This document shows, piece after piece, positions 1 through 64,000 of a stretch of DNA of 64,000 bases (the first letter of the stretch is position 1; every line of letters begins with the position of its first letter). The stretch lies in the NCBI RefSeq assembly GCF_023715505.1, contig NZ_JAMBOH010000011.1, positions 62,001 to 126,000 on the forward strand. Direction: 5' to 3'. The stretch is from Neobacillus cucumis. Lineage in GTDB: Bacteria > Bacillota > Bacilli > Bacillales_B > DSM-18226. Under the pieces are notes generated by a model, which searched no databases, was not told the DNA's origin, and saw only the letters and a list, made by a program, of their open reading frames with translations. Position numbers and translations under genes: made by a program.

Positions 1-132
1 GTAAAGTCCAAAAGTGGTTGGTATTTTTTTGAAACAGTTGTTGTTTCTTAAGAGTGGTCGATAACAGACGCTAAACATGCCGACAAACATTTAAACATCC
101 TATCCACAATCCCCCCACCCACTTTAGGCCAA

Positions 133-567
133 TTATTTCTCATCCGCCTCCTCACTTTCTTCCTCGGACTCCTCCTGTTCATCCACTTCTTGTAATTTTT
201 GAATTTCCTCCGTCAACTGCTCAAACGCATGAAGCCGAAATTTGGCACTGGCAATGAGGTCGTCGATAATTTGCACAAAGGTCTCATACTCGACTCGATT
301 CTCACTGCATTGCTTAATCAACCGCAAAAAATCCTCCTCATATAAATGGTATCTTTCATTAAACACGTCCGAATCCATCGTTAAAAAATACTCTTCATCC
401 ACCACAAACTCGTTAAATATTTTTTTCGTCAACCTTCTCTTGGTAACGTCTATCTCACTTTGATCCTTTTCATCTTTGTAGTGCTCGGCATCCTCATACT
501 CCGAACACAGCGTGGCATATATTTTTTCAAGCAGCTCAGTAGGTTCTAAATATTTCAATTCAGCCAT
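133..567 (-). CDS. Acidic hypothetical protein (144 aa)
   Basis: I do not recognise this protein. It is helical-looking and ends in a very acidic tail of Glu/Asp with few other residues (last ~20 residues). It has no signal peptide or membrane segment, so it should be cytoplasmic. The frame is open from a TTG at 585, but the ATG at 567 (MAELKYL) has a GGAGG about 9 nt upstream, so that start is chosen. It stands alone, downstream of the azoreductase, with two terminator-like hairpins between them. Function unknown. Confidence 0.7.
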   Translation of the reverse strand: MAELKYLEPTELLEKIYATLCSEYEDAEHYKDEKDQSEIDVTKRRLTKKIFNEFVVDEEYFLTMDSDVFNERYHLYEEDFLRLIKQCSENRVEYETFVQIIDDLIASAKFRLHAFEQLTEEIQKLQEVDEQEESEEESEEADEK

Positions 568-619
568 TAGGAAAATCCTCCGCAACCTCTTTTTCTAAAT
601 TATTGCCATATATAATAAA

Positions 620-648
620 AAACCTACCTTTCAGACAAAGGTAGGTTT
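620..648 (-). terminator. Terminator-like hairpin before the acidic gene
   Basis: AAACCTACCTTT pairs with AAAGGTAGGTTT across a 5-nt loop, and a T-rich stretch follows on the minus strand. It lies about 50 nt upstream of the acidic gene, so it could stop read-through from the azoreductase side or act as an attenuator. Confidence 0.6.
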
Positions 649-706
649 CTAAGTTAGTTTTCATTTGAAGGAATCACAATCTCAAGCCACTTTATTATAG
701 AGGAAA

Positions 707-740
707 AAAGCACCTCTTGTTCTAAAACAAGGGGTGCTTT
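707..740 (-). terminator. Terminator of the azoreductase gene
   Basis: A ~15-bp stem (AAAGCACC... / ...GGTGCTTT) with one mismatch is followed by T6 on the minus strand, 22 nt after the azoreductase stop codon. Confidence 0.8.
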
Positions 741-762
741 AGTGTACCTACTAATATTGTAA

Positions 763-1395
763 TTAAGCTTTAACAGCTGAGAAACGCTTTGCTACTTCTG
801 CGACTTTTGCTAAGCCTTCAGCAATAATCGTTTGTGCTTGATCTGGTGCTGCATTATGACCTTCGATAATCACTTCATCAGCGATTTCCATACCGAATAC
901 GCCGCCAAAAACATTTTTGATATAAGTAGCAGCCATTTCCATTGGAGCCGTTTCAGGTGTAGAGTAAATACCGCCGCGTGCACTTAGGATAACGGCTTTT
1001 TTGTCAGGCATTAAGCTGATTAATTGACCTGTTTCGCTGTATTTGAATGCGAAGCCTGCAGCGTATACATAGTCGATAAATGTTTGTAATTTAGCAGGAA
1101 TCGTTAAGTTCCATAGCGGGAAAGCAAATACAACAACATCTGCTGCAGAAAGAGCATCCATAGCTTTTTGTTTTGCTGCTAAGATACGTTGTTCTAGATC
1201 TGTTAACTCTTCACCAGATTGTAATTTACCAAAAGCGTTGAATAAATCCTGGCCAAAGTATGGCATATCTTCTGCAAATACATCATAAGTGGTGACATTC
1301 ACACCTTCTAGGTTCTCCATGAAAGTCTCATACATTTTACTAGAAACAGCTTCAGAAGCTGGACGGTTGTTTGCTTTTACTACTAATATATTCAT
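763..1395 (-). CDS. azoR: FMN-dependent NADH azoreductase
   Basis: Flavodoxin-fold quinone/azo reductase of the AzoR (AcpD) family. These enzymes use FMN and NADH to reduce quinones and azo bonds and are cytoplasmic. Visible landmarks are the N-terminal beta strand and FMN-phosphate region (residues 1-20), the PLWN loop (93-96) followed by IPAKLQTFIDYV, and SARGG (138-142). The open frame reaches 1497, but ATG 1395 (MNILVVKA) matches the family start and has an upstream GGGAG; the resulting 210 aa is the usual size. Monocistronic, with its own terminator. Confidence 0.93.
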   Translation of the reverse strand: MNILVVKANNRPASEAVSSKMYETFMENLEGVNVTTYDVFAEDMPYFGQDLFNAFGKLQSGEELTDLEQRILAAKQKAMDALSAADVVVFAFPLWNLTIPAKLQTFIDYVYAAGFAFKYSETGQLISLMPDKKAVILSARGGIYSTPETAPMEMAATYIKNVFGGVFGMEIADEVIIEGHNAAPDQAQTIIAEGLAKVAEVAKRFSAVKA

Positions 1396-1635
1396 TGATA
1401 TTAAATCTCCCTTTCGATATTCTTGAAAATGATTATCTCGGATTAATAATATGTAAAAATAGAGTAAATAGCAACAAAAAGGCTCAGGAGTTTTCATGGA
1501 AATATGGCTAGCATTTCAATAGTACAAACGAACTACAAATTACAATCATAAAAATATGAAAAAGCCCTATAATTATACTCATATAAGGTATTGGAATAGA
1601 CCTAAAGGTCCGATATCTTTGTTTTTACATAAAAA

Positions 1636-1684
1636 AACTATCATAAAACCCCAATGCCCTATGCATTCATGTTTTATGATAGTT
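1636..1684 (-). terminator. Terminator of the kdgK end of the hexuronate operon
   Basis: AACTATCATAAAAC pairs with GTTTTATGATAGTT around a loop that has its own small ATGC/GCAT hairpin. A T7 run follows on the minus strand, just after the kdgK stop. Confidence 0.85.
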
Positions 1685-1697
1685 GCGTGAATTTGAT

Positions 1698-2681
1698 TTA
1701 TCTTTTTACTTCCAGCTTTCCTGTTTCCAATGCATTTAACTCGTCTACCGTCGGAATGCCTTCCCAATCCCCTTTAAATTGGGTGGCCAAGGCTCCCAAT
1801 ATATTTGCTCTGCTTAAAGCCTTTTCCAAGGACGATGGTGTCATCGCATCTTGCTCATCCAAAAATACAGAGAGAAATCCTGCAGCAAAAGCATCTCCAG
1901 CTCCAACTGTGTCAATGACTTGATGAACGACATGCGGAGCCGCATTCACTGTTTCCCCCTCTATAAATCCAATCGAACCCTCAGCACCAAGCTTTAAAGC
2001 AACCACTTTCGCCCCCATTTTAAGAAACTTTTCCCCATACTCTTCCATGGATTGTGGTCCAACTAGTACCTCTGCTTCCTCTAGTCCCGGAAGAAACACA
2101 TCACATAGTGGGATAAGCGAAAGCAGCACTTTTCTTGCTTCTTCCTCACTCCAAAGCTTTCTCCGCAAATTAGGGTCCAAAGAAATCGTTAACCCCATTT
2201 CTTTGGCCAGCTCCATTGTTCTCCGAACCGCTGCAGCAGCGCTTTCACTCAGTGCCGGTGTAATCCCTGTCACATGGAGGTGCTTTGCCCCCACTAACCA
2301 ATCCATACTTACATCGGATGGATGAATATGGCTAGCGGCTGAGTTTTTTCGATAATAATATACAGTCGGGTCGCCGTAACTTTTGGTTTCCTTAAAATAA
2401 ACAGCGGTCGGTAAATGTTCATCACGGATGACCTGAGATACCTCCACACCTTCCCCAGCAAGTGTGGACAAGATGAAATCCCCAAATGGATCCTTCCCTA
2501 GCTTACTTACCCACCTAACCTTTTTACCTAAACGTGTTAGTCCAATGGAAACATTGGATTCTGCTCCTGCCAATGACTTTGTAAAAAGAGATTCATACTT
2601 TACTCCCTTTTCGCCAATCGGCTGAAAAAGGACCATACTTTCGCCAAGTGTCACAACATCTACTTTGCTATTTGACTGCAT
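1698..2681 (-). CDS. kdgK: 2-keto-3-deoxygluconate kinase (PfkB family)
   Basis: Phosphorylates 2-keto-3-deoxygluconate (KDG) to KDPG with ATP, the fourth step of hexuronate breakdown. The ribokinase/PfkB signature GAGDAFAAGF starts at residue 260, with the catalytic Asp at 263; the N-terminal GES and the substrate-loop GAESN are also present. At 327 aa it is full length. The start overlaps the end of kdgA by 14 nt, which implies translational coupling. It is the last gene of uxaB-uxaA-kdgA-kdgK and is followed by a strong terminator. Confidence 0.93.
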   Translation of the reverse strand: MQSNSKVDVVTLGESMVLFQPIGEKGVKYESLFTKSLAGAESNVSIGLTRLGKKVRWVSKLGKDPFGDFILSTLAGEGVEVSQVIRDEHLPTAVYFKETKSYGDPTVYYYRKNSAASHIHPSDVSMDWLVGAKHLHVTGITPALSESAAAAVRRTMELAKEMGLTISLDPNLRRKLWSEEEARKVLLSLIPLCDVFLPGLEEAEVLVGPQSMEEYGEKFLKMGAKVVALKLGAEGSIGFIEGETVNAAPHVVHQVIDTVGAGDAFAAGFLSVFLDEQDAMTPSSLEKALSRANILGALATQFKGDWEGIPTVDELNALETGKLEVKR

Positions 2682-3321
2682 GTAACTCTACCTCATTGGC
2701 AAGTTTAGTATACTGTGCGGCCATCTGGGTAATTTGCTCAAAATCACCCTTTTGAATCAGGCTATTATTGACAAGGTTTCCGCCAAGACCAACGGCAGCT
2801 GCTCCATAGCCAAGTACTTCCTTGATATTAGTTAAATCGACGCCCCCCGTCGCAACCATGGGGATATGATTAAGTGGAGCTTTTAAATCCTTAATATATT
2901 TCACGCCAAGGGACCCTATCGGGAATACCTTTACGGCTTTTGCTCCAAGATTATAGGCGCGGACAATCTCTGAAGGAGTCATCGTTCCTGGCCATACCTC
3001 CACACCATGATCCAGTCCATAAGCTAATACTTCTTCATCAAGATTAGGCGAGATGATATATTCAGCCCCAGATTGAACTGCTTCTTTTGCCATTTTAAGA
3101 TTTAATACTGTTCCCGCTCCAACCCTAAGACGGTCTCCAAATTTCCCTCTGATTTCATCAATCATATGAAGAGCTCCATCTGTGTTTAATGTCACCTCTA
3201 AAAATGTAATTCCCCCTGCTGCCAGCGCTTCCGCTGTTCTCTCCCCGCTGCCCTTTGGAATTCCTCGGATTATTGCGATGATTTTGTCCCTTTCCAGTAA
3301 TGAAAGCAAATTCTGTTCCAT
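2668..3321 (-). CDS. kdgA: KDPG/KHG aldolase
   Basis: Cleaves 2-keto-3-deoxy-6-phosphogluconate to pyruvate and glyceraldehyde 3-phosphate. The class I aldolase residues are visible: Glu42 in FLEVTLNT and the Schiff-base Lys131 in KVFP; AGTVL (69-73) lies between them. The frame opens further upstream, but ATG 3321 has GGAGG 8-9 nt before it and gives 217 aa, normal for the Eda family. It sits 49 nt after uxaA and overlaps kdgK. Confidence 0.93.
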   Translation of the reverse strand: MEQNLLSLLERDKIIAIIRGIPKGSGERTAEALAAGGITFLEVTLNTDGALHMIDEIRGKFGDRLRVGAGTVLNLKMAKEAVQSGAEYIISPNLDEEVLAYGLDHGVEVWPGTMTPSEIVRAYNLGAKAVKVFPIGSLGVKYIKDLKAPLNHIPMVATGGVDLTNIKEVLGYGAAAVGLGGNLVNNSLIQKGDFEQITQMAAQYTKLANEVELHAVK

Positions 3322-3370
3322 TGTCTTGCACCTCCGATAGTAGTAAACCTCATTTTTTATATTCTTTATT

Positions 3371-4858
3371 TTATAAAGTAACTCCTGTTTTAAAAATTGC
3401 GATTTCCCTATAATCATTCTTTTCATTATTTACTTGAGCACCGCTCGCTACCTCAATGATATAGTCAATAAAGTCCTGCAAAACGGTATCTTGAGACTGC
3501 TCCAGCAATTTTCCTGCATTATAGTCGATCCAGTGCGGCTTTGCTTCATATAGCGGCGTATTCGTTGAAACCTTCATGGTTGGAACATAGGTGCCAAAAG
3601 GTGTCCCCCGGCCAGTCGTAAATAGGACTAGTTGACAGCCTGCAGAGGCCAAGGCAGAGGCAGCCACAAGATCATTCCCGGGAGCACTCAAAAGGTTTAA
3701 TCCTCTTTTCTTCAGCCTTTCACCATATTTGAGTACGTCGGTAACAACGGATGTTCCAGCTTTTTGCGTGCAGCCGAGAGATTTATCCTCTAATGTCGTG
3801 ATACCGCCCGCTTTGTTCCCTGGTGAAGGATTTTCATAGACAGGCTGGTTGTTCGCAATAAAGTATTGTTTAAAGTCGTTGATTAATTCAACCGTTTTTG
3901 AAAATACTTCCTCGTCTTCGGCACGTTCCATCAGAATGGTTTCAGCACCAAACATTTCAGGTACTTCGGTTAGGACCGTTGTTCCTCCTTGGGCGACAAG
4001 GAAATCAGATAATCTCCCAAGCAGCGGATTTGCTGTAATTCCGGACAAGCCATCGGATCCGCCGCACTTCAAGCCGATTTTTAATTCGGATAATGGTACC
4101 TCTTCACGCTTATCATGCTTGGCATTTTCATAGATTTCTTTTAACAGCTTAACGCCTTCCTCGATTTCATTAGAAACCTCTTGAGAAACGAGGAATTTCA
4201 CTCGCTCTTCATCAAATTCACCAAGGCCTTGTTTAAAATCATATAAGTTATTATTCTCGCATCCTAGGCCTAGCACCAATACACCACCGGCATTAGGATG
4301 CAGGACCGCATCCTGCAGTATGCTTCGAGTATTGCCATGGTCATCCCCAAGCTGGGAACACCCATAGCTATGTTTTAGCACCAGTACATTCTCGAAAGGA
4401 CTGATATCGCCTACTTCTTTTTCAAAACGTTTGATAATCGTTTCCGCTATCCCATTTACACAACCAACTGTTGGAACAATCCACAGTTCATTACGGATCC
4501 CAACCTTGCCGTTTTTCCGTTTGAAGCCCTTAAAAACAAGGTTCTCCTTTTGAAAAGGATTTTGAGATAGCTTCTGGTTAAATTGGTAGTCTTGAATACC
4601 ATCAAGATTTGTTTTCGTGTTGTGAGTATGAACGTGCTCCCCCTCACGAATAAACGTGGTGGCATAACCGATTGGATATCCATACTTGATTACATATTCC
4701 TTTTCGTTTATTTCCTTTATCGCTACCTTATGGCCTCGCTTCACATCTTCCTTTAATACCACTTCATCCTCATTTACTCGAATGGACTGCCCTTTTGCTA
4801 GATCTTGTAAGGCGACTACAACATTGTCGATTTCATTGATTTGAATAAATTCTAACAT
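3371..4858 (-). CDS. uxaA: Altronate dehydratase
   Basis: Dehydrates D-altronate to KDG. The N-terminal SAF-type domain (about residues 1-90) includes a conserved HVHTHN motif. The large C-terminal UxaA domain contains KHSYGCSQLGDDH and CGGSDGLSG segments whose Cys/His residues fit metal binding. The 495-aa length is normal. It follows uxaB by 14 nt and precedes kdgA by 49 nt, so it is within one operon. Confidence 0.95.
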   Translation of the reverse strand: MLEFIQINEIDNVVVALQDLAKGQSIRVNEDEVVLKEDVKRGHKVAIKEINEKEYVIKYGYPIGYATTFIREGEHVHTHNTKTNLDGIQDYQFNQKLSQNPFQKENLVFKGFKRKNGKVGIRNELWIVPTVGCVNGIAETIIKRFEKEVGDISPFENVLVLKHSYGCSQLGDDHGNTRSILQDAVLHPNAGGVLVLGLGCENNNLYDFKQGLGEFDEERVKFLVSQEVSNEIEEGVKLLKEIYENAKHDKREEVPLSELKIGLKCGGSDGLSGITANPLLGRLSDFLVAQGGTTVLTEVPEMFGAETILMERAEDEEVFSKTVELINDFKQYFIANNQPVYENPSPGNKAGGITTLEDKSLGCTQKAGTSVVTDVLKYGERLKKRGLNLLSAPGNDLVAASALASAGCQLVLFTTGRGTPFGTYVPTMKVSTNTPLYEAKPHWIDYNAGKLLEQSQDTVLQDFIDYIIEVASGAQVNNEKNDYREIAIFKTGVTL

Positions 4859-4872
4859 TCCTATTCTCCCCT

Positions 4873-6342
4873 TTACTTTTTCGAAGTCTCCATTAATACA
4901 ACTTCAATCGCTTTCTCCATTCCCTTTGTTTCAAATTCGTAAAGATAGCGAGATACCGCATCCGTTAATCCTGGCAGTGCATTTAGGTCCATTTTCCAAT
5001 TTTTTTCGTAACCTAAAACACGGGAGACAATCGTTCTTATACTCTCGATTGAGCCGTCAAAAGCGGCCCAATTCTCTTTAAACAGTTCAAGAATATCCTG
5101 ATCATCTGCTAGAGGAATATCTTGTGCCCCTCTTTTTCCTTTGTAAAAGAAAATCAAAGCCGCTAGTGAGAAAACTAGTTTTTCAGGCAATTCTTTTTTA
5201 CGGTTTATATACTCTAGTAGGGTTGGCAGATTTCTAGTTTTATATTTTGACATGGAGTTTAATGAAATGCTCATCAGAAAATGCCTGATAAAGGGATTCC
5301 TGAATCGTTCAAGAACTGCCTCAGCAAAAAGGCTTAATTCTTCGTCTGGAAGATCCAATGTTGGAAGAATCTCTTTAAAAATAAGTTCTTTAATGAAAGT
5401 ACCAATAACGGGGTGATCAACTGCTTCTGCCACTGTATCCAATCCGTATAAATAAGAAACAGGAGTCATCGCTGTATGTGCACCATTTAAAATGCGAACT
5501 TTATTGGTACGGTAGGGTGTTAAGTCATCGACAAATAAGGTATTTAAACCAGCTAAATGGGTTGGGAACTCATTCTTAATCCATTGTGGACCTTCAATCA
5601 CAAATAAATGGTATTGCTCCCCGACCACCACTAAATCATCCCTGTAACCAAGCTCTTCTGTAATTTCATCGATCGTATCGATTGGAAAACCTGGAACAAT
5701 CCGGTCAACCAGACTGGAACAAAACGTATTCGCTTTATGAATCCATTGAACAAATTCCTCACCCAGGTTCCATTGTGCAGCATATTGAAGAACGATCTTT
5801 TTCAATATTTCACCGTTCTTTTCAATCAATTCACAAGGAATAATGATCATCCCTTTATCTGCATCCCCATTAAAAGCTTGGAAGCGATGATATAGGAAGG
5901 CTGTTAATTTTCCAGGAAAGCTCTTTTGCGGCTGGTCCTCCAAACGGTCCGTCTCATCATAAGCAATGCCTGCTTCTGTTGTATTGGAGAAAATAAAACG
6001 AAGTTCAGGATTTTTCGCAAGCTCGACGTATTCCTCGTATTGAGTAAATAAATTGATGCCTCTGCTGATCGCATCAATTAACATATGTTCTTTAACAGCT
6101 TTTCCATCCTTCATTCCCTGTAAATAAAGGGTATATAAGCCATCCTGTTCATTGAGCAATTCAACCTTTGCACTTCCGCGCGGCTGGACCACAACAACAC
6201 TGCCATTGAAGTCGGTTTTTTTGTTAAGAACAGCAATCTGCCAATCAACAAAGGCCCTTAAGAAATTGCCTTCGCCAAATTGCAACACTTTCTCAGGATA
6301 GTTATGATAGCCTTCTGCCACATTTTTATTTAGTTTTTCCAT
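4873..6342 (-). CDS. uxaB: Tagaturonate reductase
   Basis: NAD-dependent reduction of D-tagaturonate to D-altronate, mannitol dehydrogenase superfamily. The N-terminal nucleotide-binding segment is [12 protein letters not shown] (residues 20-31), and the family motif [12 protein letters not shown] lies in the middle, with its Lys-Asn-His region at the active site. An upstream in-frame start exists at 6408, but ATG 6342 has a good GGAGG and gives 489 aa, the family length. First gene of the uxaB-uxaA-kdgA-kdgK group, 91 nt after the LacI regulator gene. Confidence 0.94.
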
Positions 6343-6390
6343 ATCTAATCCTCCTTTGGTTTGCACACGTGAACATATTTTCTGTTTATA

Positions 6391-6429
6391 AAACCCGTTA
6401 ACAAGCAAATTTCACTTATAAACGGGTTT
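6391..6429 (-). promoter_or_regulatory. Inverted repeat and operator half-site between lacI-type gene and uxaB
   Basis: AAACCCGTT (6391-6399) and AACGGGTTT (6421-6429) form a 9-bp stem. The left arm runs into CGTTAACA (6396-6403), which is exactly one half of the TGTTAACGTTAACA palindromes found before uxaC. It could be the terminator of the regulator gene, an imperfect operator for uxaB, or both. Confidence 0.5.
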
Positions 6430-6432
6430 AGT

Positions 6433-7431
6433 TTATTTACGTGCCGATACTGAGTTTCTAAGAATTAACTCTGTTTCGACAAAAATCTTTTCAGCTTTGT
6501 TCTCTTTTTCTTCCAATACCTTTAAAATCTTTTCAGCACCTAGTCGACTAATTTTTTCAATCGGTTTTTTGACGGTTGTCAATGATGGATTTGTATATTG
6601 TGCAGATTGAATATCATCAAAGCCTATGACGGATATGTCACTAGGAACGGTTAGGCCTCTTGCAAATGCAGCATTGAGAGCACCTACTGCCATATCATCA
6701 TTTGAGCAAAACACGGCTGTAGGTGGATTTTTTAGAGACAGTAATTTTCCCATAGCCCTAAATCCACTTTCCATATCATAGTTTCCATCCACTATATACT
6801 CGTTCCGGATGGGAATTTGATGATCAATTAACGCTTGCAGATATCCTTCCCTGCGCTCTATTGTTGATTTAAATCCTTTAATCCCTTCCATAATGGCAAT
6901 ATCTTTGTGGCCGTTTTGAATCAGATACTTTACAGCATCACATGAGCCTTCACGGTCATTCGATAATATGTTAATAATGGATTGATCGCTGACTTCTCTA
7001 TTGATGACAACAATAGGGATTTTTTGATTAAGGACATGGTAGATAAAGGCATTATCCGACTCACTTTGGCTCATTAAAATAATCCCATCAAATCGATGAT
7101 GGCGGATCGATGAAAAGTCATGATAATCATCGATCCCTCTTACAAATAAGTTATAATCCTCATTAATCACACTATTTACACCCGTTACCGTATCTGCAAA
7201 GAAACTGGATGACGTACCATTTGAAATACTTGTAAAGAAAAGTCCAATTGTATAAGACTTTTGCATAACAAGGCTTTTAGCATTAAAGTTAGGTGTGTAG
7301 TTTAGCTGTTCCGCTAATTCTTGTATCTTCTTTTTCGTTCCTGGCTTTATGAGCGGACTGTCATTTAATGCACGGGAAACAGTCGTATGTGATACATTTG
7401 CCAGTTTCGCTATATCTTTTATCGTTACCAC
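6433..7431 (-). CDS. LacI-family regulator of hexuronate genes
   Basis: Transcriptional regulator with an N-terminal LacI helix-turn-helix (residues 3-22, IKDIAKLANVSHTTVSRAL) and hinge, then a periplasmic-binding-protein-like effector domain (about 60-332). It most resembles ExuR/KdgR-type regulators that respond to uronates or KDG; the exact effector is an inference from location. The start is GTG, with AGGGTG 7 nt before it. It lies between the transporter and uxaB. Two perfect TGTTAACGTTAACA palindromes before uxaC and a half-site before uxaB are its likely targets. Confidence 0.88.
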   Translation of the reverse strand: MVTIKDIAKLANVSHTTVSRALNDSPLIKPGTKKKIQELAEQLNYTPNFNAKSLVMQKSYTIGLFFTSISNGTSSSFFADTVTGVNSVINEDYNLFVRGIDDYHDFSSIRHHRFDGIILMSQSESDNAFIYHVLNQKIPIVVINREVSDQSIINILSNDREGSCDAVKYLIQNGHKDIAIMEGIKGFKSTIERREGYLQALIDHQIPIRNEYIVDGNYDMESGFRAMGKLLSLKNPPTAVFCSNDDMAVGALNAAFARGLTVPSDISVIGFDDIQSAQYTNPSLTTVKKPIEKISRLGAEKILKVLEEKENKAEKIFVETELILRNSVSARK

Positions 7432-7484
7432 TTGTTTTCACCCTTTTATTAACATTCCGCTTTTTTTAAATATACCAGAAATTC

Positions 7485-7674
7485 ATAAGAAAAGCGCAAG
7501 GCGCCCGCCTATCGGCGACAAGCACAAGACGAGCCGGCCGAAAGGTTGTTCTTTAACCTTTTGGACGGATTGGCTTGTGACCTCGAGCCGATGGCGCCTG
7601 GAGCTGGACAATTCTCGAAGTCAAAATTTATACTTTCTTATCTCATAAGAAAAGCGCAAGCGCCTTGGTCAGCC
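7485..7674 (+). repeat. Dispersed ~155-bp structured repeat, copy 1, plus partial second copy
   Basis: Begins ATAAGAAAAGCGCAAG and ends TATACTTTCTTATC, so the ends are inverted (TAAGAAA/TTTCTTA). The centre holds a strong hairpin: CCGGCCGAAAGGTT against AACCTTTTGG with a CGG mismatch in this copy. A second left end (7645-7674) follows directly. Other copies are at 9253-9412 (inverted) and 32641-32800. Confidence 0.85.
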
Positions 7675-7684
7675 TAATGCAAGA

Positions 7685-9100
7685 TTAGAAAGTTCCCTTT
7701 TCCCAGCGTCCATTATTCAAATCGTTTGCAATACTCTTAAATTTATCATCAGACAAATTATACAATAAACCAATAATGATAGCTGCAAGAAGCAAGGCAA
7801 CTGCTGGATAAAGCGTCATTGTACCTTTAATGCCAAGAAGCGTACCAGCCGTTTGGTGAGCGTTTGCAACATATCCAGTAGCTGCGAGAACACCGGCAGA
7901 AACAAGAGCGGCAAGTGACTGTGCCATTTTTCGCGAGAAGTTGAACGCTGCATAAGTAACACCTTCTTTGCGAATCCCTGTGTGCCAATGGCCATAATCT
8001 ATAGCATCTGAAACAAACGCCCATGTTACACCATTTGAAATGGCTAAAGCGGCATAACCGATTGAAACAAAAATGATAAAAGTATAAACATTGGTCGGAA
8101 TCACAAAGTTTAAAGCATCTGCAACCACTCCAACTAATAGTCCAGCCATTGCTGTTTTCTTTTTGCCAAAGCGGCGAACCAAAAATGGAATCAACGTAAT
8201 CCCTACAACCGAACTGCCCATCTGGATAAAGTTAATAATAGGCTGCAAACCAACATGACCAAGATTATATTGACAGAAATAAATCATCATTGCGTTATTC
8301 GTATTCATGGCCGAAATCGTAAACAAGGTCATTAAAACTAAACACCATAATGGTCGATTTGTGAACACAACACGTAAATAATCTTTTGCTGTTTGTTTTT
8401 CTTTATTTCGAGCGTTTTCCGTTTTAATGTGTTCTTTTGTTCCTTTATAGCAGATAAAGAAGCCTATTACACCAATGAAGGCCATAATGGCAGCCGTAGC
8501 CGGATAGCCTAATTTTGTACTTCCGAACATCGATAAAATCGGAATAAAGGCAACGCCTGTAACCAATTGAGCACCGATTGATCCTGCCTGGCGTGTTGAT
8601 GCCATAAAGGATCGTTCTCCGACATCCCGCGTCATAACGGAAGCCAAGGAACCATAAGGAACATTTGTAAATGAATAAACAAGACCCCAAGCCATGTAGG
8701 TACCATATGCCCAAGCGATTTTCCCGCCCATAGAAAGGTCAGGCATTGTAAAGGTAAGAACCGTCAAAACTGCAAGAATAATAGCTGAAAGCATCATGAC
8801 GGGACGGAATTTACCACGTTTACCCGGTGTTCTTGCATCAATAAGTGACCCGGCCAAAGGATCCATAAAGGCATCAAAAATCTTCGTTATGGAAAAAACT
8901 CCAGCTGCCGCAGCAGCGCTAATGCCGGCAACATCTGTATAGAAATGCATTAAATAGGACTGGCCTAAGTCAAACATGAAGCCATTACCAAAGTCGCCAA
9001 ATCCATAAAGCGCTTTCTCTTTTGTGGGTATTTTATTCGCTTCTTGATCTACTGATGTTTTATTTACTGCATCTTTTCTTAAGGTAGATGAATTTTCCAT
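7685..9100 (-). CDS. GPH-family sugar/hexuronide:cation symporter (YjmB-like)
   Basis: Twelve-helix membrane carrier of the glycoside-pentoside-hexuronide family (MelB/YicJ/YjmB type). The family signature is visible early: GDFGNGFMFDLGQSYL, then a KIFDAFMDPLAGSLID loop between helices 2 and 3. The 471-aa length is normal. Sitting between uxaC and the regulator/uxaB genes, it most likely imports galacturonate, glucuronate or short uronides; substrate is inferred from context, as for yjmB in the B. subtilis exu locus. The gene is bracketed by inverted copies of the dispersed repeat. Confidence 0.88.
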   Translation of the reverse strand: MENSSTLRKDAVNKTSVDQEANKIPTKEKALYGFGDFGNGFMFDLGQSYLMHFYTDVAGISAAAAAGVFSITKIFDAFMDPLAGSLIDARTPGKRGKFRPVMMLSAIILAVLTVLTFTMPDLSMGGKIAWAYGTYMAWGLVYSFTNVPYGSLASVMTRDVGERSFMASTRQAGSIGAQLVTGVAFIPILSMFGSTKLGYPATAAIMAFIGVIGFFICYKGTKEHIKTENARNKEKQTAKDYLRVVFTNRPLWCLVLMTLFTISAMNTNNAMMIYFCQYNLGHVGLQPIINFIQMGSSVVGITLIPFLVRRFGKKKTAMAGLLVGVVADALNFVIPTNVYTFIIFVSIGYAALAISNGVTWAFVSDAIDYGHWHTGIRKEGVTYAAFNFSRKMAQSLAALVSAGVLAATGYVANAHQTAGTLLGIKGTMTLYPAVALLLAAIIIGLLYNLSDDKFKSIANDLNNGRWEKGTF

Positions 9101-9186
9101 ATAGTTGCCTCCAATTCTATTATGAAGCTTGAAATCACAATTGTTTTTTTGATATAATATTTGTTGATTTGTTTTTTCTAGGGATT

Positions 9187-9250
9187 CCCACCGAGTTTGC
9201 TAGTAATATTCGCCAATATTACTAGCAAACTCGGTGGGGTCTTTTTTTAT
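9187..9250 (+). terminator. Long perfect hairpin with plus-strand T tail
   Basis: A perfect 24-bp stem (9187-9210 with 9215-9238, starting CCCACCGAG) closes on a CGCC tetraloop and is followed on the plus strand by GTC and T7. It is a textbook terminator for plus-strand transcription, yet no plus-strand gene lies upstream. It sits between the symporter start and the dispersed repeat after uxaC. Confidence 0.7.
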
Positions 9251-9252
9251 AG

Positions 9253-9412
9253 GTAAGAAAGTATAAAAGTTTTTACCTAGAGAATTGTCCAGCTCCAGCG
9301 CCTAGCCCCTCGAGGTCACAAACCAATCCGTCCAAAAGGTTAAAGAGCAACCTTTCGGCCGGCTCGTCTTGTGCTTGTCTGGGCTGACCAAGGCGCTTGC
9401 GCTTTTCTTATA
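9253..9412 (-). repeat. Dispersed ~155-bp structured repeat, copy 2 (inverted)
   Basis: Same element as copies 1 and 3, in opposite orientation: TAAGAAAGTATAAA at the left end and GCGCTTTTCTTATA at the right. Its outer end supplies the TAA stop codon of uxaC (9408-9410). Copies 1 and 2 bracket the symporter gene as inverted repeats. Confidence 0.85.
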
Positions 9413-10814
9413 GGTCAAAACCAAAATATTCTTTTGCGTTTAGGTAACAAATGCCTTGGACAATTTCACCTAAAAACTCAAGGTTATTTGGAACTTCCCC
9501 ATTTTCTACCCATTCGGCAATTAGAGAACATACGATTCTTCTAAAATATTCATGTCTTGTATAAGAAAGAAAACTTCTTGAATCCGTCAACATGCCGATG
9601 AAACGGCTGATAAGTCCCATATTGGCTAGTGACTTCATTTGTTCAATCATTCCATCCTTATGGTCGTTAAACCACCAAGCTGTACCGAATTGAATTTTTC
9701 CTGGGATTCCTCCACCTTGAAAATTACCAATCATTGAGGCAATAATCGCGTTGTCATTGGGATTTAATGAATAGATAATGGTCTTTGGAAGTCCACTTTC
9801 TTGTTCGATTAAATTTAATAATCGAGATAATGGCTTTGCAATCGATTCGTCATTCATAGAATCCCAGCCGGTATCAGGGCCCATCTCTTCAAACATTCTG
9901 CTATTATTATTCCGCAATGCATTTATGTGGAACTGCATGGCCCAGTCTAGCTCTTTATAAAGTTTGCCTAGAAACTTAAAGGTGAAGGTTTTAAATTTCT
10001 TTTCATCTTCAATAGAGACCTTGCTGCCTTGTAAGGCTACATTAAAAATCGCAGCAGCTTCTTCTTCTGAAGTTTCAGCATAAATCATTTGATCAATGGC
10101 ATGGTCAGAGACCCTGCATCCTACTGAATCAAAAAATCTCACTCTTGACTCTAGTGCTTTAAGAAAATCCCCATAGGATTCAATTGAAATACCTGAAACG
10201 GTTTGGAGCTTTTCAACCCATGGTTGGAAGGTATTCCGGTTAATTTCTAAACCTTTATCCGGTCTAAAGCTTGGCAAAACTTTAACCTCAAAATCAGACT
10301 CATCTTTTAGTTTTAAGTGATATTCAAGGCTGTCAGTTGGATCATCGGTTGTGCAGACAACTTTTACATTTGATTTTTTAATTAAATCTCTTGCTCCAAA
10401 GCCTTGACTATTTAATAAACCATTAATCTTTTCCCAAATTTCTGGAGCACTTTTTTCGTTAAGTAATTCATGTATCCCGAAAAACCTTTGCAATTCTAGA
10501 TGTGTCCAGTTAAATAGAGGATTTCCAATGGTCATTGGTACTGTTTTTGCCCAGGCGATGAATTTATCATAGTCAGAGGCACTGCCAGTAATGTACTCTT
10601 CATCCACACCATTTGCTCTCATTAAGCGCCATTTATAATGGTCACCGTAAAGCCAGATTTCAGTGACATTTTTAAAGGTCTTATTTTCATAGATTTCCTT
10701 TGGACTTAAATGGCAATGATAGTCGATAATAGGCATTTGTTTTGCATACTCATGATATAAGCGTTCAGCTATTTGATTGTTTAAAAGAAAATTCTCATCC
10801 ATGAAATTTCTCAT
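9408..10814 (-). CDS. uxaC: Uronate (glucuronate/galacturonate) isomerase
   Basis: Converts D-glucuronate to D-fructuronate and D-galacturonate to D-tagaturonate, the entry step of the pathway. It is an amidohydrolase-superfamily TIM barrel with the metal-binding HxH in IDYHCHLSP (near residue 32). The 468-aa length matches UxaC. ATG 10814 has GGTG about 6 nt upstream; ATG 10802 (MDEN) is possible but has a weaker site. Its promoter region carries two perfect LacI-type palindromes. The stop codon lies at the edge of a dispersed repeat. Confidence 0.95.
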   Translation of the reverse strand: MRNFMDENFLLNNQIAERLYHEYAKQMPIIDYHCHLSPKEIYENKTFKNVTEIWLYGDHYKWRLMRANGVDEEYITGSASDYDKFIAWAKTVPMTIGNPLFNWTHLELQRFFGIHELLNEKSAPEIWEKINGLLNSQGFGARDLIKKSNVKVVCTTDDPTDSLEYHLKLKDESDFEVKVLPSFRPDKGLEINRNTFQPWVEKLQTVSGISIESYGDFLKALESRVRFFDSVGCRVSDHAIDQMIYAETSEEEAAAIFNVALQGSKVSIEDEKKFKTFTFKFLGKLYKELDWAMQFHINALRNNNSRMFEEMGPDTGWDSMNDESIAKPLSRLLNLIEQESGLPKTIIYSLNPNDNAIIASMIGNFQGGGIPGKIQFGTAWWFNDHKDGMIEQMKSLANMGLISRFIGMLTDSRSFLSYTRHEYFRRIVCSLIAEWVENGEVPNNLEFLGEIVQGICYLNAKEYFGFDL

Positions 10815-10842
10815 AGGTTCACCAGCTTCCTATTATTATGAA

Positions 10843-10856
10843 TGTTAACGTTAACA
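10843..10856. promoter_or_regulatory. LacI-type operator 1 before uxaC
   Basis: Perfect palindrome TGTTAACGTTAACA, about 30 nt upstream of the uxaC start, with the central CG typical of LacI-family sites. A second identical palindrome lies exactly 60 bp further upstream. Confidence 0.8.
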
Positions 10857-10902
10857 ATAATTAGTACTAAAAAAAGATTAATAATTTATTAGTTTGATGG
10901 AA

Positions 10903-10916
10903 TGTTAACGTTAACA
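10903..10916. promoter_or_regulatory. LacI-type operator 2 before uxaC
   Basis: Perfect palindrome TGTTAACGTTAACA, extending to AATG/CATT on both sides (18 bp, 10901-10918). Spacing of 60 bp to the other site suggests a promoter between them or cooperative binding. Confidence 0.8.
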
Positions 10917-11034
10917 TTTTTCTTCTTGTTTACATTCTAACGCCATTCGGCAAAAAATGCAATCGGTTACACAAAAAATATTATTTTAAGAGAATAGGAG
11001 TGGAAACAAGGGAAGCAAGGGGAAGCAAGGGGAC

Positions 11035-11398
11035 GTATCCTTCGAACGACTTTACTTTTCTCTTCTTCGGGGGTTATGAACCCCTCTTATCCTTCGAACG
11101 ACTTTACTTTTTTCTCCTTCGAGGGTTATGAACCCCTCTTATCCTTCGAACGACTTCACTTTTTTCTCCTTCAGGGGTTATGAACCCTTCTTATCCTTCG
11201 AACGACTTTACTTTTTTCTCCTTCGAGGGTTATGAACCCCTCTTATCCTTCGTACGACTTTACTTTTTTCTCCTTCAGGGGTTATGAACCCCTCTTATCC
11301 TTCGTACGACTTCACTTTTTTCTCCTTCAGGGGTTATGAACCCTTCTTATCCTTCGTACGACTTCACTTTTTTCTCCTTCAGGGGTTATGGACCCCAT
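11035..11398. repeat. 52-bp tandem array, locus 1 (7 units)
   Basis: Seven consecutive units of exactly 52 bp, with starts at 11035, 11087, 11139, 11191, 11243, 11295 and 11347. Each begins TTATCCTTCG and carries GGGTTATGAACCC, a 5-bp hairpin with ATG loop. Units differ by a few bases (AACGAC or TACGAC; TTCGAGGG or TTCAGGGG). No open reading frame uses it, since 52 is not a multiple of 3. The rest of the 10815-11441 gap holds the uxaC promoter and the OsmC terminator. Confidence 0.93.
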
Positions 11399-11407
11399 TA
11401 TAAAAAA

Positions 11408-11432
11408 TAACTGCCTTTCCTACAGGCAGTTA
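11408..11432 (-). terminator. Terminator of the OsmC-family gene
   Basis: TAACTGCCT pairs with AGGCAGTTA; a T6 run follows on the minus strand. The 52-bp array begins right after it. Confidence 0.85.
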
Positions 11433-11441
11433 CTTAGAATC

Positions 11442-11870
11442 TTAAATAGACCTTTTCCCTTTAACCCCATTTATGGAGTAGCTGACAGTGATTTCGGCAC
11501 TTAAGGAATGGGAAACAGAGCAATATTTGTCTTTTGACAATTGAATCGCACGAATGACTTTGTCTTCAGGTAAATCCCCGTCTAAGGCATAGTGGAGATT
11601 GATATTTGTAAATCGTTTTGGGTGTTCCTCCGCCCGCTCGCCTTCCACATCTATTTGAAAGGAGCTGGGCTCAAGCCGCATTTTGTGCAGAATTGAAATA
11701 ATATCCATTCCCGTGCAGCCTGCGACAGCCTGGAGAAGCAGTTCGGTCGGTCTTGCTCCCGTATTTTCTCCACCAACCTCTGGAGCGGCATCCAGTTTGA
11801 TCTCATGGCCTGAGGGGGTCGTTCCTGCAAAGGCCATTTTACCTTTCCAGTTAATGGTTAAATCTAACAT
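11442..11870 (-). CDS. OsmC/Ohr-family peroxide-type protein
   Basis: Small cytoplasmic OsmC-superfamily protein, a fold used for thiol-dependent reduction of organic hydroperoxides. The two redox cysteines are present: Cys52 in AGCTGMD and Cys117 in KYCSVSHSL. It looks closer to the YhfA/OsmC-like branch than to Ohr. ATG 11876 lies almost on top of AAAGGGG, so ATG 11870 (7 nt spacing; MLDLTINWKG) is the better start, giving 142 aa. Monocistronic with its own terminator. Confidence 0.88.
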   Translation of the reverse strand: MLDLTINWKGKMAFAGTTPSGHEIKLDAAPEVGGENTGARPTELLLQAVAGCTGMDIISILHKMRLEPSSFQIDVEGERAEEHPKRFTNINLHYALDGDLPEDKVIRAIQLSKDKYCSVSHSLSAEITVSYSINGVKGKRSI

Positions 11871-12044
11871 CGGCATTCCCCTTTCTATTTGCTTATTCTT
11901 GCCGTTAGAGCCGTACCTTATTTTTATTTTATTTAAATCGGCAACTCAATATTAACTTCATATAGGATGATTATTTATGAAGGACACATTCCTTCATCCT
12001 CAACCCCACTTTCTCTTTCATTCCCTTAATACGAAAAACCAAAA

Positions 12045-12064
12045 CCCCTCTGCACTGAGAGGGG
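12045..12064 (-). terminator. Terminator of the DUF4153 gene
   Basis: CCCCTCT pairs with AGAGGGG across a 6-nt loop, followed on the minus strand by TTTTGGTTTTTCG. Confidence 0.75.
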
Positions 12065-12090
12065 CCTGAATAATCACATATAGAGTCCAG

Positions 12091-13836
12091 CTATTTAATC
12101 TGAATAAATACAAATATCCCTGCGTTATTCTGGTTAGCTTGCTTTTCAATACTTACATTTTGCACCACGATCGTCAGTTTAGCACGCCTGTTCTCCTTCG
12201 TGAACGTAGCTTCTTCCGCTGTTATCATGCTCTTAGTTGCATTATAATGATAGAACTTATCAATGATTTCTTGAGTATTAAAACGGATAAGCTCTTGTCT
12301 GTCTTCTCCCACCAATCTCAAGTCAATACGTTTTCCTTTTGTATCTGTTACGAGGGTATAGGTCTTACCCGCCTTCTTAAAATCGTTAATCTTCTGCTCA
12401 CCATTGTTATCGAATGGATAAAGATCCATTTGAATAAATCGATCAGATCCTTCAATATTAATCGGCATTGATGGCTCCATTGTCAGGTAGACGGATTGAT
12501 TTACATCCCCCGATTCCTGATACTCTTGAAAGCCAAACGTATCCTTAAAATCCTTGTAAACATCAAAATTTCTCGGTAACCAAGCAATCTCCTTTGTATA
12601 TCCCATGCGGTCTAAGTACTGAACAGTATTGGTTATAATCCTTCTATCCTTTTCAGATACGGACTCGTTAGGCTTAATTTTATTATTTTCGAGCATATCA
12701 TATTTTAATAGCTCATCCTCAAGGGTTGCAATCTGACTGTTACGACTGATGGTAAACGCATCAACCGGAGGAACAATCGAAATGGCTGAAAAAATAATCA
12801 ACAAAACCGCAATAATACCATTTTTCCGTACTGGTAAAAAGCTAAATAAAACACCAGCCATTATTGCAAATACACCAAACAAAATCACATAGTAACGGGT
12901 ATGTGTAACACCCATTTCATTCAGACTTATGACCGAAGAGGAAACCTGAAAGAGAACAATAGGTATTAATACCTTAGGAAAAACCTTTCTAAAAAAGACC
13001 GTAAACTTATTCTCTAGCTCACTAACTAAGATATAAAGCAAAATAACGGTAATGGCATAAGAAACCAGCATTGGTTCAAGTAAATTATCGGCCCAAAATG
13101 CCCCGCTGATATTTTTTAAAATATAAAGCACTAAGATGAGCGTAAACACTGCTACTAGTGGGATCAAAATATACGAGAGCAGTATTCTCAAAAACGTCGG
13201 ACAATGTGCAGCTTGATCAATCGTGTCGTCCTTCGCCCTTGAATAATCAGGGATGAGTGATAGGAAGTACAAGGGTGCAAAAAGAACAAATATAAGGTTG
13301 GCTGTATGTGGGTAAGCTGTATAACCAATCTTAAAAATCAGCTCATTATAGGCCACAAGGATAATCGCGATCCCGCCGTAGATAATACCAGAGAAAAAGA
13401 GGGAAATAAAAAATGACTTAAAGGTAATCATGAAACTTTTATTAAAACTGGTGTTGCTTTTAATTACGGGCACCCAGATGAAGGCCCAAAGCAGCGCAAA
13501 CATGGCTACCACGATTCTAATTTCGATCTCTGTACTTAAATTTGGAGCTGGTCTAACAATCGAGTAGTATCCACCCGTTAGGATGATAGCCGCTCCCATT
13601 AGCATCAGTCGGGACGAAAATGTAGTATAGAATCGCTCATAACCAACCTGGGCGACAGCACTAAGTAACGCACCAAGGATAAAGGTTAAAAGTAACTTGG
13701 TATCATTCCTTTCTGTACTAATCGAATAAGCATTAGCCACGGCTGCAGCGAATAAGAAGAAAGTGGTTAAAGGAAAACGTCCAATGGCATCAGTTAACCC
13801 AGTAAGTCCTTCTTTAAACTTTTTCAACCATTTCAT
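12091..13836 (-). CDS. DUF4153-type polytopic membrane protein
   Basis: 581-aa protein with about a dozen hydrophobic segments in residues 20-370 and a soluble C-terminal part (about 375-581) rich in charged residues. The layout and N-terminal sequence fit DUF4153 proteins of Bacillaceae, whose function is not known to me. It starts at ATG 13836 just after a purine-rich stretch. The gene stands alone with its own terminator. An upstream TATAAT and a TATCGG/CCGATA palindrome suggest control by a dimeric regulator. Confidence 0.7.
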   Translation of the reverse strand: MKWLKKFKEGLTGLTDAIGRFPLTTFFLFAAAVANAYSISTERNDTKLLLTFILGALLSAVAQVGYERFYTTFSSRLMLMGAAIILTGGYYSIVRPAPNLSTEIEIRIVVAMFALLWAFIWVPVIKSNTSFNKSFMITFKSFFISLFFSGIIYGGIAIILVAYNELIFKIGYTAYPHTANLIFVLFAPLYFLSLIPDYSRAKDDTIDQAAHCPTFLRILLSYILIPLVAVFTLILVLYILKNISGAFWADNLLEPMLVSYAITVILLYILVSELENKFTVFFRKVFPKVLIPIVLFQVSSSVISLNEMGVTHTRYYVILFGVFAIMAGVLFSFLPVRKNGIIAVLLIIFSAISIVPPVDAFTISRNSQIATLEDELLKYDMLENNKIKPNESVSEKDRRIITNTVQYLDRMGYTKEIAWLPRNFDVYKDFKDTFGFQEYQESGDVNQSVYLTMEPSMPINIEGSDRFIQMDLYPFDNNGEQKINDFKKAGKTYTLVTDTKGKRIDLRLVGEDRQELIRFNTQEIIDKFYHYNATKSMITAEEATFTKENRRAKLTIVVQNVSIEKQANQNNAGIFVFIQIK

Positions 13837-13883
13837 CTATTTCAAACCTCCCTTTTTACACACTTCCATTTTTTTCTAATAAA

Positions 13884-13909
13884 ATTATATCATGTATCGG
13901 TACCCGATA
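13884..13909 (-). promoter_or_regulatory. Possible promoter -10 and palindromic operator before the DUF4153 gene
   Basis: On the minus strand TATAAT (13884-13889) lies about 50 nt before the DUF4153 start. Immediately upstream is the palindrome TATCGG-TAC-CCGATA (13895-13909), placed between the -10 and where a -35 would be, a usual repressor position. The rest of 13910-14133 shows nothing definite. Confidence 0.4.
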
Positions 13910-14166
13910 TAGTTATCTCCAACTTTTTCATTCACTTTAAAAACTGACAATTTCTATTTTTTATTCAAACCATCTACAGCATTTTCCAGAGGATTTCGAC
14001 AAACTTCTCTAAAACCCTTCACATTTCCCGGGTAATTAACAATATTATCTAATTTATACCAAAACCGCCCAATATCTGATATCCTTAAATCTTTTAATAT
14101 GATATTTTTAAATGAAGAATCTACCAAGCTTAGATGTCGAAAATCATAGATAAAGGGGATGACCCA

Positions 14167-14379
14167 ATGAATAAAGTTGGTTTATTAAAAAATCTACGCA
14201 ATGCTAGTCGAGGTAATTTGTTTTCAACAGAAATTCCCAAGGCTACAAAAGAAGATGGAAAAATAATTGAAGAATGGGTTGGAGAATTAGAAAAGGAAGG
14301 AAAAATCAAGTTAAGAGAATGTGTACAGCGAGAATACTCCGTTTATTTACATGGCATAATTAAGTATGCACGCGATTAA
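14167..14379 (+). CDS. Small hypothetical protein (70 aa)
   Basis: I do not recognise this protein. It is basic and charged (KNLRNAS, KEDGKIIEEWVGELEKEGKIKLREC) with a likely helix followed by a beta hairpin, somewhat like a small winged helix, but this is only an impression. The open frame begins at 14134; ATG 14167 has GGGGA 7 nt upstream and is preferred. It is one of few plus-strand genes here and has its own downstream hairpin terminator. Confidence 0.6.
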   Translation: MNKVGLLKNLRNASRGNLFSTEIPKATKEDGKIIEEWVGELEKEGKIKLRECVQREYSVYLHGIIKYARD

Positions 14380-14522
14380 TCGGGTACCTTTTTATATCTG
14401 GGGTGAAACACAATAGGACACAGTTCTTCAACTAATTGATATCTAATTTTATACTTAATTAGGAGAATTCGTGATTATGTGATACACTTTTGATTACCAT
14501 TTGATTTACTTGTTTACATGTG

Positions 14523-14556
14523 CCCTACTCATTCGTGAGTGGGGCTCCTTGTTTTT
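14523..14556 (+). terminator. Terminator of the 70-aa gene
   Basis: CCCTACTC (14523-14530) pairs with GAGTGGGG (14537-14544, one U-G pair) and is followed by CTCCTTGTTTTT on the plus strand. Confidence 0.7.
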
Positions 14557-14568
14557 AAAAGAAGAAAT

Positions 14569-14595
14569 AAAAAAACAGACTCTATAAAGAGCCTG
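14569..14595 (-). terminator. Terminator of the cold-shock gene
   Basis: CAGGCTCT/AGAGTCTG on the minus strand (14576-14595, one G-U pair) followed by T7. Confidence 0.85.
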
Positions 14596-14611
14596 CTTTA
14601 GTTTGTTCTTA

Positions 14612-14815
14612 TTATGAAGCTTTACGTACGTTAGCTGCTTGAGCTCCACGTTGACCTTGCTCAACGTCAAAAGTAACTGCTTGACCTTCGTCTAAAGATT
14701 TGAAACCTTCGCCTTGGATAGCTGAGAAATGAACGAATACGTCTTCTCCACCGTCACGTTCGATAAATCCGAAACCTTTTTCTGCGTTAAACCATTTTAC
14801 TTTACCTTGTTCCAT
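14612..14815 (-). CDS. Cold-shock protein (CspA family)
   Basis: 67-aa single OB-fold RNA/ssDNA chaperone. RNP1 is KGFGFI (13-18) and RNP2 is VFVHF (26-30); the opening [13 protein letters not shown] and the end GAQAANV are diagnostic. ATG 14815 has an AGGAGG 8 nt upstream. The frame is open further up, but this lies in the leader. Monocistronic; the leader is long and AT-rich, as in other csp genes, with a small hairpin just before the ribosome binding site. Confidence 0.97.
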
Positions 14816-14822
14816 TTTGTTT

Positions 14823-14846
14823 CCTCCTGCTGTGCGCTTTGCACAC
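14823..14846 (-). promoter_or_regulatory. Leader hairpin next to the csp ribosome binding site
   Basis: GTGTGC-AAA-GCGCAC (14832-14846) forms a 6-bp stem that ends 3 nt before the AGGAGG of the cold-shock gene. Together with the ~200-nt leader (to about 15060) it could give temperature-dependent access to the start. Nothing else is identified in 14847-15165. Confidence 0.4.
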
Positions 14847-15165
14847 AATGTGTTACTATCCTTGCACTCAGTGATCATCAAGACGAAAAGTTAATCTTAT
14901 GCTATCCTTTACACCGAACAAAAATAATTCTTCTAAAGTTTAACATTTTTCGGAAAAATTTGCAAGAGGAATTAAAAACAACCATTTTTCCCAATCATGG
15001 AATTTACACACCTGGTCTTGGATTCTTATGTTTTTCTTATTCAAGTAAAGTACCAGTTAGGTAGTATATTATGACTTTACTTTTTAATTATTTGCTTTCG
15101 TTCCTCCATTTGAGGAGGTTCTTCCATCCAGCCATTTTTAATCATTATTTTCGCGCGAGCTGAAC

Positions 15166-15692
15166 TTACCCTTTGTAATAAGGCGGAACACGAAGCCACT
15201 CATGCCGATCTAAGTATTGTTTTACGGTTAACCCCGCCATGGTTTTCTTCAAGATAATTTTTGAAAAAAGTAACCCAACATCGGCCCGTATCGATTCAGT
15301 TAGACCTTTGGCGGCATAGTTGACTCCCATCGCCTGATTATAGGACATGAGGTTAGCCAGCTCCTCGTCATTCAGCCTTGCGCCCTCCGGTATATTCTGA
15401 AAATCCCCGAGTGGTTTTTCAGACGTAGTATTTGGTAATGGGATACCTTCTTTCTTTAGAAACTCGATCAACTCGTCTCGAATCGGGACATGCACAGTTT
15501 CTCTAACATCCCTTAAAATTTGTTTCAATTCCGGATCAAGAGCTATATTGTAACCAATTTCTTCATTACGCATGGTGATTTCCGTTCCTAAAAGGAAAAA
15601 CCCAGGTTAGAAACCTCCATTACATTCAAAGGTCTTTTTTCTCCATCCATAAAAGGTTCAAATGCATCACGTATCATGTCAAATAGTTTCAT
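15166..15692 (-). pseudogene. DUF3231-family protein, single-base frameshift
   Basis: The gene begins at ATG 15692 (MKLFDMIRDAFEPFM) behind GGTGGG and runs into a stop after 34 codons. Adding one base to the T5 run at 15596-15600 joins it to the frame that continues to 15166 (…GFFLLGTEITMRNEEIGYN…), giving about 176 aa. The joined protein has the DUF3231 pattern: IPEGARLNDEELA, then SIRADVGLLF, then HEWLRVPP at the C-terminus. Relatives are four-helix proteins of Bacillaceae, often linked with spores; function is not established. Either a real inactivating deletion or a homopolymer sequencing error. Confidence 0.75.
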
Positions 15693-15796
15693 GTTTCAAA
15701 ATCCCACCAAACTTTGGATATTCTTTGTCCTGATGGTATTTCCAATAGCTCATAAAACATGCTTATTATTCTTCATTTCTTGACTTAAAGAAAAAA

Positions 15797-15844
15797 ACCT
15801 CATTTACCGATGATACGGTTCACCGTGATGTATCAAAATGAGGT
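15797..15844. repeat. 48-bp hairpin element, copy 1
   Basis: ACCTCATTTA…AAAATGAGGT outer stem with inner GATAC…GTATC and ACGGT/ACCGT pairing. Copies at 21069-21114 and 32812-32859, and a decayed one near 35261-35312. Confidence 0.75.
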
Positions 15845-15901
15845 CTTATCGTTATATAGAGCAGACTCTGCGGCTTTATATTTCTCGATTAAACGAGAAA
15901 A

Positions 15902-15931
15902 GCCGTGCGATACCCATATGATTCGCACGAC
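15902..15931 (-). terminator. Terminator of the creatininase-family gene
   Basis: GTCGTGCGA pairs with TCGCACGGC on the minus strand (one U-G pair), followed by TTTTCTCG, 15 nt after the stop. A smaller CTCG/CGAG hairpin follows. Confidence 0.7.
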
Positions 15932-15945
15932 TTGATATTTGTTTT

Positions 15946-16797
15946 TTACGCTATTCCATTAGGCAAATGCGCCCCGTATTTTGGAAGAATCGTATCCTTG
16001 GTATAAACATCCACTTGTCGAAGTGTTTCCACGATAGCCGGCATATCCAATGCCTTGACAAGTTCATTAATCGCTTGAACACCCGCATCTGCATGTACTT
16101 CTCTTTCTTCGGGTGTTTTCAAAAGCGGTGTAGCCATATGGTCAGATGGCTTATCAAAGTAAGAACCCACTGCTCCTGATTGATAAGCATATTTTCCTAA
16201 TGTATTACCAGGATTCTTACTCATGCCTGCTAACATCGCTTGAACATCATAAGTAACAGAGTGAGATTCAGGTACATTCAATGGAACATCTTCTAATCTA
16301 CCTAAAACTTTATAAGCACCGATGGTCATATTATGAAATGAATCCATCAGATTGAAATTGGCTGCCTCTGCTGCTTTTAATACATCCATATACAAGACGG
16401 GTACTTTTGTTTCATCAAAGAAATCACGAACCATGCCGCTTACGGTCAAATAGGCTGGACCATGACTGGTAATATAAATTTGTCGTCTAAAGCCTTGTTT
16501 TAATAATGACTTTGCAATCTTGTCTAAATAAGCCATTCCGTCTTTTATGCTCATTTGAATGGTACCCTTGCCAACAATCGTTCCGCCTGGGAAGAAATAA
16601 GGTAAGTTGTGCAAAACAAGCCCATCTGATTCTTCAGCCATTTTTAACGCAATAGCTTCTGCCAAAACGGTTTCAGAGTCCAACGGTAAGGCTCCATGAG
16701 TTTCCGTTACTCCAACTGGAACATAGATAATATCATTGTTACTTAAATAATCTTCGACTTCCCCATTTGTCATTTTTGAAAGGAATCTAGTACGCAT
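15946..16797 (-). CDS. Creatininase-family amidohydrolase
   Basis: 283-aa metal-dependent cyclic-amide or formamide hydrolase of the creatininase/MftE family. The family's first metal site is visible as VPVGVTETHGALPLDSE (residues 26-42, Glu32 and His34), and the second as ITSHGP near residue 110. The usual spacing to the next Asp is shorter than in true creatininase, so creatinine is not a safe substrate. It lies 63 nt after a GPH transporter and near an AraC regulator, which suggests uptake and hydrolysis of one compound. Confidence 0.8.
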   Translation of the reverse strand: MRTRFLSKMTNGEVEDYLSNNDIIYVPVGVTETHGALPLDSETVLAEAIALKMAEESDGLVLHNLPYFFPGGTIVGKGTIQMSIKDGMAYLDKIAKSLLKQGFRRQIYITSHGPAYLTVSGMVRDFFDETKVPVLYMDVLKAAEAANFNLMDSFHNMTIGAYKVLGRLEDVPLNVPESHSVTYDVQAMLAGMSKNPGNTLGKYAYQSGAVGSYFDKPSDHMATPLLKTPEEREVHADAGVQAINELVKALDMPAIVETLRQVDVYTKDTILPKYGAHLPNGIA

Positions 16798-16860
16798 ATG
16801 AACCTCTTCTTTCTCTCCTGCAATTTCACTTTATGAAGAATTACGATATGGGAGCCCCTA

Positions 16861-18225
16861 TTAAGATGCTCTTCTTTCTTTTAATGCTGCATACATTTCA
16901 TTTGTTCTTTTTGAATTTAGGTTATAAATGAAACCTACACCGATTAACATGATAATGAATGCAATAATTGGCATACCAGTGTACATCTTTAATACACCTT
17001 CAGCCACTGCTGGTGATTGAGATTTTGCTCCAGAAACGAAGCCAACCCAGCCTAAAGCATAACTTCCGAGTGCAGAACCTAATCCCATACCTACTTTACG
17101 AGCAAAGGAATAAAGGGAATAAAGGGTTCCTTCGTAATGCTTTCCAGTTTGAAGTTCTGCATAGTCGATACAATCTGTTACAAGAGCCCAAACAACCATA
17201 ACGAAGACGGATGAACCGATTGTAGCAAGGTTATATAAAACCATGAACACGTATACATTTTCAAAAATAACCAATGTCATTAAAGCAGTCGCAACTAAAC
17301 TGAAGATGGATGTGGCAATAACTAAATTTCTTTTATTGAACTTAACAACTAGTTTAGGAACGATCACGAATAATATCAGTGTAACACCGATGCTAATGAA
17401 AGAATTAATAGCGAAAGCACCTGGCATATGATAACGTTCTGCAAAGACAATGGGAGCTAATTGGCTTACACCATTTATCATTAAAAGTGAACCAATGGAT
17501 GCAAACATCATACCAATTAACGGTCTATTTTTTATCGCTACTGTAAATGCATCCTTAAAACGATAATCGGATTTTGCCCCTTCTTGTTGATCATCATGAA
17601 TACGTTCTGTTGTTAATTTTACAAGTCCTGTATAAGCTAATACCGATAAAATACTAAAAACAATCGCAATTTTGAAGAATGCGTTTGGAACTATAGAATG
17701 GGATTTATCATAGATAAACATTGGAACGAAAGATAAAAATCCAAGACCAACAACCATACCGCCAATCGCACGAGCACAAGATAATTTTGTACGTTCAACA
17801 GGATCATTCGTTATAACAGATGCAAGAGAACCGTAAGGAATGGAATCCGCTGTATAAGCGACACAGAAGAATAAATAAACGAATACTACCCAAACATGAG
17901 TGGCTGCAGATCCCCAACTAGATACATTTGCAAAAGCTAATAAACAAGATGCTGCTAATATCCATTTAGAAATATTAATATATGGTAAAAATTTATCGCC
18001 AGATTTCCCTAATCTCCAACGGTCTGGAATCGTTCCCATAATCACATTACAAATGGCATCAAAGAATTTACCTAACAAAAACATCGTCCCCATAAAATAA
18101 GGACTAACACCCAATACATAGGTACAAAACATTAAGAAAAATCCGCCTATAAATAAGTTAACGAAACTTCCTCCAATATCCCCCAGCGCATAACCAACTT
18201 GGTCTTTTACTCCAAACTTCTTCAT
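16861..18225 (-). CDS. GPH-family cation symporter
   Basis: 454-aa, 12-helix carrier of the same family as the hexuronate symporter at 7.7-9.1 kb. Motifs are GYALGDIGGSFVN at the start and KFFDAICNVIMG after helix 2. It is cotranscribed with the creatininase-family hydrolase (63-nt gap). A perfect cre site lies 74 nt upstream, so the pair should be repressed by CcpA when glucose is present. Substrate unknown; a sugar or glycoside-like amide would suit both genes. Confidence 0.85.
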   Translation of the reverse strand: MKKFGVKDQVGYALGDIGGSFVNLFIGGFFLMFCTYVLGVSPYFMGTMFLLGKFFDAICNVIMGTIPDRWRLGKSGDKFLPYINISKWILAASCLLAFANVSSWGSAATHVWVVFVYLFFCVAYTADSIPYGSLASVITNDPVERTKLSCARAIGGMVVGLGFLSFVPMFIYDKSHSIVPNAFFKIAIVFSILSVLAYTGLVKLTTERIHDDQQEGAKSDYRFKDAFTVAIKNRPLIGMMFASIGSLLMINGVSQLAPIVFAERYHMPGAFAINSFISIGVTLILFVIVPKLVVKFNKRNLVIATSIFSLVATALMTLVIFENVYVFMVLYNLATIGSSVFVMVVWALVTDCIDYAELQTGKHYEGTLYSLYSFARKVGMGLGSALGSYALGWVGFVSGAKSQSPAVAEGVLKMYTGMPIIAFIIMLIGVGFIYNLNSKRTNEMYAALKERRAS

Positions 18226-18298
18226 AAGCCACCCTCCTCCATCTTTTTTATAAAGTTAGCGATATCTTTCATGCTGTTTTACTAAACACACCCCTCTT

Positions 18299-18313
18299 TG
18301 TAAGCGCTTTACA
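18299..18313. promoter_or_regulatory. cre site (CcpA) before the GPH transporter
   Basis: TGTAAGCGCTTTACA matches the cre consensus TGWAARCGYTWNCW and is nearly palindromic. Confidence 0.8.
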
Positions 18314-18511
18314 CATTACTTAATTAGTATACATCTAATGACACTGGCACTTTTAAACTATAATTGCATGTTTTTATAGTATAATTGCATGAATTTTTAT
18401 CCAAAAAAGGGAAAGTAAATACGCAGTTCGTAAAAAAAGAGCAAAATAAATAGGCGCATGATTTTCTCATACACCACTAAAAGGAACGTACTCACACGTA
18501 CGTCACTTCTT

Positions 18512-19270
18512 TTATAGAGATTTCTTACTCTTCCTTTTAAACTCTCCGGGAGTTACTCCTTCTACCTCTTTGAAAAACTTAGAAAAATACGGAGGGTTGC
18601 TAAATCCAACCATAAAGGCAATTTCCGTCATGGAAAGATTGGAGAATAGAATAAGCTCTTTTGCCTCTCGTATTCTTCTCAAATTTCGATAATTACTAAT
18701 AGTTATTCCTTTTTCTCTCTTAAACGCACGCATTAAATGTGAAGGATGAACATGTAATTTCAATGCCATTTCTTCTAGTGAAATGTCCTCCGCAAAGTTC
18801 ATCTCTATATAGTTTTCCGCCTTCTCCACAATCGTTAAATTTTTGCTTTTAGATTTACGTATTGTTGGGTCGGAATATTCTGTTACCATATTCCCATGAA
18901 TTTGATCAAGTTCAGAAATTGCGTTGGCATGCTCAATCATAATAGCATATTTCTCTGATATAAAATGGCATTGCCATGGGCTTAAACCACCTTTTTCAGC
19001 AGCATAACTATAAAGCGTATTGTGTGATAATAAAATATTCTTGTAGGACCGGAGCCTATTATTCGGGACTCTATTAAGGATGTTTAATCTTTCCTCTCCA
19101 ATCCCCTGTTGAATGTCTCTTTCAAAGCTGTTTATAATTGCAGGGTCACAAAGTTGTATTCCAAGAAGTAACTGTTCTCTAAGTTTATGAGCATTTTCAA
19201 TGAATTCAGGTGTAATCCCATTTTGACTTTTATGGGCATTTAAAGTATTGGGTTGATGATGTTCCTTCAT
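18512..19270 (-). CDS. AraC-family regulator
   Basis: 252-aa regulator with a C-terminal double helix-turn-helix (about residues 145-250): ISLEEMALKLHVHPSHLMRAFKR and the signature MTEIAFMVGFSNPPYFSKFFK. The N-terminal ~140 residues are helical and do not look like the usual cupin sugar-binding domain. It is encoded 286 nt upstream of the GPH transporter in the same direction and is the likely activator of the transporter/creatininase pair; this is an inference from position. Confidence 0.88.
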   Translation of the reverse strand: MKEHHQPNTLNAHKSQNGITPEFIENAHKLREQLLLGIQLCDPAIINSFERDIQQGIGEERLNILNRVPNNRLRSYKNILLSHNTLYSYAAEKGGLSPWQCHFISEKYAIMIEHANAISELDQIHGNMVTEYSDPTIRKSKSKNLTIVEKAENYIEMNFAEDISLEEMALKLHVHPSHLMRAFKREKGITISNYRNLRRIREAKELILFSNLSMTEIAFMVGFSNPPYFSKFFKEVEGVTPGEFKRKSKKSL

Positions 19271-19381
19271 TTAAAGTCCCTGCCTTATTTTACGTTATGT
19301 TACAGCTCCCCGTAATGCGTCTAAATGAGTTTTTTAACTAGCTGACATTCATTTACCTAGTTATTTGTTTCATAATAAAAA

Positions 19382-19407
19382 CAGAGGCATTGTTATAACT
19401 GCCCCTG
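19382..19407 (-). terminator. Terminator of the amino acid permease gene
   Basis: CAGGGGCA pairs with TGCCTCTG on the minus strand (one G-U pair), then TTTTTATT. Confidence 0.75.
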
Positions 19408-19438
19408 TTGATAACTATAATGCTATTTTCAAGAAGTC

Positions 19439-20818
19439 TTAAGAAACACGTTTGGTTTGAGCTCCCGCTGCACGCTTTCCGATGCCAAATGCGTAATAGC
19501 TGATGGAAACAAGCGCCAGAAAAACAATCCCTACAACAAGCGATACACGGGTATCTTTATTAAACCACATTCCTATTAATATTAGAACCAGGAAAGCGAT
19601 TGTCAGGTAGTTTGATACAGGGGCAAAAGGCATTTTGAATGGATGATTGTCCATTTTATCCCCCTTCTCTTTTCTGAATCGAATTTGGCTGATCAGAATA
19701 ACAAACCACGGAATCATCCCTGGAAGTACACTAGCACTATAGACATAGACGAATAGATTTTTTGGTGCAATATAACTTAAAATAATCCCCACGGCCAAAC
19801 CAACCAGTACACCGATCGTACTTAAAAGGGGTACCCCATTAGAAGATAATTTCGTAAAGATTTTTGGTGCTTGTCCATTGACGCCCAATGTGTAAAGCAT
19901 TCGGCCTGCACTGTAAATCCCGCTGTTGCACCCGGACATTGCCGAAGTGATGACAACAAAGTTAATAATTCCGGCTGCCGCTGTAACTCCAAGTTTTGCA
20001 AAGGTTGCAACAAATGGACTGCCAATTGAATGCAGCTGATCCCATGGATAAACGGTCACAATCACAAAGATTGCCCCAATATAAAAAATTAATATCCGCC
20101 AAATAATGCTTTGGGTCGCTTTTGTTAACGTTTTTTGCGGATCTTCTGCTTCTCCCGCTGTAATCCCGATTAATTCGACACCTTGATATGCCCCAATAAC
20201 CAGTGATAGTGCAAAAAAGAATCCTGACCAGCCACCTGTAAAAAAGCCGCCATGTTTCCAAAGGTTTGATAACCCGGTTGGGGTTCCTCCATTGCCAAGT
20301 CCGAAGAAAATAAGACCAAATCCGGCAACTATCATGATTAAAATAGTGACAACTTTGATTAACGAAAACCAAAATTCAAATTCACCAAACGATTTAACCG
20401 AGATTAAGTTGGCTGCCCCAAGAATCACAAAGGCAACCAAACCGGGAATCCAAGCGGGGAGATCTGGGAACCAATACTTCATGTATGCCCCAACGGCAAT
20501 AATTTCTGACATCCCGACAATTACCCACTGAAACCAGTTGCTCCATGCCGTTAAATACCCAGCTAATGGATGAATATACTTATATCCAAATGTTGCGAAA
20601 GAGCCCGTACTTGGCTCCAAATATAACATTTCTCCCATTGCCCTCATAATAAAAAAGATAAAAATTCCTGCAATCATATAGGCAAACAGCACAGAAGGAC
20701 CCGTCCATTGAATGGTACTTGCTGACCCCATAAATAATCCGACACCAATTGTACCGCCTAACGCAATCATCTGAATATGACGTGATTTTAAGCCTCTCTT
20801 TAATTCTTTTGTTTCCAC
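19439..20818 (-). CDS. APC-family amino acid permease
   Basis: 459-aa, 12-helix amino acid transporter. The N-terminus [20 protein letters not shown] and the following [17 protein letters not shown] are typical of the AAT subfamily (GabP, ProY, AnsP, YtnA, YbxG). The exact amino acid cannot be read from the sequence. It is monocistronic with its own terminator, and the 411-nt gap upstream contains an AT-rich stretch and hairpin element copy 2. Confidence 0.88.
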
Positions 20819-21068
20819 TTTGACTCCCTCCTTCCAACTAATTGCTTCTTACTTACTTATCTGAATTATTATTCAATTATAATACTACTATATAAAAAAC
20901 ACAATTGTATTTTTCAGAAAAACATCTACATATCTAGCTTTTTTTAAATAAAAGTATTAAGAATATAAACTTATTTTTGAATTTTACAATAACTTTATCG
21001 ACCATATTATTCATATAAATAACACATTCCCTCATATTGAAAGGTGCTGTATCTGTTTTCCGCAAAAA

Positions 21069-21114
21069 ACCTCATTTACTTATGGTACGGTAGCGTAACA
21101 TATCTAAATGAGGT
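21069..21114. repeat. 48-bp hairpin element, copy 2
   Basis: ACCTCATTTACTTATGGTAC…CTAAATGAGGT with T7 directly after it on the plus strand, so it could also act as a terminator. The rest of 20819-21230 shows no gene. Confidence 0.75.
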
Positions 21115-21230
21115 TTTTTTAATGGAGAGCCCATTGGAGAAGAATTTAACTTTTAAAGGCAGTACTTTTTATTTTGATTTATCTAAAATAGCAGTTAGTG
21201 GTTAGCAGGATACCGTTAAGGATGAAACGA

Positions 21231-21895
21231 TTAACCAATAATCAACTCGGTTTCATTTTCCCTTTCTAGTATTTCCCGTGCTACGTCTTTTGCCGATTTT
21301 AATCTTGAACGGTCAGTCACAAAGTTATTTTCATCCCAAAATGGAGTATCCATCCCCCCCATATAGACACCGGAAACAGAAATCGAAGTATTCTCTAACT
21401 CTTTCACTAAGGCTTCGGTGAACCCTCGAATCGCAAACTTACTTGCACAATAGGCTGTTTCCTGAACTTTCCCGCGTAATCCAGCGGTTGAAATAATGTT
21501 CATAATTTTTCCGGCATTCCGTTCCAAGAAGGTCGGCAATATTGCCTTTGTTACATAAATCGTTCCCTTTACATTCGTATCGATCATATCACTGATTTTA
21601 TCCGCTGAGATTTCTTCCAGGGGGCCAAAGTAACCGATACCAGCATTATTAATCACTTGATCAATTTTTTCTGTTTTATTCAATTGTAAAGCAATTGTTC
21701 AACCATTTTAGGATCTGTAATATCACAGGTCGCTGATGTAGCACTTCCGTTTGTCTTTCCTATCATTTGTCTAACTTCATCCAAATGAGATGGTGTTCTT
21801 CCCACCAGAATGATTCGATTTCCTTCTTGGGCATATGCAAGGGCAAGTTCTTTACCAAGCCCTGTACCTGCCCCTGTAATCAAGATCGTTTTCAA
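21231..21895 (-). pseudogene. Short-chain dehydrogenase broken by a frameshift
   Basis: Two overlapping frames together make one SDR. The first (21895-21680) has the Rossmann motif TGAGTGLG and ends after MVEQLL. The second (to 21231) has NNAG, the serine region IISTAG and the catalytic YCASK. The join is near 21680-21690: one missing base in CTTTACAATTG would read …VEQLALQLNKTEKIDQVINNAG. Joined length is about 222 aa, roughly 20-40 aa short of the usual family, ending at ELIIG, so the C-terminus may also be lost. Probably inactive, unless the shift is a sequencing error. Confidence 0.75.
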
Positions 21896-22027
21896 TCTTT
21901 ACACCTCCAAATTAATTTTCAACGCTTTAAAAAACCTTGTACCGTACAACAGGCATTTTCACATTGAAATGGTCAGCTGCGGTTGCCCTCCCCCAGATCA
22001 GAAAGTGTTTGTGTCGATAAATCCTCC

Positions 22028-22654
22028 TCAAATCATCTCTTCAAGGCTTTCATTGTTTTTCTGCATAGGTAAACGGAATTTAAGTAAGCTTATACAAAAA
22101 TAAACGATGGATACGATTAAAACCATCAGCCATATTTGTTTGACAACAGGTGTGTTCCAAATTCCTAAAAAATACAATAAAGACGGGATCGTTAAGGTAA
22201 CCCAGGATTGAATAAAGGCAACCCGTCCAAGATAATGGTCAATCTTCATTTGCAGTGAATTGGATAAAAAGAATAACAGCCACAGAAAAGCCCACATTCC
22301 CCATGTAATCGCACTGACAGCATCATGGAAGTGGATCACGGCTGTGAACGTATAAACAACCGCGATAACCGCCACCCACAAACAAAACCAGCCAAGTCCC
22401 CTGCCATCAAGTCCTGTTAATGCGGTGACCCCAACATATAAATAAGTTAAACCAAATAAAAAGATAGATGCGTAGTTATACAACTCCCAATGATGTTGAC
22501 CCGACACCATGATTAAATAAAAAGGTATAATCAGTTGGATGACTCCTACAAACAGATTAAAAACCCCAACACTTTTTGCTTCTGCTTTTCCTGTTAACAT
22601 CAAACTATTAAGAAATAAAACGGCACCCGAAAGAAATAATCCGACGAAACTCAT
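22028..22654 (-). CDS. AmiS/UreI-family membrane channel
   Basis: 208-aa protein with about six or seven hydrophobic helices. The start GLFLSGAVLFLNSLMLTGK and the segment FLFGLTYLYVGVTALTGLDGRGLGWFCLWVA are characteristic of the AmiS/UreI family of urea and short-amide channels. No urease or amidase gene is adjacent, so the substrate is open. The ATG at 22654 has no strong ribosome binding site. It lies downstream of nupC beyond a terminator-like hairpin. Confidence 0.82.
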   Translation of the reverse strand: MSFVGLFLSGAVLFLNSLMLTGKAEAKSVGVFNLFVGVIQLIIPFYLIMVSGQHHWELYNYASIFLFGLTYLYVGVTALTGLDGRGLGWFCLWVAVIAVVYTFTAVIHFHDAVSAITWGMWAFLWLLFFLSNSLQMKIDHYLGRVAFIQSWVTLTIPSLLYFLGIWNTPVVKQIWLMVLIVSIVYFCISLLKFRLPMQKNNESLEEMI

Positions 22655-22704
22655 ATGCTTTGTTGTGAAAGATTATTTTCACAACATTCCCCTCCTTCAA
22701 AAAG

Positions 22705-22753
22705 GAAAAAGCAGTTTTCCATCCTCCTCTACAGGGTGAAAAAATGCTTTTTC
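22705..22753 (-). terminator. Terminator of the pdp-cdd-nupC operon
   Basis: GAAAAAGCA pairs with TGCTTTTTC around a ~31-nt loop; CTTTTTG follows on the minus strand right after the nupC stop. Confidence 0.6.
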
Positions 22754-22759
22754 AACAGA

Positions 22760-23941
22760 TTATAAAACAATACTTACAATCACAGCCGATAACACACTTA
22801 CCAGAGTGGCGCCGTATAAAAGCTTTAAGCCAAATTTGGCGACAACATTACCCTTTTTCTCGTTAAGGCTTTTTACGGCTCCAGCAATAATCCCGATCGA
22901 TGAAAAATTGGCAAATGAAACAAGGAAAACAGAAATAATTCCTAATGTGCGAGTGCTGAAGGCATCCCCTATTTTCGCCAGGTCCATCATGGCTACAAAC
23001 TCATTGGTTACAAGCTTTTCGGCCATTATACCGCCAGCTTGGACAGCCTCTGAAAATGGAATTCCCATGATAAACGCAATCGGCGAAAAGATATATCCCA
23101 ATATCTCCTGGAATGTAATATGAAAAATTAAATCAAAAATATTATTAATGGCAGCCATTAAGGCAACAAAACCAATTAGCATCGCACCGACAATCACGGC
23201 TACTTTAAAACCATCCATAATGTATTCGCCTAACATTTCAAAAAAGCTCTGCTTTTCTGTTTCCTGGATATCAAGAATATCCTCGTTTGGATTTACCGTA
23301 TAAGGGTTAATAATAGAAGTGATGATAAATCCGCCAAATAAATTCAGAACAAGTGCCGTAACCACGTACCTTGGTTCAACCATGGTCATATAGGCACCGA
23401 CAATTGACATTGAAACGGTGGACATCGCTGATGCACAAAGGGTATATAAACGATGGGCAGGCAAGAGACCGAGCTGCTTTTTCACCGTAATAAACACTTC
23501 AGATTGACCAATCATGGCCGAAGCAACCGCATTATAGGATTCCAATTTCCCCATTCCGTTTACTTTGCTGAGTAATAACCCAATGGCTTTCATAATAAAC
23601 GGCAGGATCTTCAAATACTGAAATATTCCAATTAGCACGGAAATAAACACGATTGGCAGCAATACATTTAGGAAGAATGGCATTTCTCCTTTATTGGCAA
23701 GTCCCCCGAAAACAAACGAGATCCCGGCACCTGCATAGCCTAATAATTTATTAAAGACTCCTGCAAATACTTTGATTAAATCCAGGCCTAACGTGGTATT
23801 TAATAATAATGCTGATAATATGACTTGAATAATGACCATAAGAATAATCGGTTTTATTTTGATGTTTTTCCGATTATTGCTTGCCAAGTATGCCAGTCCG
23901 AAAACAACAAGCAGTCCGATAATCGCAATGATGTATTTCAT
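22760..23941 (-). CDS. nupC: Concentrative nucleoside transporter
   Basis: 393-aa CNT-family nucleoside:proton symporter, the same length as B. subtilis NupC. The core contains [13 protein letters not shown] and [19 protein letters not shown], the conserved nucleoside and cation binding segments, and the C-terminal [12 protein letters not shown]. It follows cdd by 52 nt in the pdp-cdd-nupC operon and imports pyrimidine nucleosides for it. Confidence 0.95.
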
Positions 23942-23993
23942 TGTAAGTCCTCCAAAAGTTGTTCGTATTCGCTTTCATTACAAACAAAAAAAT

Positions 23994-24407
<414 letters not shown>

Positions 24408-24427
24408 TCAAATATGTTTTGGTATCC

Positions 24428-24449
24428 AGGCTGGCGATAAGACCAGCCT
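24428..24449. other. Intergenic hairpin between pdp and cdd
   Basis: AGGCTGG pairs with CCAGCCT across 8 nt. No T run follows on the minus strand, so it is more likely an mRNA stability or processing hairpin than a terminator. Confidence 0.5.
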
Positions 24450-24501
24450 TTAAATTTTTTCCAGTTTGCACAAGATGATGTTTCTCCATTTATGATGCCA
24501 A

Positions 24502-25803
24502 TTATTGAATTTCTGTATAGATCAGTGTAGGTGCGGCTACCTTTTCATCTGTAACCTTATAAGCGGAGTAAATTTTTTCGATTACTTCCTGAACATTTTC
24601 TTTGTTACTATGAATCGTAACCAAGGACTCTCCTGCCTCGACATGATCCCCCACTTTCTTATGAAGGACAACGCCTACTGCCAAATCGATGACAGATTCT
24701 TTTGTGGCCCGTCCTGCTCCTAACATCATAGCAGCGGTTCCAACCGTTTCCGCCGTAATTTCCGCCACATAACCAGAAGTTTTTGCTGGAACTTCAACCA
24801 TATAGGAAGCGGTTGGAAGTTTACTAGGATCATCCACAACTGATGCATCTCCTCCTTGTGCTGCAAGGAAGGTTTTAAAGGTTTGTAATGCCTGGCCGCT
24901 CTGAATCGACTCTTTTAACATTTCACGTGCCTGGTTAAAATCAGAAGCTTTTTCAGCCAATACAACCATATGACTTCCAAGTGTTAAACAGAGTTCTTGC
25001 AAATCTTCAGGTCCTTGTCCTTTAAGCGTATCAATCGCTTCTTTTACCTCAAGAGCATTGCCGACTGCAAAGCCGAGCGGCTGGCTCATATCGGAAATGA
25101 TTGCCTTTGTTTTCCGGCCGACCCCATTGCCGATCTCCACCATCGACTGAGCTAATTCTTTCGCATCGTCAAGATTTTTCATGAATGCTCCGCTGCCTGT
25201 TTTAACATCTAGAACAATCGCATCAGCGCCTGCAGCAATTTTCTTACTCATAATGGAACTGGCAATCAGCGGAATGGAGTTAACCGTTGCGGTTACATCC
25301 CTAAGTGCATACAATTTTTTATCGGCAGGTGTTAAATTCCCGCTCTGACCAATGACAGCTACTTTATTTTGATTCACTAATTGGGTAAATTCTTCATTTG
25401 AAATTTCCACATGGAATCCCTTAATCGATTCCAATTTGTCAATTGTTCCTCCAGTATGGCCTAAGCCTCTTCCTGACATTTTTGCAACTGGAACGCCGAC
25501 AGAGGCAACAAGAGGTGCCAGCACAAGGGTTGTTGTGTCGCCAACTCCACCGGTACTGTGCTTATCTACTTTAGTCCCTTCTATGCCTGAGAGGTCGATT
25601 TGGTCACCGGATTGAACCATTGCCTCCGTTAAGCTAACGCGTTCCTCTTTTGTCATTCCCTGAAAAAACACAGCCATTGCAAAAGCTGACATTTGATAAT
25701 CAGGAATATCTCCTGTTGTAAACCCGTTTATCAAGAATTGAATTTCTTTTTTGGTTAATTCGTAACCATCACGTTTTTTCTCAATTACATCAACCATTCT
25801 CAT
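24502..25803 (-). CDS. pdp: Pyrimidine-nucleoside phosphorylase
   Basis: Phosphorolysis of uridine, deoxyuridine and thymidine to base plus (deoxy)ribose 1-phosphate. The family signature is [17 protein letters not shown] (about 81-97) and [18 protein letters not shown] follows. The 433-aa length is exact for the family. ATG 25803 has GAGGTG 7 nt upstream. First gene of a three-gene salvage operon. The upstream region has a promoter-like pair and a TGTCAGACGTCTAACA palindrome. Confidence 0.96.
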
Positions 25804-25877
25804 TGAAGCGCACCTCTTTTTGTATAAATATTATCTAATACTTTATCGAAACCTAGTACCTGAATACAAACGTAAGA

Positions 25878-25932
25878 TGTCAGACGTCTAACAGACAACT
25901 TTATTTTACTCCTTTGTTACTAAAGTTGTAAA
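25878..25932 (-). promoter_or_regulatory. Putative pdp promoter with downstream palindromic operator
   Basis: On the minus strand TTTACA (25927-25932), an 18-nt spacer and TAAAAT (25903-25908) make a plausible sigma-A promoter. Just downstream lies TGTCAGACGTCTAACA (25878-25893), a near-perfect palindrome centred on ACGT, the form used by GntR- or DeoR-type repressors. ACAACTTTA/TAAAGTTGT (25895-25929) brackets the core promoter. Beyond this, 25935-26345 carries no gene, only AT-rich sequence and two palindromes near its end. Confidence 0.5.
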
Positions 25933-26280
25933 CCCTTTCTTTTTTTGAAGTTAATGGTAATCGCAACCAGTACAATGGAGGGAGGTTTACCTTTTCGCTG
26001 AGTTCGTTTTTATAAAGCCAGCGCTTTCATTTTTGCAAAATTCTTATTTTTTAACACTGGCAAAGAGTTTTTAAATCCATATGATTACTATAGTAGTAGT
26101 AACCTATTTTGTAAAGTGGTTTCCAATTTGTTTTAGTTTTATGATTTATCAAAAAAATAGGTAATAAGAAAGAATGATCTTACAAATCTTCTTGTTATGG
26201 ATATAAGGGGAAGGTTCTCATGCTAGTTTTAGAGTTCAAAAAACAGGGGGGGGTTTACGATTTCTAATCAAAGGGAAGAA

Positions 26281-26330
26281 GCACGGGGACGGTTCCCGTG
26301 CTCCTAAGAGGCCTAATTAGGCCCCTTCAT
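26281..26330. repeat. Two palindromes after the FAH-family gene
   Basis: GCACGGG-gacggtt-CCCGTGC (26281-26301) and the loopless palindrome GGCCTAATTAGGCC (26310-26323), the latter followed by CTTTTTTTAT on the plus strand. The first belongs to a GCACGGGGACGGTTC motif that recurs in altered form at 42217-42236. Confidence 0.6.
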
Positions 26331-26345
26331 CTTTTTTTATATCTG

Positions 26346-27143
26346 CTACAATACATAATTAAATAGTTTACCGATATTCTCTACTTCCACAGTTACGGCA
26401 TCGCCTGCCTTCATTGGACAACTGCCAGATGGGGAACCAGTAGCCAAAACATCACCAGGCTCCAGTGTCATAATCTGTGAAACCCAGCTGATAAGGAAAG
26501 GAATGGAGAGTGACATCTGATTCGTATTTCCATCTTGTACGATTTTTCCATTTAAAGTGGTAACGATTCGTAAATTAGTTGGATCAAGGCCTGACACAAT
26601 CCACGGCCCCAACGGTCCAAATGTGTCAAAACCTTTGCCGCGTGTAAATTGGGGATCCGTTTTTGTAAGGTCTCTTGCCGTTACATCATTAAAGATTGTA
26701 CAGCCAAAAACATAATCCAAAGCCTCTTCTTCTTTTATATTTTTACCACGTTTTCCAATGATAAGGGCTACTTCCCCTTCCATTTCTACCTGCTTGGTTA
26801 AATCACTTGACGGAAGAATGATATCCTCTCCATTTGGAATCAAGGAAGAGGCTGGTTTTAAAAACATAAATGGCTCTTTGAGGTTAGCCTTTCCCCCGGT
26901 CTCCCTTGCATGTTCAGCATATGTCCAGCCAAAATTAATCACCTTTGAGGGTGCTACAGGCTCTAAAACTTTGACATCACTATATTTAAGTCTTATACCA
27001 TCATATTTTAGTTGATTGTTTGCAATTTCAGTAAAAGTACTGGACAATTGTAAAATTTCATCACCCTCAACAATTCCGTAAAATACTTTACCGTTAGAAT
27101 TCTGATAACGAACGATCGTTTGTGTTTTTTGTAAAACCTTCAT
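26346..27143 (-). CDS. Fumarylacetoacetate hydrolase-family protein
   Basis: 265-aa member of the FAH superfamily, metal-dependent hydrolases, decarboxylases or acylpyruvases acting on 1,3-dicarbonyl or 2-oxo-dienoic acids. The acidic metal-binding pattern is in VEMEGEVALIIG with a later FNDVTARDL and TRGKGFDTFGPLGPW. The GTG at 27155 is possible, but ATG 27143 (MKVLQKTQ) has GGAG/GTGGG upstream. Alone on its transcript and separate from the aromatic cluster. It may be a 2-hydroxyhepta-2,4-diene-1,7-dioate isomerase-like enzyme or acylpyruvase; specificity cannot be told. Confidence 0.85.
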   Translation of the reverse strand: MKVLQKTQTIVRYQNSNGKVFYGIVEGDEILQLSSTFTEIANNQLKYDGIRLKYSDVKVLEPVAPSKVINFGWTYAEHARETGGKANLKEPFMFLKPASSLIPNGEDIILPSSDLTKQVEMEGEVALIIGKRGKNIKEEEALDYVFGCTIFNDVTARDLTKTDPQFTRGKGFDTFGPLGPWIVSGLDPTNLRIVTTLNGKIVQDGNTNQMSLSIPFLISWVSQIMTLEPGDVLATGSPSGSCPMKAGDAVTVEVENIGKLFNYVL

Positions 27144-27244
27144 TAGCGTACCCACTCCATGTATGGATGTATCTTGTCACGTGTCCTTATAAAGACAGAA
27201 TTGTAGATTGCCCTCATAGTCGACCTATTTTTCGATCTCCACTA

Positions 27245-28282
27245 TTAAAGCAAACGAATAAGTGGTTCGATTTCGATATCGTCTTCTTGATCTGATTTGG
27301 CGGTTAAGTCCTCTGCCATTGGCGTTTCAATGATTTTCTTAACCTGTTCCAAAGATTCAGCTTGTCCCAACGCCCACATTAATTTGGGAACGATAGCTTC
27401 TGTATTCATATCCCCAGATAAAATAACTTGATGCTGAGCTACCTTTCGGCCCACTTCATATAGAAGCAGGTCTTCTCCTTCTTCCAGGCATTGCGTGGTA
27501 ATTACGATCGCAACCCCCTGTTCCGTAAGCTCTTGGATTTTTGAAAGCAAGTTCCTTCCTTCAAAAGGCAAGCCGCCATTACCGAAGCTTTCAATTATGA
27601 TTCCTTTATATAAATCTTTTAAATAATCAAACGTCTCAGGCTTCATACCAGGATATAATTTCATCAGAAATACATCGGTACATAGGTTAGCGTTAAAAGA
27701 AAACTCTTTCGACGCCCGGACAGGTTTCCATTGGTAGTGTATTTCATTTCCATTTACGTAAGCGACATACGGATGGTTAATACTTTCAAATGCATCATAA
27801 CTTTTTGTTCTCATTTTGACTGCTCTCGTTCCGAGAATGACTCGGCCATCAAATAGGACAAATACGCCGCCAATATCCTCACAAGCAAACCGAAGCGCAT
27901 CGGTAACATTTTTCTTCGCATCGGTTTTTTGAAAGCTGATCGGAACTTGGGATCCGGTCAGCACCACCGGTTTTTCCAGCCCCTGAAGCATATAGGAAAG
28001 GGCTGAGGATGTATACGCTAACGTATCGGTCCCATGTGTAATGACAAATCCGTCATAATCATGATAATGGATATAGACGGCCTCAGCGATCTTTATCCAT
28101 TGCTCTGGCTGCAAATTGGTACTATCGATATTCATGATGATTCTTCCGTCAACATGAACATCACCTGATGTTTCTGGTAAAAAGTTCAGCAATTCTTCAA
28201 CAGACAATTCAGGAACAAGCCCCTCATTCCTCTCCACTGAGGCAATGGTTCCACCGGTAGCAAGCAATAAAATCTTCTTCAC
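27245..28282 (-). CDS. ansA: L-asparaginase (type I, cytoplasmic)
   Basis: Hydrolyses asparagine to aspartate and ammonia. The two nucleophile regions are TGGTIAS (Thr12 with this start) and [10 protein letters not shown] (Thr85, Asp86). Strong similarity to B. subtilis AnsA through [11 protein letters not shown] and GRVI.GTRA blocks, and no signal peptide. The GTG at 28282 has GGAG 9 nt before it and matches the known N-terminus; the open frame extends to 28327. The C-terminus carries about 12 extra acidic residues. The promoter is bracketed by putative AnsR operators, and ansR is divergent. Confidence 0.94.
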
Positions 28283-28318
28283 AAGCAACATCTCCATTGA
28301 AAAAGGATGGTCAAGATT

Positions 28319-28397
28319 TACGCGCAACGCGTATTTATATAAGCTATTATATAACTAAATTATGAAAAATCAATATAATGTTCTCGTTTCGCGTATA
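28319..28397 (-). promoter_or_regulatory. ansA promoter with two AnsR-type operators
   Basis: On the minus strand: TTGATT (28368-28373), 16-nt spacer, TATAAT (28346-28351). Downstream is the perfect palindrome TACGCG-CAA-CGCGTA (28319-28333); upstream of the -35 is TTCTCGTTTCGCGTATA (about 28381-28397), a relative of it. The same arrangement recurs before ansB. Confidence 0.75.
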
Positions 28398-28467
28398 TTT
28401 TTCTAGTATTCGCTAATTTTCAATGGTATAATAAATCCAATATTAAAAAGCTGGAGGCCTCGAGAGC

Positions 28468-28815
28468 ATGCTGGAACGTTTATCTGTATTAAGAAAAGAG
28501 CGAAAATGGTCCCTACAAGAAACGGCCGACAAACTTGGGATAGCAAAAAGCACTTATGCCGGTTACGAATCAGGATACCGTGAACCCTCCCTCCATTCCT
28601 TATTACAAATTGCAGGTTTATTTGATACAACGGTGGATTACTTATTAGGAGCAGAAAAGGATGATACTATTGAAATTACCGATTTTGCAAAAAGCCACAG
28701 TCACAGACTTTCAATAGATGGGGAACTTTTATCAGTCGATGAATTAAACGATTTTGTCTCTTTTGTGAGGGTGAAAAGAATATTGAGTGCAAAGGGAATG
28801 AGTAAAGAAGCCTAG
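28468..28815 (+). CDS. ansR: XRE-family repressor AnsR
   Basis: 115-aa regulator with an N-terminal Xre/Cro helix-turn-helix (about residues 5-60; WSLQETADKLGIAKSTYAGYESG) and a short helical C-terminal part. It closely resembles B. subtilis AnsR, repressor of the ansAB operon, with aspartate relief known there. ATG 28468 has GGAGG 10 nt upstream. It is divergent from ansA and convergent with ansB, sitting between them. Palindromes at three nearby promoters are its likely targets. Confidence 0.92.
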   Translation: MLERLSVLRKERKWSLQETADKLGIAKSTYAGYESGYREPSLHSLLQIAGLFDTTVDYLLGAEKDDTIEITDFAKSHSHRLSIDGELLSVDELNDFVSFVRVKRILSAKGMSKEA

Positions 28816-28848
28816 ATATGGGATCATCATAGGGTTTTCCAATAACAA

Positions 28849-28883
28849 AACAGCACCTCTAATGAACATTAGAAGGTGCTGTT
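28849..28883. terminator. Bidirectional terminator between ansR and ansB
   Basis: AACAGCACCT(T)CTAAT-type stem of 15 bp with one bulge and a 4-nt loop, T-rich on both sides (ATTTTTTTAG on plus), placed between convergent genes. Confidence 0.85.
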
Positions 28884-28912
28884 ATTTTTTTAGAAAAGTA
28901 CTTTTAAACCAT

Positions 28913-30343
28913 TTACTCTCTTTCCAGCAGGGCTGCACCGGCGATTCCGGGATGTGTCATTTCATAGGGGTCGAGGATCAGATTAAGCTCATCTTCTGTT
29001 AACACATCATACTTCAAGCACAGTTCCCGGATGGGAGCACCGCTTAAGATGGCCTCCCGTGCAATTTTAGCCGCTGCTTCGTACCCAATATGGGGGTTAA
29101 CGGCCGTAATGACGCCAACACTTTTTTCTACATAGTCTTTTAATCTCTCTTCATTCGCCTTTATTCCTTTTAAACAATTTTCGGTAAAACTGCGGAAGGC
29201 ATTATTCATAATGCTGATCGACTGCAGAAGATTAAAAACGAGAACAGGCTCCATTACATTCAGTTCAAGCTGTCCTGCTTCGGAGGCAAGGCAGATCGTA
29301 TGGTCGTTCCCAATGACTTGAAAGGCTACCTGATTAATGACCTCTGGCATGACTGGATTTACTTTTCCTGGCATGATCGAAGAACCAGGCTGACGTGCTG
29401 GCAACATGATTTCACCCAAACCGGCTCTTGGTCCTGAAGCCATTAAGCGCAGGTCGTTAGCGATTTTTGACATATTAATCATACACACCTTCAATGCTGC
29501 TGATACTTCTGTATAGGCATCTGTATTTTGCGTCGCATCGACAAGATGTTCAGCACCCACCAGCGGCAGGCCGCTTATATCTTTAAGATGTTTGACCACA
29601 TACTCTATATAACGCGGGTCCGCATTTAAACCTGTTCCTACGGCTGTTGCCCCCATGTTCAATTCATACAAATGCTGGCGTGATTGCTTAATCCGTTTGA
29701 TATCACGTTCGACTGCGCGGCTATATGCTTCAAATTCCTGCCCAAGTCGAATCGGTACCGCATCCTGAAGATGGGTGCGTCCCATTTTAATCACAGGATT
29801 GAACTCCTCCGCCTTTTGCTGAAAGACGGAATGCATCTCTTCCATGGTTGCCAATAGTTTCTCTAAAAGATTTAGAACGGCAATATGAATCGCTGTAGGA
29901 AATGAATCATTCGTCGATTGTGACATATTGACATGGGTATTAGGACTGCAGTGGAAATAGTCCCCCTTTTCTTTCCCTATTAACTCAATGGCACGGTTGG
30001 CAAGGACTTCATTTACATTCATGTTAATTGAGGTTCCTGCGCCGCCTTGGATAGGATCGACGATAATTTGATCGTACCATTTGCCTTCCATCATTTCATC
30101 TGCTGCCTTAATGATCGCTTCTCCAATGCCTGAATAGAGCCGTTTAACCTCTATATTTGCCATCGCAGCTGCTTTTTTCACCATCGCCATTGCCTTAATT
30201 AATTCTTCATGAATTCGATACCCAGTGATGGGAAAGTTTTCAACCGCGCGAAGTGTCTGGACCCCATAATAAGCTTCGGCAGGAACTTCTTTTGAGCCTA
30301 AAAAATCCTTTTCTGTTCTCATTGGACTCTTTGTGATGGACAT
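28913..30343 (-). CDS. ansB: Aspartate ammonia-lyase (aspartase)
   Basis: Converts aspartate to fumarate and ammonia. The fumarase/aspartase signature GSSIMPGKVNPVMPE is at residues 320-334, with TNTH-type segment SPNTHVNMSQSTND (133-146) and GRTHLQDA (188-195). ATG 30343 (MSITK) is 10 nt after GGGGAG and is preferred to the GTG at 30352. At 476 aa it is full length. Unlike in B. subtilis it is not fused to ansA in one operon but has its own copy of the same promoter. Confidence 0.95.
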   Translation of the reverse strand: MSITKSPMRTEKDFLGSKEVPAEAYYGVQTLRAVENFPITGYRIHEELIKAMAMVKKAAAMANIEVKRLYSGIGEAIIKAADEMMEGKWYDQIIVDPIQGGAGTSINMNVNEVLANRAIELIGKEKGDYFHCSPNTHVNMSQSTNDSFPTAIHIAVLNLLEKLLATMEEMHSVFQQKAEEFNPVIKMGRTHLQDAVPIRLGQEFEAYSRAVERDIKRIKQSRQHLYELNMGATAVGTGLNADPRYIEYVVKHLKDISGLPLVGAEHLVDATQNTDAYTEVSAALKVCMINMSKIANDLRLMASGPRAGLGEIMLPARQPGSSIMPGKVNPVMPEVINQVAFQVIGNDHTICLASEAGQLELNVMEPVLVFNLLQSISIMNNAFRSFTENCLKGIKANEERLKDYVEKSVGVITAVNPHIGYEAAAKIAREAILSGAPIRELCLKYDVLTEDELNLILDPYEMTHPGIAGAALLERE

Positions 30344-30409
30344 ATCTTTCACTCTCCCCTATGTAAAGTAAAATCATAAACAGCATCTCCATAAAAGGAA
30401 CATCAAATT

Positions 30410-30487
30410 TACGCGAAACGCGTATTTACACTAGCTATTATATTATTAAATTTCGAAAAATCAATATAATGTTCTCGTTACGCACAC
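30410..30487 (-). promoter_or_regulatory. ansB promoter with AnsR-type operators
   Basis: TTGATT (30459-30464), 16 nt, TATAAT (30437-30442) on the minus strand; perfect palindrome TACGCG-AAA-CGCGTA (30410-30424) downstream and TTCTCGTTACGCACA (about 30472-30486) upstream. About 80 bp are nearly identical to the ansA promoter. Confidence 0.75.
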
Positions 30488-30571
30488 TATTATTCTAGTC
30501 TATCCCATAACTCTTATCAGTTGGTGAGATAATCAATTATTTTTAATCTTCTGAAGATAAAAATCGAAAAT

Positions 30572-30649
30572 GTTCTCGTTTTGAGTACAAAATATTGATT
30601 TCTTTCTATTTTCAGTTTATAATTTCCATAAAAGTTCGCATAACGCGCA
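30572..30649 (+). promoter_or_regulatory. Aspartate permease promoter with AnsR-type operators
   Basis: TTGATT (30595-30600), 17-nt spacer, TATAAT (30618-30623) on the plus strand. Upstream GTTCTCGTTTTGAGTAC and downstream TTCGCATAACGCGCA (30635-30649) are degenerate forms of the AnsR palindrome at the same places as in the ansA and ansB promoters. The leader to the start is about 165 nt. Confidence 0.65.
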
Positions 30650-30748
30650 TATTTTTTGAAATGGGGGTGTTACGGATTAGGAGGTTATTAAAAATATAAA
30701 ACTCCTAATTAACAAAAGTTGTATAGATAATGATGTTTGGGAATTTTT

Positions 30749-30762
30749 TGTAAACGCTTTAT
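30749..30762. promoter_or_regulatory. cre-like site in the aspartate permease leader
   Basis: TGTAAACGCTTTAT fits the cre consensus at 13 of 14 positions and lies 33 nt before the start codon, where a CcpA roadblock could act. Confidence 0.6.
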
Positions 30763-30794
30763 ACCTTTGTTCTAAATATGAGAGGGGAAAACAA

Positions 30795-32429
30795 ATGAAT
30801 CAATTGCATCGAAAAATGGGGACTTTTTCATTGACTATGGTTGGGCTCGGATCGATTATTGGGTCCGGTTGGTTATTCGGAGCTTGGAGAGCGGCACAAA
30901 TTGCTGGACCAGCGGCTTTTATCTCTTGGATCATTGGTATGATCGTCATCTCATTTATTGCACTTTCTTATAGTGAATTAGGCTCCATGTTTCCTGAAGC
31001 AGGCGGAATGGTAAAATATACGCAGTACTCACACGGCTCGTTTGCAGGATTTCTCGCGGCATGGGCAAACTGGATAGCAATTGTTTCTGTCATTCCAGTT
31101 GAGGCCGTGGCATCTGTTCAATATATGAGTTCCTGGCCATGGAAATGGGCGCAATGGACACATGGTTTAGTAGCAAACGGAAGTCTTACCGGAGGAGGTT
31201 TAGCCATTGCCTCTGGATTACTAATAATCTACTTTTTCATTAATTACTGGACAGTCAGTTTGTTTTCAAAAGCGAATTCATTTATTACGGTCTTTAAAAT
31301 CATTATACCTGGACTTACGATTGGGACACTTTTATTTGCCGGCTTTCATGCCTCTAACTTTACTTCTACAGGAAGTATCGCACCGAACGGCTGGGCGGGT
31401 GTGCTTACCGCTGTAGCCACTTCTGGTATTATCTTTGCATTCAATGGTTTTCAAAGTCCAATTAATATGGCGGGTGAGGCAAAGAATCCTGGACGTTCTA
31501 TCCCCATTGCCGTAATTGGTTCCATTTTAATTGCCACCGTTATCTATGTTTTATTGCAGATTGCTTTTATTGGGGCAGTTAATCCGTCTATGATCGCAAA
31601 CGGATGGCACCATTTAACTTTCAATTCACCGTTTGCCGACTTAGCTATTTCATTAGGCATAAACTGGTTAGTAATTATTCTTTATTCTGATGCTTTTATT
31701 TCTCCTTCCGGGACAGGTATTACTTATACGGCAACCACTTCACGGATGATTTATGGAATGGAACAAAGCAAGTACTTTCCAAGTGTATTTGGAAAACTTC
31801 ATCCCCTTTATGGTGTCCCGCGTCAAGCCATGTTTTTAAACCTGGGTGTGTCTTTCTTATTTCTATTCCTGTTTAGAGGCTGGGGCGTATTAGCAGAGAT
31901 TATTTCAGTTGCAACTTTGATCTCTTATATTACAGGTCCAGTTACGGTGATGACCTTGAGACGCACAGGTGCAGACCTGTACCGCCCATTACGCTTGAAA
32001 GGATTACGTTTCATTTCGCCGATTGGATTCGTGATAGCTTCCTTAGTTCTATATTGGGCAAAATGGCCGCTGACCGGACAAGTATTATTTATCATTATGA
32101 TCGGCCTTCCCATTTATTTCTATTATCAAGCAAAACAAAAATGGAAGGGATTCCGTCAAAACTTCTTCGCAGGGCTGTGGATGGTTGCTTACCTATTATG
32201 TATGATGATCGTTTCATTCCTGGGAAGTGAAAAATTTGGCGGACTTAATGTCATTCCATTTGGCTGGGATATGGCCTTAGTAACATGCATGTCTCTTTTA
32301 TTCTACAGTTGGGCAATAAAGAGCGGATTCAAAACAGAATTTTTGGAACAAGGGCAGAAAGTGAACGATGACTTAAGATCAAAAGAGTACAAAATGGAAT
32401 CTCAATTGGATAAGAAAAATGCTATATAA
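30795..32429 (+). CDS. aspP: Aspartate:proton symporter (YveA/AspP-like)
   Basis: 544-aa APC-superfamily carrier with about 12-14 helices. Its N-terminal half (RKMG.FSL, GSGWLFGAWRAAQ.AGPA, YSELGSMFPE.GGM, ANWIAIVSVIPVEA.ASVQYMSSWPWKWA) agrees closely with B. subtilis YveA, the aspartate-proton symporter. The charged C-terminal tail (last 30 residues) is cytoplasmic. ATG is preceded by GAGAGGGG. It is next to ansA/ansR/ansB and shares their promoter layout, so import, deamination and deamidation form one unit. Confidence 0.88.
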   Translation: MNQLHRKMGTFSLTMVGLGSIIGSGWLFGAWRAAQIAGPAAFISWIIGMIVISFIALSYSELGSMFPEAGGMVKYTQYSHGSFAGFLAAWANWIAIVSVIPVEAVASVQYMSSWPWKWAQWTHGLVANGSLTGGGLAIASGLLIIYFFINYWTVSLFSKANSFITVFKIIIPGLTIGTLLFAGFHASNFTSTGSIAPNGWAGVLTAVATSGIIFAFNGFQSPINMAGEAKNPGRSIPIAVIGSILIATVIYVLLQIAFIGAVNPSMIANGWHHLTFNSPFADLAISLGINWLVIILYSDAFISPSGTGITYTATTSRMIYGMEQSKYFPSVFGKLHPLYGVPRQAMFLNLGVSFLFLFLFRGWGVLAEIISVATLISYITGPVTVMTLRRTGADLYRPLRLKGLRFISPIGFVIASLVLYWAKWPLTGQVLFIIMIGLPIYFYYQAKQKWKGFRQNFFAGLWMVAYLLCMMIVSFLGSEKFGGLNVIPFGWDMALVTCMSLLFYSWAIKSGFKTEFLEQGQKVNDDLRSKEYKMESQLDKKNAI

Positions 32430-32440
32430 TAAACGATTCC

Positions 32441-32475
32441 TAGTACGCAAATTCGAACTTCTAATTTGCGTACTA
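32441..32475. other. Perfect 13-bp hairpin after the aspartate permease
   Basis: TAGTACGCAAATT pairs perfectly with AATTTGCGTACTA around 9 nt, 12 nt after the stop codon. It lacks a T tail, so it may stabilise the mRNA 3' end. Confidence 0.6.
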
Positions 32476-32548
32476 CAGAAAAAGCACACATTTATAGGTG
32501 AGGGTAAAGTACCATTTCTAATTAGGAGCAAGATGACCAAAAATAGTA

Positions 32549-32605
32549 AGCCATAAAAGATATGCCATTAATGGTATGGCCTTTATGGCTATTTCTTTCT
32601 CCGGT
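32549..32605 (+). terminator. Terminator-like structure after the aspartate permease
   Basis: AGCCATAAA pairs with TTTATGGCT, with partial inner pairing ATGCC/GGTAT, followed by ATTTCTTTCTCC. The T tail is weak. Confidence 0.45.
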
Positions 32606-32640
32606 GCTTTATTGTAAAAACAATCCCAATCTTACAAGCA

Positions 32641-32800
32641 TTAGAAAAGCGCAAGCGCCTTGGTTAGCCCCGACAAGCACAAGACGAGCCGGCCGAAAGG
32701 TTGCTCTTTAACCTTTTGGCCGGATTGGCTTGTGACCTCGAGGGGCTAGGCGCTGGAGCTGGACAATTTTCGAAGTCAAAAATATTTATACTTTCTTATC
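32641..32800 (+). repeat. Dispersed ~155-bp structured repeat, copy 3
   Basis: Same element as at 7485 and 9253, here with the central stem intact: CCGGCCGAAAGGTT against AACCTTTTGGCCGG. Also GCGCAAGCGCC at the left and GGGGCTAGGCGC at the right. It is directly followed by hairpin element copy 3. No gene lies in 32430-33046. Confidence 0.88.
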
Positions 32801-32811
32801 TTTTAAAAAAG

Positions 32812-32859
32812 ACCTCATTTACTTGTGGTACGGCTCAACGTAACTCATCTAAATGAGGT
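32812..32859. repeat. 48-bp hairpin element, copy 3
   Basis: ACCTCATTTACTTGTGGTAC…CTAAATGAGGT, with A6 before and T-rich sequence after. Located 12 bp from the end of the ~155-bp repeat. Confidence 0.75.
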
Positions 32860-33046
32860 TTAATTTTTTTTCACCCAAAATAATTTTACTAGAATTTCAA
32901 TAAAGAACAGTACTGATAAAAATACTATTATCCTTTTAAAATACTTCTATTTATTAGGAAGAATTTATCTTTTCTGGGTGTGTGAAAATAAAGAGTAACT
33001 GGAAACTTGCCAGGCTCAAAATTATATGAGTATTAACTTGCACCGT

Positions 33047-34009
33047 TTATGGGCAGAATATTCGTAATCTCTCTTGTAAACTCGCTAAAACTTCTTCTGG
33101 CATTTCCTTGACCTTGATATCCCCGCCTAGGAAAAGCAGCCAACTTGTCATTTCATTCAATTCTTCGGGATTATGAACATCGATAAAAGTCTTTAAAATG
33201 GCTGTGGCTTGGTAAGGATTCGTATAGGAAAGTGATACTTTTAAAGGGTGGTATTTTTTAAACTGAGCAATCGCTTTTGGACCAAGTTCAAGAACAAGGT
33301 TGATTACCTCCTCCTGCTTACTTAGTTTTTCTACCATCTTTTTCTTACTTAATCTATTTATCGTTGGGTAGGATTGGACATTGGTGAGATTGTCGACATT
33401 AAAGATCTGCTTCTTTTCTTCCTTTAAGTCAAAACCTTCAATCAGCCACAGGCTTTTTTCACGATAAAGGTGCAAGAGATAAATGGGATAAGACCTTATT
33501 ACCTTCTCTTCTTTAATAGTGATCAATAAATATCGATCCAAAAGAAGGACTTGGATGAGTTTTTCTAACATGGGATGAGGGAGGTCTGACAGATCAAGCA
33601 GGTCAGGGTTATTCGGGTTGGTCCCTTCAAATAGCAAGATTTGATTTAAAAGAACTATGGTCTCTTGCTGGTTTTCTGAGATGAGGCCTAGTAACTTTTC
33701 AGCTAAAGACTGACGACTCTTTAGATAGGGGAGCTGTTGATTTTTTGTGGCCATAAAGGCAATAAAAAGAGCTTTAATTTCATTATCAGTAAAGCGAACA
33801 GTGGGCAGGACAGAGTTGTTCATGACAAAATACCCCCCATCCCTGCCAACTTCAGCGACAAGCGGCATCCCCATAGCTTCAATTTCTCTGATATCTCTAA
33901 TAGCTGTCGAACGAGAGATGTTAAATTCCCGCATGATTTCAGAAATTGTAAAGTGAGCGCGATTGTTGATATACCGCATGATGATATTAATCCGTTCAAC
34001 TTTTTTCAT
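33047..34009 (-). CDS. HTH-WYL transcriptional regulator (YafY type)
   Basis: 320-aa regulator with an N-terminal DeoR-like winged helix (about 1-60; FTISEIMREFNISRSTAIRDI) followed by a WYL-type ligand domain (about 130-320, with YREKSLWLIEGFD near the WYL strand). The WYL fold senses nucleotides or small ligands in other proteins. ATG 34009 has GGAGGTCC-type sequence upstream. It is divergent from the GyrI-like/unknown gene pair at 34.1-35.1 kb and likely controls it. Confidence 0.85.
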   Translation of the reverse strand: MKKVERINIIMRYINNRAHFTISEIMREFNISRSTAIRDIREIEAMGMPLVAEVGRDGGYFVMNNSVLPTVRFTDNEIKALFIAFMATKNQQLPYLKSRQSLAEKLLGLISENQQETIVLLNQILLFEGTNPNNPDLLDLSDLPHPMLEKLIQVLLLDRYLLITIKEEKVIRSYPIYLLHLYREKSLWLIEGFDLKEEKKQIFNVDNLTNVQSYPTINRLSKKKMVEKLSKQEEVINLVLELGPKAIAQFKKYHPLKVSLSYTNPYQATAILKTFIDVHNPEELNEMTSWLLFLGGDIKVKEMPEEVLASLQERLRIFCP

Positions 34010-34119
34010 CTGGACCTCCTAAACAGTATCATTTTTTGACATCATTTAAGGCTATTATAAACTCATCAAGTGGAAAGACAAATCATTTGATTAATTTTAA
34101 AAAAAGGAAGGTTTTAATT

Positions 34120-34599
34120 ATGGCAGATTATACGCTAGAAGAAAAAGATAGCTTTACTGTTTTAGGTTTTGGAATTGAGCTTAAGAGCGATTACACAGAC
34201 TATGCTGGCATAAGCCAGGAAAAGTCAGATTTTTGGGAGACCGTCAAACAAGATGGAAGGCTTGACACTTTAAAGACAAATGCCACAAATGACTACATTT
34301 TTGCCGTGAATGAAGCGGTGAATAATAAGATGATGCATTATGCTGGCGTCATGACAGAGACATCGTTACCGGAAGCAACGAGAGTTATCCAATTTCCTAA
34401 AGGGGAGTACCTAGTTGTTAAAGGGGAAGCGAAAACGGCTGATGAGTTGAGTAATATGCTCACTGGCATTGCCTTTGGTCAAGTCTTGCCAGAAGCAAAG
34501 AATTTTGCCTATGTTGGCGGGCCAAATGCAACGGTTGAGATGGGGCAGCGAAATGGCTTAGTATTTGGTGAAATATGGATTCCTGTTGTTAGGAAATAA
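34120..34599 (+). CDS. GyrI-like effector-binding domain protein
   Basis: 159-aa stand-alone GyrI-like/AraC effector-binding domain, the fold of BmrR and SbmC that binds hydrophobic cations or gyrase, but with no DNA-binding part. Typical elements are the N-terminal FTVLGFGIELK strand, FAVNEAVNNKMMHYAGVM and FPKGEYLVVKGEA, and the end GLVFGEIWIPV. ATG 34120 has GGAAGG upstream; the frame opens at 34036. The divergent neighbour is a WYL regulator; such pairs often sense toxic compounds. Confidence 0.82.
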   Translation: MADYTLEEKDSFTVLGFGIELKSDYTDYAGISQEKSDFWETVKQDGRLDTLKTNATNDYIFAVNEAVNNKMMHYAGVMTETSLPEATRVIQFPKGEYLVVKGEAKTADELSNMLTGIAFGQVLPEAKNFAYVGGPNATVEMGQRNGLVFGEIWIPVVRK

Positions 34600-34620
34600 A
34601 GAGATAAGAGGAGGATGGAA

Positions 34621-35088
34621 TTGTCTTATATCGTTGATTTTAAAAATGTGTCTACGGTTGGTTTACTGTCTTCACCTGTAGCAGAAGCGCTTGCTGGTTT
34701 ACGTGCCAATGAAGCCCGTTATTTTATGAACAAATACAAGCATGAATTTACGGTTGTACCAGCTAGCGAGTCCAGCGAGACACTTGATTATGTGAATCGA
34801 ATTTTGAAGGAAGAACGTGATATTGAGTTTGCAGCCAAACCTTTAGAAACATCTCGTTTTCAAGTGGAAAATATCAAAATGGCCTACGTCTTTTATGAGG
34901 ATGGTCTTGAGGTCAACGTCATGTATACGGTTGATGACCCTAAGCCGAAGCGAGCTGTTGGTTTTAAGCTTTCTGAGGGGATGGAGGTACCAAAGGAGCT
35001 AGAAGGGAAGTTTAAGTTTGCTAGGCAGAAGTCTAAACTAGCTGGAACCATTCGGGGCTCGTATTTTGTTATTAAAGGAGAATATTAA
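34621..35088 (+). CDS. Conserved-looking hypothetical protein (155 aa)
   Basis: I do not recognise this protein. It is a soluble, mixed alpha/beta, lysine-rich protein with no signal or membrane segment. It lies 21 nt after the GyrI-like gene and is clearly cotranscribed. AGGAGG touches the ATG at 34615, so the TTG at 34621, 6 nt after it, is the more credible start (SYIVDFKNVSTVGLL). A role beside the GyrI-like protein is only an inference from the operon. Confidence 0.7.
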   Translation: MSYIVDFKNVSTVGLLSSPVAEALAGLRANEARYFMNKYKHEFTVVPASESSETLDYVNRILKEERDIEFAAKPLETSRFQVENIKMAYVFYEDGLEVNVMYTVDDPKPKRAVGFKLSEGMEVPKELEGKFKFARQKSKLAGTIRGSYFVIKGEY

Positions 35089-35209
35089 AGTAAACAAAAG
35101 GATATGTGGAGGATTTCAGCCATCTTTTTGTATATGGCCATTCTTTTTTATTTGGATAGGAAATCCTGATTGAGCAAAAAAATTAAGTTCCCGCAAGAAC
35201 AAAAGTACA

Positions 35210-35253
35210 AAACAGCACTTCTCCATCAAATTAGGGTAAGTGCTGTTTGTTTT
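35210..35253 (+). terminator. Terminator of the GyrI-like operon
   Basis: AAACAGCACTT pairs with AAGTGCTGTTT around 17 nt, then GTTTTTCG on the plus strand. A weaker GCCAT/ATGGC hairpin with T6 lies nearer the stop (about 35119-35152). Confidence 0.7.
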
Positions 35254-35260
35254 TCGCAAA

Positions 35261-35312
35261 ACCTCATTTATTTGTGATACCGTTCATCATATCTTAAGTA
35301 ATTTAAAATGAA
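35261..35312. repeat. 48-bp hairpin element, copy 4 (decayed)
   Basis: ACCTCATTTATTTGTGATAC matches the left half of the family; the right half is altered and the closing TGAGGT has become TGAAAA, with a short insertion. Confidence 0.5.
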
Positions 35313-35346
35313 AAGATTCTACTGGATGCAGTACAGAAGATCGAAA

Positions 35347-35380
35347 AAAAGCTCGTAGAAACACCGCTCTACAAGCTTTT
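35347..35380 (-). terminator. Terminator of the TDT carrier gene
   Basis: AAAAGCTTGTAGA/TCTACGAGCTTTT on the minus strand, then T-rich. The stem overlaps the last codons and the stop. Confidence 0.8.
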
Positions 35381-36430
35381 CTCCTCCACTGACTTAGCGT
35401 AATGAATACGTTGAAAAAACATGTGGTGGATCATGCCCAAAAACACAAATACCCAAGCAGCCAGTGCAATATACACCATAAACCGAGGAATCACGGTTAA
35501 AAATGGAACCCCCAGCGCCTTAGACAACTGATAGGTACTCGTCGTATACATTGCCAGCGGAAACGCCAGCCCCCAAAACTGCGGATCATACGATAAAGGA
35601 TAACGATGATAAAGATGACGCCAGATCATCAGAATAAACATCAGTGGAATCCACCAGGTACCCATAATCCAGAAAAACAACGTAAACCCTTTTAAAAAGG
35701 GAGTAATTTCAACCAGTAACGGCCAATACTTGGCATTCAAAATGAGCGAAGAACCTGCCAATGTAGTAATCGCAACCGCCCCCATATTAATCCAGTACGG
35801 GGGTGTCAGGGCTGAATGATCAAGCTTTAAAAAGGTAAAGCGGTAAAAAATCAATGTGATAATGTTGAGGTACAACATACAGCCAAGAAAATACATACAT
35901 AACGTAAAAAACAAGGCAACATCCTGCCCCCGTTCCATATAGGGCACAAGCAGCGTTCCAAGGATGGAGATCGAGTGCGTTGCGACCGCCGCAATCAACC
36001 AGGCCCCATTAATCCCTTCAGCAAGCGCTGGCTTCTCCTTGCGAATCGTAACCGCTGAAAAAAAGGTATACATGATCACGACCCATAGAAGAATCGCCAG
36101 CCCCCATAAATACACGGCAACCCTATAAAAATCAGTAATAATAATAAGCTGGCAGCCAAACATACTGGTTCCGGCAACGATCGTAAAAAATCCGGGCCCA
36201 GCGGTATGGCTCATCAAATCGGCAGCCATTCTAGGAAAATAGCAAAAAAACCGAATAAGCGTTAAGATCCATAAACCAATATATGCCGCTGCGTTTAGAT
36301 AGAATAAAATCTTAGCAATCAAGTCCATTCCAAGAAAATAAGTTCCGATGGAGAGGGCCCCCGTGGCCATTACCAGCGCAAAATAGCCTGGGAATAGATG
36401 AACTGCTTTTTGTTTAAAAAAAGAAAACAC
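35369..36430 (-). CDS. TDT-family carrier (TehA/SLAC1/Mae1-like)
   Basis: 353-aa membrane protein with ten hydrophobic helices. The N-terminus FPGYFALVMATGALSIG and the central TAGPGFFTIVAGTSMFG are typical of the telluriteresistance/dicarboxylate transporter family, which includes anion channels and malate carriers. Monocistronic, with its own terminator. The transported anion is unknown. Confidence 0.82.
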   Translation of the reverse strand: MFSFFKQKAVHLFPGYFALVMATGALSIGTYFLGMDLIAKILFYLNAAAYIGLWILTLIRFFCYFPRMAADLMSHTAGPGFFTIVAGTSMFGCQLIIITDFYRVAVYLWGLAILLWVVIMYTFFSAVTIRKEKPALAEGINGAWLIAAVATHSISILGTLLVPYMERGQDVALFFTLCMYFLGCMLYLNIITLIFYRFTFLKLDHSALTPPYWINMGAVAITTLAGSSLILNAKYWPLLVEITPFLKGFTLFFWIMGTWWIPLMFILMIWRHLYHRYPLSYDPQFWGLAFPLAMYTTSTYQLSKALGVPFLTVIPRFMVYIALAAWVFVFLGMIHHMFFQRIHYAKSVEEKSL

Positions 36431-36520
36431 GGTCTCCCCCCTTATTAAGTCTCTCTTTAGATCATTTTATCACATATGTACTAGGCAAAACTTATAAACA
36501 AATTGATAGTAGAAAAGATA

Positions 36521-36549
36521 AGAGGGTGTCTAATACTAAAACACCCTCT
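36521..36549 (-). terminator. Terminator of aprX
   Basis: AGAGGGTGT pairs with ACACCCTCT across 11 nt, 10 nt after the aprX stop. The T tail is moderate (TATCTTTTC). Confidence 0.65.
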
Positions 36550-36558
36550 CTAACATGA

Positions 36559-37869
36559 TTAAGGAATCGAGTTATTAGCATCAATATACCCTGCACCATA
36601 TACATTATAGTCCCTGTCCTTCCACAAAACGGTACCGGAAGTTAGTAAGTTTTTGATTTCGTCGGGGCTTAATTGTGGGTTACTTTCTTTTATCAAAGCA
36701 ACGATTCCAGCACAAATCGGTGTCGCCATAGAAGTTCCCGATAAAGTAAAGTAATTACTTCCTACTCGGCTGCTCTTTTGAGCCCTGTCCAAATAGGAGT
36801 TAGGTGACCTTAATGAAACAATATCAACCCCTGGAGCTAAAATATCCGGCTTTTTCACATTATAAATTGTCGGCCCCCGGCTGGAAAAACTAGCGACATC
36901 ATCATCTGTTCTTTGCAAGGTGTCCTTGTCATCGAACGCTCCCACCGTAATCACTCGGTCACTTATACCAGGACTTGCAATGGTACTCCGGTCCGGACCT
37001 TCATTTCCAGCTGCGACACATACGACGATGCCCGATTCCCAAGCACTCTCCACAATTTTAACCATTGGATCATGATTCTCTGAACGATAATTGCGGGCAG
37101 TACTTCCTAACGACATACTAATAATATCAATCTTATTAGCAGGATTTTGTTTATTGTATAGAATACACCATTCTACACCAAGCATAATCGTTTCAAGAGA
37201 ACCTGAACCTGATCTGTCCAGAACTTTAACCCCAACTAGATGTGCTTTTGGAGCAGGCCCCGTATACTTTAAAGACGCTGAAGCAGCATCTCCCGCACAG
37301 TGCGTCCCATGACCGTTATCATCATATGGAGCAGTCCTGTTATTAATAAAATCCACAAAATCTGTAATTCGGCCAGATAAATCAGGATGTGGATAAATTC
37401 CTGTATCGACAATGGCAATCTTAACCCCGCTGCCTGTTAGTTCTTTTCCGTTTCTTATGATTCCTTTAGCATTCGCTGATGGAACGGCTACGTTTAAAAA
37501 AGCCTTCACTTCACTATTTAAATAGACTTTCTTTATATGGTTACAATTTGTGAGAAGCTCTTCTAATCCATTCGGCGTAAGGTCTGCACTGCTGCAGGAA
37601 ATCCGGTGAAATTGGTGTCTCAACCGATTTTTCCTATGGCGTCCCACTATCTCACCTACTACTTGGCATCCCTCTTCGAAGCAGCCTTCCTCAAACTCAA
37701 TAATAACAGATAATTTTTTCCTCTTTTTTATGGTCCCTTCAAAAAAATCATGCAAAAAGCATGGTGTCCATTTGAAAGGTTTATAAAGGTTTAAGATACT
37801 TTCACGTAAGGAATGATCCAGTTTATGTGCATGTGATCGTACCATTTGAACCATTGAATAACCAAACAT
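36559..37869 (-). CDS. aprX: Intracellular-type subtilisin AprX
   Basis: 436-aa S8 serine protease. Catalytic residues are Asp155 (AIVDTGI), His187 (NGHGTHCAG) and Ser380 (GTSMATP); the oxyanion Asn is in AAGNEGP. There is no signal peptide. The N-terminal ~120 residues (FGYSMVQMVRS, KPFKWTPCFLHDFFE) match the distinctive prodomain of B. subtilis AprX, a stationary-phase protease. Monocistronic with its own terminator. Confidence 0.94.
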   Translation of the reverse strand: MFGYSMVQMVRSHAHKLDHSLRESILNLYKPFKWTPCFLHDFFEGTIKKRKKLSVIIEFEEGCFEEGCQVVGEIVGRHRKNRLRHQFHRISCSSADLTPNGLEELLTNCNHIKKVYLNSEVKAFLNVAVPSANAKGIIRNGKELTGSGVKIAIVDTGIYPHPDLSGRITDFVDFINNRTAPYDDNGHGTHCAGDAASASLKYTGPAPKAHLVGVKVLDRSGSGSLETIMLGVEWCILYNKQNPANKIDIISMSLGSTARNYRSENHDPMVKIVESAWESGIVVCVAAGNEGPDRSTIASPGISDRVITVGAFDDKDTLQRTDDDVASFSSRGPTIYNVKKPDILAPGVDIVSLRSPNSYLDRAQKSSRVGSNYFTLSGTSMATPICAGIVALIKESNPQLSPDEIKNLLTSGTVLWKDRDYNVYGAGYIDANNSIP

Positions 37870-37980
37870 CCATATCCCTCCATTCTTTTGCTCTATCAGT
37901 CTATGAATGGAAGAAAATATGGCATCAACGCTTGTCCGAAAGTTGTCAAAAAAAGGCGAAAGTAATCGACAATAAAAAAT

Positions 37981-38003
37981 AGCAGCCTGGGTCTCAAGCT
38001 GCC
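37981..38003 (-). terminator. Terminator of the YhgE/Pip gene
   Basis: GGCAGC pairs with GCTGCT (one G-U) on the minus strand, followed by ATTTTTTATT, 16 nt after the stop. Confidence 0.7.
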
Positions 38004-38019
38004 ATTTTTCATCATTGTA

Positions 38020-40356
38020 TTATTGTACCTGCACTTCTGGCTGGCGTTTAAATTTTACGATAAAGAAACTCAAGGTTGCTACTAGGAATAGAACAAAGAA
38101 GACGGCAAGATATCCGATATTGTCCCACATAAATCCAAAGTCACCCGTTGAAATAACCGCTCTAAAACCAGAAATCGAATAGGTCATCGGCAAGAAATGA
38201 CTAATATGCTGCAGGAATGTTGGTCCCAGTTCAATCGGATACGTTCCCGCACTGCCTGTTAATTGCAAGATCAAGATAATTACAGCTAAGAAACGTCCTG
38301 GATTATCAAGAGCTGTCACAAGGAACTGAATGATCGCCAAGAAGGCCCAGCTTGTCATAATACTTAACAGTATAAAATAAGGAACGCTCTTCACTTCAAG
38401 CCCGAGGCCTAACAGCATGACCGCGTCCACTAACAACGCCTGGCCAATACCAACCGCCAAAATAACCCCTGCTTTTCCTAAAAACCAACTAAATCCGCTC
38501 TTCGGTTTTGAAGCTGGTTGAAACATTGGGAAAATAACAGACAGCATAAGCGCACCAACAAAAAGGCTAAGTGACAAGAAATAAGGAGCCAAGCCGCTGC
38601 CGTAGTTGGGAACATGGTTCATCTTCGTACTTTTAAGACTAACTGGTTTGGCAAACATATCGTACACACGGTTATTAGCTTTAACATCACTAGCATCCTT
38701 TGCTCCGCTATCCAATTGATGGCTCAATTCCTTCGAGCCATCCGATAGTTTCGCCATACCGCTGGTTAAATCGGATGATCCATCTGCAAGCTTGGTCATC
38801 CCGTTATTCAAGTCCATTTCGCCATTGTAAAGCGATGTGGTACCAGATGCTAATTGGTTAGCGCCTTGTGCAAGCTTATTCGTCCCATCTTGCAATAAAG
38901 TGGAACCGGATGCTAACTGGCCTAACCCAGATGTCAGGCTGTTGGAGCCATTCACAATTTGGCCGAATCCTGTTTGGGCTTCATCAAGCTTGGCCCCAAA
39001 TTGAGCAAGCCCTTGTTTTAACTGTCCCTGACCGTCTAATACCTGTTTTGCCCCGCCTGATAATTGATTAATGCCTTCGGCCAATTTCTCTTGACCTTGA
39101 TTTAACTGACCCGCGCCGGCAGCTAACGAACCTGCGCCTTGTTTGATTTGGCCAGCACTGCTTGACAAATTACCCACACCTGAAGCAACCTGCTGGCTCC
39201 CTTGTGATAGTTGTGTCAGGCTGTCCTTTAGGGCCGTCAATTTTGCCTTTTCGGCTGGGTCTGTCGAACTATCCGCCATGTTGCTTACTTGACCAAGCAG
39301 CTGCTCCAGTCCTTGGCTTACAGAATCGGCCCCAACCTTTGTTTGGTCTGCTCCTGTCTTCCATTGATCTAAGGAATCAGAGAGCTGGGAAGCACCGTCC
39401 GCAAGCCGCTGTGAACCATTTTGCAGACTAGGTAAATTAGCTGCGGCTGAAGCTAAGCCATCCGATAATTGCTTTGTGCCAGATTCACTTTGAGTCGCAC
39501 CTGTTAATAGCTTTGTATTGGCATCTTTCATCTGAGTAAGTCCGGTGTTAAATTGCTCCAATCCGCTTTGAAGCTCTTTGGAGCCAGAGGAAGCCGATAT
39601 AACCCCTTCTGAAAAGTCGACCGATTTTTCGGCTAAAACTTCAAGGTTTTCCTTAATGGTTTGGGTACCGGAATCTACGGATTTTGCACCATCCGCTAAT
39701 TTAGCCGCACCACTGCCGGCAGAATTGATTCCATTCTCTAGTTTTCCGGCACCATCTTTAGCTTCATTAATTCCATTATAAAGCTCCCCGGCCCCGTCAC
39801 TAGCCTTGTTCAATCCGTCAGCAACATCTTTTAAACTGTCAAACATCGACTCTGCATAGGTTTTCGTGACAGAGCTTGAGACTTCTTCTTTTATTTTTTC
39901 AATGGCTGAATCGCCGATTTTTGATGATAAGTAGTTATTCCCTTCATTAACCGTATAGATGAGATTTAGTTTTTCAGGATGATCACTTTGTAATGTGGTG
40001 GCATTTTTTGAAAAATCTTTCGGAATTTCGATCTCTAAATAATAATCTTGATTTTCCAAGCCTTGTTTTGCTTTTCTGGCACTAACAAAATTCCAGTTAA
40101 AGCTTTTTTTCCCTTTTAAGTTCTCCACTAAATCCTTACCAATCGTCAACTTCTCACCATTGTAGACGGCACCTTGGTCGTTATTCACAATCGCCACAGG
40201 CATACGGTCTAAATGGGCATATGGATCCCAAAAGGCCCATAAATAAGTTCCGCTGTAAAGCACCGGAATTGTCATCACACCGATAATAGCGATTAGTAAT
40301 TTACGCGTGCGAAGGATTTTCAGAAACTCACTTTTCACCGATGTGAAAGCTTTCAT
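38020..40356 (-). CDS. yhgE: YhgE/Pip-family membrane protein
   Basis: 778-aa protein of the phage-infection-protein family, related to EsaA of type VII secretion and to ABC-2 permeases. One N-terminal helix (about 20-42), a long extracytoplasmic region of repeated G-x-x-x-L units (ASGAGELYNGI, LSDGSKELS and similar, residues ~180-570), then five or six C-terminal helices. Native role is uncertain; in lactococci the relative is a phage receptor. ATG 40356 sits 6 nt after GAGGTG and is preferred to the GTG at 40365. Two 23-bp palindromes lie upstream. Confidence 0.9.
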   Translation of the reverse strand: MKAFTSVKSEFLKILRTRKLLIAIIGVMTIPVLYSGTYLWAFWDPYAHLDRMPVAIVNNDQGAVYNGEKLTIGKDLVENLKGKKSFNWNFVSARKAKQGLENQDYYLEIEIPKDFSKNATTLQSDHPEKLNLIYTVNEGNNYLSSKIGDSAIEKIKEEVSSSVTKTYAESMFDSLKDVADGLNKASDGAGELYNGINEAKDGAGKLENGINSAGSGAAKLADGAKSVDSGTQTIKENLEVLAEKSVDFSEGVISASSGSKELQSGLEQFNTGLTQMKDANTKLLTGATQSESGTKQLSDGLASAAANLPSLQNGSQRLADGASQLSDSLDQWKTGADQTKVGADSVSQGLEQLLGQVSNMADSSTDPAEKAKLTALKDSLTQLSQGSQQVASGVGNLSSSAGQIKQGAGSLAAGAGQLNQGQEKLAEGINQLSGGAKQVLDGQGQLKQGLAQFGAKLDEAQTGFGQIVNGSNSLTSGLGQLASGSTLLQDGTNKLAQGANQLASGTTSLYNGEMDLNNGMTKLADGSSDLTSGMAKLSDGSKELSHQLDSGAKDASDVKANNRVYDMFAKPVSLKSTKMNHVPNYGSGLAPYFLSLSLFVGALMLSVIFPMFQPASKPKSGFSWFLGKAGVILAVGIGQALLVDAVMLLGLGLEVKSVPYFILLSIMTSWAFLAIIQFLVTALDNPGRFLAVIILILQLTGSAGTYPIELGPTFLQHISHFLPMTYSISGFRAVISTGDFGFMWDNIGYLAVFFVLFLVATLSFFIVKFKRQPEVQVQ

Positions 40357-40392
40357 ATCATTCACCTCATTATTATTCTATTAAATTCTTAT

Positions 40393-40415
40393 TGACCAAT
40401 ATTCTCAAATGGTCA
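40393..40415. promoter_or_regulatory. Putative operator 1 before yhgE
   Basis: TGACCA-N11-TGGTCA, total 23 bp, 37 nt before the yhgE start; an identical-size site lies 100 bp further up. Confidence 0.5.
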
Positions 40416-40492
40416 TTTTTTTATAAAAAAAATTTTCTCCCTAAAATACTAAGTCACCTTTAAGTATCGGGCTATAACCATCTCCTGTTAAC

Positions 40493-40515
40493 TGACCATT
40501 TTGGTATTTCGGTCA
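40493..40515. promoter_or_regulatory. Putative operator 2 before yhgE
   Basis: TGACC-N13-GGTCA within the same 23-bp frame as operator 1 (outer TGACCA…CGGTCA). The form suits a TetR-type regulator, none of which is in this window. The remaining 40416-40769 is AT-rich, without a recognisable gene. Confidence 0.45.
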
Positions 40516-40769
40516 TTTATTGGACGGTATTACTATACCACGGCTTTTTATTGGATTCAACTATAATCTCCTACTTCCAAAAATTTATTAAATTTTTCAC
40601 ATAGTTACAAATTACGACAAAGTTAAAATAAAAAATTTAGTAGAATGGTAGTTATAATTTAAGGTTATTTTAAGAGTGTTGTAATATAATTGTAATGTTC
40701 GAATTACAAATGAAAAGTAAAGGCGGTTGACGTTAATTGCTGGGTCACCGGGTTGAGGGGGAATTTTTC

Positions 40770-42212
40770 ATGGAAAATGCGGTAAATGAATCAGCGGAAA
40801 TGGATAAACAACGGGTAACACCATCCAAATGGTATAAGAATTGGAAGGTGATCACACCTGGTATCATCGTTCTGGTTGCACTCCTATTGGGCGGAATCAG
40901 TTATTATCAGGCAAACCACTTTAATGCAAATATCAAGATTAACGGCATAGATGTCAGTGGACTAACCGCAAATGAGGCACTTGAAAAATTAAAAACAACC
41001 ATTTTAAAAAATGAAGTCTATGTCGGACAACAACAAATTTTAGATGGAACAGATACGAAGATGGGATTTACGGATCAAGACCTGTCAGGTGTTAAAAAAA
41101 TAGCAAAAAGCCAGCGGACGTTTTTTCCTTCTTCAAAGGCAAAAAATTATTCACTAATACCAACCCAACCAGATACATATCACAGCCAAGAATTGAAAAA
41201 ACAATTGGAAGAAAAGCTAATCTCTATGAACAAGAGTTTAAAAGTTCCCCAAGATGCACAAGCTCATTTGGAGCAAGGCAAAATTGTCGTTTCAAAAAGC
41301 GTGGACGGGGAGCAATATGATGTCGCCGGCCTAGTAAAGGCCTTCGAAAAGCAAGGATTTACAAGTGAAATCCATCTGAATCCTGTATTTATACTCCCGG
41401 TCAAAGAAGACAGTGAGATTGTAAAAAAAGAAGAAGAAAAGCTGCAAGAACTCCTTCAGAAAACGGTTGAATATAAAGTACAGAATCAAGTTTATTCACT
41501 AAAAGCCAGCGAACTAATCAAAAGTGCTTCTGTGACTAAAGATTTAAAAGTTACCATTGATACAGATGATATTAAAAACAAGATTACTGAAATTAATGAT
41601 TCTCAGTCTACATTAAATAAAAACTTCAAATTTAAGACCCATTCAGGTTCAGTGATTTCGGTTAAAGGACAAGGCTATGGCTGGGCATTAGATGTGGACA
41701 AAGAAACTGCACAGGTCGAGGCCGCTTTTGAAAAAGGAACAACATCCATTTCTGCTTCTAGTATTATCGGACATGGCTGGAGCGGTGAAGGCTACGGTTA
41801 TGAAACGACCGGGAACAATGGTATTGGCGATACCTATGCGGAAGTATCGATTGCACAGCAGCGTATTTGGATATACAAAAAAGGAAAATTAGTCGTCACA
41901 ACGAGTGTGGTAACAGGGAAACACAGTACTGGTGAAGATACATCAAAAGGTGTTTGGTATATCCTCTACAAACGAACACCAGCCACACTCAGAGGCAGCC
42001 ATGTAGGCAGTGGATCTTATGAAGTTGAGGTTCAATATTGGGCACCATTTACGAACAGCGGACAAGGCTTCCACGATGCCAGCTGGCGTAAAAACTGGTC
42101 AAGCACAGCCTACCTAAATGCAGGTTCTGGCGGCTGCGTCAACACACCGCCAAGTGTTATGAAAACCGTCTATAACAATTTAAGCACATACGAGCCGGTT
42201 GTTGTTTATTAA
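40770..42212 (+). CDS. L,D-transpeptidase with peptidoglycan-binding domain
   Basis: 480-aa membrane-anchored cell wall enzyme making 3-3 crosslinks or anchoring proteins. A cytoplasmic N-terminus of ~35 residues, one helix (about 37-58, ITPGIIVLVALLLGG), a PG-binding type 4 region (about 60-330), and a C-terminal YkuD domain (about 350-480) with catalytic His435 and Cys456 in GFHDASWR…SGGCVNTPP. The Cys motif has SGGC where many have SHGC. ATG 40770 has AGGGGG 9 nt upstream. Monocistronic with a strong terminator. Confidence 0.93.
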   Translation: MENAVNESAEMDKQRVTPSKWYKNWKVITPGIIVLVALLLGGISYYQANHFNANIKINGIDVSGLTANEALEKLKTTILKNEVYVGQQQILDGTDTKMGFTDQDLSGVKKIAKSQRTFFPSSKAKNYSLIPTQPDTYHSQELKKQLEEKLISMNKSLKVPQDAQAHLEQGKIVVSKSVDGEQYDVAGLVKAFEKQGFTSEIHLNPVFILPVKEDSEIVKKEEEKLQELLQKTVEYKVQNQVYSLKASELIKSASVTKDLKVTIDTDDIKNKITEINDSQSTLNKNFKFKTHSGSVISVKGQGYGWALDVDKETAQVEAAFEKGTTSISASSIIGHGWSGEGYGYETTGNNGIGDTYAEVSIAQQRIWIYKKGKLVVTTSVVTGKHSTGEDTSKGVWYILYKRTPATLRGSHVGSGSYEVEVQYWAPFTNSGQGFHDASWRKNWSSTAYLNAGSGGCVNTPPSVMKTVYNNLSTYEPVVVY

Positions 42213-42243
42213 AGGAAGCGCGGGGACGGTTCTTCTGCTTAGG
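42213..42243. repeat. GCGCGGGGACGGTTC motif, second copy
   Basis: GGAAGCGCGGGGACGGTTC directly after the L,D-transpeptidase stop, close to GAAGCACGGGGACGGTTC at 26278. The closing arm is altered here (TTCTGCTT), so the hairpin is weak. Confidence 0.5.
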
Positions 42244-42269
42244 AAGTAGGAGAACCTTCCCATGTATCA

Positions 42270-42309
42270 AAAAGGGTGCATTACGGTATCAACCGTTCTG
42301 CACCCTTTT
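42270..42309. terminator. Terminator of the L,D-transpeptidase gene
   Basis: AAAAGGGTGCA pairs with TGCACCCTTTT, with an inner ACGGT/ACCGT stem. T-rich on both sides, so possibly bidirectional. Confidence 0.8.
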
Positions 42310-42395
42310 CTATTTGATGTATAAAATACGGAGAACCTCCAATAATAAACTAAATTTACTAAAATAAACTTTTTGTATAAAAATATGAGGACTTG

Positions 42396-43218
42396 CTAAT
42401 CTAGCTGGTCATTTGAATCTTGTCCTTGCGTCAGCCTCTCCAGAATCCTCCTTTTCCGATAAAGCATCATCCCTGTTTCAGCCAAATCATTTACCATCGA
42501 CCGATTGGTAAATGCCCCGAAAATCATCCCGGCAATCGGTACCATTTGAAAAAGCTTCTTCCAGCCAAACTGATCCCGATATGTATACACTACCTCACGC
42601 CATCCTTGCAGCTGTGAAACCATTTCACCCGATTCTCTCTCTTGTCGACCATACTGGGAAAGCTCATTCAAAATCGCCCGTTTCCCGACAATATCAGCAG
42701 ATGAAAATTGCAAGCATTTCACAATGAAAACCCGCTCACTTTGATCGCTTGGATCATAACCATGAATAAGCGCAATTTCCTGTAATGTTTTTAAAGAAAT
42801 AGCCATTAAAGCCGGGATATCGATAGCAAGCGTAAAAATTCCGCCGATTCCAGTGCTGGCACCTTGGATGGCAGCAAACTTCTTCCTCTGCTCAGTAAGC
42901 TCAATGCTTAACTTATGCATTGTCGTAATAGGGATTTCTTTAATATCCGATACATCGTTGATTGGCTTCCCAATCTCTTTTTCTACTTTTTCAAAAATAG
43001 TCTCTTTTTTTATTAAATAACTGCCGCCAGTTTGTATATAAGAACCGATTTCTTCAAGTAAGTTGCCAACTTTGTTATGAATGAATTGAGGAGTTAGTTT
43101 ATCCAGAAGCTTAAATGGCAGTCGGCCTAGACGCTCCCAAAACCACAAGTCACTTTGGTCTTTTTTCCCATTTTTCTATTACAGATAGCTCGTCCAATAA
43201 TTGTTCTCTAGTTTCCAT
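42396..43218 (-). pseudogene. EcsC-family protein, single-base frameshift
   Basis: ATG 43218 (METREQLLDELSVIEKWEK) has AAAGGTGG upstream but stops after 22 codons. Removing one base from the run at 43161-43166 (T6 on plus) restores EKWEKDQSDLWFWERLGRL, joining the frame that runs to 42396. The full protein would be about 273 aa with the EcsC pattern: FAAIQGASTGIGG, then DIPALMAISLKTLQEIA. EcsC proteins are membrane-associated and of uncertain role. Decay and homopolymer sequencing error are both possible. Confidence 0.8.
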
Positions 43219-43343
43219 TTATACATAGCCACCTTTCTTCTATATTAATTGCCGGTTATATACTTACGAAAACTAACTTGTTTGGTTTCAATATCTGGAA
43301 AGGTGGAGGTTGCAGATGAAAAGGCTCCTGAGTTTTACAATCC

Positions 43344-44555
43344 TTATGAAAGAAATGTTAATAGCGAACCACCGGCTGCACCAGTAACAACGATGACCCA
43401 AGGTGGCAACTTCCAATAAACTAACATACTAAATAGAACTGCGGCAAAAGCAAAATCCATTGGTTCCATAATGGAACTAGTCCAGATTGGCTGATAAAAG
43501 GCAGAAATTAAGATCCCTACCACTGCTGCATTTACTCCCATTAACGCTCCATTAATTTTTTGATTACGCCGTAGAGCCTCCCAAAAAGGCAAGGTCCCTA
43601 GAATAAGCAGGAATGCCGGTAAAAAGATTGCGAGCGTAGCAATTAGCCCGCCAATCCCCCCATTCATAACCGCACCTAAATAAGCGGCAAAAGTGAATAA
43701 CGGACCAGGAACAGCTTGTGCCGCACCATATCCCGCAAGGAATACTTCTTTACTGATCCATCCGTTCGGTACAAATTCCCGTTCAAGCAATGGCAGTACT
43801 ACATGTCCCCCGCCAAAAACAAGGGAACCAGACCGATAAAAACTGTCAAAAACCGCAATCCAATGCCACGAAGTAACCTCTCTTACTAGAGGAAGAAGGA
43901 TCAGTAATGTAAAAAATAAGCTTAAACAAATAACACCAAACCTGCGTGATATAGGAAATTGATTTTTTGAATCTGTATTTCCATTGTTCTTAGAGTAGAT
44001 AAGAAAACCAAAAATGGCTGCAATCAAGATGACCACTACCTGTGTGTATGAGGTTTGCCATAATAAAGTGGCAACCAATGCGAATAAGGCAAGCGCTTTT
44101 CTTTTTAAATCGGGCGTCAACTTTTGGGCCATGCCTAAAATAGCCTGCGCCACAACCGCAACAGCTACAACTTTTAAACCGTGAATCCAGCCAGAATTCT
44201 CAATGTCAATTCCTTGCAAGATCAACGCAAAAATAATCAGGGCCAATACAGATGGTAACGTAAATCCAAGAAAGGAGATGATGCCACCTAAAACACCTGC
44301 ACGCATCACACCAATTCCAATTCCCACTTGGGAACTAGCAGGACCGGGTAAAAACTGACATAGAGCCACTAAATCAGCATAACTTTTTTCATCCATCCAC
44401 TTCCTACGTCTAACATACTCCTCGTGAAAATAGCCTATGTGAGCAATCGGTCCGCCAAAAGAGGTTAATCCCAATTTTGTTGAAACCAGCCATAGCTCTA
44501 CTAAAGTCTGCATAGAAGTCCTTCTCTTGTCTTCTCTAACAGCTTCATGTTTCAT
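43344..44555 (-). CDS. chrA: Chromate transporter, CHR family
   Basis: 403-aa two-domain ChrA with about ten to twelve helices. Each half has the CHR pattern: GLTSFGGPIAHIGYFHEEYV…LCQFLPGPASSQVG in the first, and SGSLVFGGGHVVLPLLEREFV…GYGAAQAVPGPLFTF in the second. ChrA exports chromate with proton exchange; other roles are possible. ATG 44555 follows GGGGGGAG. Monocistronic, 52 nt upstream of nothing related; the spore hydrolase gene lies behind it on the same strand. Confidence 0.92.
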   Translation of the reverse strand: MKHEAVREDKRRTSMQTLVELWLVSTKLGLTSFGGPIAHIGYFHEEYVRRRKWMDEKSYADLVALCQFLPGPASSQVGIGIGVMRAGVLGGIISFLGFTLPSVLALIIFALILQGIDIENSGWIHGLKVVAVAVVAQAILGMAQKLTPDLKRKALALFALVATLLWQTSYTQVVVILIAAIFGFLIYSKNNGNTDSKNQFPISRRFGVICLSLFFTLLILLPLVREVTSWHWIAVFDSFYRSGSLVFGGGHVVLPLLEREFVPNGWISKEVFLAGYGAAQAVPGPLFTFAAYLGAVMNGGIGGLIATLAIFLPAFLLILGTLPFWEALRRNQKINGALMGVNAAVVGILISAFYQPIWTSSIMEPMDFAFAAVLFSMLVYWKLPPWVIVVTGAAGGSLLTFLS

Positions 44556-44607
44556 TAATTCTCCCCCCTTTTATCCAAAATCCTCTTATCTCCATTGTAA
44601 TTATAAG

Positions 44608-45885
44608 TTATTTTCCCCTGTTTTTAATAACTGTTATATCCTTATTTAAAAATGCCCAATTCTGTGGTGCTGGCAAACTGATTTGCCAAAAAGTGGTTCC
44701 AACTAATTGGTGAATATCAATAAGTTTATACTTTTCAATATAACTTCGAATATCTTCGAACCAAACCACATGCTCTACCGTCCCGGCCCAATAACGATAC
44801 CAGGGAGATCTAGCTGTAGGATCAAATTGAATAGGTTCTCGAACGGAAATGGCTTGATTTTGTGCCGCAAGCACAGATAATCCTTGGGTTGCATTTGTAG
44901 CGACCACTTTATCATAGCCATATAGCGGCATTGCCATTAACAGTTTTTGTGGACTTACTTGAGTGAGTGCATACTCGATCACCTGTTCAATCCATCCGTA
45001 GGGTGCGATTGGTTCAGGCGGGCCGCCAGGGTAACCATAATCGATCGTCATGACCGCCATAAGATCAGCTACGGTTCCAATTGCCCCATAATCATAAGCG
45101 CCCACAATCCGATTAGTCGGTAAATCCGCTGCTTTGGCATGGACATTAACATTTAGAATTAAATCTCCTAATTGTCTCTTTAATTCTTGTAAGAATAATG
45201 TAAAATCATCTCGCCTTGCTGGAGGAATGAACTCAAGATCAAGACTTACACCGCCAAACCCTCTACTAGTTGTGAGATTGACGATGCTTGTAACTAAATT
45301 CTGCCGATAGGTTGAGTTTCCCAGCACCCCTCCTGCTAGCTCAGCACTGAAGCCACTAGTGGTAAAGTTCCGGATCATTAATAATGGGATAATATTTAAT
45401 TGTTTGCATTTCGCAATGATGGCAGAGTCGTCTATTTGAGCGTAAGCGAAACCCTCACTGGTAAAGGCATAGTTCACGATTGCTAAGTAGGTTAGTTGAG
45501 TGGATAGTGATTCTATAATAGAGAGGTTTGTCGTCGATCCGGAGGGCACTAAGAATCCAAGCGTACTAAGTGTTAATTTAATTGGTGAGGGAATATTAAT
45601 GACTTGACCGATTCGAAGTCGTTTCAAATCAATTCCTGGATTAGCAGGACTTATCGATGAAGGATTCGTTTTAAATCGCTCGGCCAATTCCCAAAGGGTG
45701 TCACCAGCTTTTATTTGATAGGCCCGTATGGACAGAGAATTGTCCGGAATATAAAGAGCAAGACCCGGAACCATTTCTGTAGTAGATGGTAACCCGTTTA
45801 CACTAACAATGGTATGAATTGACACATTATACCTTTGGGAAATAGACCACAGATTTTCACCAGTACCAACGACATGTACCGTCAT
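44608..45885 (-). CDS. LysM-GH18 spore cortex hydrolase (YaaH/SleL-like)
   Basis: 425 aa: two LysM repeats (about 3-47 and 54-98; HVVGTGENLWSISQRYNVS and YQIKAGDTLWELAERFKTN) and a glycoside hydrolase 18 barrel (about 108-425). The catalytic motif is GVSLDLEFIPP with the Glu as acid/base; the usual DxxDxDxE is reduced to SLDLE. YaaH/SleL proteins are N-acetylglucosaminidases or epimerases in spore coat that act on cortex fragments in germination. No signal peptide, as expected for a forespore or mother-cell protein. Confidence 0.9.
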   Translation of the reverse strand: MTVHVVGTGENLWSISQRYNVSIHTIVSVNGLPSTTEMVPGLALYIPDNSLSIRAYQIKAGDTLWELAERFKTNPSSISPANPGIDLKRLRIGQVINIPSPIKLTLSTLGFLVPSGSTTNLSIIESLSTQLTYLAIVNYAFTSEGFAYAQIDDSAIIAKCKQLNIIPLLMIRNFTTSGFSAELAGGVLGNSTYRQNLVTSIVNLTTSRGFGGVSLDLEFIPPARRDDFTLFLQELKRQLGDLILNVNVHAKAADLPTNRIVGAYDYGAIGTVADLMAVMTIDYGYPGGPPEPIAPYGWIEQVIEYALTQVSPQKLLMAMPLYGYDKVVATNATQGLSVLAAQNQAISVREPIQFDPTARSPWYRYWAGTVEHVVWFEDIRSYIEKYKLIDIHQLVGTTFWQISLPAPQNWAFLNKDITVIKNRGK

Positions 45886-45987
45886 CCTCTCACCCCTTCC
45901 CTAACATCATATTAGCGAGTGGAATTAATATACTGCTGGATGTAAAAGAAAAACGGACTTTTGTCACAAGTCCGTTTTTCTTGCCAA

Positions 45988-46950
45988 TCAAGATCTTTCA
46001 AGCAGTTCAATTATTACTTTATATGTAGCGGTGGTATCCATATAAGCGTATCTTCCTTTGCCATTCCAGAAATTTCCCTTTTGAATAATTGGATAGCCCA
46101 TATTCTCCAATACCCTCACTTTTTCGTCCATATCATTTACCAAAAATGAAATATGGTGGACCCCTTCTCCTTGTGTTTCCAGGTGCTTTTTCCACGTACT
46201 TGGTGAATCCCCTGGCTCGATTAATTCAAGTTGAAGTAAAGGGGTATTAATAAACATATATTTTGACTCACCCTCAGTTGGTTTTCCTTCAAAAACAACC
46301 TGAGTCACTTCACTTGGATCGGACTGAATAACAGGAGGTTTTTCTACACCTAATAACTTACAGTACTCTTCTGCAGCAGCATCAAGATCTTTTACGACAA
46401 TAGCAAACTGCTCTATTTTATTCGTTCCTAATAACGGGGTGAAGACATCAGTTCTAGGAGCGGTATCTCTGGGTTCAGCACTTTCTAAGAGCTCCATTAG
46501 AATCTTATGACTCTTTAAGGTATCGACATATACATATCTTCCATCACTGGAAGTAAATTCTCCGCTTTGGAGTAATGGATAACCATTTTCCTCAAAAACA
46601 GGAAGTTTATCTTTTATGGAATCCACGTCAAAGGCGAAATGATGAATCCCTTCACCTACTGTATCCAAAAATTCACTTATTGTCCCAGGTTCTTGATCTG
46701 GTTCAATCAGTTCAATTTGCACTGTAGGTGTATTCATGAATACGAGCTTACTGCGGGAATCACTTGGCTGGCCGCGAAAAGTGACTTTCGAAACTCCACG
46801 ATCACCAGTTAAAAACCAATTTGGTTTCGGTATACCCAGAAGTTGAGCAAATGCTTCTGATGCCTGCTCAATATCCCGAACAACAAATGCAATTTGATTA
46901 ATGACGTTATTCCCAGCCAACGGCTTTTTATCAGTTAATGAGTGGGCCAT
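45988..46950 (-). CDS. Tandem VOC (glyoxalase-fold) protein
   Basis: 320 aa made of two homologous VOC modules (about 15-150 and 172-320), each with the epimerase-like order INQIAFVV / IELIEP / EGIHHFAFDV / ILMELL and IEQFAIVV / LELIEP / EGVHHISFLV / VIIELL. The first metal ligand, normally His, is Gln in both halves, whereas the second His and the Glu remain. It is the last gene of the aromatic cluster, 35 nt after the diol dehydrogenase. An epimerase or lyase for a downstream CoA ester or ring product is possible, but the reaction is unknown. Confidence 0.8.
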   Translation of the reverse strand: MAHSLTDKKPLAGNNVINQIAFVVRDIEQASEAFAQLLGIPKPNWFLTGDRGVSKVTFRGQPSDSRSKLVFMNTPTVQIELIEPDQEPGTISEFLDTVGEGIHHFAFDVDSIKDKLPVFEENGYPLLQSGEFTSSDGRYVYVDTLKSHKILMELLESAEPRDTAPRTDVFTPLLGTNKIEQFAIVVKDLDAAAEEYCKLLGVEKPPVIQSDPSEVTQVVFEGKPTEGESKYMFINTPLLQLELIEPGDSPSTWKKHLETQGEGVHHISFLVNDMDEKVRVLENMGYPIIQKGNFWNGKGRYAYMDTTATYKVIIELLERS

Positions 46951-46985
46951 TTAACAATCACCTCAATGTGTCTTTTAGATCGTAA

Positions 46986-47771
46986 TCAACCAAGCCCGCG
47001 AACAGCTAATCCTCCGTCGCTTGAGATTACCTCACCCGTAATAGCACGTGCCTGGTCCGAAGCAAGCAAGATATAGGCCCCTACATGGTCTTCTGATTTC
47101 ATCGCAATTTGCAGTGGATTCCGTTTTTTAATACTTTTCTCTTTCGTTTCATTATCAACTATCTTTACGAAGGGCTCGAGCGGCGGAATAACATGTAACG
47201 CAGTTAAAGTACCTCCTGGGGCCACCGCATTCACTCGAATTTCAGGTGCTAATTCAAACGCAAGCTGACGCATTAAACCAATTTGAGCATGTTTGCTCGC
47301 GGTGTACCAGACTCCGCCTCCATCTGGATAGAATCCTGCCCCAGAAACAGTTAAAATCATATTCCCGGATGTTTTCTTAAGCTCCGCAACCGAAGCTTTT
47401 GCCCCATTAAAATAGCCCTTCACATTGATATCCATCAGCAGGTCATAAGCAGCTGACATCGCTTCCGGTGTAACATGTTCAAACTTGGCAAATCCATCAA
47501 AAACACCTGCATTGGCAACAAAAACATCTAACTTTCCAAAGGATTCTACTGCAGTTTCAACTGCATGAACATGGTCTTCATATACCGTTACGTCACCTTC
47601 GATACATTGAACCTTTTCACCAAATTGCTGTTTCAATTCATGTAATCCTTCTGCCGACTTATCAAGGATCGTAACAGCTGCACCTTCTTTGATAAATGCT
47701 TCGGTGACAGCCCTTCCAATACCAGAGGCACCTCCGGTCAAATAAATAGACTTGCCGCTAAGCTGAGCCAT
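46986..47771 (-). CDS. cis-Dihydrodiol dehydrogenase (SDR family)
   Basis: 261-aa SDR that would oxidise the cis-dihydrodiol made by the ring-hydroxylating dioxygenase to a catechol, with NAD. TGGASGIG (12-19), NAG (87-89), Ser143 and YTASK (Tyr156, Lys160) are all present. It resembles BphB/NahB-type enzymes in its C-terminal VNAVAPGGTLT region. The start at 47771 follows AGGGGG; the frame continues upstream inside the beta-subunit gene, which ends at 47798. Immediately after the dioxygenase subunits, as in other aromatic operons. Confidence 0.87.
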   Translation of the reverse strand: MAQLSGKSIYLTGGASGIGRAVTEAFIKEGAAVTILDKSAEGLHELKQQFGEKVQCIEGDVTVYEDHVHAVETAVESFGKLDVFVANAGVFDGFAKFEHVTPEAMSAAYDLLMDINVKGYFNGAKASVAELKKTSGNMILTVSGAGFYPDGGGVWYTASKHAQIGLMRQLAFELAPEIRVNAVAPGGTLTALHVIPPLEPFVKIVDNETKEKSIKKRNPLQIAMKSEDHVGAYILLASDQARAITGEVISSDGGLAVRGLG

Positions 47772-47797
47772 CAAGTCTGCCCCCTTTTCTTCAGCCA

Positions 47798-48307
47798 TTA
47801 AACAAAAATAGCGAGATTTCTTGTATTTAATGTGGTTTGGTCTACAATGAAAACACGCTTCGACAGCTTCCATTCCCCAGCCACATACGTGAATTCATCC
47901 TGACGCTCCCCAGAAATTAAATCGTGATGGATATCTGTACTTCGGCTTCGATAAATCGTCAAATAACTGTTTACAACGGCTTTTTCATTCGGAATGTAGT
48001 CAAGAAGCCGGACATTATTGACGGATCTTCGTGTCCGTGAAGGAGGAATTTCCGCCCAGGCGTAATCTGTTTTCAAACGGTCTACGCGGATCTTCAATAA
48101 TTCAATATCATCATGAAATGCAAACATATCTAAGGAATAATCCGGACGTTCAATACCTTCCTTATTCACTCGAACCGGCATTTGATAGGTAATGTCAGGG
48201 TGCAGCAAGCTAAACCAGCCATCAAAATCAATATCATCGAGCAGCTTAGCTTCTACATACAACCATTGTTCAAATTCATAGGTCGCCAGCATTTTCTCTA
48301 AACTCAT
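47798..48307 (-). CDS. Ring-hydroxylating dioxygenase, beta subunit
   Basis: 169-aa small subunit with the SnoaL-like cone fold of Rieske dioxygenases. Family features are the N-terminal EFEQWLYVEAKLLDDIDFDGWFSLL, DITYQMPVR and the C-terminal KLSKRVFIVDQT. It is structural and supports the alpha trimer. It follows the alpha gene by 49 nt. Confidence 0.93.
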   Translation of the reverse strand: MSLEKMLATYEFEQWLYVEAKLLDDIDFDGWFSLLHPDITYQMPVRVNKEGIERPDYSLDMFAFHDDIELLKIRVDRLKTDYAWAEIPPSRTRRSVNNVRLLDYIPNEKAVVNSYLTIYRSRSTDIHHDLISGERQDEFTYVAGEWKLSKRVFIVDQTTLNTRNLAIFV

Positions 48308-48356
48308 CCCTACTCCTCCAATCTTTTTAATAGAATCTACCCTGTATAAGAAAATA

Positions 48357-49661
48357 TTAAGAAGTCATTAGATCGAGCCAGTAACGATAAAAGTTTCGTT
48401 GATTGGCCTCTGTGAATTTATCATCGAAAACAACACCCGGGCCAATAAAATCTTCCACAGGTTTCCGATGTAAGCCCATCGTATAGTTAAAGGTAAGCCC
48501 TTTCACTAAGGGCATGGTACCAGCGGCTGCAGCAGTAATATCCGTAAATACCTCGGTGTCATCCTGTTCAAAGATTCCTGAAGGACTGAACGTTAAAATA
48601 AACGACTCTCGAGAACGTCGTTTCCAATCATCTGAAGCGTTTTTCTCTACTAAAAACCAAGTAATGACCTCCATTTTATCCACATCAACCGGTCTCCAAA
48701 GGCGGACTGAGGTATTTGAGATCAACTGGCCTTTTACTTTCGTATGAGAAATTAAGAAAGATAGATTAGGAAAGATATTGCCAATCATATTTTTTAGATT
48801 AGATAATACGTCATACTGTTCTTCTGTTAAATTAGACTTATACTCGTCTTTAAGTTCTTCCGGAAAAGCAAAATCAGGATTCGGTGTTCCAAGATTTAGT
48901 CCATGCCCGTTTTTTGTATAGATTTGATAGCCTTTTTTCGAATAAGTCGCACTTGGGACCATTCCCAATTTAACAATGGAACCATGAGTAACCATGGTAT
49001 GATAGGAGTCACCTACAAAATTATCCGCACCAATTTTCCAGTTTGATTGGATAATAAATCTTTGCGGCGGCCCGATGACTTCCATTTCCGCCCGGCCTGC
49101 TAAGATATCAAGATACCATTTAAAGTCACCTAAAAAATCTACTAAAGGCTCAGCTTCTTCATTCCACGTACCAAACATAAGACCTTTGTAAGATTCGATT
49201 CTGATTTTATGGAGCCCTAACCCAGATTTATCGAACCCCTCTCCATAAAGATCCTTTTGAAGCGGTACCCCGATACAATCCCCGGTATTTTTAAAATTAA
49301 AGCCATGATACGGACATGTAAACGATGATTTATTTCCTGCATCTGCCCGGCACAGTTTCATGCCACGATGGGTACACATATTATAAAGACCGCGGATTTC
49401 ACCATCTGCACCTCTGGAAATAATGACGGAATAGCCTGCTAGGTCTCTTGTAATAAAATCATTTTTGTTGGGGATTTCTGAGTCATGGCCAATAAACAGC
49501 CAGGTTTTTAAAAATACTTTTTTGTGTTCGATGTCATAAACCTTTGGATCACCTAAAAGAAAAGCAGGAATTGCGCCACTTTCAGGCTGCACAGATTCTT
49601 TTAAATAGTCAATCATGTCTGTTTGCGACATTTCTTCAAGCTTGATGTTCGTTTTCATCAT
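48357..49661 (-). CDS. Ring-hydroxylating dioxygenase, alpha subunit (Rieske)
   Basis: 434-aa catalytic subunit that would insert O2 into an aromatic ring to give a cis-dihydrodiol. The Rieske cluster ligands are Cys96, His98, Cys116 and His119 (MCTHRG, CPYHG). The mononuclear iron motif is GDSYHTMVTH with Asp219, His222 and His227. Length is normal for this class (benzoate, biphenyl, naphthalene types); substrate cannot be read off. It needs a ferredoxin and reductase, which are not encoded nearby. First of alpha-beta-diol dehydrogenase. Confidence 0.94.
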   Translation of the reverse strand: MMKTNIKLEEMSQTDMIDYLKESVQPESGAIPAFLLGDPKVYDIEHKKVFLKTWLFIGHDSEIPNKNDFITRDLAGYSVIISRGADGEIRGLYNMCTHRGMKLCRADAGNKSSFTCPYHGFNFKNTGDCIGVPLQKDLYGEGFDKSGLGLHKIRIESYKGLMFGTWNEEAEPLVDFLGDFKWYLDILAGRAEMEVIGPPQRFIIQSNWKIGADNFVGDSYHTMVTHGSIVKLGMVPSATYSKKGYQIYTKNGHGLNLGTPNPDFAFPEELKDEYKSNLTEEQYDVLSNLKNMIGNIFPNLSFLISHTKVKGQLISNTSVRLWRPVDVDKMEVITWFLVEKNASDDWKRRSRESFILTFSPSGIFEQDDTEVFTDITAAAAGTMPLVKGLTFNYTMGLHRKPVEDFIGPGVVFDDKFTEANQRNFYRYWLDLMTS

Positions 49662-49789
49662 ATGCCTATTCCCCCTTACTATTTAATGTTGTTTCCTATT
49701 TACAGGAGAATATTGTCTAAAAAGATTGGGTTTCCCCTGTTTTCTTTACTAGAATACTAGAATGACTTTCCATATCTTCATTCTACCAT

Positions 49790-50575
49790 CTAACCCACCT
49801 TAACGACTGCATCTTTATTTTTCAATACAGACAATACACTTAAGGCTGCTAAGTAGCTTGTTTTAGGATTATTGGGCATCGGATCATTTTCTACTTGAAG
49901 AGATAATGCTCCGAAAGACCCTGCAGCCTCTATCAAGTGACTATTTTTTCTCACAGCTGGATCGGAAATTATTTTTACACCTGTCTTATCCGGTCCTAGC
50001 CCTGCCAAGGACAAAATAATCGATACATTTATATTTTTAGGGAATAATTCAATCGCTTCCTTTGCAGTTCCTTCGAACATCACTTGTTCTCTATCGGCAG
50101 GAGCGCCGGGCAGTGCCCGAGGTGGTTTCCTTGTAATAATGGAAACGGACTCAAGTTCACCAATAGATCTTGCCGCTTTCAATATATCCAGTCCACCAAT
50201 TGCCCCTGCCGGTAAATAAATTTTCGAGCGGGCTTCTTGGCATATTCTTTCTAGTTGCTGATAAAAATGGCTATCAGCTAGAGCACCTACACTGCTTACG
50301 ACTAAATCTTTTCCACTTTTTAAAATAGCAGCAGCGTAGTCTTTTACTACTTGAATATTCGCCGCCTCTATGACTAAATCAATCGCAGCAGATTCTATTA
50401 GTGATTGAATATCTAAATAGTTTTCTGTATCAAATTCCCTAGCAAGCTGTCCGGCACTTTGCTGGTTGCGGGTATAAAGGCCAACAATTTTTCCGTCTGG
50501 AAGAAGACCATCCATATTGATGCTTTGAAGAAGGAACTTTCCAATATTTCCTCCGCCAATCAACCCTATTCTCAT
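49790..50575 (-). CDS. Aspartate dehydrogenase-like oxidoreductase
   Basis: 261 aa with an N-terminal Rossmann motif IGLIGGGNIGKF and a C-terminal domain of the L-aspartate dehydrogenase (NadX-like) family: PAGAIGGLDILKAA and NVSIILSLAGLGPD. Aspartate dehydrogenase makes iminoaspartate or oxaloacetate. Its place inside the aromatic cluster is unusual; the enzyme may act on an amino or imino intermediate or on a 2-oxo acid from ring fission. It lies 15 nt after the aldehyde dehydrogenase gene, so it is cotranscribed. Confidence 0.83.
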   Translation of the reverse strand: MRIGLIGGGNIGKFLLQSINMDGLLPDGKIVGLYTRNQQSAGQLAREFDTENYLDIQSLIESAAIDLVIEAANIQVVKDYAAAILKSGKDLVVSSVGALADSHFYQQLERICQEARSKIYLPAGAIGGLDILKAARSIGELESVSIITRKPPRALPGAPADREQVMFEGTAKEAIELFPKNINVSIILSLAGLGPDKTGVKIISDPAVRKNSHLIEAAGSFGALSLQVENDPMPNNPKTSYLAALSVLSVLKNKDAVVKVG

Positions 50576-50590
50576 CAGGCATCCCCCTTT

Positions 50591-52036
50591 TTAGTTGGCC
50601 AGACCATATGAATCTGCGAAATACTCAAGCCCACAATGTCTCGTTTCACGGGACAGTCCGCTTTCTTTTAATCCAGGGAAATCAAGGTGAAGGTCCTGGA
50701 AAACCGTGTGGTTATTATGAAATACGGCTCCAGCTTCCAAGCGGTCAGCTAATTTCATCGCAAGTGTTTCATCCTCTGTCCAAACAGACGCCCGTAAACC
50801 AAATTCGCTATCATTTGCAAGTCTTACGGCTTCATCAATATTTGAAAACGGCAATACTGGGATAACCGGACCAAATTGTTCTGTACGTACAATCTCACTT
50901 GTTTGGTCTACTCCAGTAATGATGGTTGGCATGATAAAATAGCCTTGATCCCATGATTCAGGATCGAGTTGAATTCCTCCAGTCCATACAGTTGCCCCTG
51001 ATTCTGCTGCCCGTTTGATCAGACCGTTAACATAGTCATATTGGGATTTATTATTTAACGGACCCATTTCAACATCAGGCTGAATACCGTTTCCAACTCG
51101 AATTCGACTGAATTCCTTCTTTAATTTTTCAATGACTTCCTCATACCTCGATTCATGAACATAGATTCTTTTGATCGCTGAGCATACTTGCCCTGCCGCA
51201 CGAAGGATTCCAAAACGTAAGCGTTTGATCGCTTCTTCATCCAATTTGGCATCAGCCAGAACAATTGCCGCATCATTTCCGCCCAGTTCCATGTACAGTT
51301 TCTTTACCGTACCGGCAGCTCGGCGCATGATTTCTTTACCGGTTTCCGTACTGCCAACGAACGCAATCGTACGAACCCTTGGGTCAGAGCAAAGAGCATC
51401 ACCAATCACACCACCGGAACCTGTTACCACATTGATCACCCCATCCGGAAAATAGGAAGCTGCCACCTTTAAGAAAGTCATAATCGTTAATGGACAACTG
51501 GTCGCCGGCTTTACGACTACTGTGTTTCCTGCCAATACTGCGGGTATAACCCGCTTAAATGTAAGAATCAGTGGAGAATTCCAAGGAGAGATAATGGCTG
51601 CCACACCGCGCGGCCGCTTTCTGATTTGCACTTTTTGGCTGCCGGGTAAACTTTCAGGCTGCCACCATTCTAATAATTCTTCCGCCCCTTGTTTCATAAT
51701 ATCTACACACCTGAGTAAATCCTTCTTCGCCTCAACTAATACCTTACCATTCTCGCGGACTAGTAAAGTGACATTCTCTTCAACGATTGCTTTAATTTCC
51801 TCAGCTGCAAGCCTCATCCGGTTTGCCCTGTCATAAATATCACTTTGCGACCAGCCTTCATAAGCCTTAGCCGCAGTGAACACGGCTTGCTCTACTTCAC
51901 TTTTTGAACATAAGGCCACTTCACCAACAACTTCACTCGTATTAGCCGGGTTGGTTACAGCTGCTGTTTGTTCTGCTTGAATCCACTTCCCGCCGATCAG
52001 ATATTTGCCTGAAACAAATGGATACGTTGAAATCAC
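50591..52036 (-). CDS. Aldehyde dehydrogenase (NAD-dependent)
   Basis: 481-aa ALDH superfamily enzyme with all catalytic elements: Asn153 (SPWNSP), Glu250 (MELGGND) and nucleophile Cys285 (AGQVCSAIKR). It would oxidise an aldehyde such as a muconic semialdehyde or benzaldehyde made in the pathway; the substrate is inferred from the cluster. It follows the ThDP enzyme by 12 nt, which fits a pair in which decarboxylation gives an aldehyde that is then oxidised. Confidence 0.92.
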   Translation of the reverse strand: MISTYPFVSGKYLIGGKWIQAEQTAAVTNPANTSEVVGEVALCSKSEVEQAVFTAAKAYEGWSQSDIYDRANRMRLAAEEIKAIVEENVTLLVRENGKVLVEAKKDLLRCVDIMKQGAEELLEWWQPESLPGSQKVQIRKRPRGVAAIISPWNSPLILTFKRVIPAVLAGNTVVVKPATSCPLTIMTFLKVAASYFPDGVINVVTGSGGVIGDALCSDPRVRTIAFVGSTETGKEIMRRAAGTVKKLYMELGGNDAAIVLADAKLDEEAIKRLRFGILRAAGQVCSAIKRIYVHESRYEEVIEKLKKEFSRIRVGNGIQPDVEMGPLNNKSQYDYVNGLIKRAAESGATVWTGGIQLDPESWDQGYFIMPTIITGVDQTSEIVRTEQFGPVIPVLPFSNIDEAVRLANDSEFGLRASVWTEDETLAMKLADRLEAGAVFHNNHTVFQDLHLDFPGLKESGLSRETRHCGLEYFADSYGLAN

Positions 52037-52048
52037 TATCTTTCCTCC

Positions 52049-53740
52049 TTATAATTTTTTCGGTTTAAATGCATCTGCTGCTCCCGGAGGTCCTCCAAAT
52101 GGTTTCGCCATTGGGCCGACAGCCTCCATGTCTACAACAATCATCGTTGGCTTTTTGTTTTCTACAGCTTTCTCAAGCTCTGTAACAAACTCCGTTGGGG
52201 AACTAATTCGTGAGGCATCAAATCCCATCGACTTTGCCAATAACACAAAGTCAGGGCTTAATAAATCCACGGCTACCTGACGTCCGTAAGCTGCACTTTG
52301 AATATTTCGGAGCACACCATAACCTGCATCATCAAACAACACAACAATCAAAGGCAGTTTTTCCTGCGCTGCGGTTGCCATTTCACCGACATTGACCATG
52401 AAACCTCCATCTCCTGCCATTAGTACGACAGTTCGATCTTTATCACTCATTTGCGCACCAATGGCTGTTGGCAGTCCTTGACCAATCCCGCCGCCCGACG
52501 CATGTATCGAGGTTCTTGGTTCATATATCTCAAACAGGCGGCTGCCCCACACATTTGCTTGAACGGTTACATCACGGACCAAAATCGTATTGAGAGGTAA
52601 CACTTCTCTCATACCATCAAGGATTTGTTCATAGGGACCAAGTGTTGCTCGTAACTGAGCTCGCAGCTCTTCCCGTACAGACTGCACTTCATCCAGATAG
52701 GAAGGATCTGGAGTAATGGACTTATGGCATAATTCTTCGTTTAAAGCCTGTAAAATCTGTTTAGCATCCCCTACGAGTCCACAGGTAGCTTCATAGTTAC
52801 GATTAATCGCCAGCCAGTCGGCATCGATGGCTATATGTTCTTTTGGAACAGGAACTTTCCAATTCGATGTTTCATTCCCTCTGAATCGAACACCGATACT
52901 GATCAATAAGTCAGCGGTTTGCAGCAGGTTTTTCGTTAATTCAGACGCGGCAAAATGGCCGATGCATTGTGGATGATTTTCAGGTATACTTCCTTTTCCA
53001 GATTGGCTTGTAATCACAGCTGCCCCAATCATTTCAGCTAATGCCTCGACTTCTCTGGATGCGCCGGAGGAAATCACTCCTCCTCCTGCCCAAATCACCG
53101 GCCTACGGGCATGACAGATTTTAGTTATTGCCTCTTCAGGCAAGGATGGAATAGTTTTATTAGTTGGAGCTGTTGTTATGATTTCTTCAATCGGATGATT
53201 TGGGATAATAGCAGATTGGAAATCAATGGGGATTTCAAGTGTTACTGGTCCTGCTGGATAAGCAAACGCGTCTTGTATGGCTTGTCTCACGACTGCTGCA
53301 GCTTGCTCTGGTCTTCTTAAGCGGGCTGCTTTTTTACACGAACCTTCCATCATGGACAGCTGGTCTTTGCATTCATGGATATACCCTCTGCCAGTTCCTA
53401 AGTATGGAGAAGCAACCTCACCGGTAAGATGAAGAACAGGAACTCCTGCTGCCCATGCCTCAATTAAGGAGCCTGCTGCATTTCCTGCTCCTGTCCCAGT
53501 GCTAGTAATTACAACTCCTAATTTACCTGTTGCTCTGGCATATCCATCTGCCATATTGACCGCTCCGCTCTCCCCGCGGGAACAGACTAAATGAATACTT
53601 CCTTCACGAAGAATAGCATCATAAATCGGCATATTATGGATACTAACAATTCCAAATGCTACTTCCACTCCAGCACGAACAAGTTCTTTCACAACTGCAT
53701 CAGCAGTCGTAAATTCCTTTTGATTTTGTTCACTCATCAT
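52049..53740 (-). CDS. ThDP-dependent enzyme (acetolactate synthase/benzoylformate decarboxylase-like)
   Basis: 563 aa with the three domains of the POX family. The ThDP-activating Glu is Glu57 in SRGESGAVNMADGYAR. The diphosphate-binding motif is GDGGFMVNVGEMATA and ends in FDDAGYG where many relatives have NN. No FAD-type C-terminal tail; it ends in a Pro/Gly-rich segment (PFGGPPGAADAFKPKK). Likely a 2-oxo acid decarboxylase or C-C lyase/ligase. Paired with an aldehyde dehydrogenase, it could turn an aryl- or alkyl-2-oxo acid into an acid. Confidence 0.85.
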   Translation of the reverse strand: MMSEQNQKEFTTADAVVKELVRAGVEVAFGIVSIHNMPIYDAILREGSIHLVCSRGESGAVNMADGYARATGKLGVVITSTGTGAGNAAGSLIEAWAAGVPVLHLTGEVASPYLGTGRGYIHECKDQLSMMEGSCKKAARLRRPEQAAAVVRQAIQDAFAYPAGPVTLEIPIDFQSAIIPNHPIEEIITTAPTNKTIPSLPEEAITKICHARRPVIWAGGGVISSGASREVEALAEMIGAAVITSQSGKGSIPENHPQCIGHFAASELTKNLLQTADLLISIGVRFRGNETSNWKVPVPKEHIAIDADWLAINRNYEATCGLVGDAKQILQALNEELCHKSITPDPSYLDEVQSVREELRAQLRATLGPYEQILDGMREVLPLNTILVRDVTVQANVWGSRLFEIYEPRTSIHASGGGIGQGLPTAIGAQMSDKDRTVVLMAGDGGFMVNVGEMATAAQEKLPLIVVLFDDAGYGVLRNIQSAAYGRQVAVDLLSPDFVLLAKSMGFDASRISSPTEFVTELEKAVENKKPTMIVVDMEAVGPMAKPFGGPPGAADAFKPKKL

Positions 53741-53762
53741 TCATTCCTGCCTTCTTCTAAAA

Positions 53763-54554
53763 TTAAAGCGCTTTCCCTAACGCTCCAGCTGTTTCTATGG
53801 TTGATCCCGATACATAGCTTGCTTGGCTTGAGGCTAAAAACAAAATAACACTGGCTACTTCTTCTGCTTCCCCTACTCTGCCTAATGGGATATTTCTCTT
53901 TTTAGCTAAATCTGCATAATAATCTTCTGCTTTCATGTCGGGGGCATTTTTTAACCTGCGCCGCTCCCATTGATCCGTTCGAATCAAACCTAAGCTTACA
54001 GAGTTGACTAAAATATTCTCTGACGCAAGCTCTTGTGACAGCGTCTTACTTAAATTCAATAATCCCGCTCTTGTAGCAGCTGTAGCAATCATATGCCTTT
54101 CCGGCTCTTTTGCTAATGTGGCATTAATATTAATGATTCTGCCACCGCCCCGCTTGATAAAATAAGGATGAACCGCCTTGACTGCATAAATAATGGCAAA
54201 GTATTTTAACTTAATCTGCTGTTCCCATTGTTCGTCCGTTACATCAAAGAAGTAGCCCATCACACTTTGTCCGGCAGCATTCACAAGGATATCTATCCCG
54301 CCAAAGTTAGCAGCTGCTCCGTTTATAAAAGTGTTCACATCGTCCTTACTCGTTACGTCACATGTCGCTGCAAAAATGGAATCTACTGTTCCAAATTTCA
54401 GCAAATGATCGTATGCTTTTTCTTTTCTTTCCGGATCTCTTCCACAAACTGCTACTCTGGCACCTTCCAGAAGAAACATCTCAGCTGTTTTTAACCCAAC
54501 GCCAGATGTGCCGCCCATAATAACAGCTACCTTATCTTTTAATCCTAAATCCAT
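53763..54554 (-). CDS. SDR-family oxidoreductase with altered active site
   Basis: 263 aa with a normal Rossmann start (GGTSGVG, 14-20) and NAAG, but the catalytic YxxxK is replaced: around the expected place the sequence reads HMIATAATRAGLLNL, with Thr for Tyr and Arg for Lys. A known divergent branch of SDRs has this ARAGL form. It may use a different catalytic residue or may bind without classical reduction. ATG 54554 follows GGGGTGG and is preferred to 54572. It lies between the extradiol dioxygenase and ThDP genes. Confidence 0.82.
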   Translation of the reverse strand: MDLGLKDKVAVIMGGTSGVGLKTAEMFLLEGARVAVCGRDPERKEKAYDHLLKFGTVDSIFAATCDVTSKDDVNTFINGAAANFGGIDILVNAAGQSVMGYFFDVTDEQWEQQIKLKYFAIIYAVKAVHPYFIKRGGGRIININATLAKEPERHMIATAATRAGLLNLSKTLSQELASENILVNSVSLGLIRTDQWERRRLKNAPDMKAEDYYADLAKKRNIPLGRVGEAEEVASVILFLASSQASYVSGSTIETAGALGKAL

Positions 54555-54579
54555 GGTACCACCCCTTTTCATCCAGACG

Positions 54580-55494
54580 CTAAACCAATTCTATTACATC
54601 CACCCAACCCGGATCTGGCTTTCCAGCCATCGCTGCCCGTGTTTCCGGTTTTGGAGGTCCAGCAATTCCCCATTGGTCCATTAGATGCGGAACCCGTTTC
54701 CAGACACGCGCTCTCCATTCTGACTCATCTTCAATCGTTTCTAGATAACAGGTATACTCCATCACAAACTTCCCTGGATCTTGAAAGTAACAAAAAACAT
54801 TATTTCCAGGACCATGGCGTCCCGGGCCCCAAATCTCTTGATAACCTGCTTTTCTTACATTACTAATTCCCCTCATAACCTCATCCACTGTATCCACTTC
54901 ATACGCGATATGATTAACAGAGGCGTGTTGATCCTGATTGAAGGCAATGGAGTGGTGTTTCCTGTTACAGCGAAGGAAGGACATTTGGTGCTCACTCCAG
55001 TCGGTCACCTTAAACCCTAAGACATTCGTATAGAAATCAGTAATCATATCAAGGTCTTTCGTATTCATCACGACATGGTTAAGTTTGACCGGATCCACAT
55101 TTTTCTTTTGCCAAATAGTGGTATGCATTTCCACCCAGGCGGATAATTCGATACAGCGATTTTCAGGATCGACAAAACGCAAACCATAACCCTTACCCTC
55201 TTCCTCTAGATACCCGGGAGGTGAAACAATCTTCACGCCCTTTGAAGCAAGAATTTCGGCTGCCAGGTCGACGGCATTTTTATCCACCATTCCAAATGCA
55301 ATATGGTGCAATCCACTTTTTTCACCGACATGTAGGCTTAGGATATGATTTTCTGGACCTGCCCCCCGAAAGTAAACTGATTGATCATCCTGCGAAACTT
55401 TATCTAAGCCCCAAATTTTTTCATAAAAATCAGCTTGTTCTTTTAGCACTGGGGTAATTAAGCTAATATGCCGTAAATGTGTAATTCCTAACAT
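54580..55494 (-). CDS. Extradiol ring-cleavage dioxygenase (type I, VOC fold)
   Basis: 304-aa two-domain catechol 2,3-dioxygenase-type enzyme that opens a catechol ring next to the hydroxyls. Iron ligands His140, His195 and Glu246 are visible in LNHVVMN, VNHIAYEV and FVMEYT; the second-shell His181 lies in KHHSIAF. The first domain (1-120) is the non-catalytic repeat. A longer C-terminal tail (about 250-304) with MDQWG is like that of 2,3-dihydroxy-aryl enzymes. It starts at ATG 55494 behind a purine-rich GGTGGCGAG. Confidence 0.92.
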   Translation of the reverse strand: MLGITHLRHISLITPVLKEQADFYEKIWGLDKVSQDDQSVYFRGAGPENHILSLHVGEKSGLHHIAFGMVDKNAVDLAAEILASKGVKIVSPPGYLEEEGKGYGLRFVDPENRCIELSAWVEMHTTIWQKKNVDPVKLNHVVMNTKDLDMITDFYTNVLGFKVTDWSEHQMSFLRCNRKHHSIAFNQDQHASVNHIAYEVDTVDEVMRGISNVRKAGYQEIWGPGRHGPGNNVFCYFQDPGKFVMEYTCYLETIEDESEWRARVWKRVPHLMDQWGIAGPPKPETRAAMAGKPDPGWVDVIELV

Positions 55495-55635
55495 CTCGCC
55501 ACCTCCACTTTTAATAAACTTTTAAATTCAGGCAGGGATGATCCCGTATTGAAGTAGGAGGACCATCCCTGTCAATGAACACTTTTTCAGGAATCAGGGA
55601 GTATGCTTAGTTGAAACATCTGCCTAATTTTAAAA

Positions 55636-56172
55636 TTAGTTTCCTTTAATAATGGCTTCTCTTTCTTTTGCCCGCTGGATACGAAGTTCTTCTAAAGCAC
55701 TGCCTTTTGGATAGGTTGGTAAATTCGGTTTCACTGCTCCTAACATAACCAGCATCAAAGCCTCTTCGTCACCATCGTTTCGAATACCACGATATACTCC
55801 TGGTGGGGAGCTAATACAATCTCTCTCATTTAGGACGATTTCATGGATTTCGTTTTCTCCCTCTTCCTGGATAAGCGCTGTCACACTTCCTTTGATAACA
55901 AAGAAAACTTCTTCCACATCGTCGTGTAAATGAAGCGGTCCCTCACATCCCGCTGGTAAAACCATCGTGCTTAATGTAAAGTGTTCAGCCGCAATGACAT
56001 TGGAATCGTTATTAGCTGTTGCACCACGTCCAATGTATCTCATTTGCGCTCTACGATAAGCCGGGTTTATTTCTTCCTGAAACTTCAACACATTCCAATC
56101 AAGAGAGCGATCCTTTAACCTCGCAACATATTTGTTCTCAAACGCTTCTAATGAAAATTTTTCCTGGGACAT
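55636..56172 (-). CDS. Cupin-domain protein
   Basis: 178-aa single-cupin protein. The metal motif is GPLHLHDDVEEVFFVIKG with His81, His83 and Glu88, and the second motif is around SSPPGVYRGIRN (no clear second His). It may be a small dioxygenase, isomerase or a binding protein for a pathway intermediate; function not known. It has its own IclR-type operator directly upstream (56189-56208), so it and the genes after it can be induced as one unit. Confidence 0.8.
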   Translation of the reverse strand: MSQEKFSLEAFENKYVARLKDRSLDWNVLKFQEEINPAYRRAQMRYIGRGATANNDSNVIAAEHFTLSTMVLPAGCEGPLHLHDDVEEVFFVIKGSVTALIQEEGENEIHEIVLNERDCISSPPGVYRGIRNDGDEEALMLVMLGAVKPNLPTYPKGSALEELRIQRAKEREAIIKGN

Positions 56173-56188
56173 TCATAACACTCCTTTA

Positions 56189-56208
56189 ATGTTTTATATA
56201 TAAAACAT
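56189..56208. promoter_or_regulatory. IclR-type palindrome A, before the cupin gene
   Basis: ATGTTTTATATATAAAACAT, a perfect 20-bp palindrome, 17 nt before the cupin start. It belongs to a five-copy set near the IclR gene. Confidence 0.7.
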
Positions 56209-56292
56209 TGTTTTGTTTATAAACCAATAATAAATCCCAATATTATAATTGTCAATTAAAAATATTGAGAAAATTCATTTATTTACAACTGT

Positions 56293-56308
56293 GTTTTGTA
56301 TACAAAAC
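56293..56308. promoter_or_regulatory. IclR-type palindrome B, upstream of the cupin gene
   Basis: GTTTTGTATACAAAAC, a perfect 16-bp palindrome, about 100 bp from palindrome A and in the gap between the MFS gene and the cupin gene. Confidence 0.7.
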
Positions 56309-56331
56309 CAATACCCGTATTTATATGGTTG

Positions 56332-57609
56332 TTAGACAGTTACATGATTAGGCGGCAAATTCTCCATTTTAAGCTCCGATGCTTCTTTTTTCAATGTAAA
56401 CAGATAAGCAGCGAAACCTAGCGCAGCAGCAATAATTAGCATAACGATAGAAGGTCCAAAGTCCCCGCCAGAAACATCAACCATCCATCCCATAATATAG
56501 CTTGAAAAACCGCCAAGGATATTGGTGAATCCCATCAACCCAGCAGCACGTCCCGCTGTTTCAGGAGTAGAGAATTTGACGATAAATAAATTACTGATAT
56601 GGAAAACACCGCCTTGCGATCCCATCGCTAAGCCCATGCAAACCCCGGCCATTACTGGCTGTGGAGATAATATGGCAGCAGTTAAGAATGAAGCAGTTAA
56701 AAGAAATAATATAGTCGCTATTAAACCAGGGCGCTTCGTTTTATCCGCTAAAAATCCGCAAATTAATACAAAACCTAAAGCAAATAGCCAAGATAAAGAG
56801 GTGATTCCAGTCATTGCCTCTCTTGTAAAGCCCTTTGCTCCGACTAAATAAGTCGGGAGCCAAATGCTAATACCAAAAAACAAGAACGACGAAACTAACA
56901 TTCCAAACCAAACAATCCAATAACGGAAGTCTTGAGTAAAGTTTAGTTTTTTAGTAGATTCTTTAGAATCTGATTGCCGAATATAGGCTAATTCATTTTT
57001 ATCCAATCCTGGATGTTCTTCAGGGGTATCACGAGTAAGGAATATAAACATTGGAAGTACAATTAAAATATTAAACGCAGCTAAAGCGAAAAAGGCAGCC
57101 TGCCAATGGAAGGTAGCAATAACAAGCGTTAATATAACAGCTCCACATGCAGGTCCTAAATAGTTTCCTGCAAGCCAAGAAGATTGCGCCCGGCCAAGTT
57201 CACGCTGATGAAACCAGTTTGAAATGAACTTACCGCAAATGGGAATCATCATACCTTCACCCATCCCAAGAACAATTCGGCTAACAATAAACATTTCATA
57301 AGAGGTGGATAACCCGCCAACAACCATGGTCAGTGCCCATACGGAAAGACCTAAAATACCTGTCTTTCTAGCTCCAAGTTTGTCAATGATAAATCCCCAA
57401 AAGATATTAGACAATGCATAGGAAATGGTAAATACAAAGGTAATCATTCCAATCTTGGCATTCCTATCTGCTCCTGTTAATCCAAGATCACTTAAGAAGC
57501 CTTGATCGGTTTGAATAATAGAAATACCTAATTTATCAATTTGTCCAAAAAACCAAAAGAAGAATATAGGCATCGCAATATAGATCCATCGTTTGTTACC
57601 TTTCAGCAT
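56332..57609 (-). CDS. MFS transporter, anion:cation symporter-like
   Basis: 425 aa with twelve hydrophobic helices. The pattern around helix 1-4 (FFWFFGQIDKLGISI, FGFIIDKLGARK-like, RIVLGMGEGMMIP) fits the anion:cation symporter subfamily that carries aromatic acids, galactonate or phthalate. It probably imports the aromatic substrate of the cluster. A cre-like site (57630) and two IclR-type palindromes lie upstream. Confidence 0.86.
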   Translation of the reverse strand: MLKGNKRWIYIAMPIFFFWFFGQIDKLGISIIQTDQGFLSDLGLTGADRNAKIGMITFVFTISYALSNIFWGFIIDKLGARKTGILGLSVWALTMVVGGLSTSYEMFIVSRIVLGMGEGMMIPICGKFISNWFHQRELGRAQSSWLAGNYLGPACGAVILTLVIATFHWQAAFFALAAFNILIVLPMFIFLTRDTPEEHPGLDKNELAYIRQSDSKESTKKLNFTQDFRYWIVWFGMLVSSFLFFGISIWLPTYLVGAKGFTREAMTGITSLSWLFALGFVLICGFLADKTKRPGLIATILFLLTASFLTAAILSPQPVMAGVCMGLAMGSQGGVFHISNLFIVKFSTPETAGRAAGLMGFTNILGGFSSYIMGWMVDVSGGDFGPSIVMLIIAAALGFAAYLFTLKKEASELKMENLPPNHVTV

Positions 57610-57629
57610 GAAAGAGCCCCCTTTTTAAA

Positions 57630-57643
57630 TGAATACGCTTCCA
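57630..57643. promoter_or_regulatory. cre-like site before the MFS gene
   Basis: TGAATACGCTTCCA matches the cre consensus at 13 of 14 positions, 21 nt before the MFS start, so catabolite repression is possible. Confidence 0.45.
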
Positions 57644-57725
57644 AATTATTATTCATAGTATACTATAATTCAAAGGCTATAACTGACTTTAACTCCTCCT
57701 TTTTTGATTATTTGCAGCAGCCTTA

Positions 57726-57745
57726 GTGTTTTATATATAAAACAC
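57726..57745. promoter_or_regulatory. IclR-type palindrome C, before the MFS gene
   Basis: GTGTTTTATATATAAAACAC, a perfect 20-bp palindrome, about 115 nt upstream of the MFS start and just after the IclR gene. Confidence 0.7.
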
Positions 57746-57827
57746 CGTTTACTACTAAGTCTATTTTAAAATTTTAAGAAAATTGTGTCAACATAAAATA
57801 TAAGTTTTGTTTTATTATTTAAAATTC

Positions 57828-57843
57828 GTTTTATATACAAAAC
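57828..57843. promoter_or_regulatory. IclR-type palindrome D, after the IclR gene
   Basis: GTTTTATATACAAAAC, one mismatch from a perfect palindrome. Centre 100 bp from palindrome C, the same spacing as between A and B. Confidence 0.65.
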
Positions 57844-57883
57844 ACATAACGCGTAATAAAAAGCTTGCATCTAGCTGCAAGCT

Positions 57884-58675
57884 TTAATTCATTTTAGTAT
57901 GATAGCCCATAAAACCGGATAATATTTTAGAAACTTCAAGCACTTTTGGTAAAGCTACTTTTTCAATAAATTCACTATTAAACGTTTTTTCTGTTGCGAC
58001 AATGTTAAGGGCTGCCATTACGTTACCGGTACGCTCGAATACAGGAGCTGCAACCGATTGAATTCCATGGTGAAACTCTCCCTTTGTAATCGCATATCCC
58101 TTTTGCCGAATTGCATCCAATTCCTGCTGAAATTCCATGTAATCTGTTTGCGTTCTTTCCGTATATGGTTTTAAATTAGAGCCAAACAAGATTTGATTTA
58201 ATTGGTCCTGAGGTTGATAGGCAAGCTGTACTTTCCCATTTGCAATGGCATGCGCAGGCAGCCTTAGCCCAATATTCACATTTACCGCCGAAACACCTCT
58301 AACAGGCGCACTGCCAACATAAACGACTTCATGGCCATCCAATATCGATAAATGGCAGGAAGCCCCTGTTTCATCTCTTAATTTTTCTAAGTATGGCTGC
58401 GCAATTTCTGGGAGTTTCAATGTGCTTAAATACGCAAATCCTAATTCCAAAACCTTTGGAGTTAAACTATAGCGTTTCGTATGTTCATCCTGATGGAGGT
58501 ATCCCAAAGTTTGGAGTGTATACAATAATCGAAATGGAACTGTCCGGCTCACATCTAGTTCTTTCGCGATTTCTACCAACGATAATGTTGGACGCTCCTC
58601 ACTGAATAGCTTTAATATCTCCAATCCTCTTACTAAAGCATTGGCATTATAACGTTCCTTTTCATCTTTTACCAT
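57884..58675 (-). CDS. IclR-family regulator
   Basis: 263 aa with an N-terminal winged helix (about 10-72; LSLVEIAKELDVSRTVPFRLLYTLQTLGYL) and a C-terminal IclR effector domain (about 80-258; GASCHLSILDGHEVVYVG, GLRLPAHAIANGKVQLA). Regulators of this group control aromatic catabolic genes. It lies between the hydrolase and transporter genes. Its likely sites are the five GTTTT…AAAAC palindromes at 56.2-59.6 kb; palindrome D follows its own stop codon. Confidence 0.9.
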   Translation of the reverse strand: MVKDEKERYNANALVRGLEILKLFSEERPTLSLVEIAKELDVSRTVPFRLLYTLQTLGYLHQDEHTKRYSLTPKVLELGFAYLSTLKLPEIAQPYLEKLRDETGASCHLSILDGHEVVYVGSAPVRGVSAVNVNIGLRLPAHAIANGKVQLAYQPQDQLNQILFGSNLKPYTERTQTDYMEFQQELDAIRQKGYAITKGEFHHGIQSVAAPVFERTGNVMAALNIVATEKTFNSEFIEKVALPKVLEVSKILSGFMGYHTKMN

Positions 58676-58731
58676 AACTATTTCACCATCTCATTATCTT
58701 TAATTTACTTATTCTACTATTTTCATGAAGT

Positions 58732-59562
58732 TTAATCAAAGAGGGCATTACAGTGTGCATCCTTACCCTTGTCTAAAGAGGTTAGAAAGTCTAGGACAAT
58801 TGAATTAAATTGATTGGGATCCTCTTGATAACACAAATGACCTGTCAACGGGATCGTAACAAATGTTGAATTTTTAATGGCATCATGGAAAATCTGTGAT
58901 TCAGATACCGGCGTGACTTTATCTAATTCTCCACAAATGACAAGGGTAGGTACAGAAATGCGAGGCAGGATCTCCATTTGATTCAAATGAAAAAGTGAAT
59001 AGGCTACTGATCGGAAGCCCATCGGTCTTATTTGCGAATAGATTCTTTCTGCCTCTTTCTTTACATCAGGCGCCGGCTGCGGAGAAAGAAGCTCCGTTAC
59101 ACGCAGGGCAGCCAGTTCTTTTGGCTCTAATGTTTCAATGTTGGTTAATCGATTGTTTAATTTCTGTTCATTCGCTTCCTTGCTCAAGGCGGCTGCCCCT
59201 CTTGTCGCATCAGAAATGATTAAGGCATCTACCATGTGCGGAAAGCGATAACAAAAATCAAGTGCTATGGCCGAACCCATAGAATGACCCAGAATTGTAA
59301 CAGATTCATATTGTAAGTTATCAATAAATCCTTTTAATACATCTGCAAATTGCTTGAATTCCTTTAACTCTACTGTTGGATCAGAACTTTTCCCATACCC
59401 AGGCGCATCCCAAGCTATAACCGTGTAATGCTCAGATAAGCCCTTTAATTGTTTTTTCCATGATTGAGAGTTGTTCCCCATTCCATGTAAAATAATTAAT
59501 GGAGCTCCCTCGCCCTCGATTTTATAATGAATCTTTAAATCCTCTACTTGTAAATAAGGCAT
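58732..59562 (-). CDS. Alpha/beta hydrolase (meta-cleavage product hydrolase type)
   Basis: 276-aa hydrolase with nucleophile Ser94 (GHSMGSA), acid Asp214 (CGELDKVTP) and His242 (LTGHLCYQ). It resembles carbon-carbon hydrolases that split 2-hydroxy-6-oxo-dienoate ring-fission products (MhpC, BphD, XylF), which fits a partner to the extradiol dioxygenase. ATG 59562 follows GGAGG and is chosen over 59583. It is the first gene of the cluster, and palindrome E lies 22 nt upstream. Confidence 0.87.
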   Translation of the reverse strand: MPYLQVEDLKIHYKIEGEGAPLIILHGMGNNSQSWKKQLKGLSEHYTVIAWDAPGYGKSSDPTVELKEFKQFADVLKGFIDNLQYESVTILGHSMGSAIALDFCYRFPHMVDALIISDATRGAAALSKEANEQKLNNRLTNIETLEPKELAALRVTELLSPQPAPDVKKEAERIYSQIRPMGFRSVAYSLFHLNQMEILPRISVPTLVICGELDKVTPVSESQIFHDAIKNSTFVTIPLTGHLCYQEDPNQFNSIVLDFLTSLDKGKDAHCNALFD

Positions 59563-59583
59563 ATACTCCCTCCATACAACCAT

Positions 59584-59599
59584 GTTTTATTAGCAAAAC
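59584..59599. promoter_or_regulatory. IclR-type palindrome E, before the hydrolase gene
   Basis: GTTTTATTAGCAAAAC keeps both arms of the IclR motif but the centre is altered. It is 22 nt from the hydrolase start and would mark the upstream end of the regulon. Confidence 0.5.
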
Positions 59600-59694
59600 G
59601 ACGTTTCGTAATTAAATGATAAATCAAATTCAAGATAAGTCAACAGAATTTTCTGAAGTTACTAAAATTGACACAAAGGGTTAATAACTAAATA

Positions 59695-59725
59695 AGCAGT
59701 GGCCCTCCTTTTTAGGACCACTGCT
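59695..59725 (-). terminator. Terminator of the pspA-like gene
   Basis: AGCAGTGG pairs with CCACTGCT with an inner CCT/AGG stem; T-rich tail on the minus strand. Confidence 0.75.
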
Positions 59726-59732
59726 ATTTCTA

Positions 59733-60374
59733 TTATTCTTTTGTTAGATTTAAGTTTTTTCCTTTCTCCAGCTGCGCAATTCGTTCGTCAATGGTACTGC
59801 TGAAGAAAGAACTCTTCACCTTCTGCTCTAGTCGGTCCATATAACCTTCAATCTCCTTGAATTTTGAGAAGGAAGGATTCGCGTAAGAATTCGGTTCTAA
59901 TATCTGGTTCATTTCCAAGTTAGCGCGGGTTACATTTTCCCTGCCCATTAACTCCATCCGGCGAATCTGCATATCCTTCACTCTTCGCTTCATCTCTTCA
60001 TATTTTCTTTCCAATTCATCAAGCTGCTCGGTCACTTGAGTGAGTGAAGCTTGCAGGCGCTGTGCCCGTTCTTCGTAATGGTGCTGCTCGGCTGCAGCAA
60101 ATTGGTAAAGCTCTGTTTCCCCAGCGGATGAGGCAACCTCTGCTTGATGCTTTCTTTTTTCAGCCAATTTTATGGCTTCACTATATTCTCTTGTAAATTC
60201 ATCTCTCAACTGAGTTTGACGACCCACCAACTTGCCGACCTTCTCAGTTTCCCGCTCGCATTCGCGCAGGTATTGGTTGAGCATGGCAATCGGGTTTTGA
60301 TTTTCCTTTTTATTCAGGGCCTCATTTAAATCCGCTACAATGATGTCTTTGATTCTTGTTAATAAGTTTGTCAT
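59733..60374 (-). CDS. liaH: PspA/IM30-family envelope stress protein (LiaH-like)
   Basis: 213-aa coiled-coil protein of the PspA/LiaH family; members polymerise on damaged membranes. N-terminal amphipathic helix (MTNLLTRIKDIIVADLNEAL), then long coiled coils (about 25-150). ATG 60374 has GGAGAG upstream; the frame opens further up, overlapping the previous gene. It follows the LiaI-like gene by 25 nt. Liable to be induced by cell wall antibiotics, but no regulator pair is in the window. Confidence 0.9.
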   Translation of the reverse strand: MTNLLTRIKDIIVADLNEALNKKENQNPIAMLNQYLRECERETEKVGKLVGRQTQLRDEFTREYSEAIKLAEKRKHQAEVASSAGETELYQFAAAEQHHYEERAQRLQASLTQVTEQLDELERKYEEMKRRVKDMQIRRMELMGRENVTRANLEMNQILEPNSYANPSFSKFKEIEGYMDRLEQKVKSSFFSSTIDERIAQLEKGKNLNLTKE

Positions 60375-60399
60375 GTTATTTCTCTCCTTTTGATAAAAA

Positions 60400-60744
60400 T
60401 TATTTCTTAAATTCATTCCATTGCTTTTCAAAGTTTACAAATGGGTCGTTATCATTGATTTTGGGTGCCTTTTTGGTTTCGTTCCATTCTTTATAAACTA
60501 GGTAAAGCACATAAGCAGCACCTACGCCGATAAGAGCTGGGATGTGGTGGATTGTGGAAGACAGTACGATCAAGCCAATAATGACTAGACCAATCTTCCA
60601 AGCAATGGAATCCGTTTTGAGAAACTGTCTAAAGATGAAGTAAAGCAACACGAGACTTATCAGTAATCCAACCATTGGGCCGATGGAGTGGAGCATTATA
60701 AGAGCAGCCAGCCCGCCTGCTAAACATAAACCAAATTTTTTCAT
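60400..60744 (-). CDS. LiaI-like small membrane protein
   Basis: 114 aa with about four hydrophobic helices in residues 5-85 and a soluble end NFEKQWNEFKK. The tail resembles B. subtilis LiaI, whose end is a charged WEEFLK-type sequence, and it precedes a LiaH-like gene by 25 nt as liaI does. LiaI recruits LiaH to the membrane; the same task here is an inference. ATG 60744 follows AAGGAGG. Confidence 0.75.
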   Translation of the reverse strand: MKKFGLCLAGGLAALIMLHSIGPMVGLLISLVLLYFIFRQFLKTDSIAWKIGLVIIGLIVLSSTIHHIPALIGVGAAYVLYLVYKEWNETKKAPKINDNDPFVNFEKQWNEFKK

Positions 60745-60960
60745 TTTAATTCCTCCTTGGAATTGTTCAGGTATTTGTTTCTTTATCTTGATTTCATCTT
60801 ACCTGTTTTCTTTCATTTCCATAATTGCGCTAGAGCTTGATTTTCATCTCAGACCTGAGACGTAGGTGAGATGAGACTAAGACACAAAAAAAGACCGCCA
60901 CTGCAGCCTTACACTTAGTTCTGATTTACAAATAGCCAGTAGAAACCAAAACCGGCTTCC

Positions 60961-61584
60961 TTATCCCTCGGACGTTGGCTTTCGCATGGGCTTAGAGGGT
61001 TATAAACCCTCCTTATCCCTTGAAGGTTCGCCCTCGCGTGGGCTTCGGGGGTTATGATCACCTCTTATCCTTCGAAGAGTCACTTTTGCTTGGGCTTCAG
61101 GGGTTATGAACCTTCCTTATCCCTTGAAGATTCGCCTTCGCGTGGGCTTCGGGGGTTATGATCACCTCTTATCCTTCGAAGAGTCGTTTTGGCTGGGGCT
61201 TCAGGGGTTATGAACCTTCCTTATCCCTTGAAGGTTCGCCTTCGCGTGGGCTTCGGAGGTTATGATCACCTCTTATCCTTCGAAGAGTCACTTTTGCTGG
61301 GGCTTCAGGGGTTATGAACCCTCCTTATCCCTTGAAGGTTCGCCTTCGCGTGGGCTTCGGGGGTTATGATCACCTCTTATCCTTCGAAGAGTCACTTTTG
61401 CTGGGGCTTCAGGGGTTATGAACCTTCCTTATCCCTTGAAGATTCGCCTTCGCGTGGGCTTCGGGGGTTATGATCACCTCTTATCCTTCGAAGAGTCGTT
61501 TTGGCTGGGGCTTCAGGGGTTATGGACCTTCCTTATCCCTTGAAGGTTCGCCTTCGCGTGGGCTTCGGGGGTTATGATACCCTT
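60961..61584. repeat. 52-bp tandem array, locus 2 (12 units, alternating)
   Basis: Twelve consecutive 52-bp units from 60961, stepping exactly by 52 to 61533. Two types alternate: one begins TTATCCCTTGAAGGTTCGCC and ends GGGTTATGATCACCTC; the other begins TTATCCTTCGAAGAGTC and ends GGGGTTATGAACCTTCC. Together they make a 104-bp higher-order repeat. The core TTATCC…CTTC..GGGTTATGA is shared with locus 1 at 11035. It fills most of the 60745-61678 gap. Confidence 0.93.
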
Positions 61585-61621
61585 TTAAAAAATTCCCTCT
61601 AAATGTGTTACTAAAACAAAA

Positions 61622-61652
61622 AGGAAGACAGCACTTTTTATACTGTCTTCCT
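61622..61652 (-). terminator. Terminator of the NlpC/P60 gene
   Basis: AGGAAGACAG pairs with CTGTCTTCCT; TTTTTGTTTT follows on the minus strand. The 52-bp array begins about 38 nt later, as at locus 1. Confidence 0.85.
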
Positions 61653-61678
61653 AAAGGGTTTTTCCCGATATCTATATA

Positions 61679-63145
61679 TTAATATGGAGATTTTGCACCA
61701 AGGTATCTAGTTTTCCAATATGATGATGTCATATCGGAAATGGTTACACCCGTCGATGCAGCACTGATGAATTTGTTGTTTCCTAAATAAATTCCAACAT
61801 GGGACGGTCCCACTTTATAGGTTTCAAAAAAGACTAGGTCACCTACACGTGGCGAACTGACTGGTGTTGCAGCATCCCATTGTGTTGCTGCTGTTCGTGG
61901 TAAGGAGATCCCAACTTTATTGAATACATAAACTGTAAAGCCACTGCAATCGAATCCTGCTGGAGTATTTCCTGCCCATTTATATGGTGAACCGATATAT
62001 TTCTTAGCCTCAGCGATAACTCCTTCAACAACTGAAGTAGATGCAGTCGCTGGTTTTTGGGCTGCTTCAGTAGAAGTTGCTGGCTTTTGATCTGCTGCTG
62101 AATTAGTCGTTGTTGTTGATTCTGATGTTGTTGGTGCTTTTTCGGTTGTTGCTGTTGATCCGGATGTTGCCGGTGCTGCCGGTGCTGCTGGTGCTGCTGG
62201 TGCTGCCGGTGCTGCCGGTGCCTCCGGTGTTGCCGGTGTTGCCGGTGTTGCTGCTGCTGCTGGTGTTGCTGGTGTTGCCGGTGTTGCTGCTGCTGCTGAT
62301 GTCGCCGGTGCCGCTGGTGCTGCCGGTGCTGCCGGTGTCGCCGGTGTTGCCGGTGTTGCCGGTGTTGCTGGTGTTGCTGGTGTCGCCGGTGCTGCCGGTG
62401 TCGCCGGTGCTGCCGGTGTCGCCGGTGCTGCCGGTGCTGCTGGTGCCTTTTCCGGTGTCACTGTTGTTCCAGATGTTACTGGCGCTTCTTCAGTTGCTGC
62501 CGTATTTGAAGTGGTTGCAGTGCTTCCCGTGGAAGCTGTATTTGAAGATACCGAAGGACTCTTTGTTTCCACACTTGAAGCTGCCGCAGTACTTCCAGCT
62601 GTAACTGAATCTGACTTAGCCACAGTGCTAGTATTAGCCCCATTACTACTCACATTTAACGTCTGCCCAGCATAAATAGTGTCAGAGGTTAATTGATTCA
62701 TTGATTTAAGCTGAGGAACCGTTACATTAAAACGCGCTCCTATCACTGAAAGCGAATCACCTTTTTGTACGGTATAAGTAGAATCACTTACACTCGTTTC
62801 TGCCACCTTCAATTGCTGCCCAGCACGAAGGAAACTTGATGTCATGCCATTCAAGCGTTTTAGTTCACTTACGGTCGTACCATTATCTCTTGCAATCGCC
62901 CAAAGAGTATCACCTTTTTTTACCGTATAAGTAAGTGATAGTTTTTGATTGACATAGATTGTATCACTTGATAGAGCATTCCACTCTTTTATTTGATTTA
63001 TAGTCACATGATTTGATTGAGAAATTTTCCAAAGGCTGTCTCCTGGCTGAACTGTATAAGCAGGTTCCTGTGCACTTGCTGTAGCTCCAAAAGCAGTAAG
63101 TACGAGCCCGGCAGTTGCAGCGGCTGTTACTAAATTTTTCTTCAC
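61679..63145 (-). CDS. LysM-NlpC/P60 peptidoglycan endopeptidase
   Basis: 488-aa secreted cell wall hydrolase. A signal peptide (1-25, ending TASA), three LysM repeats (about 29-72, 74-115, 123-166), a Ser/Thr then Pro/Ala/Thr linker (about 170-385), and a C-terminal NlpC/P60 domain. Catalytic Cys400 (FDCSGF) and His449 (SHVGIY) are present. It would cut the D-Glu-meso-DAP stem bond, like LytE/LytF/CwlS. The start is GTG 63145 with GGTAGG about 11 nt upstream. Monocistronic with its own terminator. Confidence 0.94.
62155..62460 (-). repeat. In-gene GC-rich minisatellite encoding the PAA/PAT linker
   Basis: About 300 bp of 9-bp units (on the plus strand GGTGCTGCC, GGTGTTGCC and close variants) encode repeats of Pro-Ala-Ala and Pro-Ala-Thr. 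The unit is a multiple of 3, so gain or loss of copies changes linker length and keeps the frame. Confidence 0.9.
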
Positions 63146-63338
63146 TTTTAATAATTCCTACCTTTCCTTTATTTACTTCAATAGACATATTAATGCAATT
63201 ATCGACAAAAGAACATCCGACAAAAGTGGTAGTTTGCTAGAACAAATACTGAAAAGGTAGGACTTTTTTATAAAGAAAACGTTTTTATTAAAAATCAAAA
63301 TAAAAACAGAAGTGCTGTGAACACTTCCCCTTATAACC

Positions 63339-63530
63339 TCAACCATTATCTAGTTCGATCCCAGACGAAAACATCTCCCCCAGATACTCGGCATGCGCCA
63401 AATACTGCTCCACAAATTCAGCTAAGGTGATCGGTATCCCGGTATCTTCTAACCAATAATCAAAACTAATCGCTATATTCTTTTTGATAATATCATTTTG
63501 GCTCCAGATTGGGGCAAGCGAATGATCCAT
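63339..63530 (-). CDS. Small hypothetical protein (63 aa)
   Basis: I do not recognise this protein. It has mixed charge and a helical sequence (ITLAEFVEQYLAHAEYLGEM). The frame continues upstream to an ATA at 63569 that lies 8 nt after AGAGGG, and would add ITTIQEIAEVLAG, which reads like real protein. So the native start may have been an ATG there. Stop is at 63339. It stands alone and no partner gene is near. Confidence 0.5.
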   Translation of the reverse strand: MDHSLAPIWSQNDIIKKNIAISFDYWLEDTGIPITLAEFVEQYLAHAEYLGEMFSSGIELDNG

Positions 63531-63675
63531 ACCTGCAAGGACCTCAGCAATCTCTTGGATGGTCGTTATTTACAACACCCTCTTTTTCAAAAAATGGAAA
63601 CCCTTTTATTTAATGTATGTAACAAACAAAATTTAACTCACATTAAACAAACCTTAGGTACCTATTTTTAAAAAA

Positions 63676-63770
63676 GCTGATAAAAGGGTCAAAACCGCTG
63701 ATAAAATCAAAAAAACGCCGATAAAAGTTCCGTAACCGCCGATATCTTCCCAAAAACCTCCGATAAACCG
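63676..63770. repeat. Degenerate 21-bp repeats (GCCGATAAAA type)
   Basis: Five GCTGATAAAA/GCCGATAAAA-like cores start at 63676, 63697, 63717, 63738 and 63759, a period of 20-21 bp. Cores 4 and 5 are more divergent (GCCGATATCT, TCCGATAAAC). The repeats lie between the small gene and the RND gene. Confidence 0.75.
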
Positions 63771-63786
63771 TCTCTAAGCTAAAAAA

Positions 63787-63815
63787 GCCCCACAAGACTC
63801 ATCATCTTGCAGGGC
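63787..63815 (-). terminator. Terminator of the RND transporter gene
   Basis: GCCC-CAAGA / TCTTG-GGGC stem with a symmetric internal loop, then T6 on the minus strand. Confidence 0.75.
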
Positions 63816-63821
63816 CATTTC

Positions 63822-64000
63822 TTAGTTTTCTTGTTCTTCGCGCCGATTTTTCTTAAATAACTTCGATAATACCTCGTAAACAATCGGTACCACGAACAAT
63901 GTTAACAATGTTGAACTTGTTAAACCGCCAATAACGGTAACTCCAAGTCCTTTCGAGATCAACCCTCCGCCGCCTGAGCCGAGCGCTAACGGAATTAACG
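63822..64000 (-). CDS. RND-family efflux transporter, C-terminal end (partial)
   Basis: Only the last 59 codons are in the window; the gene continues beyond 64000. The translated end contains PLALGSGGGG and VIGGLTSSTLLTLFVVPIVYEVL, which is the closing helix of AcrB/SwrC-type RND exporters, followed by a charged tail. It has its own terminator. Specificity cannot be told from this fragment. Confidence 0.9.
   Translation of the reverse strand, partial: LIPLALGSGGGGLISKGLGVTVIGGLTSSTLLTLFVVPIVYEVLSKLFKKNRREEQEN

Follow-up and report, generated by a model that had tools for sequence, protein, structure and literature searches.

The window analysed here, a stretch of 64,000 nucleotides from Neobacillus cucumis, carries a cluster of thirteen genes that probably constitutes a degradation operon for kynurenate and related quinoline-2-carboxylate, a substrate and a set of reactions to which protein family, residues, gene order, and chemistry point together. 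Both kynurenate and xanthurenate derive from tryptophan and act on receptors of the host, and the chemistry of their bacterial breakdown has been known since the 1960s. More tentatively, since we place it at somewhat less than an even chance, the cupin, hydrolase, and aspartate dehydrogenase (AspDH) of the cluster may form a previously undescribed route in which dihydroxypicolinate would be opened with O2 and its nitrogen delivered as L-aspartate, plus 2-oxoglutarate; together with the upper genes, this trio would represent the missing genes for catabolism of kynurenate, and of xanthurenate via an FAD hydroxylase, in Bacillota, Proteobacteria, and Actinomycetota.

Open reading frames (ORFs) and family searches place 13 ORFs on the minus strand between 45988 and 59583, in agreement with the gene number, single strand, and gene order given in a preliminary description of this DNA. 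The end assigned there to the cluster (59562) is an in-frame ATG within the hydrolase ORF, which itself extends to 59583. The genes are the following:

hyd, 58732..59583, minus strand: alpha/beta hydrolase with Ser101-Asp221-His249; proposed to hydrolyze the enamide once the pyridine ring is open
iclR, 57884..58675, minus strand: IclR-family regulator, PcaR/PobR-like (238 bits, below the cut-off of 284.75)
mfs, 56332..57609, minus strand: MFS transporter; substrate uptake proposed
cup, 55636..56172, minus strand: single-domain cupin (Cupin_2) with HxHxxxEE kept and Arg at the motif-2 His position; proposed ring-opening dioxygenase
ext, 54580..55494, minus strand: type I extradiol dioxygenase, two-domain VOC, H140/H195/E246; proposed 7,8-dihydroxykynurenate 8,8a-dioxygenase
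sdr1, 53763..54572, minus strand: SDR, NCBIfam PRK07062 (292 bits, cut-off 266), Thr164/Arg168; proposed side-chain ene-reductase
thdp, 52049..53740, minus strand: ThDP-dependent enzyme, NCBIfam PRK07064 (644 bits, cut-off 495); proposed 2-oxo acid decarboxylase
aldh, 50591..52036, minus strand: aldehyde dehydrogenase (ALDH); proposed to oxidize 5-(2-formylethyl)-4,6-dihydroxypicolinate
aspdh, 49790..50575, minus strand: aspartate dehydrogenase, TIGR03855, His213; proposed iminosuccinate reductase forming L-aspartate
alpha, 48357..49661, minus strand: Rieske ring-hydroxylating dioxygenase alpha subunit; nearest solved relative 2b1x, a Rhodococcus-type naphthalene dioxygenase
beta, 47798..48307, minus strand: Rieske dioxygenase beta subunit
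sdr2, 46986..47873, minus strand: predicted cis-dihydrodiol dehydrogenase, HcaB/BphB-like SDR with YxxxK intact
voc2, 45988..46950, minus strand: double Glyoxalase_4 protein, accessory

The sdr2 ORF overlaps beta and, thus, the true start of sdr2 probably lies near 47771. Gaps of 7–22 bases separate the genes inside ext-sdr1-thdp-aldh-aspdh, while longer ones are found between iclR and mfs (274 bases), mfs and cup (159), cup and ext (141), and aspdh and alpha (128).

The preliminary description could not name a pathway for this mix of genes, whereas the kynurenate (quinoline) route fits it step by step. In the proposed scheme, the Rieske alpha and beta subunits would convert kynurenate into the cis-7,8-diol, which sdr2 would re-aromatize to 7,8-dihydroxykynurenate, and cleavage by ext between C8 and C8a would yield 4,6-dihydroxypicolinate bearing a 3-carboxy-3-oxopropenyl side chain. 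The side-chain double bond would then be reduced by sdr1, the resulting 2-oxo acid decarboxylated by thdp, and the aldehyde oxidized by aldh to 5-(2-carboxyethyl)-4,6-dihydroxypicolinate. These six steps reportedly correspond to classical extract biochemistry, and each enzyme class of that pathway is present with conserved residues. The last three steps are a new proposal of this analysis: cup would open the pyridine ring by inserting oxygen into the C4–C5 bond of the 1,3-dicarbonyl system, hyd would split the N-(2-oxoglutaryl) enamide into 2-oxoglutarate and aminofumarate (that is, iminosuccinate), and aspdh would reduce the latter to L-aspartate. Import would fall to the MFS protein and regulation to IclR. 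The ten carbons of the substrate are balanced as one CO2, five in 2-oxoglutarate, and four in aspartate, and every enzyme of the cluster is used except voc2, the second VOC protein, which has no place in the scheme.

With membership set at a minimum of eight of the 13 genes, under identity thresholds chosen by the analyst, 67 of the 77 fetched Bacillales loci keep the cluster and 33 keep all 13 genes, a grouping beyond chance. Among the ten loci below the threshold, L049 is a contig-end copy with seven genes, and the other nine (L063, L064, L067, L068, L069, L071, L072, L074, and L077) are ThDP relatives found in different surroundings, as are L084 from Caballeronia and L089. The proposed side-chain genes sdr1, thdp, and aldh, contiguous in the window, occur in all 67 counted clusters, as does alpha, with beta in 66 and voc2 in 47. 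Using ext as a marker, 18 of the 61 genomes of the nearest relative's genus (the relative included, one match being partial) and eight of 299 genomes drawn from the class (again with the nearest relative) were positive. These counts, taken with those of alpha and beta, do not sustain the earlier remark that two-subunit Rieske dioxygenases are not common in Bacillaceae. Beyond Bacillales, a seven-gene set made up of ext, sdr1, thdp, aldh, aspdh, hyd, and a cupin occurs together in 10 of 13 fetched Proteobacteria and Streptomyces loci, mostly in the company of other Rieske enzymes.

The upper part of the pathway is well conserved at the positions which we take, from familiar motifs, to be catalytic, with counts drawn from alignments that include weak rows. 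The Rieske ligands C96/H98/C116/H119 are found in 68 of the 69 alpha rows, the remaining one having a gap, and the iron site H221/H226/D368 in all 69; a Rieske C-x-H...C-x2-H motif, a 2-His-1-Asp site, and a beta subunit thus characterize a two-subunit Rieske oxygenase. Likewise, Y190/K194 of sdr2 are kept in 75/75 rows and the extradiol ligands H140/H195/E246 of ext in 79/79. These data confirm the residues previously reported for dioxygenation, diol oxidation, and ring cleavage and support a catabolic cluster that opens with ring dioxygenation. A Rieske-type dioxygenase and a cis-dihydrodiol dehydrogenase, as the kynurenate pathway would need for the carbocyclic ring, are both encoded, which concerns presence and not substrate.

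The comparison of alpha with characterized ring-hydroxylating systems, suggested at the outset, returned 2b1x as the nearest solved protein (371 bits), followed by phthalate 3,4-dioxygenase 9jp5 (301 bits) and, further away, cinnamate dioxygenase 8k0a (228). The first of these matches, an enzyme for a bicyclic ring, supports the kynurenate reading. It also speaks for a naphthalene-like polycyclic hydrocarbon route begun by a bicyclic-type Rieske enzyme, which we regard as very improbable, since the hydratase-aldolase and the salicylate step are absent from the 13 genes, and AspDH and the cupin would be unexplained. The best NCBIfam names (HcaE for alpha, PRK10069/HcaF for beta, and PRK06200/HcaB for sdr2) suggest instead that a monocyclic or biaryl substrate of the phenylpropanoid, biphenyl, or alkylbenzene type would be degraded through a meta-cleavage pathway, with hyd splitting the meta-cleavage product. 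However, no Hca-type name reaches its cut-off: the best matches score 253 of 830 (alpha), 136.6 of 145 (beta), and 321 of 330 (sdr2), and against the HcaE, HcaF, and HcaB equivalogs the values are 253/830, 102.8/230, and 281/450. Moreover, 2-hydroxypentadienoate hydratase, aldolase, and acylating acetaldehyde dehydrogenase are absent from the 13 genes and the scanned representatives of neighboring families, and ThDP, ALDH, AspDH, and the cupin would be left idle. No ferredoxin or reductase gene lies in the Bacillus cluster, and no HcaD-like reductase over the cut-off was found in four genomes.

In the side-chain block, sdr1 has Thr164 and Arg168 in place of the Tyr-x-x-x-Lys pair of classical SDR enzymes, a feature absent from the preliminary description. 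Of the 83 rows aligned from Bacillales, Proteobacteria, and Streptomyces, 81 lack the Tyr, and 81 carry Arg instead of the Lys; one of the two rows retaining the pair is L064 (33% identical), and the other appears to be L089 (25% identical). The loss of this pair would fit C=C rather than alcohol chemistry.

The meta-cleavage pathway and the kynurenate route assign different roles to hyd. Its triad (S101/D221/H249) is invariant in 66/66 rows, and its best solved match, 1j1i, is a meta-cleavage compound hydrolase; furthermore, hyd directly precedes ext in four proteobacterial loci (L078, L079, L080, and L088). The hydrolytic residues behind the C–C hydrolysis proposed earlier are upheld, and the position before ext would also be compatible with a meta-cleavage role, whereas in Brevibacillus and Streptomyces hyd keeps company with cup and aspdh. 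In three of three Brevibacillus genomes, which are related species and not independent events, the cluster closes, beyond genes for an ABC transporter, with a block of cup, hyd, aspdh, and iclR, in which hyd lies between the cupin and AspDH. This block lies on the same strand as the remaining genes and belongs to the same cluster; its interpretation as a separate, distant operon was rejected. The cup-hyd-aspdh genes would account for steps seven to nine of the scheme, which had been written down before the block was seen. Similarly, aspdh, hyd, and cup are contiguous in Streptomyces L082, and cup adjoins hyd in all eight non-Bacillales loci that have the short cupin. Weighing these observations, we consider the meta-cleavage pathway improbable.

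Compared with the 3-His/1-Glu metal site of cupin dioxygenases of the quercetinase/ARD type, two His and the Glu are invariant in 75/75 rows of cup, the fourth His being Arg in 72 of 75. The best solved match of its profile, quercetinase QueD, is weak (E 2.8e-5), with storage proteins and oxalate oxidase close behind, and a different, two-stretch cupin is found in L078, L080, and L088. Relatives of the cupin with E values of 1e-10 or lower number 3268 proteins, and the 120 highest-ranking ones include entries named for Kluyvera, Enterobacter, Raoultella, Serratia, Providencia, and Halomonas. For its part, aspdh passes TIGR03855 (229.3 over 206.55) and two PRK13303 subfamily cut-offs (NF009829 and NF009828), its best match, NF009830, scoring 254.1 under a cut-off of 267, and its catalytic His213 is kept in 76/76 rows.

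Neighboring families, identified from one or two scanned representatives each, offer further support. An aspartase over the cut-off lies inside the cluster in L059 and beside it in L022 (2 of 67), a malic-enzyme family accompanies seven clusters, and a 2-oxoacid:ferredoxin oxidoreductase alpha six; these enzymes, in a minority of clusters, would use the predicted products. An NMT1-type ABC transporter family (one representative scanned) occurs near the cluster in 12 relatives. In Vibrio L079, the core is present with a piece of an FAD hydroxylase that shares 60% identity with the hydroxylase next to the L088 core, and neither a Rieske-motif ORF in 18.9 kb nor an sdr2 match was found. This is the pattern predicted if xanthurenate, which bears the 8-hydroxyl group from the start, joins the route at the same catechol.

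Hints of an N-heteroaromatic substrate come from the molybdenum-hydroxylase gene set beside the partial cluster in L084 and, in L090, from a Rid-family gene whose best model match (E 5e-12) falls short of the cut-off. The former is also compatible with another substrate of this class degraded by the same logic to different products (quinaldate only, hydroxyquinoline, or quinoxaline as in lumichrome breakdown), a reading that we judge unlikely. According to PMC12746152, the lumichrome route comprises Mo-hydroxylase, two-subunit Rieske, extradiol, and ThDP enzymes, but its P450, several hydrolases, paired ThDP subunits, and pyrone intermediate are unmatched here, and the word "aspartate" is absent from the main text. 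In addition, AspDH, joined by an aspartase in two relatives, would suit a carbocycle-fused 2-carboxy N-ring, as would the trio that reduces, decarboxylates, and oxidizes.

In seven genomes tested, kynureninase and tryptophan dioxygenase over the cut-off occur in four each, and neither in the window's nearest relative. None is linked to the cluster, the nearest lying ~45 kb away where on the same contig and on a different contig in the genome of L043. On these grounds, a connection with the kynurenine pathway of the cell itself was rejected, which makes uptake of the substrate from outside likelier. This lack of linkage counts against the kynurenate reading, as do hyd preceding ext in four loci, the missing ferredoxin or reductase gene, the cupin without its fourth His and with its weak QueD match, the different cupin of three loci, voc2 without a role, the small share of clusters with product-using neighbors, the ThDP relatives outside such clusters, and L087, where no sdr2 match was found.

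To our knowledge, kynurenate 7,8-hydroxylase, 7,8-dihydrodiol dehydrogenase, and 7,8-dihydroxykynurenate 8,8a-dioxygenase are orphan activities. If the assignment is true, these three classical activities would gain genes, kynurenate removal could be screened in genomes and metagenomes by one gene signature, and gene names now kept apart (acetolactate synthase, betaine-aldehyde dehydrogenase, and aspartate dehydrogenase) would come together in one testable pathway.

Among known systems, the quinoline (kynurenate) pathway of Pseudomonas, reportedly established by Taniuchi and Hayaishi in 1963 and Horibata et al. in 1961, shares with the gene content of the cluster its order of dioxygenation, diol oxidation, extradiol cleavage, reduction, decarboxylation, and aldehyde oxidation. 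Whereas that work is extract biochemistry, the cluster would add genes and the proposed terminal cupin/hydrolase/AspDH route; among the literature matches listed, no gene assignment for this pathway was found, nor any paper pairing aspartate dehydrogenase with an extradiol dioxygenase. The Hca (3-phenylpropionate/cinnamate) system resembles the cluster in its two-subunit Rieske enzyme, BphB-type diol dehydrogenase, and best NCBIfam names, but the cluster falls below all curated cut-offs, has no ferredoxin/reductase gene, and continues with other downstream enzymes. The closest solved alpha subunits, 2b1x and 9jp5, act on bicyclic or carboxylated substrates and differ in substrate and pathway. 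In Acinetobacter baumannii, genes A1S_0945, 0946, 0954, and 0956-0958, described as ferredoxin, hydrolase, AspDH, ALDH, and acetolactate-synthase-like genes, bear neighboring numbers under separate headings, with no pathway proposed in the available parts of PMC5757984 and PMC3758355; their names and order suggest that they map to the present cluster, although the related locus L083 is annotated with a one-subunit Rieske enzyme. Finally, the lumichrome (lum) cluster, as presented in PMC12746152, likewise directs Rieske, extradiol, and ThDP decarboxylase enzymes at an N-heteroaromatic, but differs in its own P450, further hydrolases, paired ThDP subunits, and other products.

The stretch between 45988 and 59583 is occupied by thirteen ORFs whose coordinates bear out the single-strand cluster and the gene order of the preliminary description, and the family names given there match the Pfam and NCBIfam results. 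Both ends are well defined by the families that Pfam and NCBIfam identify on each side, and the G+C content of the cluster (0.36–0.45 in 2-kb steps) lies inside the range of the window.

Features of the window
45988-59583, minus strand: alpha/beta hydrolase (hyd), IclR (iclR), MFS (mfs), single-domain cupin (cup), extradiol dioxygenase (ext), first SDR (sdr1), ThDP-dependent enzyme (thdp), aldehyde dehydrogenase (aldh), aspartate dehydrogenase (aspdh), two-subunit Rieske dioxygenase (alpha, beta), second SDR (sdr2), double Glyoxalase_4 protein (voc2)
Below the cluster: LysM/GH18 protein, chromate transporter, EcsC protein
Above the cluster: PspA-family protein, lmo0954-family membrane protein
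1698-10814, minus strand: genes for hexuronate-type catabolism, judged by eye (sugar kinase, aldolase, altronate-type dehydratase and reductase, LacI-type regulator, transporter, uronate isomerase-like protein)
27245-28327: by eye, an asparaginase-like ORF
28913-30352: by eye, an aspartate ammonia-lyase-like ORF
61679-63145: by eye, a secreted LysM protein in which Ala/Pro/Thr repeats make up a long region
62110-62604, strand opposite the LysM repeat protein: open for 164 codons, probably a composition artefact

This cluster had been taken for a possibly undescribed route and is better read as the likely gene set of the classical kynurenate pathway, with a lower end that is new as a proposal. 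Taken together, the Rieske dioxygenase, the diol dehydrogenase and the extradiol enzyme call for an unsubstituted carbocyclic ring in the substrate. The pairing of a 2-oxo-acid decarboxylase with an aldehyde dehydrogenase implies that the cleavage product carries a 2-oxo acid as the side chain of a second ring, and thus a bicyclic substrate; the nearest solved protein to alpha is naphthalene dioxygenase 2b1x. Finally, an aspartate dehydrogenase implies iminosuccinate or aspartate as the fate of a nitrogen beside a carboxylated carbon. Kynurenate, which is 4-hydroxyquinoline-2-carboxylate, combines all three features. We infer this substrate, each of the reactions and a flow from kynurenate through the 7,8-diol, ring cleavage, trimming of the picolinate side chain and pyridine opening to 2-oxoglutarate, aspartate and CO2; what the sequences themselves show is the gene content, its conservation, the lost residues, the order of the genes and their neighbours.

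Alignments of relatives show conserved active-site residues in Rieske alpha, ext, sdr2, hyd and aspdh, as well as Cys285 of aldh (84 of 86 rows) and Glu57 of thdp (89 of 91 rows, the other two being gaps). In sdr1, Thr164 and Arg168 stand at the positions of the classical SDR Tyr and Lys, the Tyr being absent and Arg present in 81 of 83 rows each, alike in Bacillales, Proteobacteria and Streptomyces. With this pair replaced, sdr1 probably does not act as a common alcohol dehydrogenase, and it may reasonably be supposed to reduce the double bond of an enone. Among solved proteins, its best relative is 3lf1 ('Short Chain Oxidoreductase Q9HYA2'), which we take to be a Pseudomonas aeruginosa protein.

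The last three steps of the carbon-balanced scheme would be carried out by cup, hyd and aspdh, and the scheme was set down before the positions of these genes in Brevibacillus were looked up; voc2 has no place in it. All three are absent from the Brevibacillus loci as fetched (L045, L048, L052). In each of the three genomes, which belong to species related to one another, they form a cup-hyd-aspdh block with an IclR gene behind it. The sequence of the gap shows that the block shares the strand of the other cluster genes and comes after a hydrolase gene and the ABC-transporter genes; its distance from ext is about 14.5 kb in the two genomes for which both coordinates are available. The block closes the cluster at its far end and is not a locus of its own. 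In Brevibacillus, an extra hydrolase gene sits between the ABC transporter of the cluster and its first IclR gene, and the best NCBIfam name for the L045 copy is the YghX family, below the cut-off.

Extra hydrolase gene in three Brevibacillus stretches
L123, 7781-8632
L124, 1348-2166
L125, 1161-2093

Beyond Bacillales, aspdh, hyd and cup are contiguous in Streptomyces (L082), and cup adjoins hyd in all eight loci with a short cupin. Against the role of hyd in the kynurenate scheme, this gene stands directly before ext in L078, L079, L080 and L088, as a meta-cleavage hydrolase might. The short cupin was not found in L078, L080 and L088, which encode a 314–315-residue cupin with two matched stretches. 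An oxygenase role for cup in the kynurenate scheme is only a proposal, because its best solved profile match, quercetinase QueD, is weak (E 2.8e-5) and the fourth metal ligand is missing.

The closest thdp relatives occur in Neobacillus and its allies, reaching 97% in Bacillus sp. ISL-18 and N. vireti. Among 77 Bacillales loci from a scan of a one-genome-per-species collection, 67 contain 8 or more of the 13 genes and the full set is present in 33, as counted with identity thresholds of our choice and 10-kb flanks, some cut by contig ends. Within those 67 loci, sdr1, thdp, aldh and alpha are each present in all, ext and beta in 66, iclR, mfs and sdr2 in 65, aspdh in 64, cup in 63, hyd in 54 and voc2 in 47. 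The carriers include Neobacillus, Cytobacillus, Peribacillus, Priestia, Siminovitchia, Brevibacillus, Ammoniphilus, Scopulibacillus and Shimazuella. For ext, the genus of the nearest relative yielded 18 carriers among 61 genomes (E up to 1e-100; one of the matches is partial), and a sample of 299 genomes from the class yielded 8 (E up to 1e-60), the nearest relative being included in both counts. Bacillus sp. OV166 has two copies of the cluster, L008 (12/13 genes) and L022 (11/13), the latter without matches to ext and voc2 and adjoined by an aspartase gene. Four other loci (L069, L071, L072, L074) possess diverged ThDP (52–58% identical) and ALDH genes without ring-oxidation genes. A neighbouring gene family is represented in L071 by a Glu/Leu/Phe/Val dehydrogenase, and L072 and L074 have an aspartase/fumarase-family gene as an additional neighbour (Pfam run on L072). 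Possibly, these four loci represent a different 2-oxo-acid pathway that shares the ThDP–ALDH module.

Thirteen loci outside Bacillales (L078–L090) were taken from a plasmid collection in which some records are chromosome-sized. Ten of them, from Paracoccus, Vibrio, Pseudosulfitobacter, Caballeronia (two), Streptomyces, Acinetobacter, Klebsiella, Novosphingobium and Nitratireductor, match hyd, a cupin, ext, sdr1, thdp, aldh and aspdh, the ext matches being weak in L081, L085, L086 and L087 (24–27% identity). Moreover, iclR is matched in 8 and sdr2 in 7 of these ten, L087 having no sdr2 match. Of the remainder, L090 (Caballeronia) is truncated where its record stops, L084 holds a partial set and L089 (Variovorax) is another context. 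Nine of the ten core loci encode a one-subunit Rieske protein of about 340–355 residues (motif scan; L083 from annotation), accompanied in several non-Bacillales loci by ferredoxin and reductase genes. According to annotation, L078, L080 and L088 have a flavodoxin-domain gene behind the core and behind an FAD-dependent oxidoreductase gene, which suggests a flavodoxin-based electron supply to the one-subunit enzyme. A short protein annotated as 'recombinase-like helix-turn-helix' occurs in L078, L080, L081, L084–L088 and L090, its gene regularly lying near that of the one-subunit Rieske enzyme or near the transporter genes of the latter; HTH_62 (Pfam) was confirmed for the L081 copy. In Acinetobacter baumannii, a table lists values of 2.2 to 3.7 for A1S_0954, 0956, 0957 and 0958, which we read as fold changes with mucin (PMC5757984), and A1S_0945, 0946 and 0956 are among the genes expressed only in biofilm cells (PMC3758355); both of these expression studies name the genes singly, and we take them as members of the same cluster.

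The Vibrio locus (L079) has no sdr2 match and no Rieske motif in any ORF of at least 60 codons; the same scan was positive in 10 of the 12 other loci, the exceptions being L083 (cut there) and L089 (not a cluster). Behind its IclR gene lies an FAD aromatic-hydroxylase gene, recorded as two ORFs, one piece of which shares 60% identity across 212 residues with the hydroxylase next to the Nitratireductor core (L088), itself 64% identical to that of L090. Forming the same catechol with a hydroxylase alone needs an already hydroxylated substrate; xanthurenate, or 8-hydroxykynurenate, would be the obvious candidate. In L084, a molybdenum-hydroxylase gene set adjoins the Rieske, ThDP and VOC genes. 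Quinaldate 4-oxidoreductases turn quinaldate into kynurenate, a reaction that this set could catalyze by analogy.

Electron-transfer partner genes for the two-subunit Rieske enzyme are absent from the Bacillus cluster. Short Rieske ORFs were found in two of four genomes, those of the nearest relative beside HcaD-like matches in 812–820-residue ORFs, and are probably nitrite reductase subunits. In five loci, the cluster has as its neighbour a gene family represented in L043 by a 4Fe–4S ferredoxin. Kynurenine pathway genes showed no linkage to the cluster in the seven genomes inspected.

A minority of clusters is flanked by genes that would use the predicted products, with neighbour families named from one scanned representative each. 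Aspartate ammonia-lyase is encoded inside the L059 cluster and beside that of L022 (both above NCBIfam cut-offs), malic-enzyme family members in 7 of 67 loci (within a few genes in L022 and in L026, there as two short ORFs) and the alpha subunit of a 2-oxoacid:ferredoxin oxidoreductase in 6 of 67. In L090, a Rid-family gene, with a model score below the cut-off, adjoins the Rieske gene. Some 15.6 kb separate the cluster from the asparaginase/aspartate ammonia-lyase pair of the window (27245-30352). This pair resembles an ordinary ans operon, although an aspartate product would serve it as a substrate.

Among the matches listed from the open-access literature, none assigns genes to kynurenate catabolism in its title or the start of its abstract, and a published assignment may exist. 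The classical extract work of Horibata et al. in 1961 and of Taniuchi and Hayaishi in 1963 reportedly gave the order of reaction types that the enzymes of the cluster suggest.
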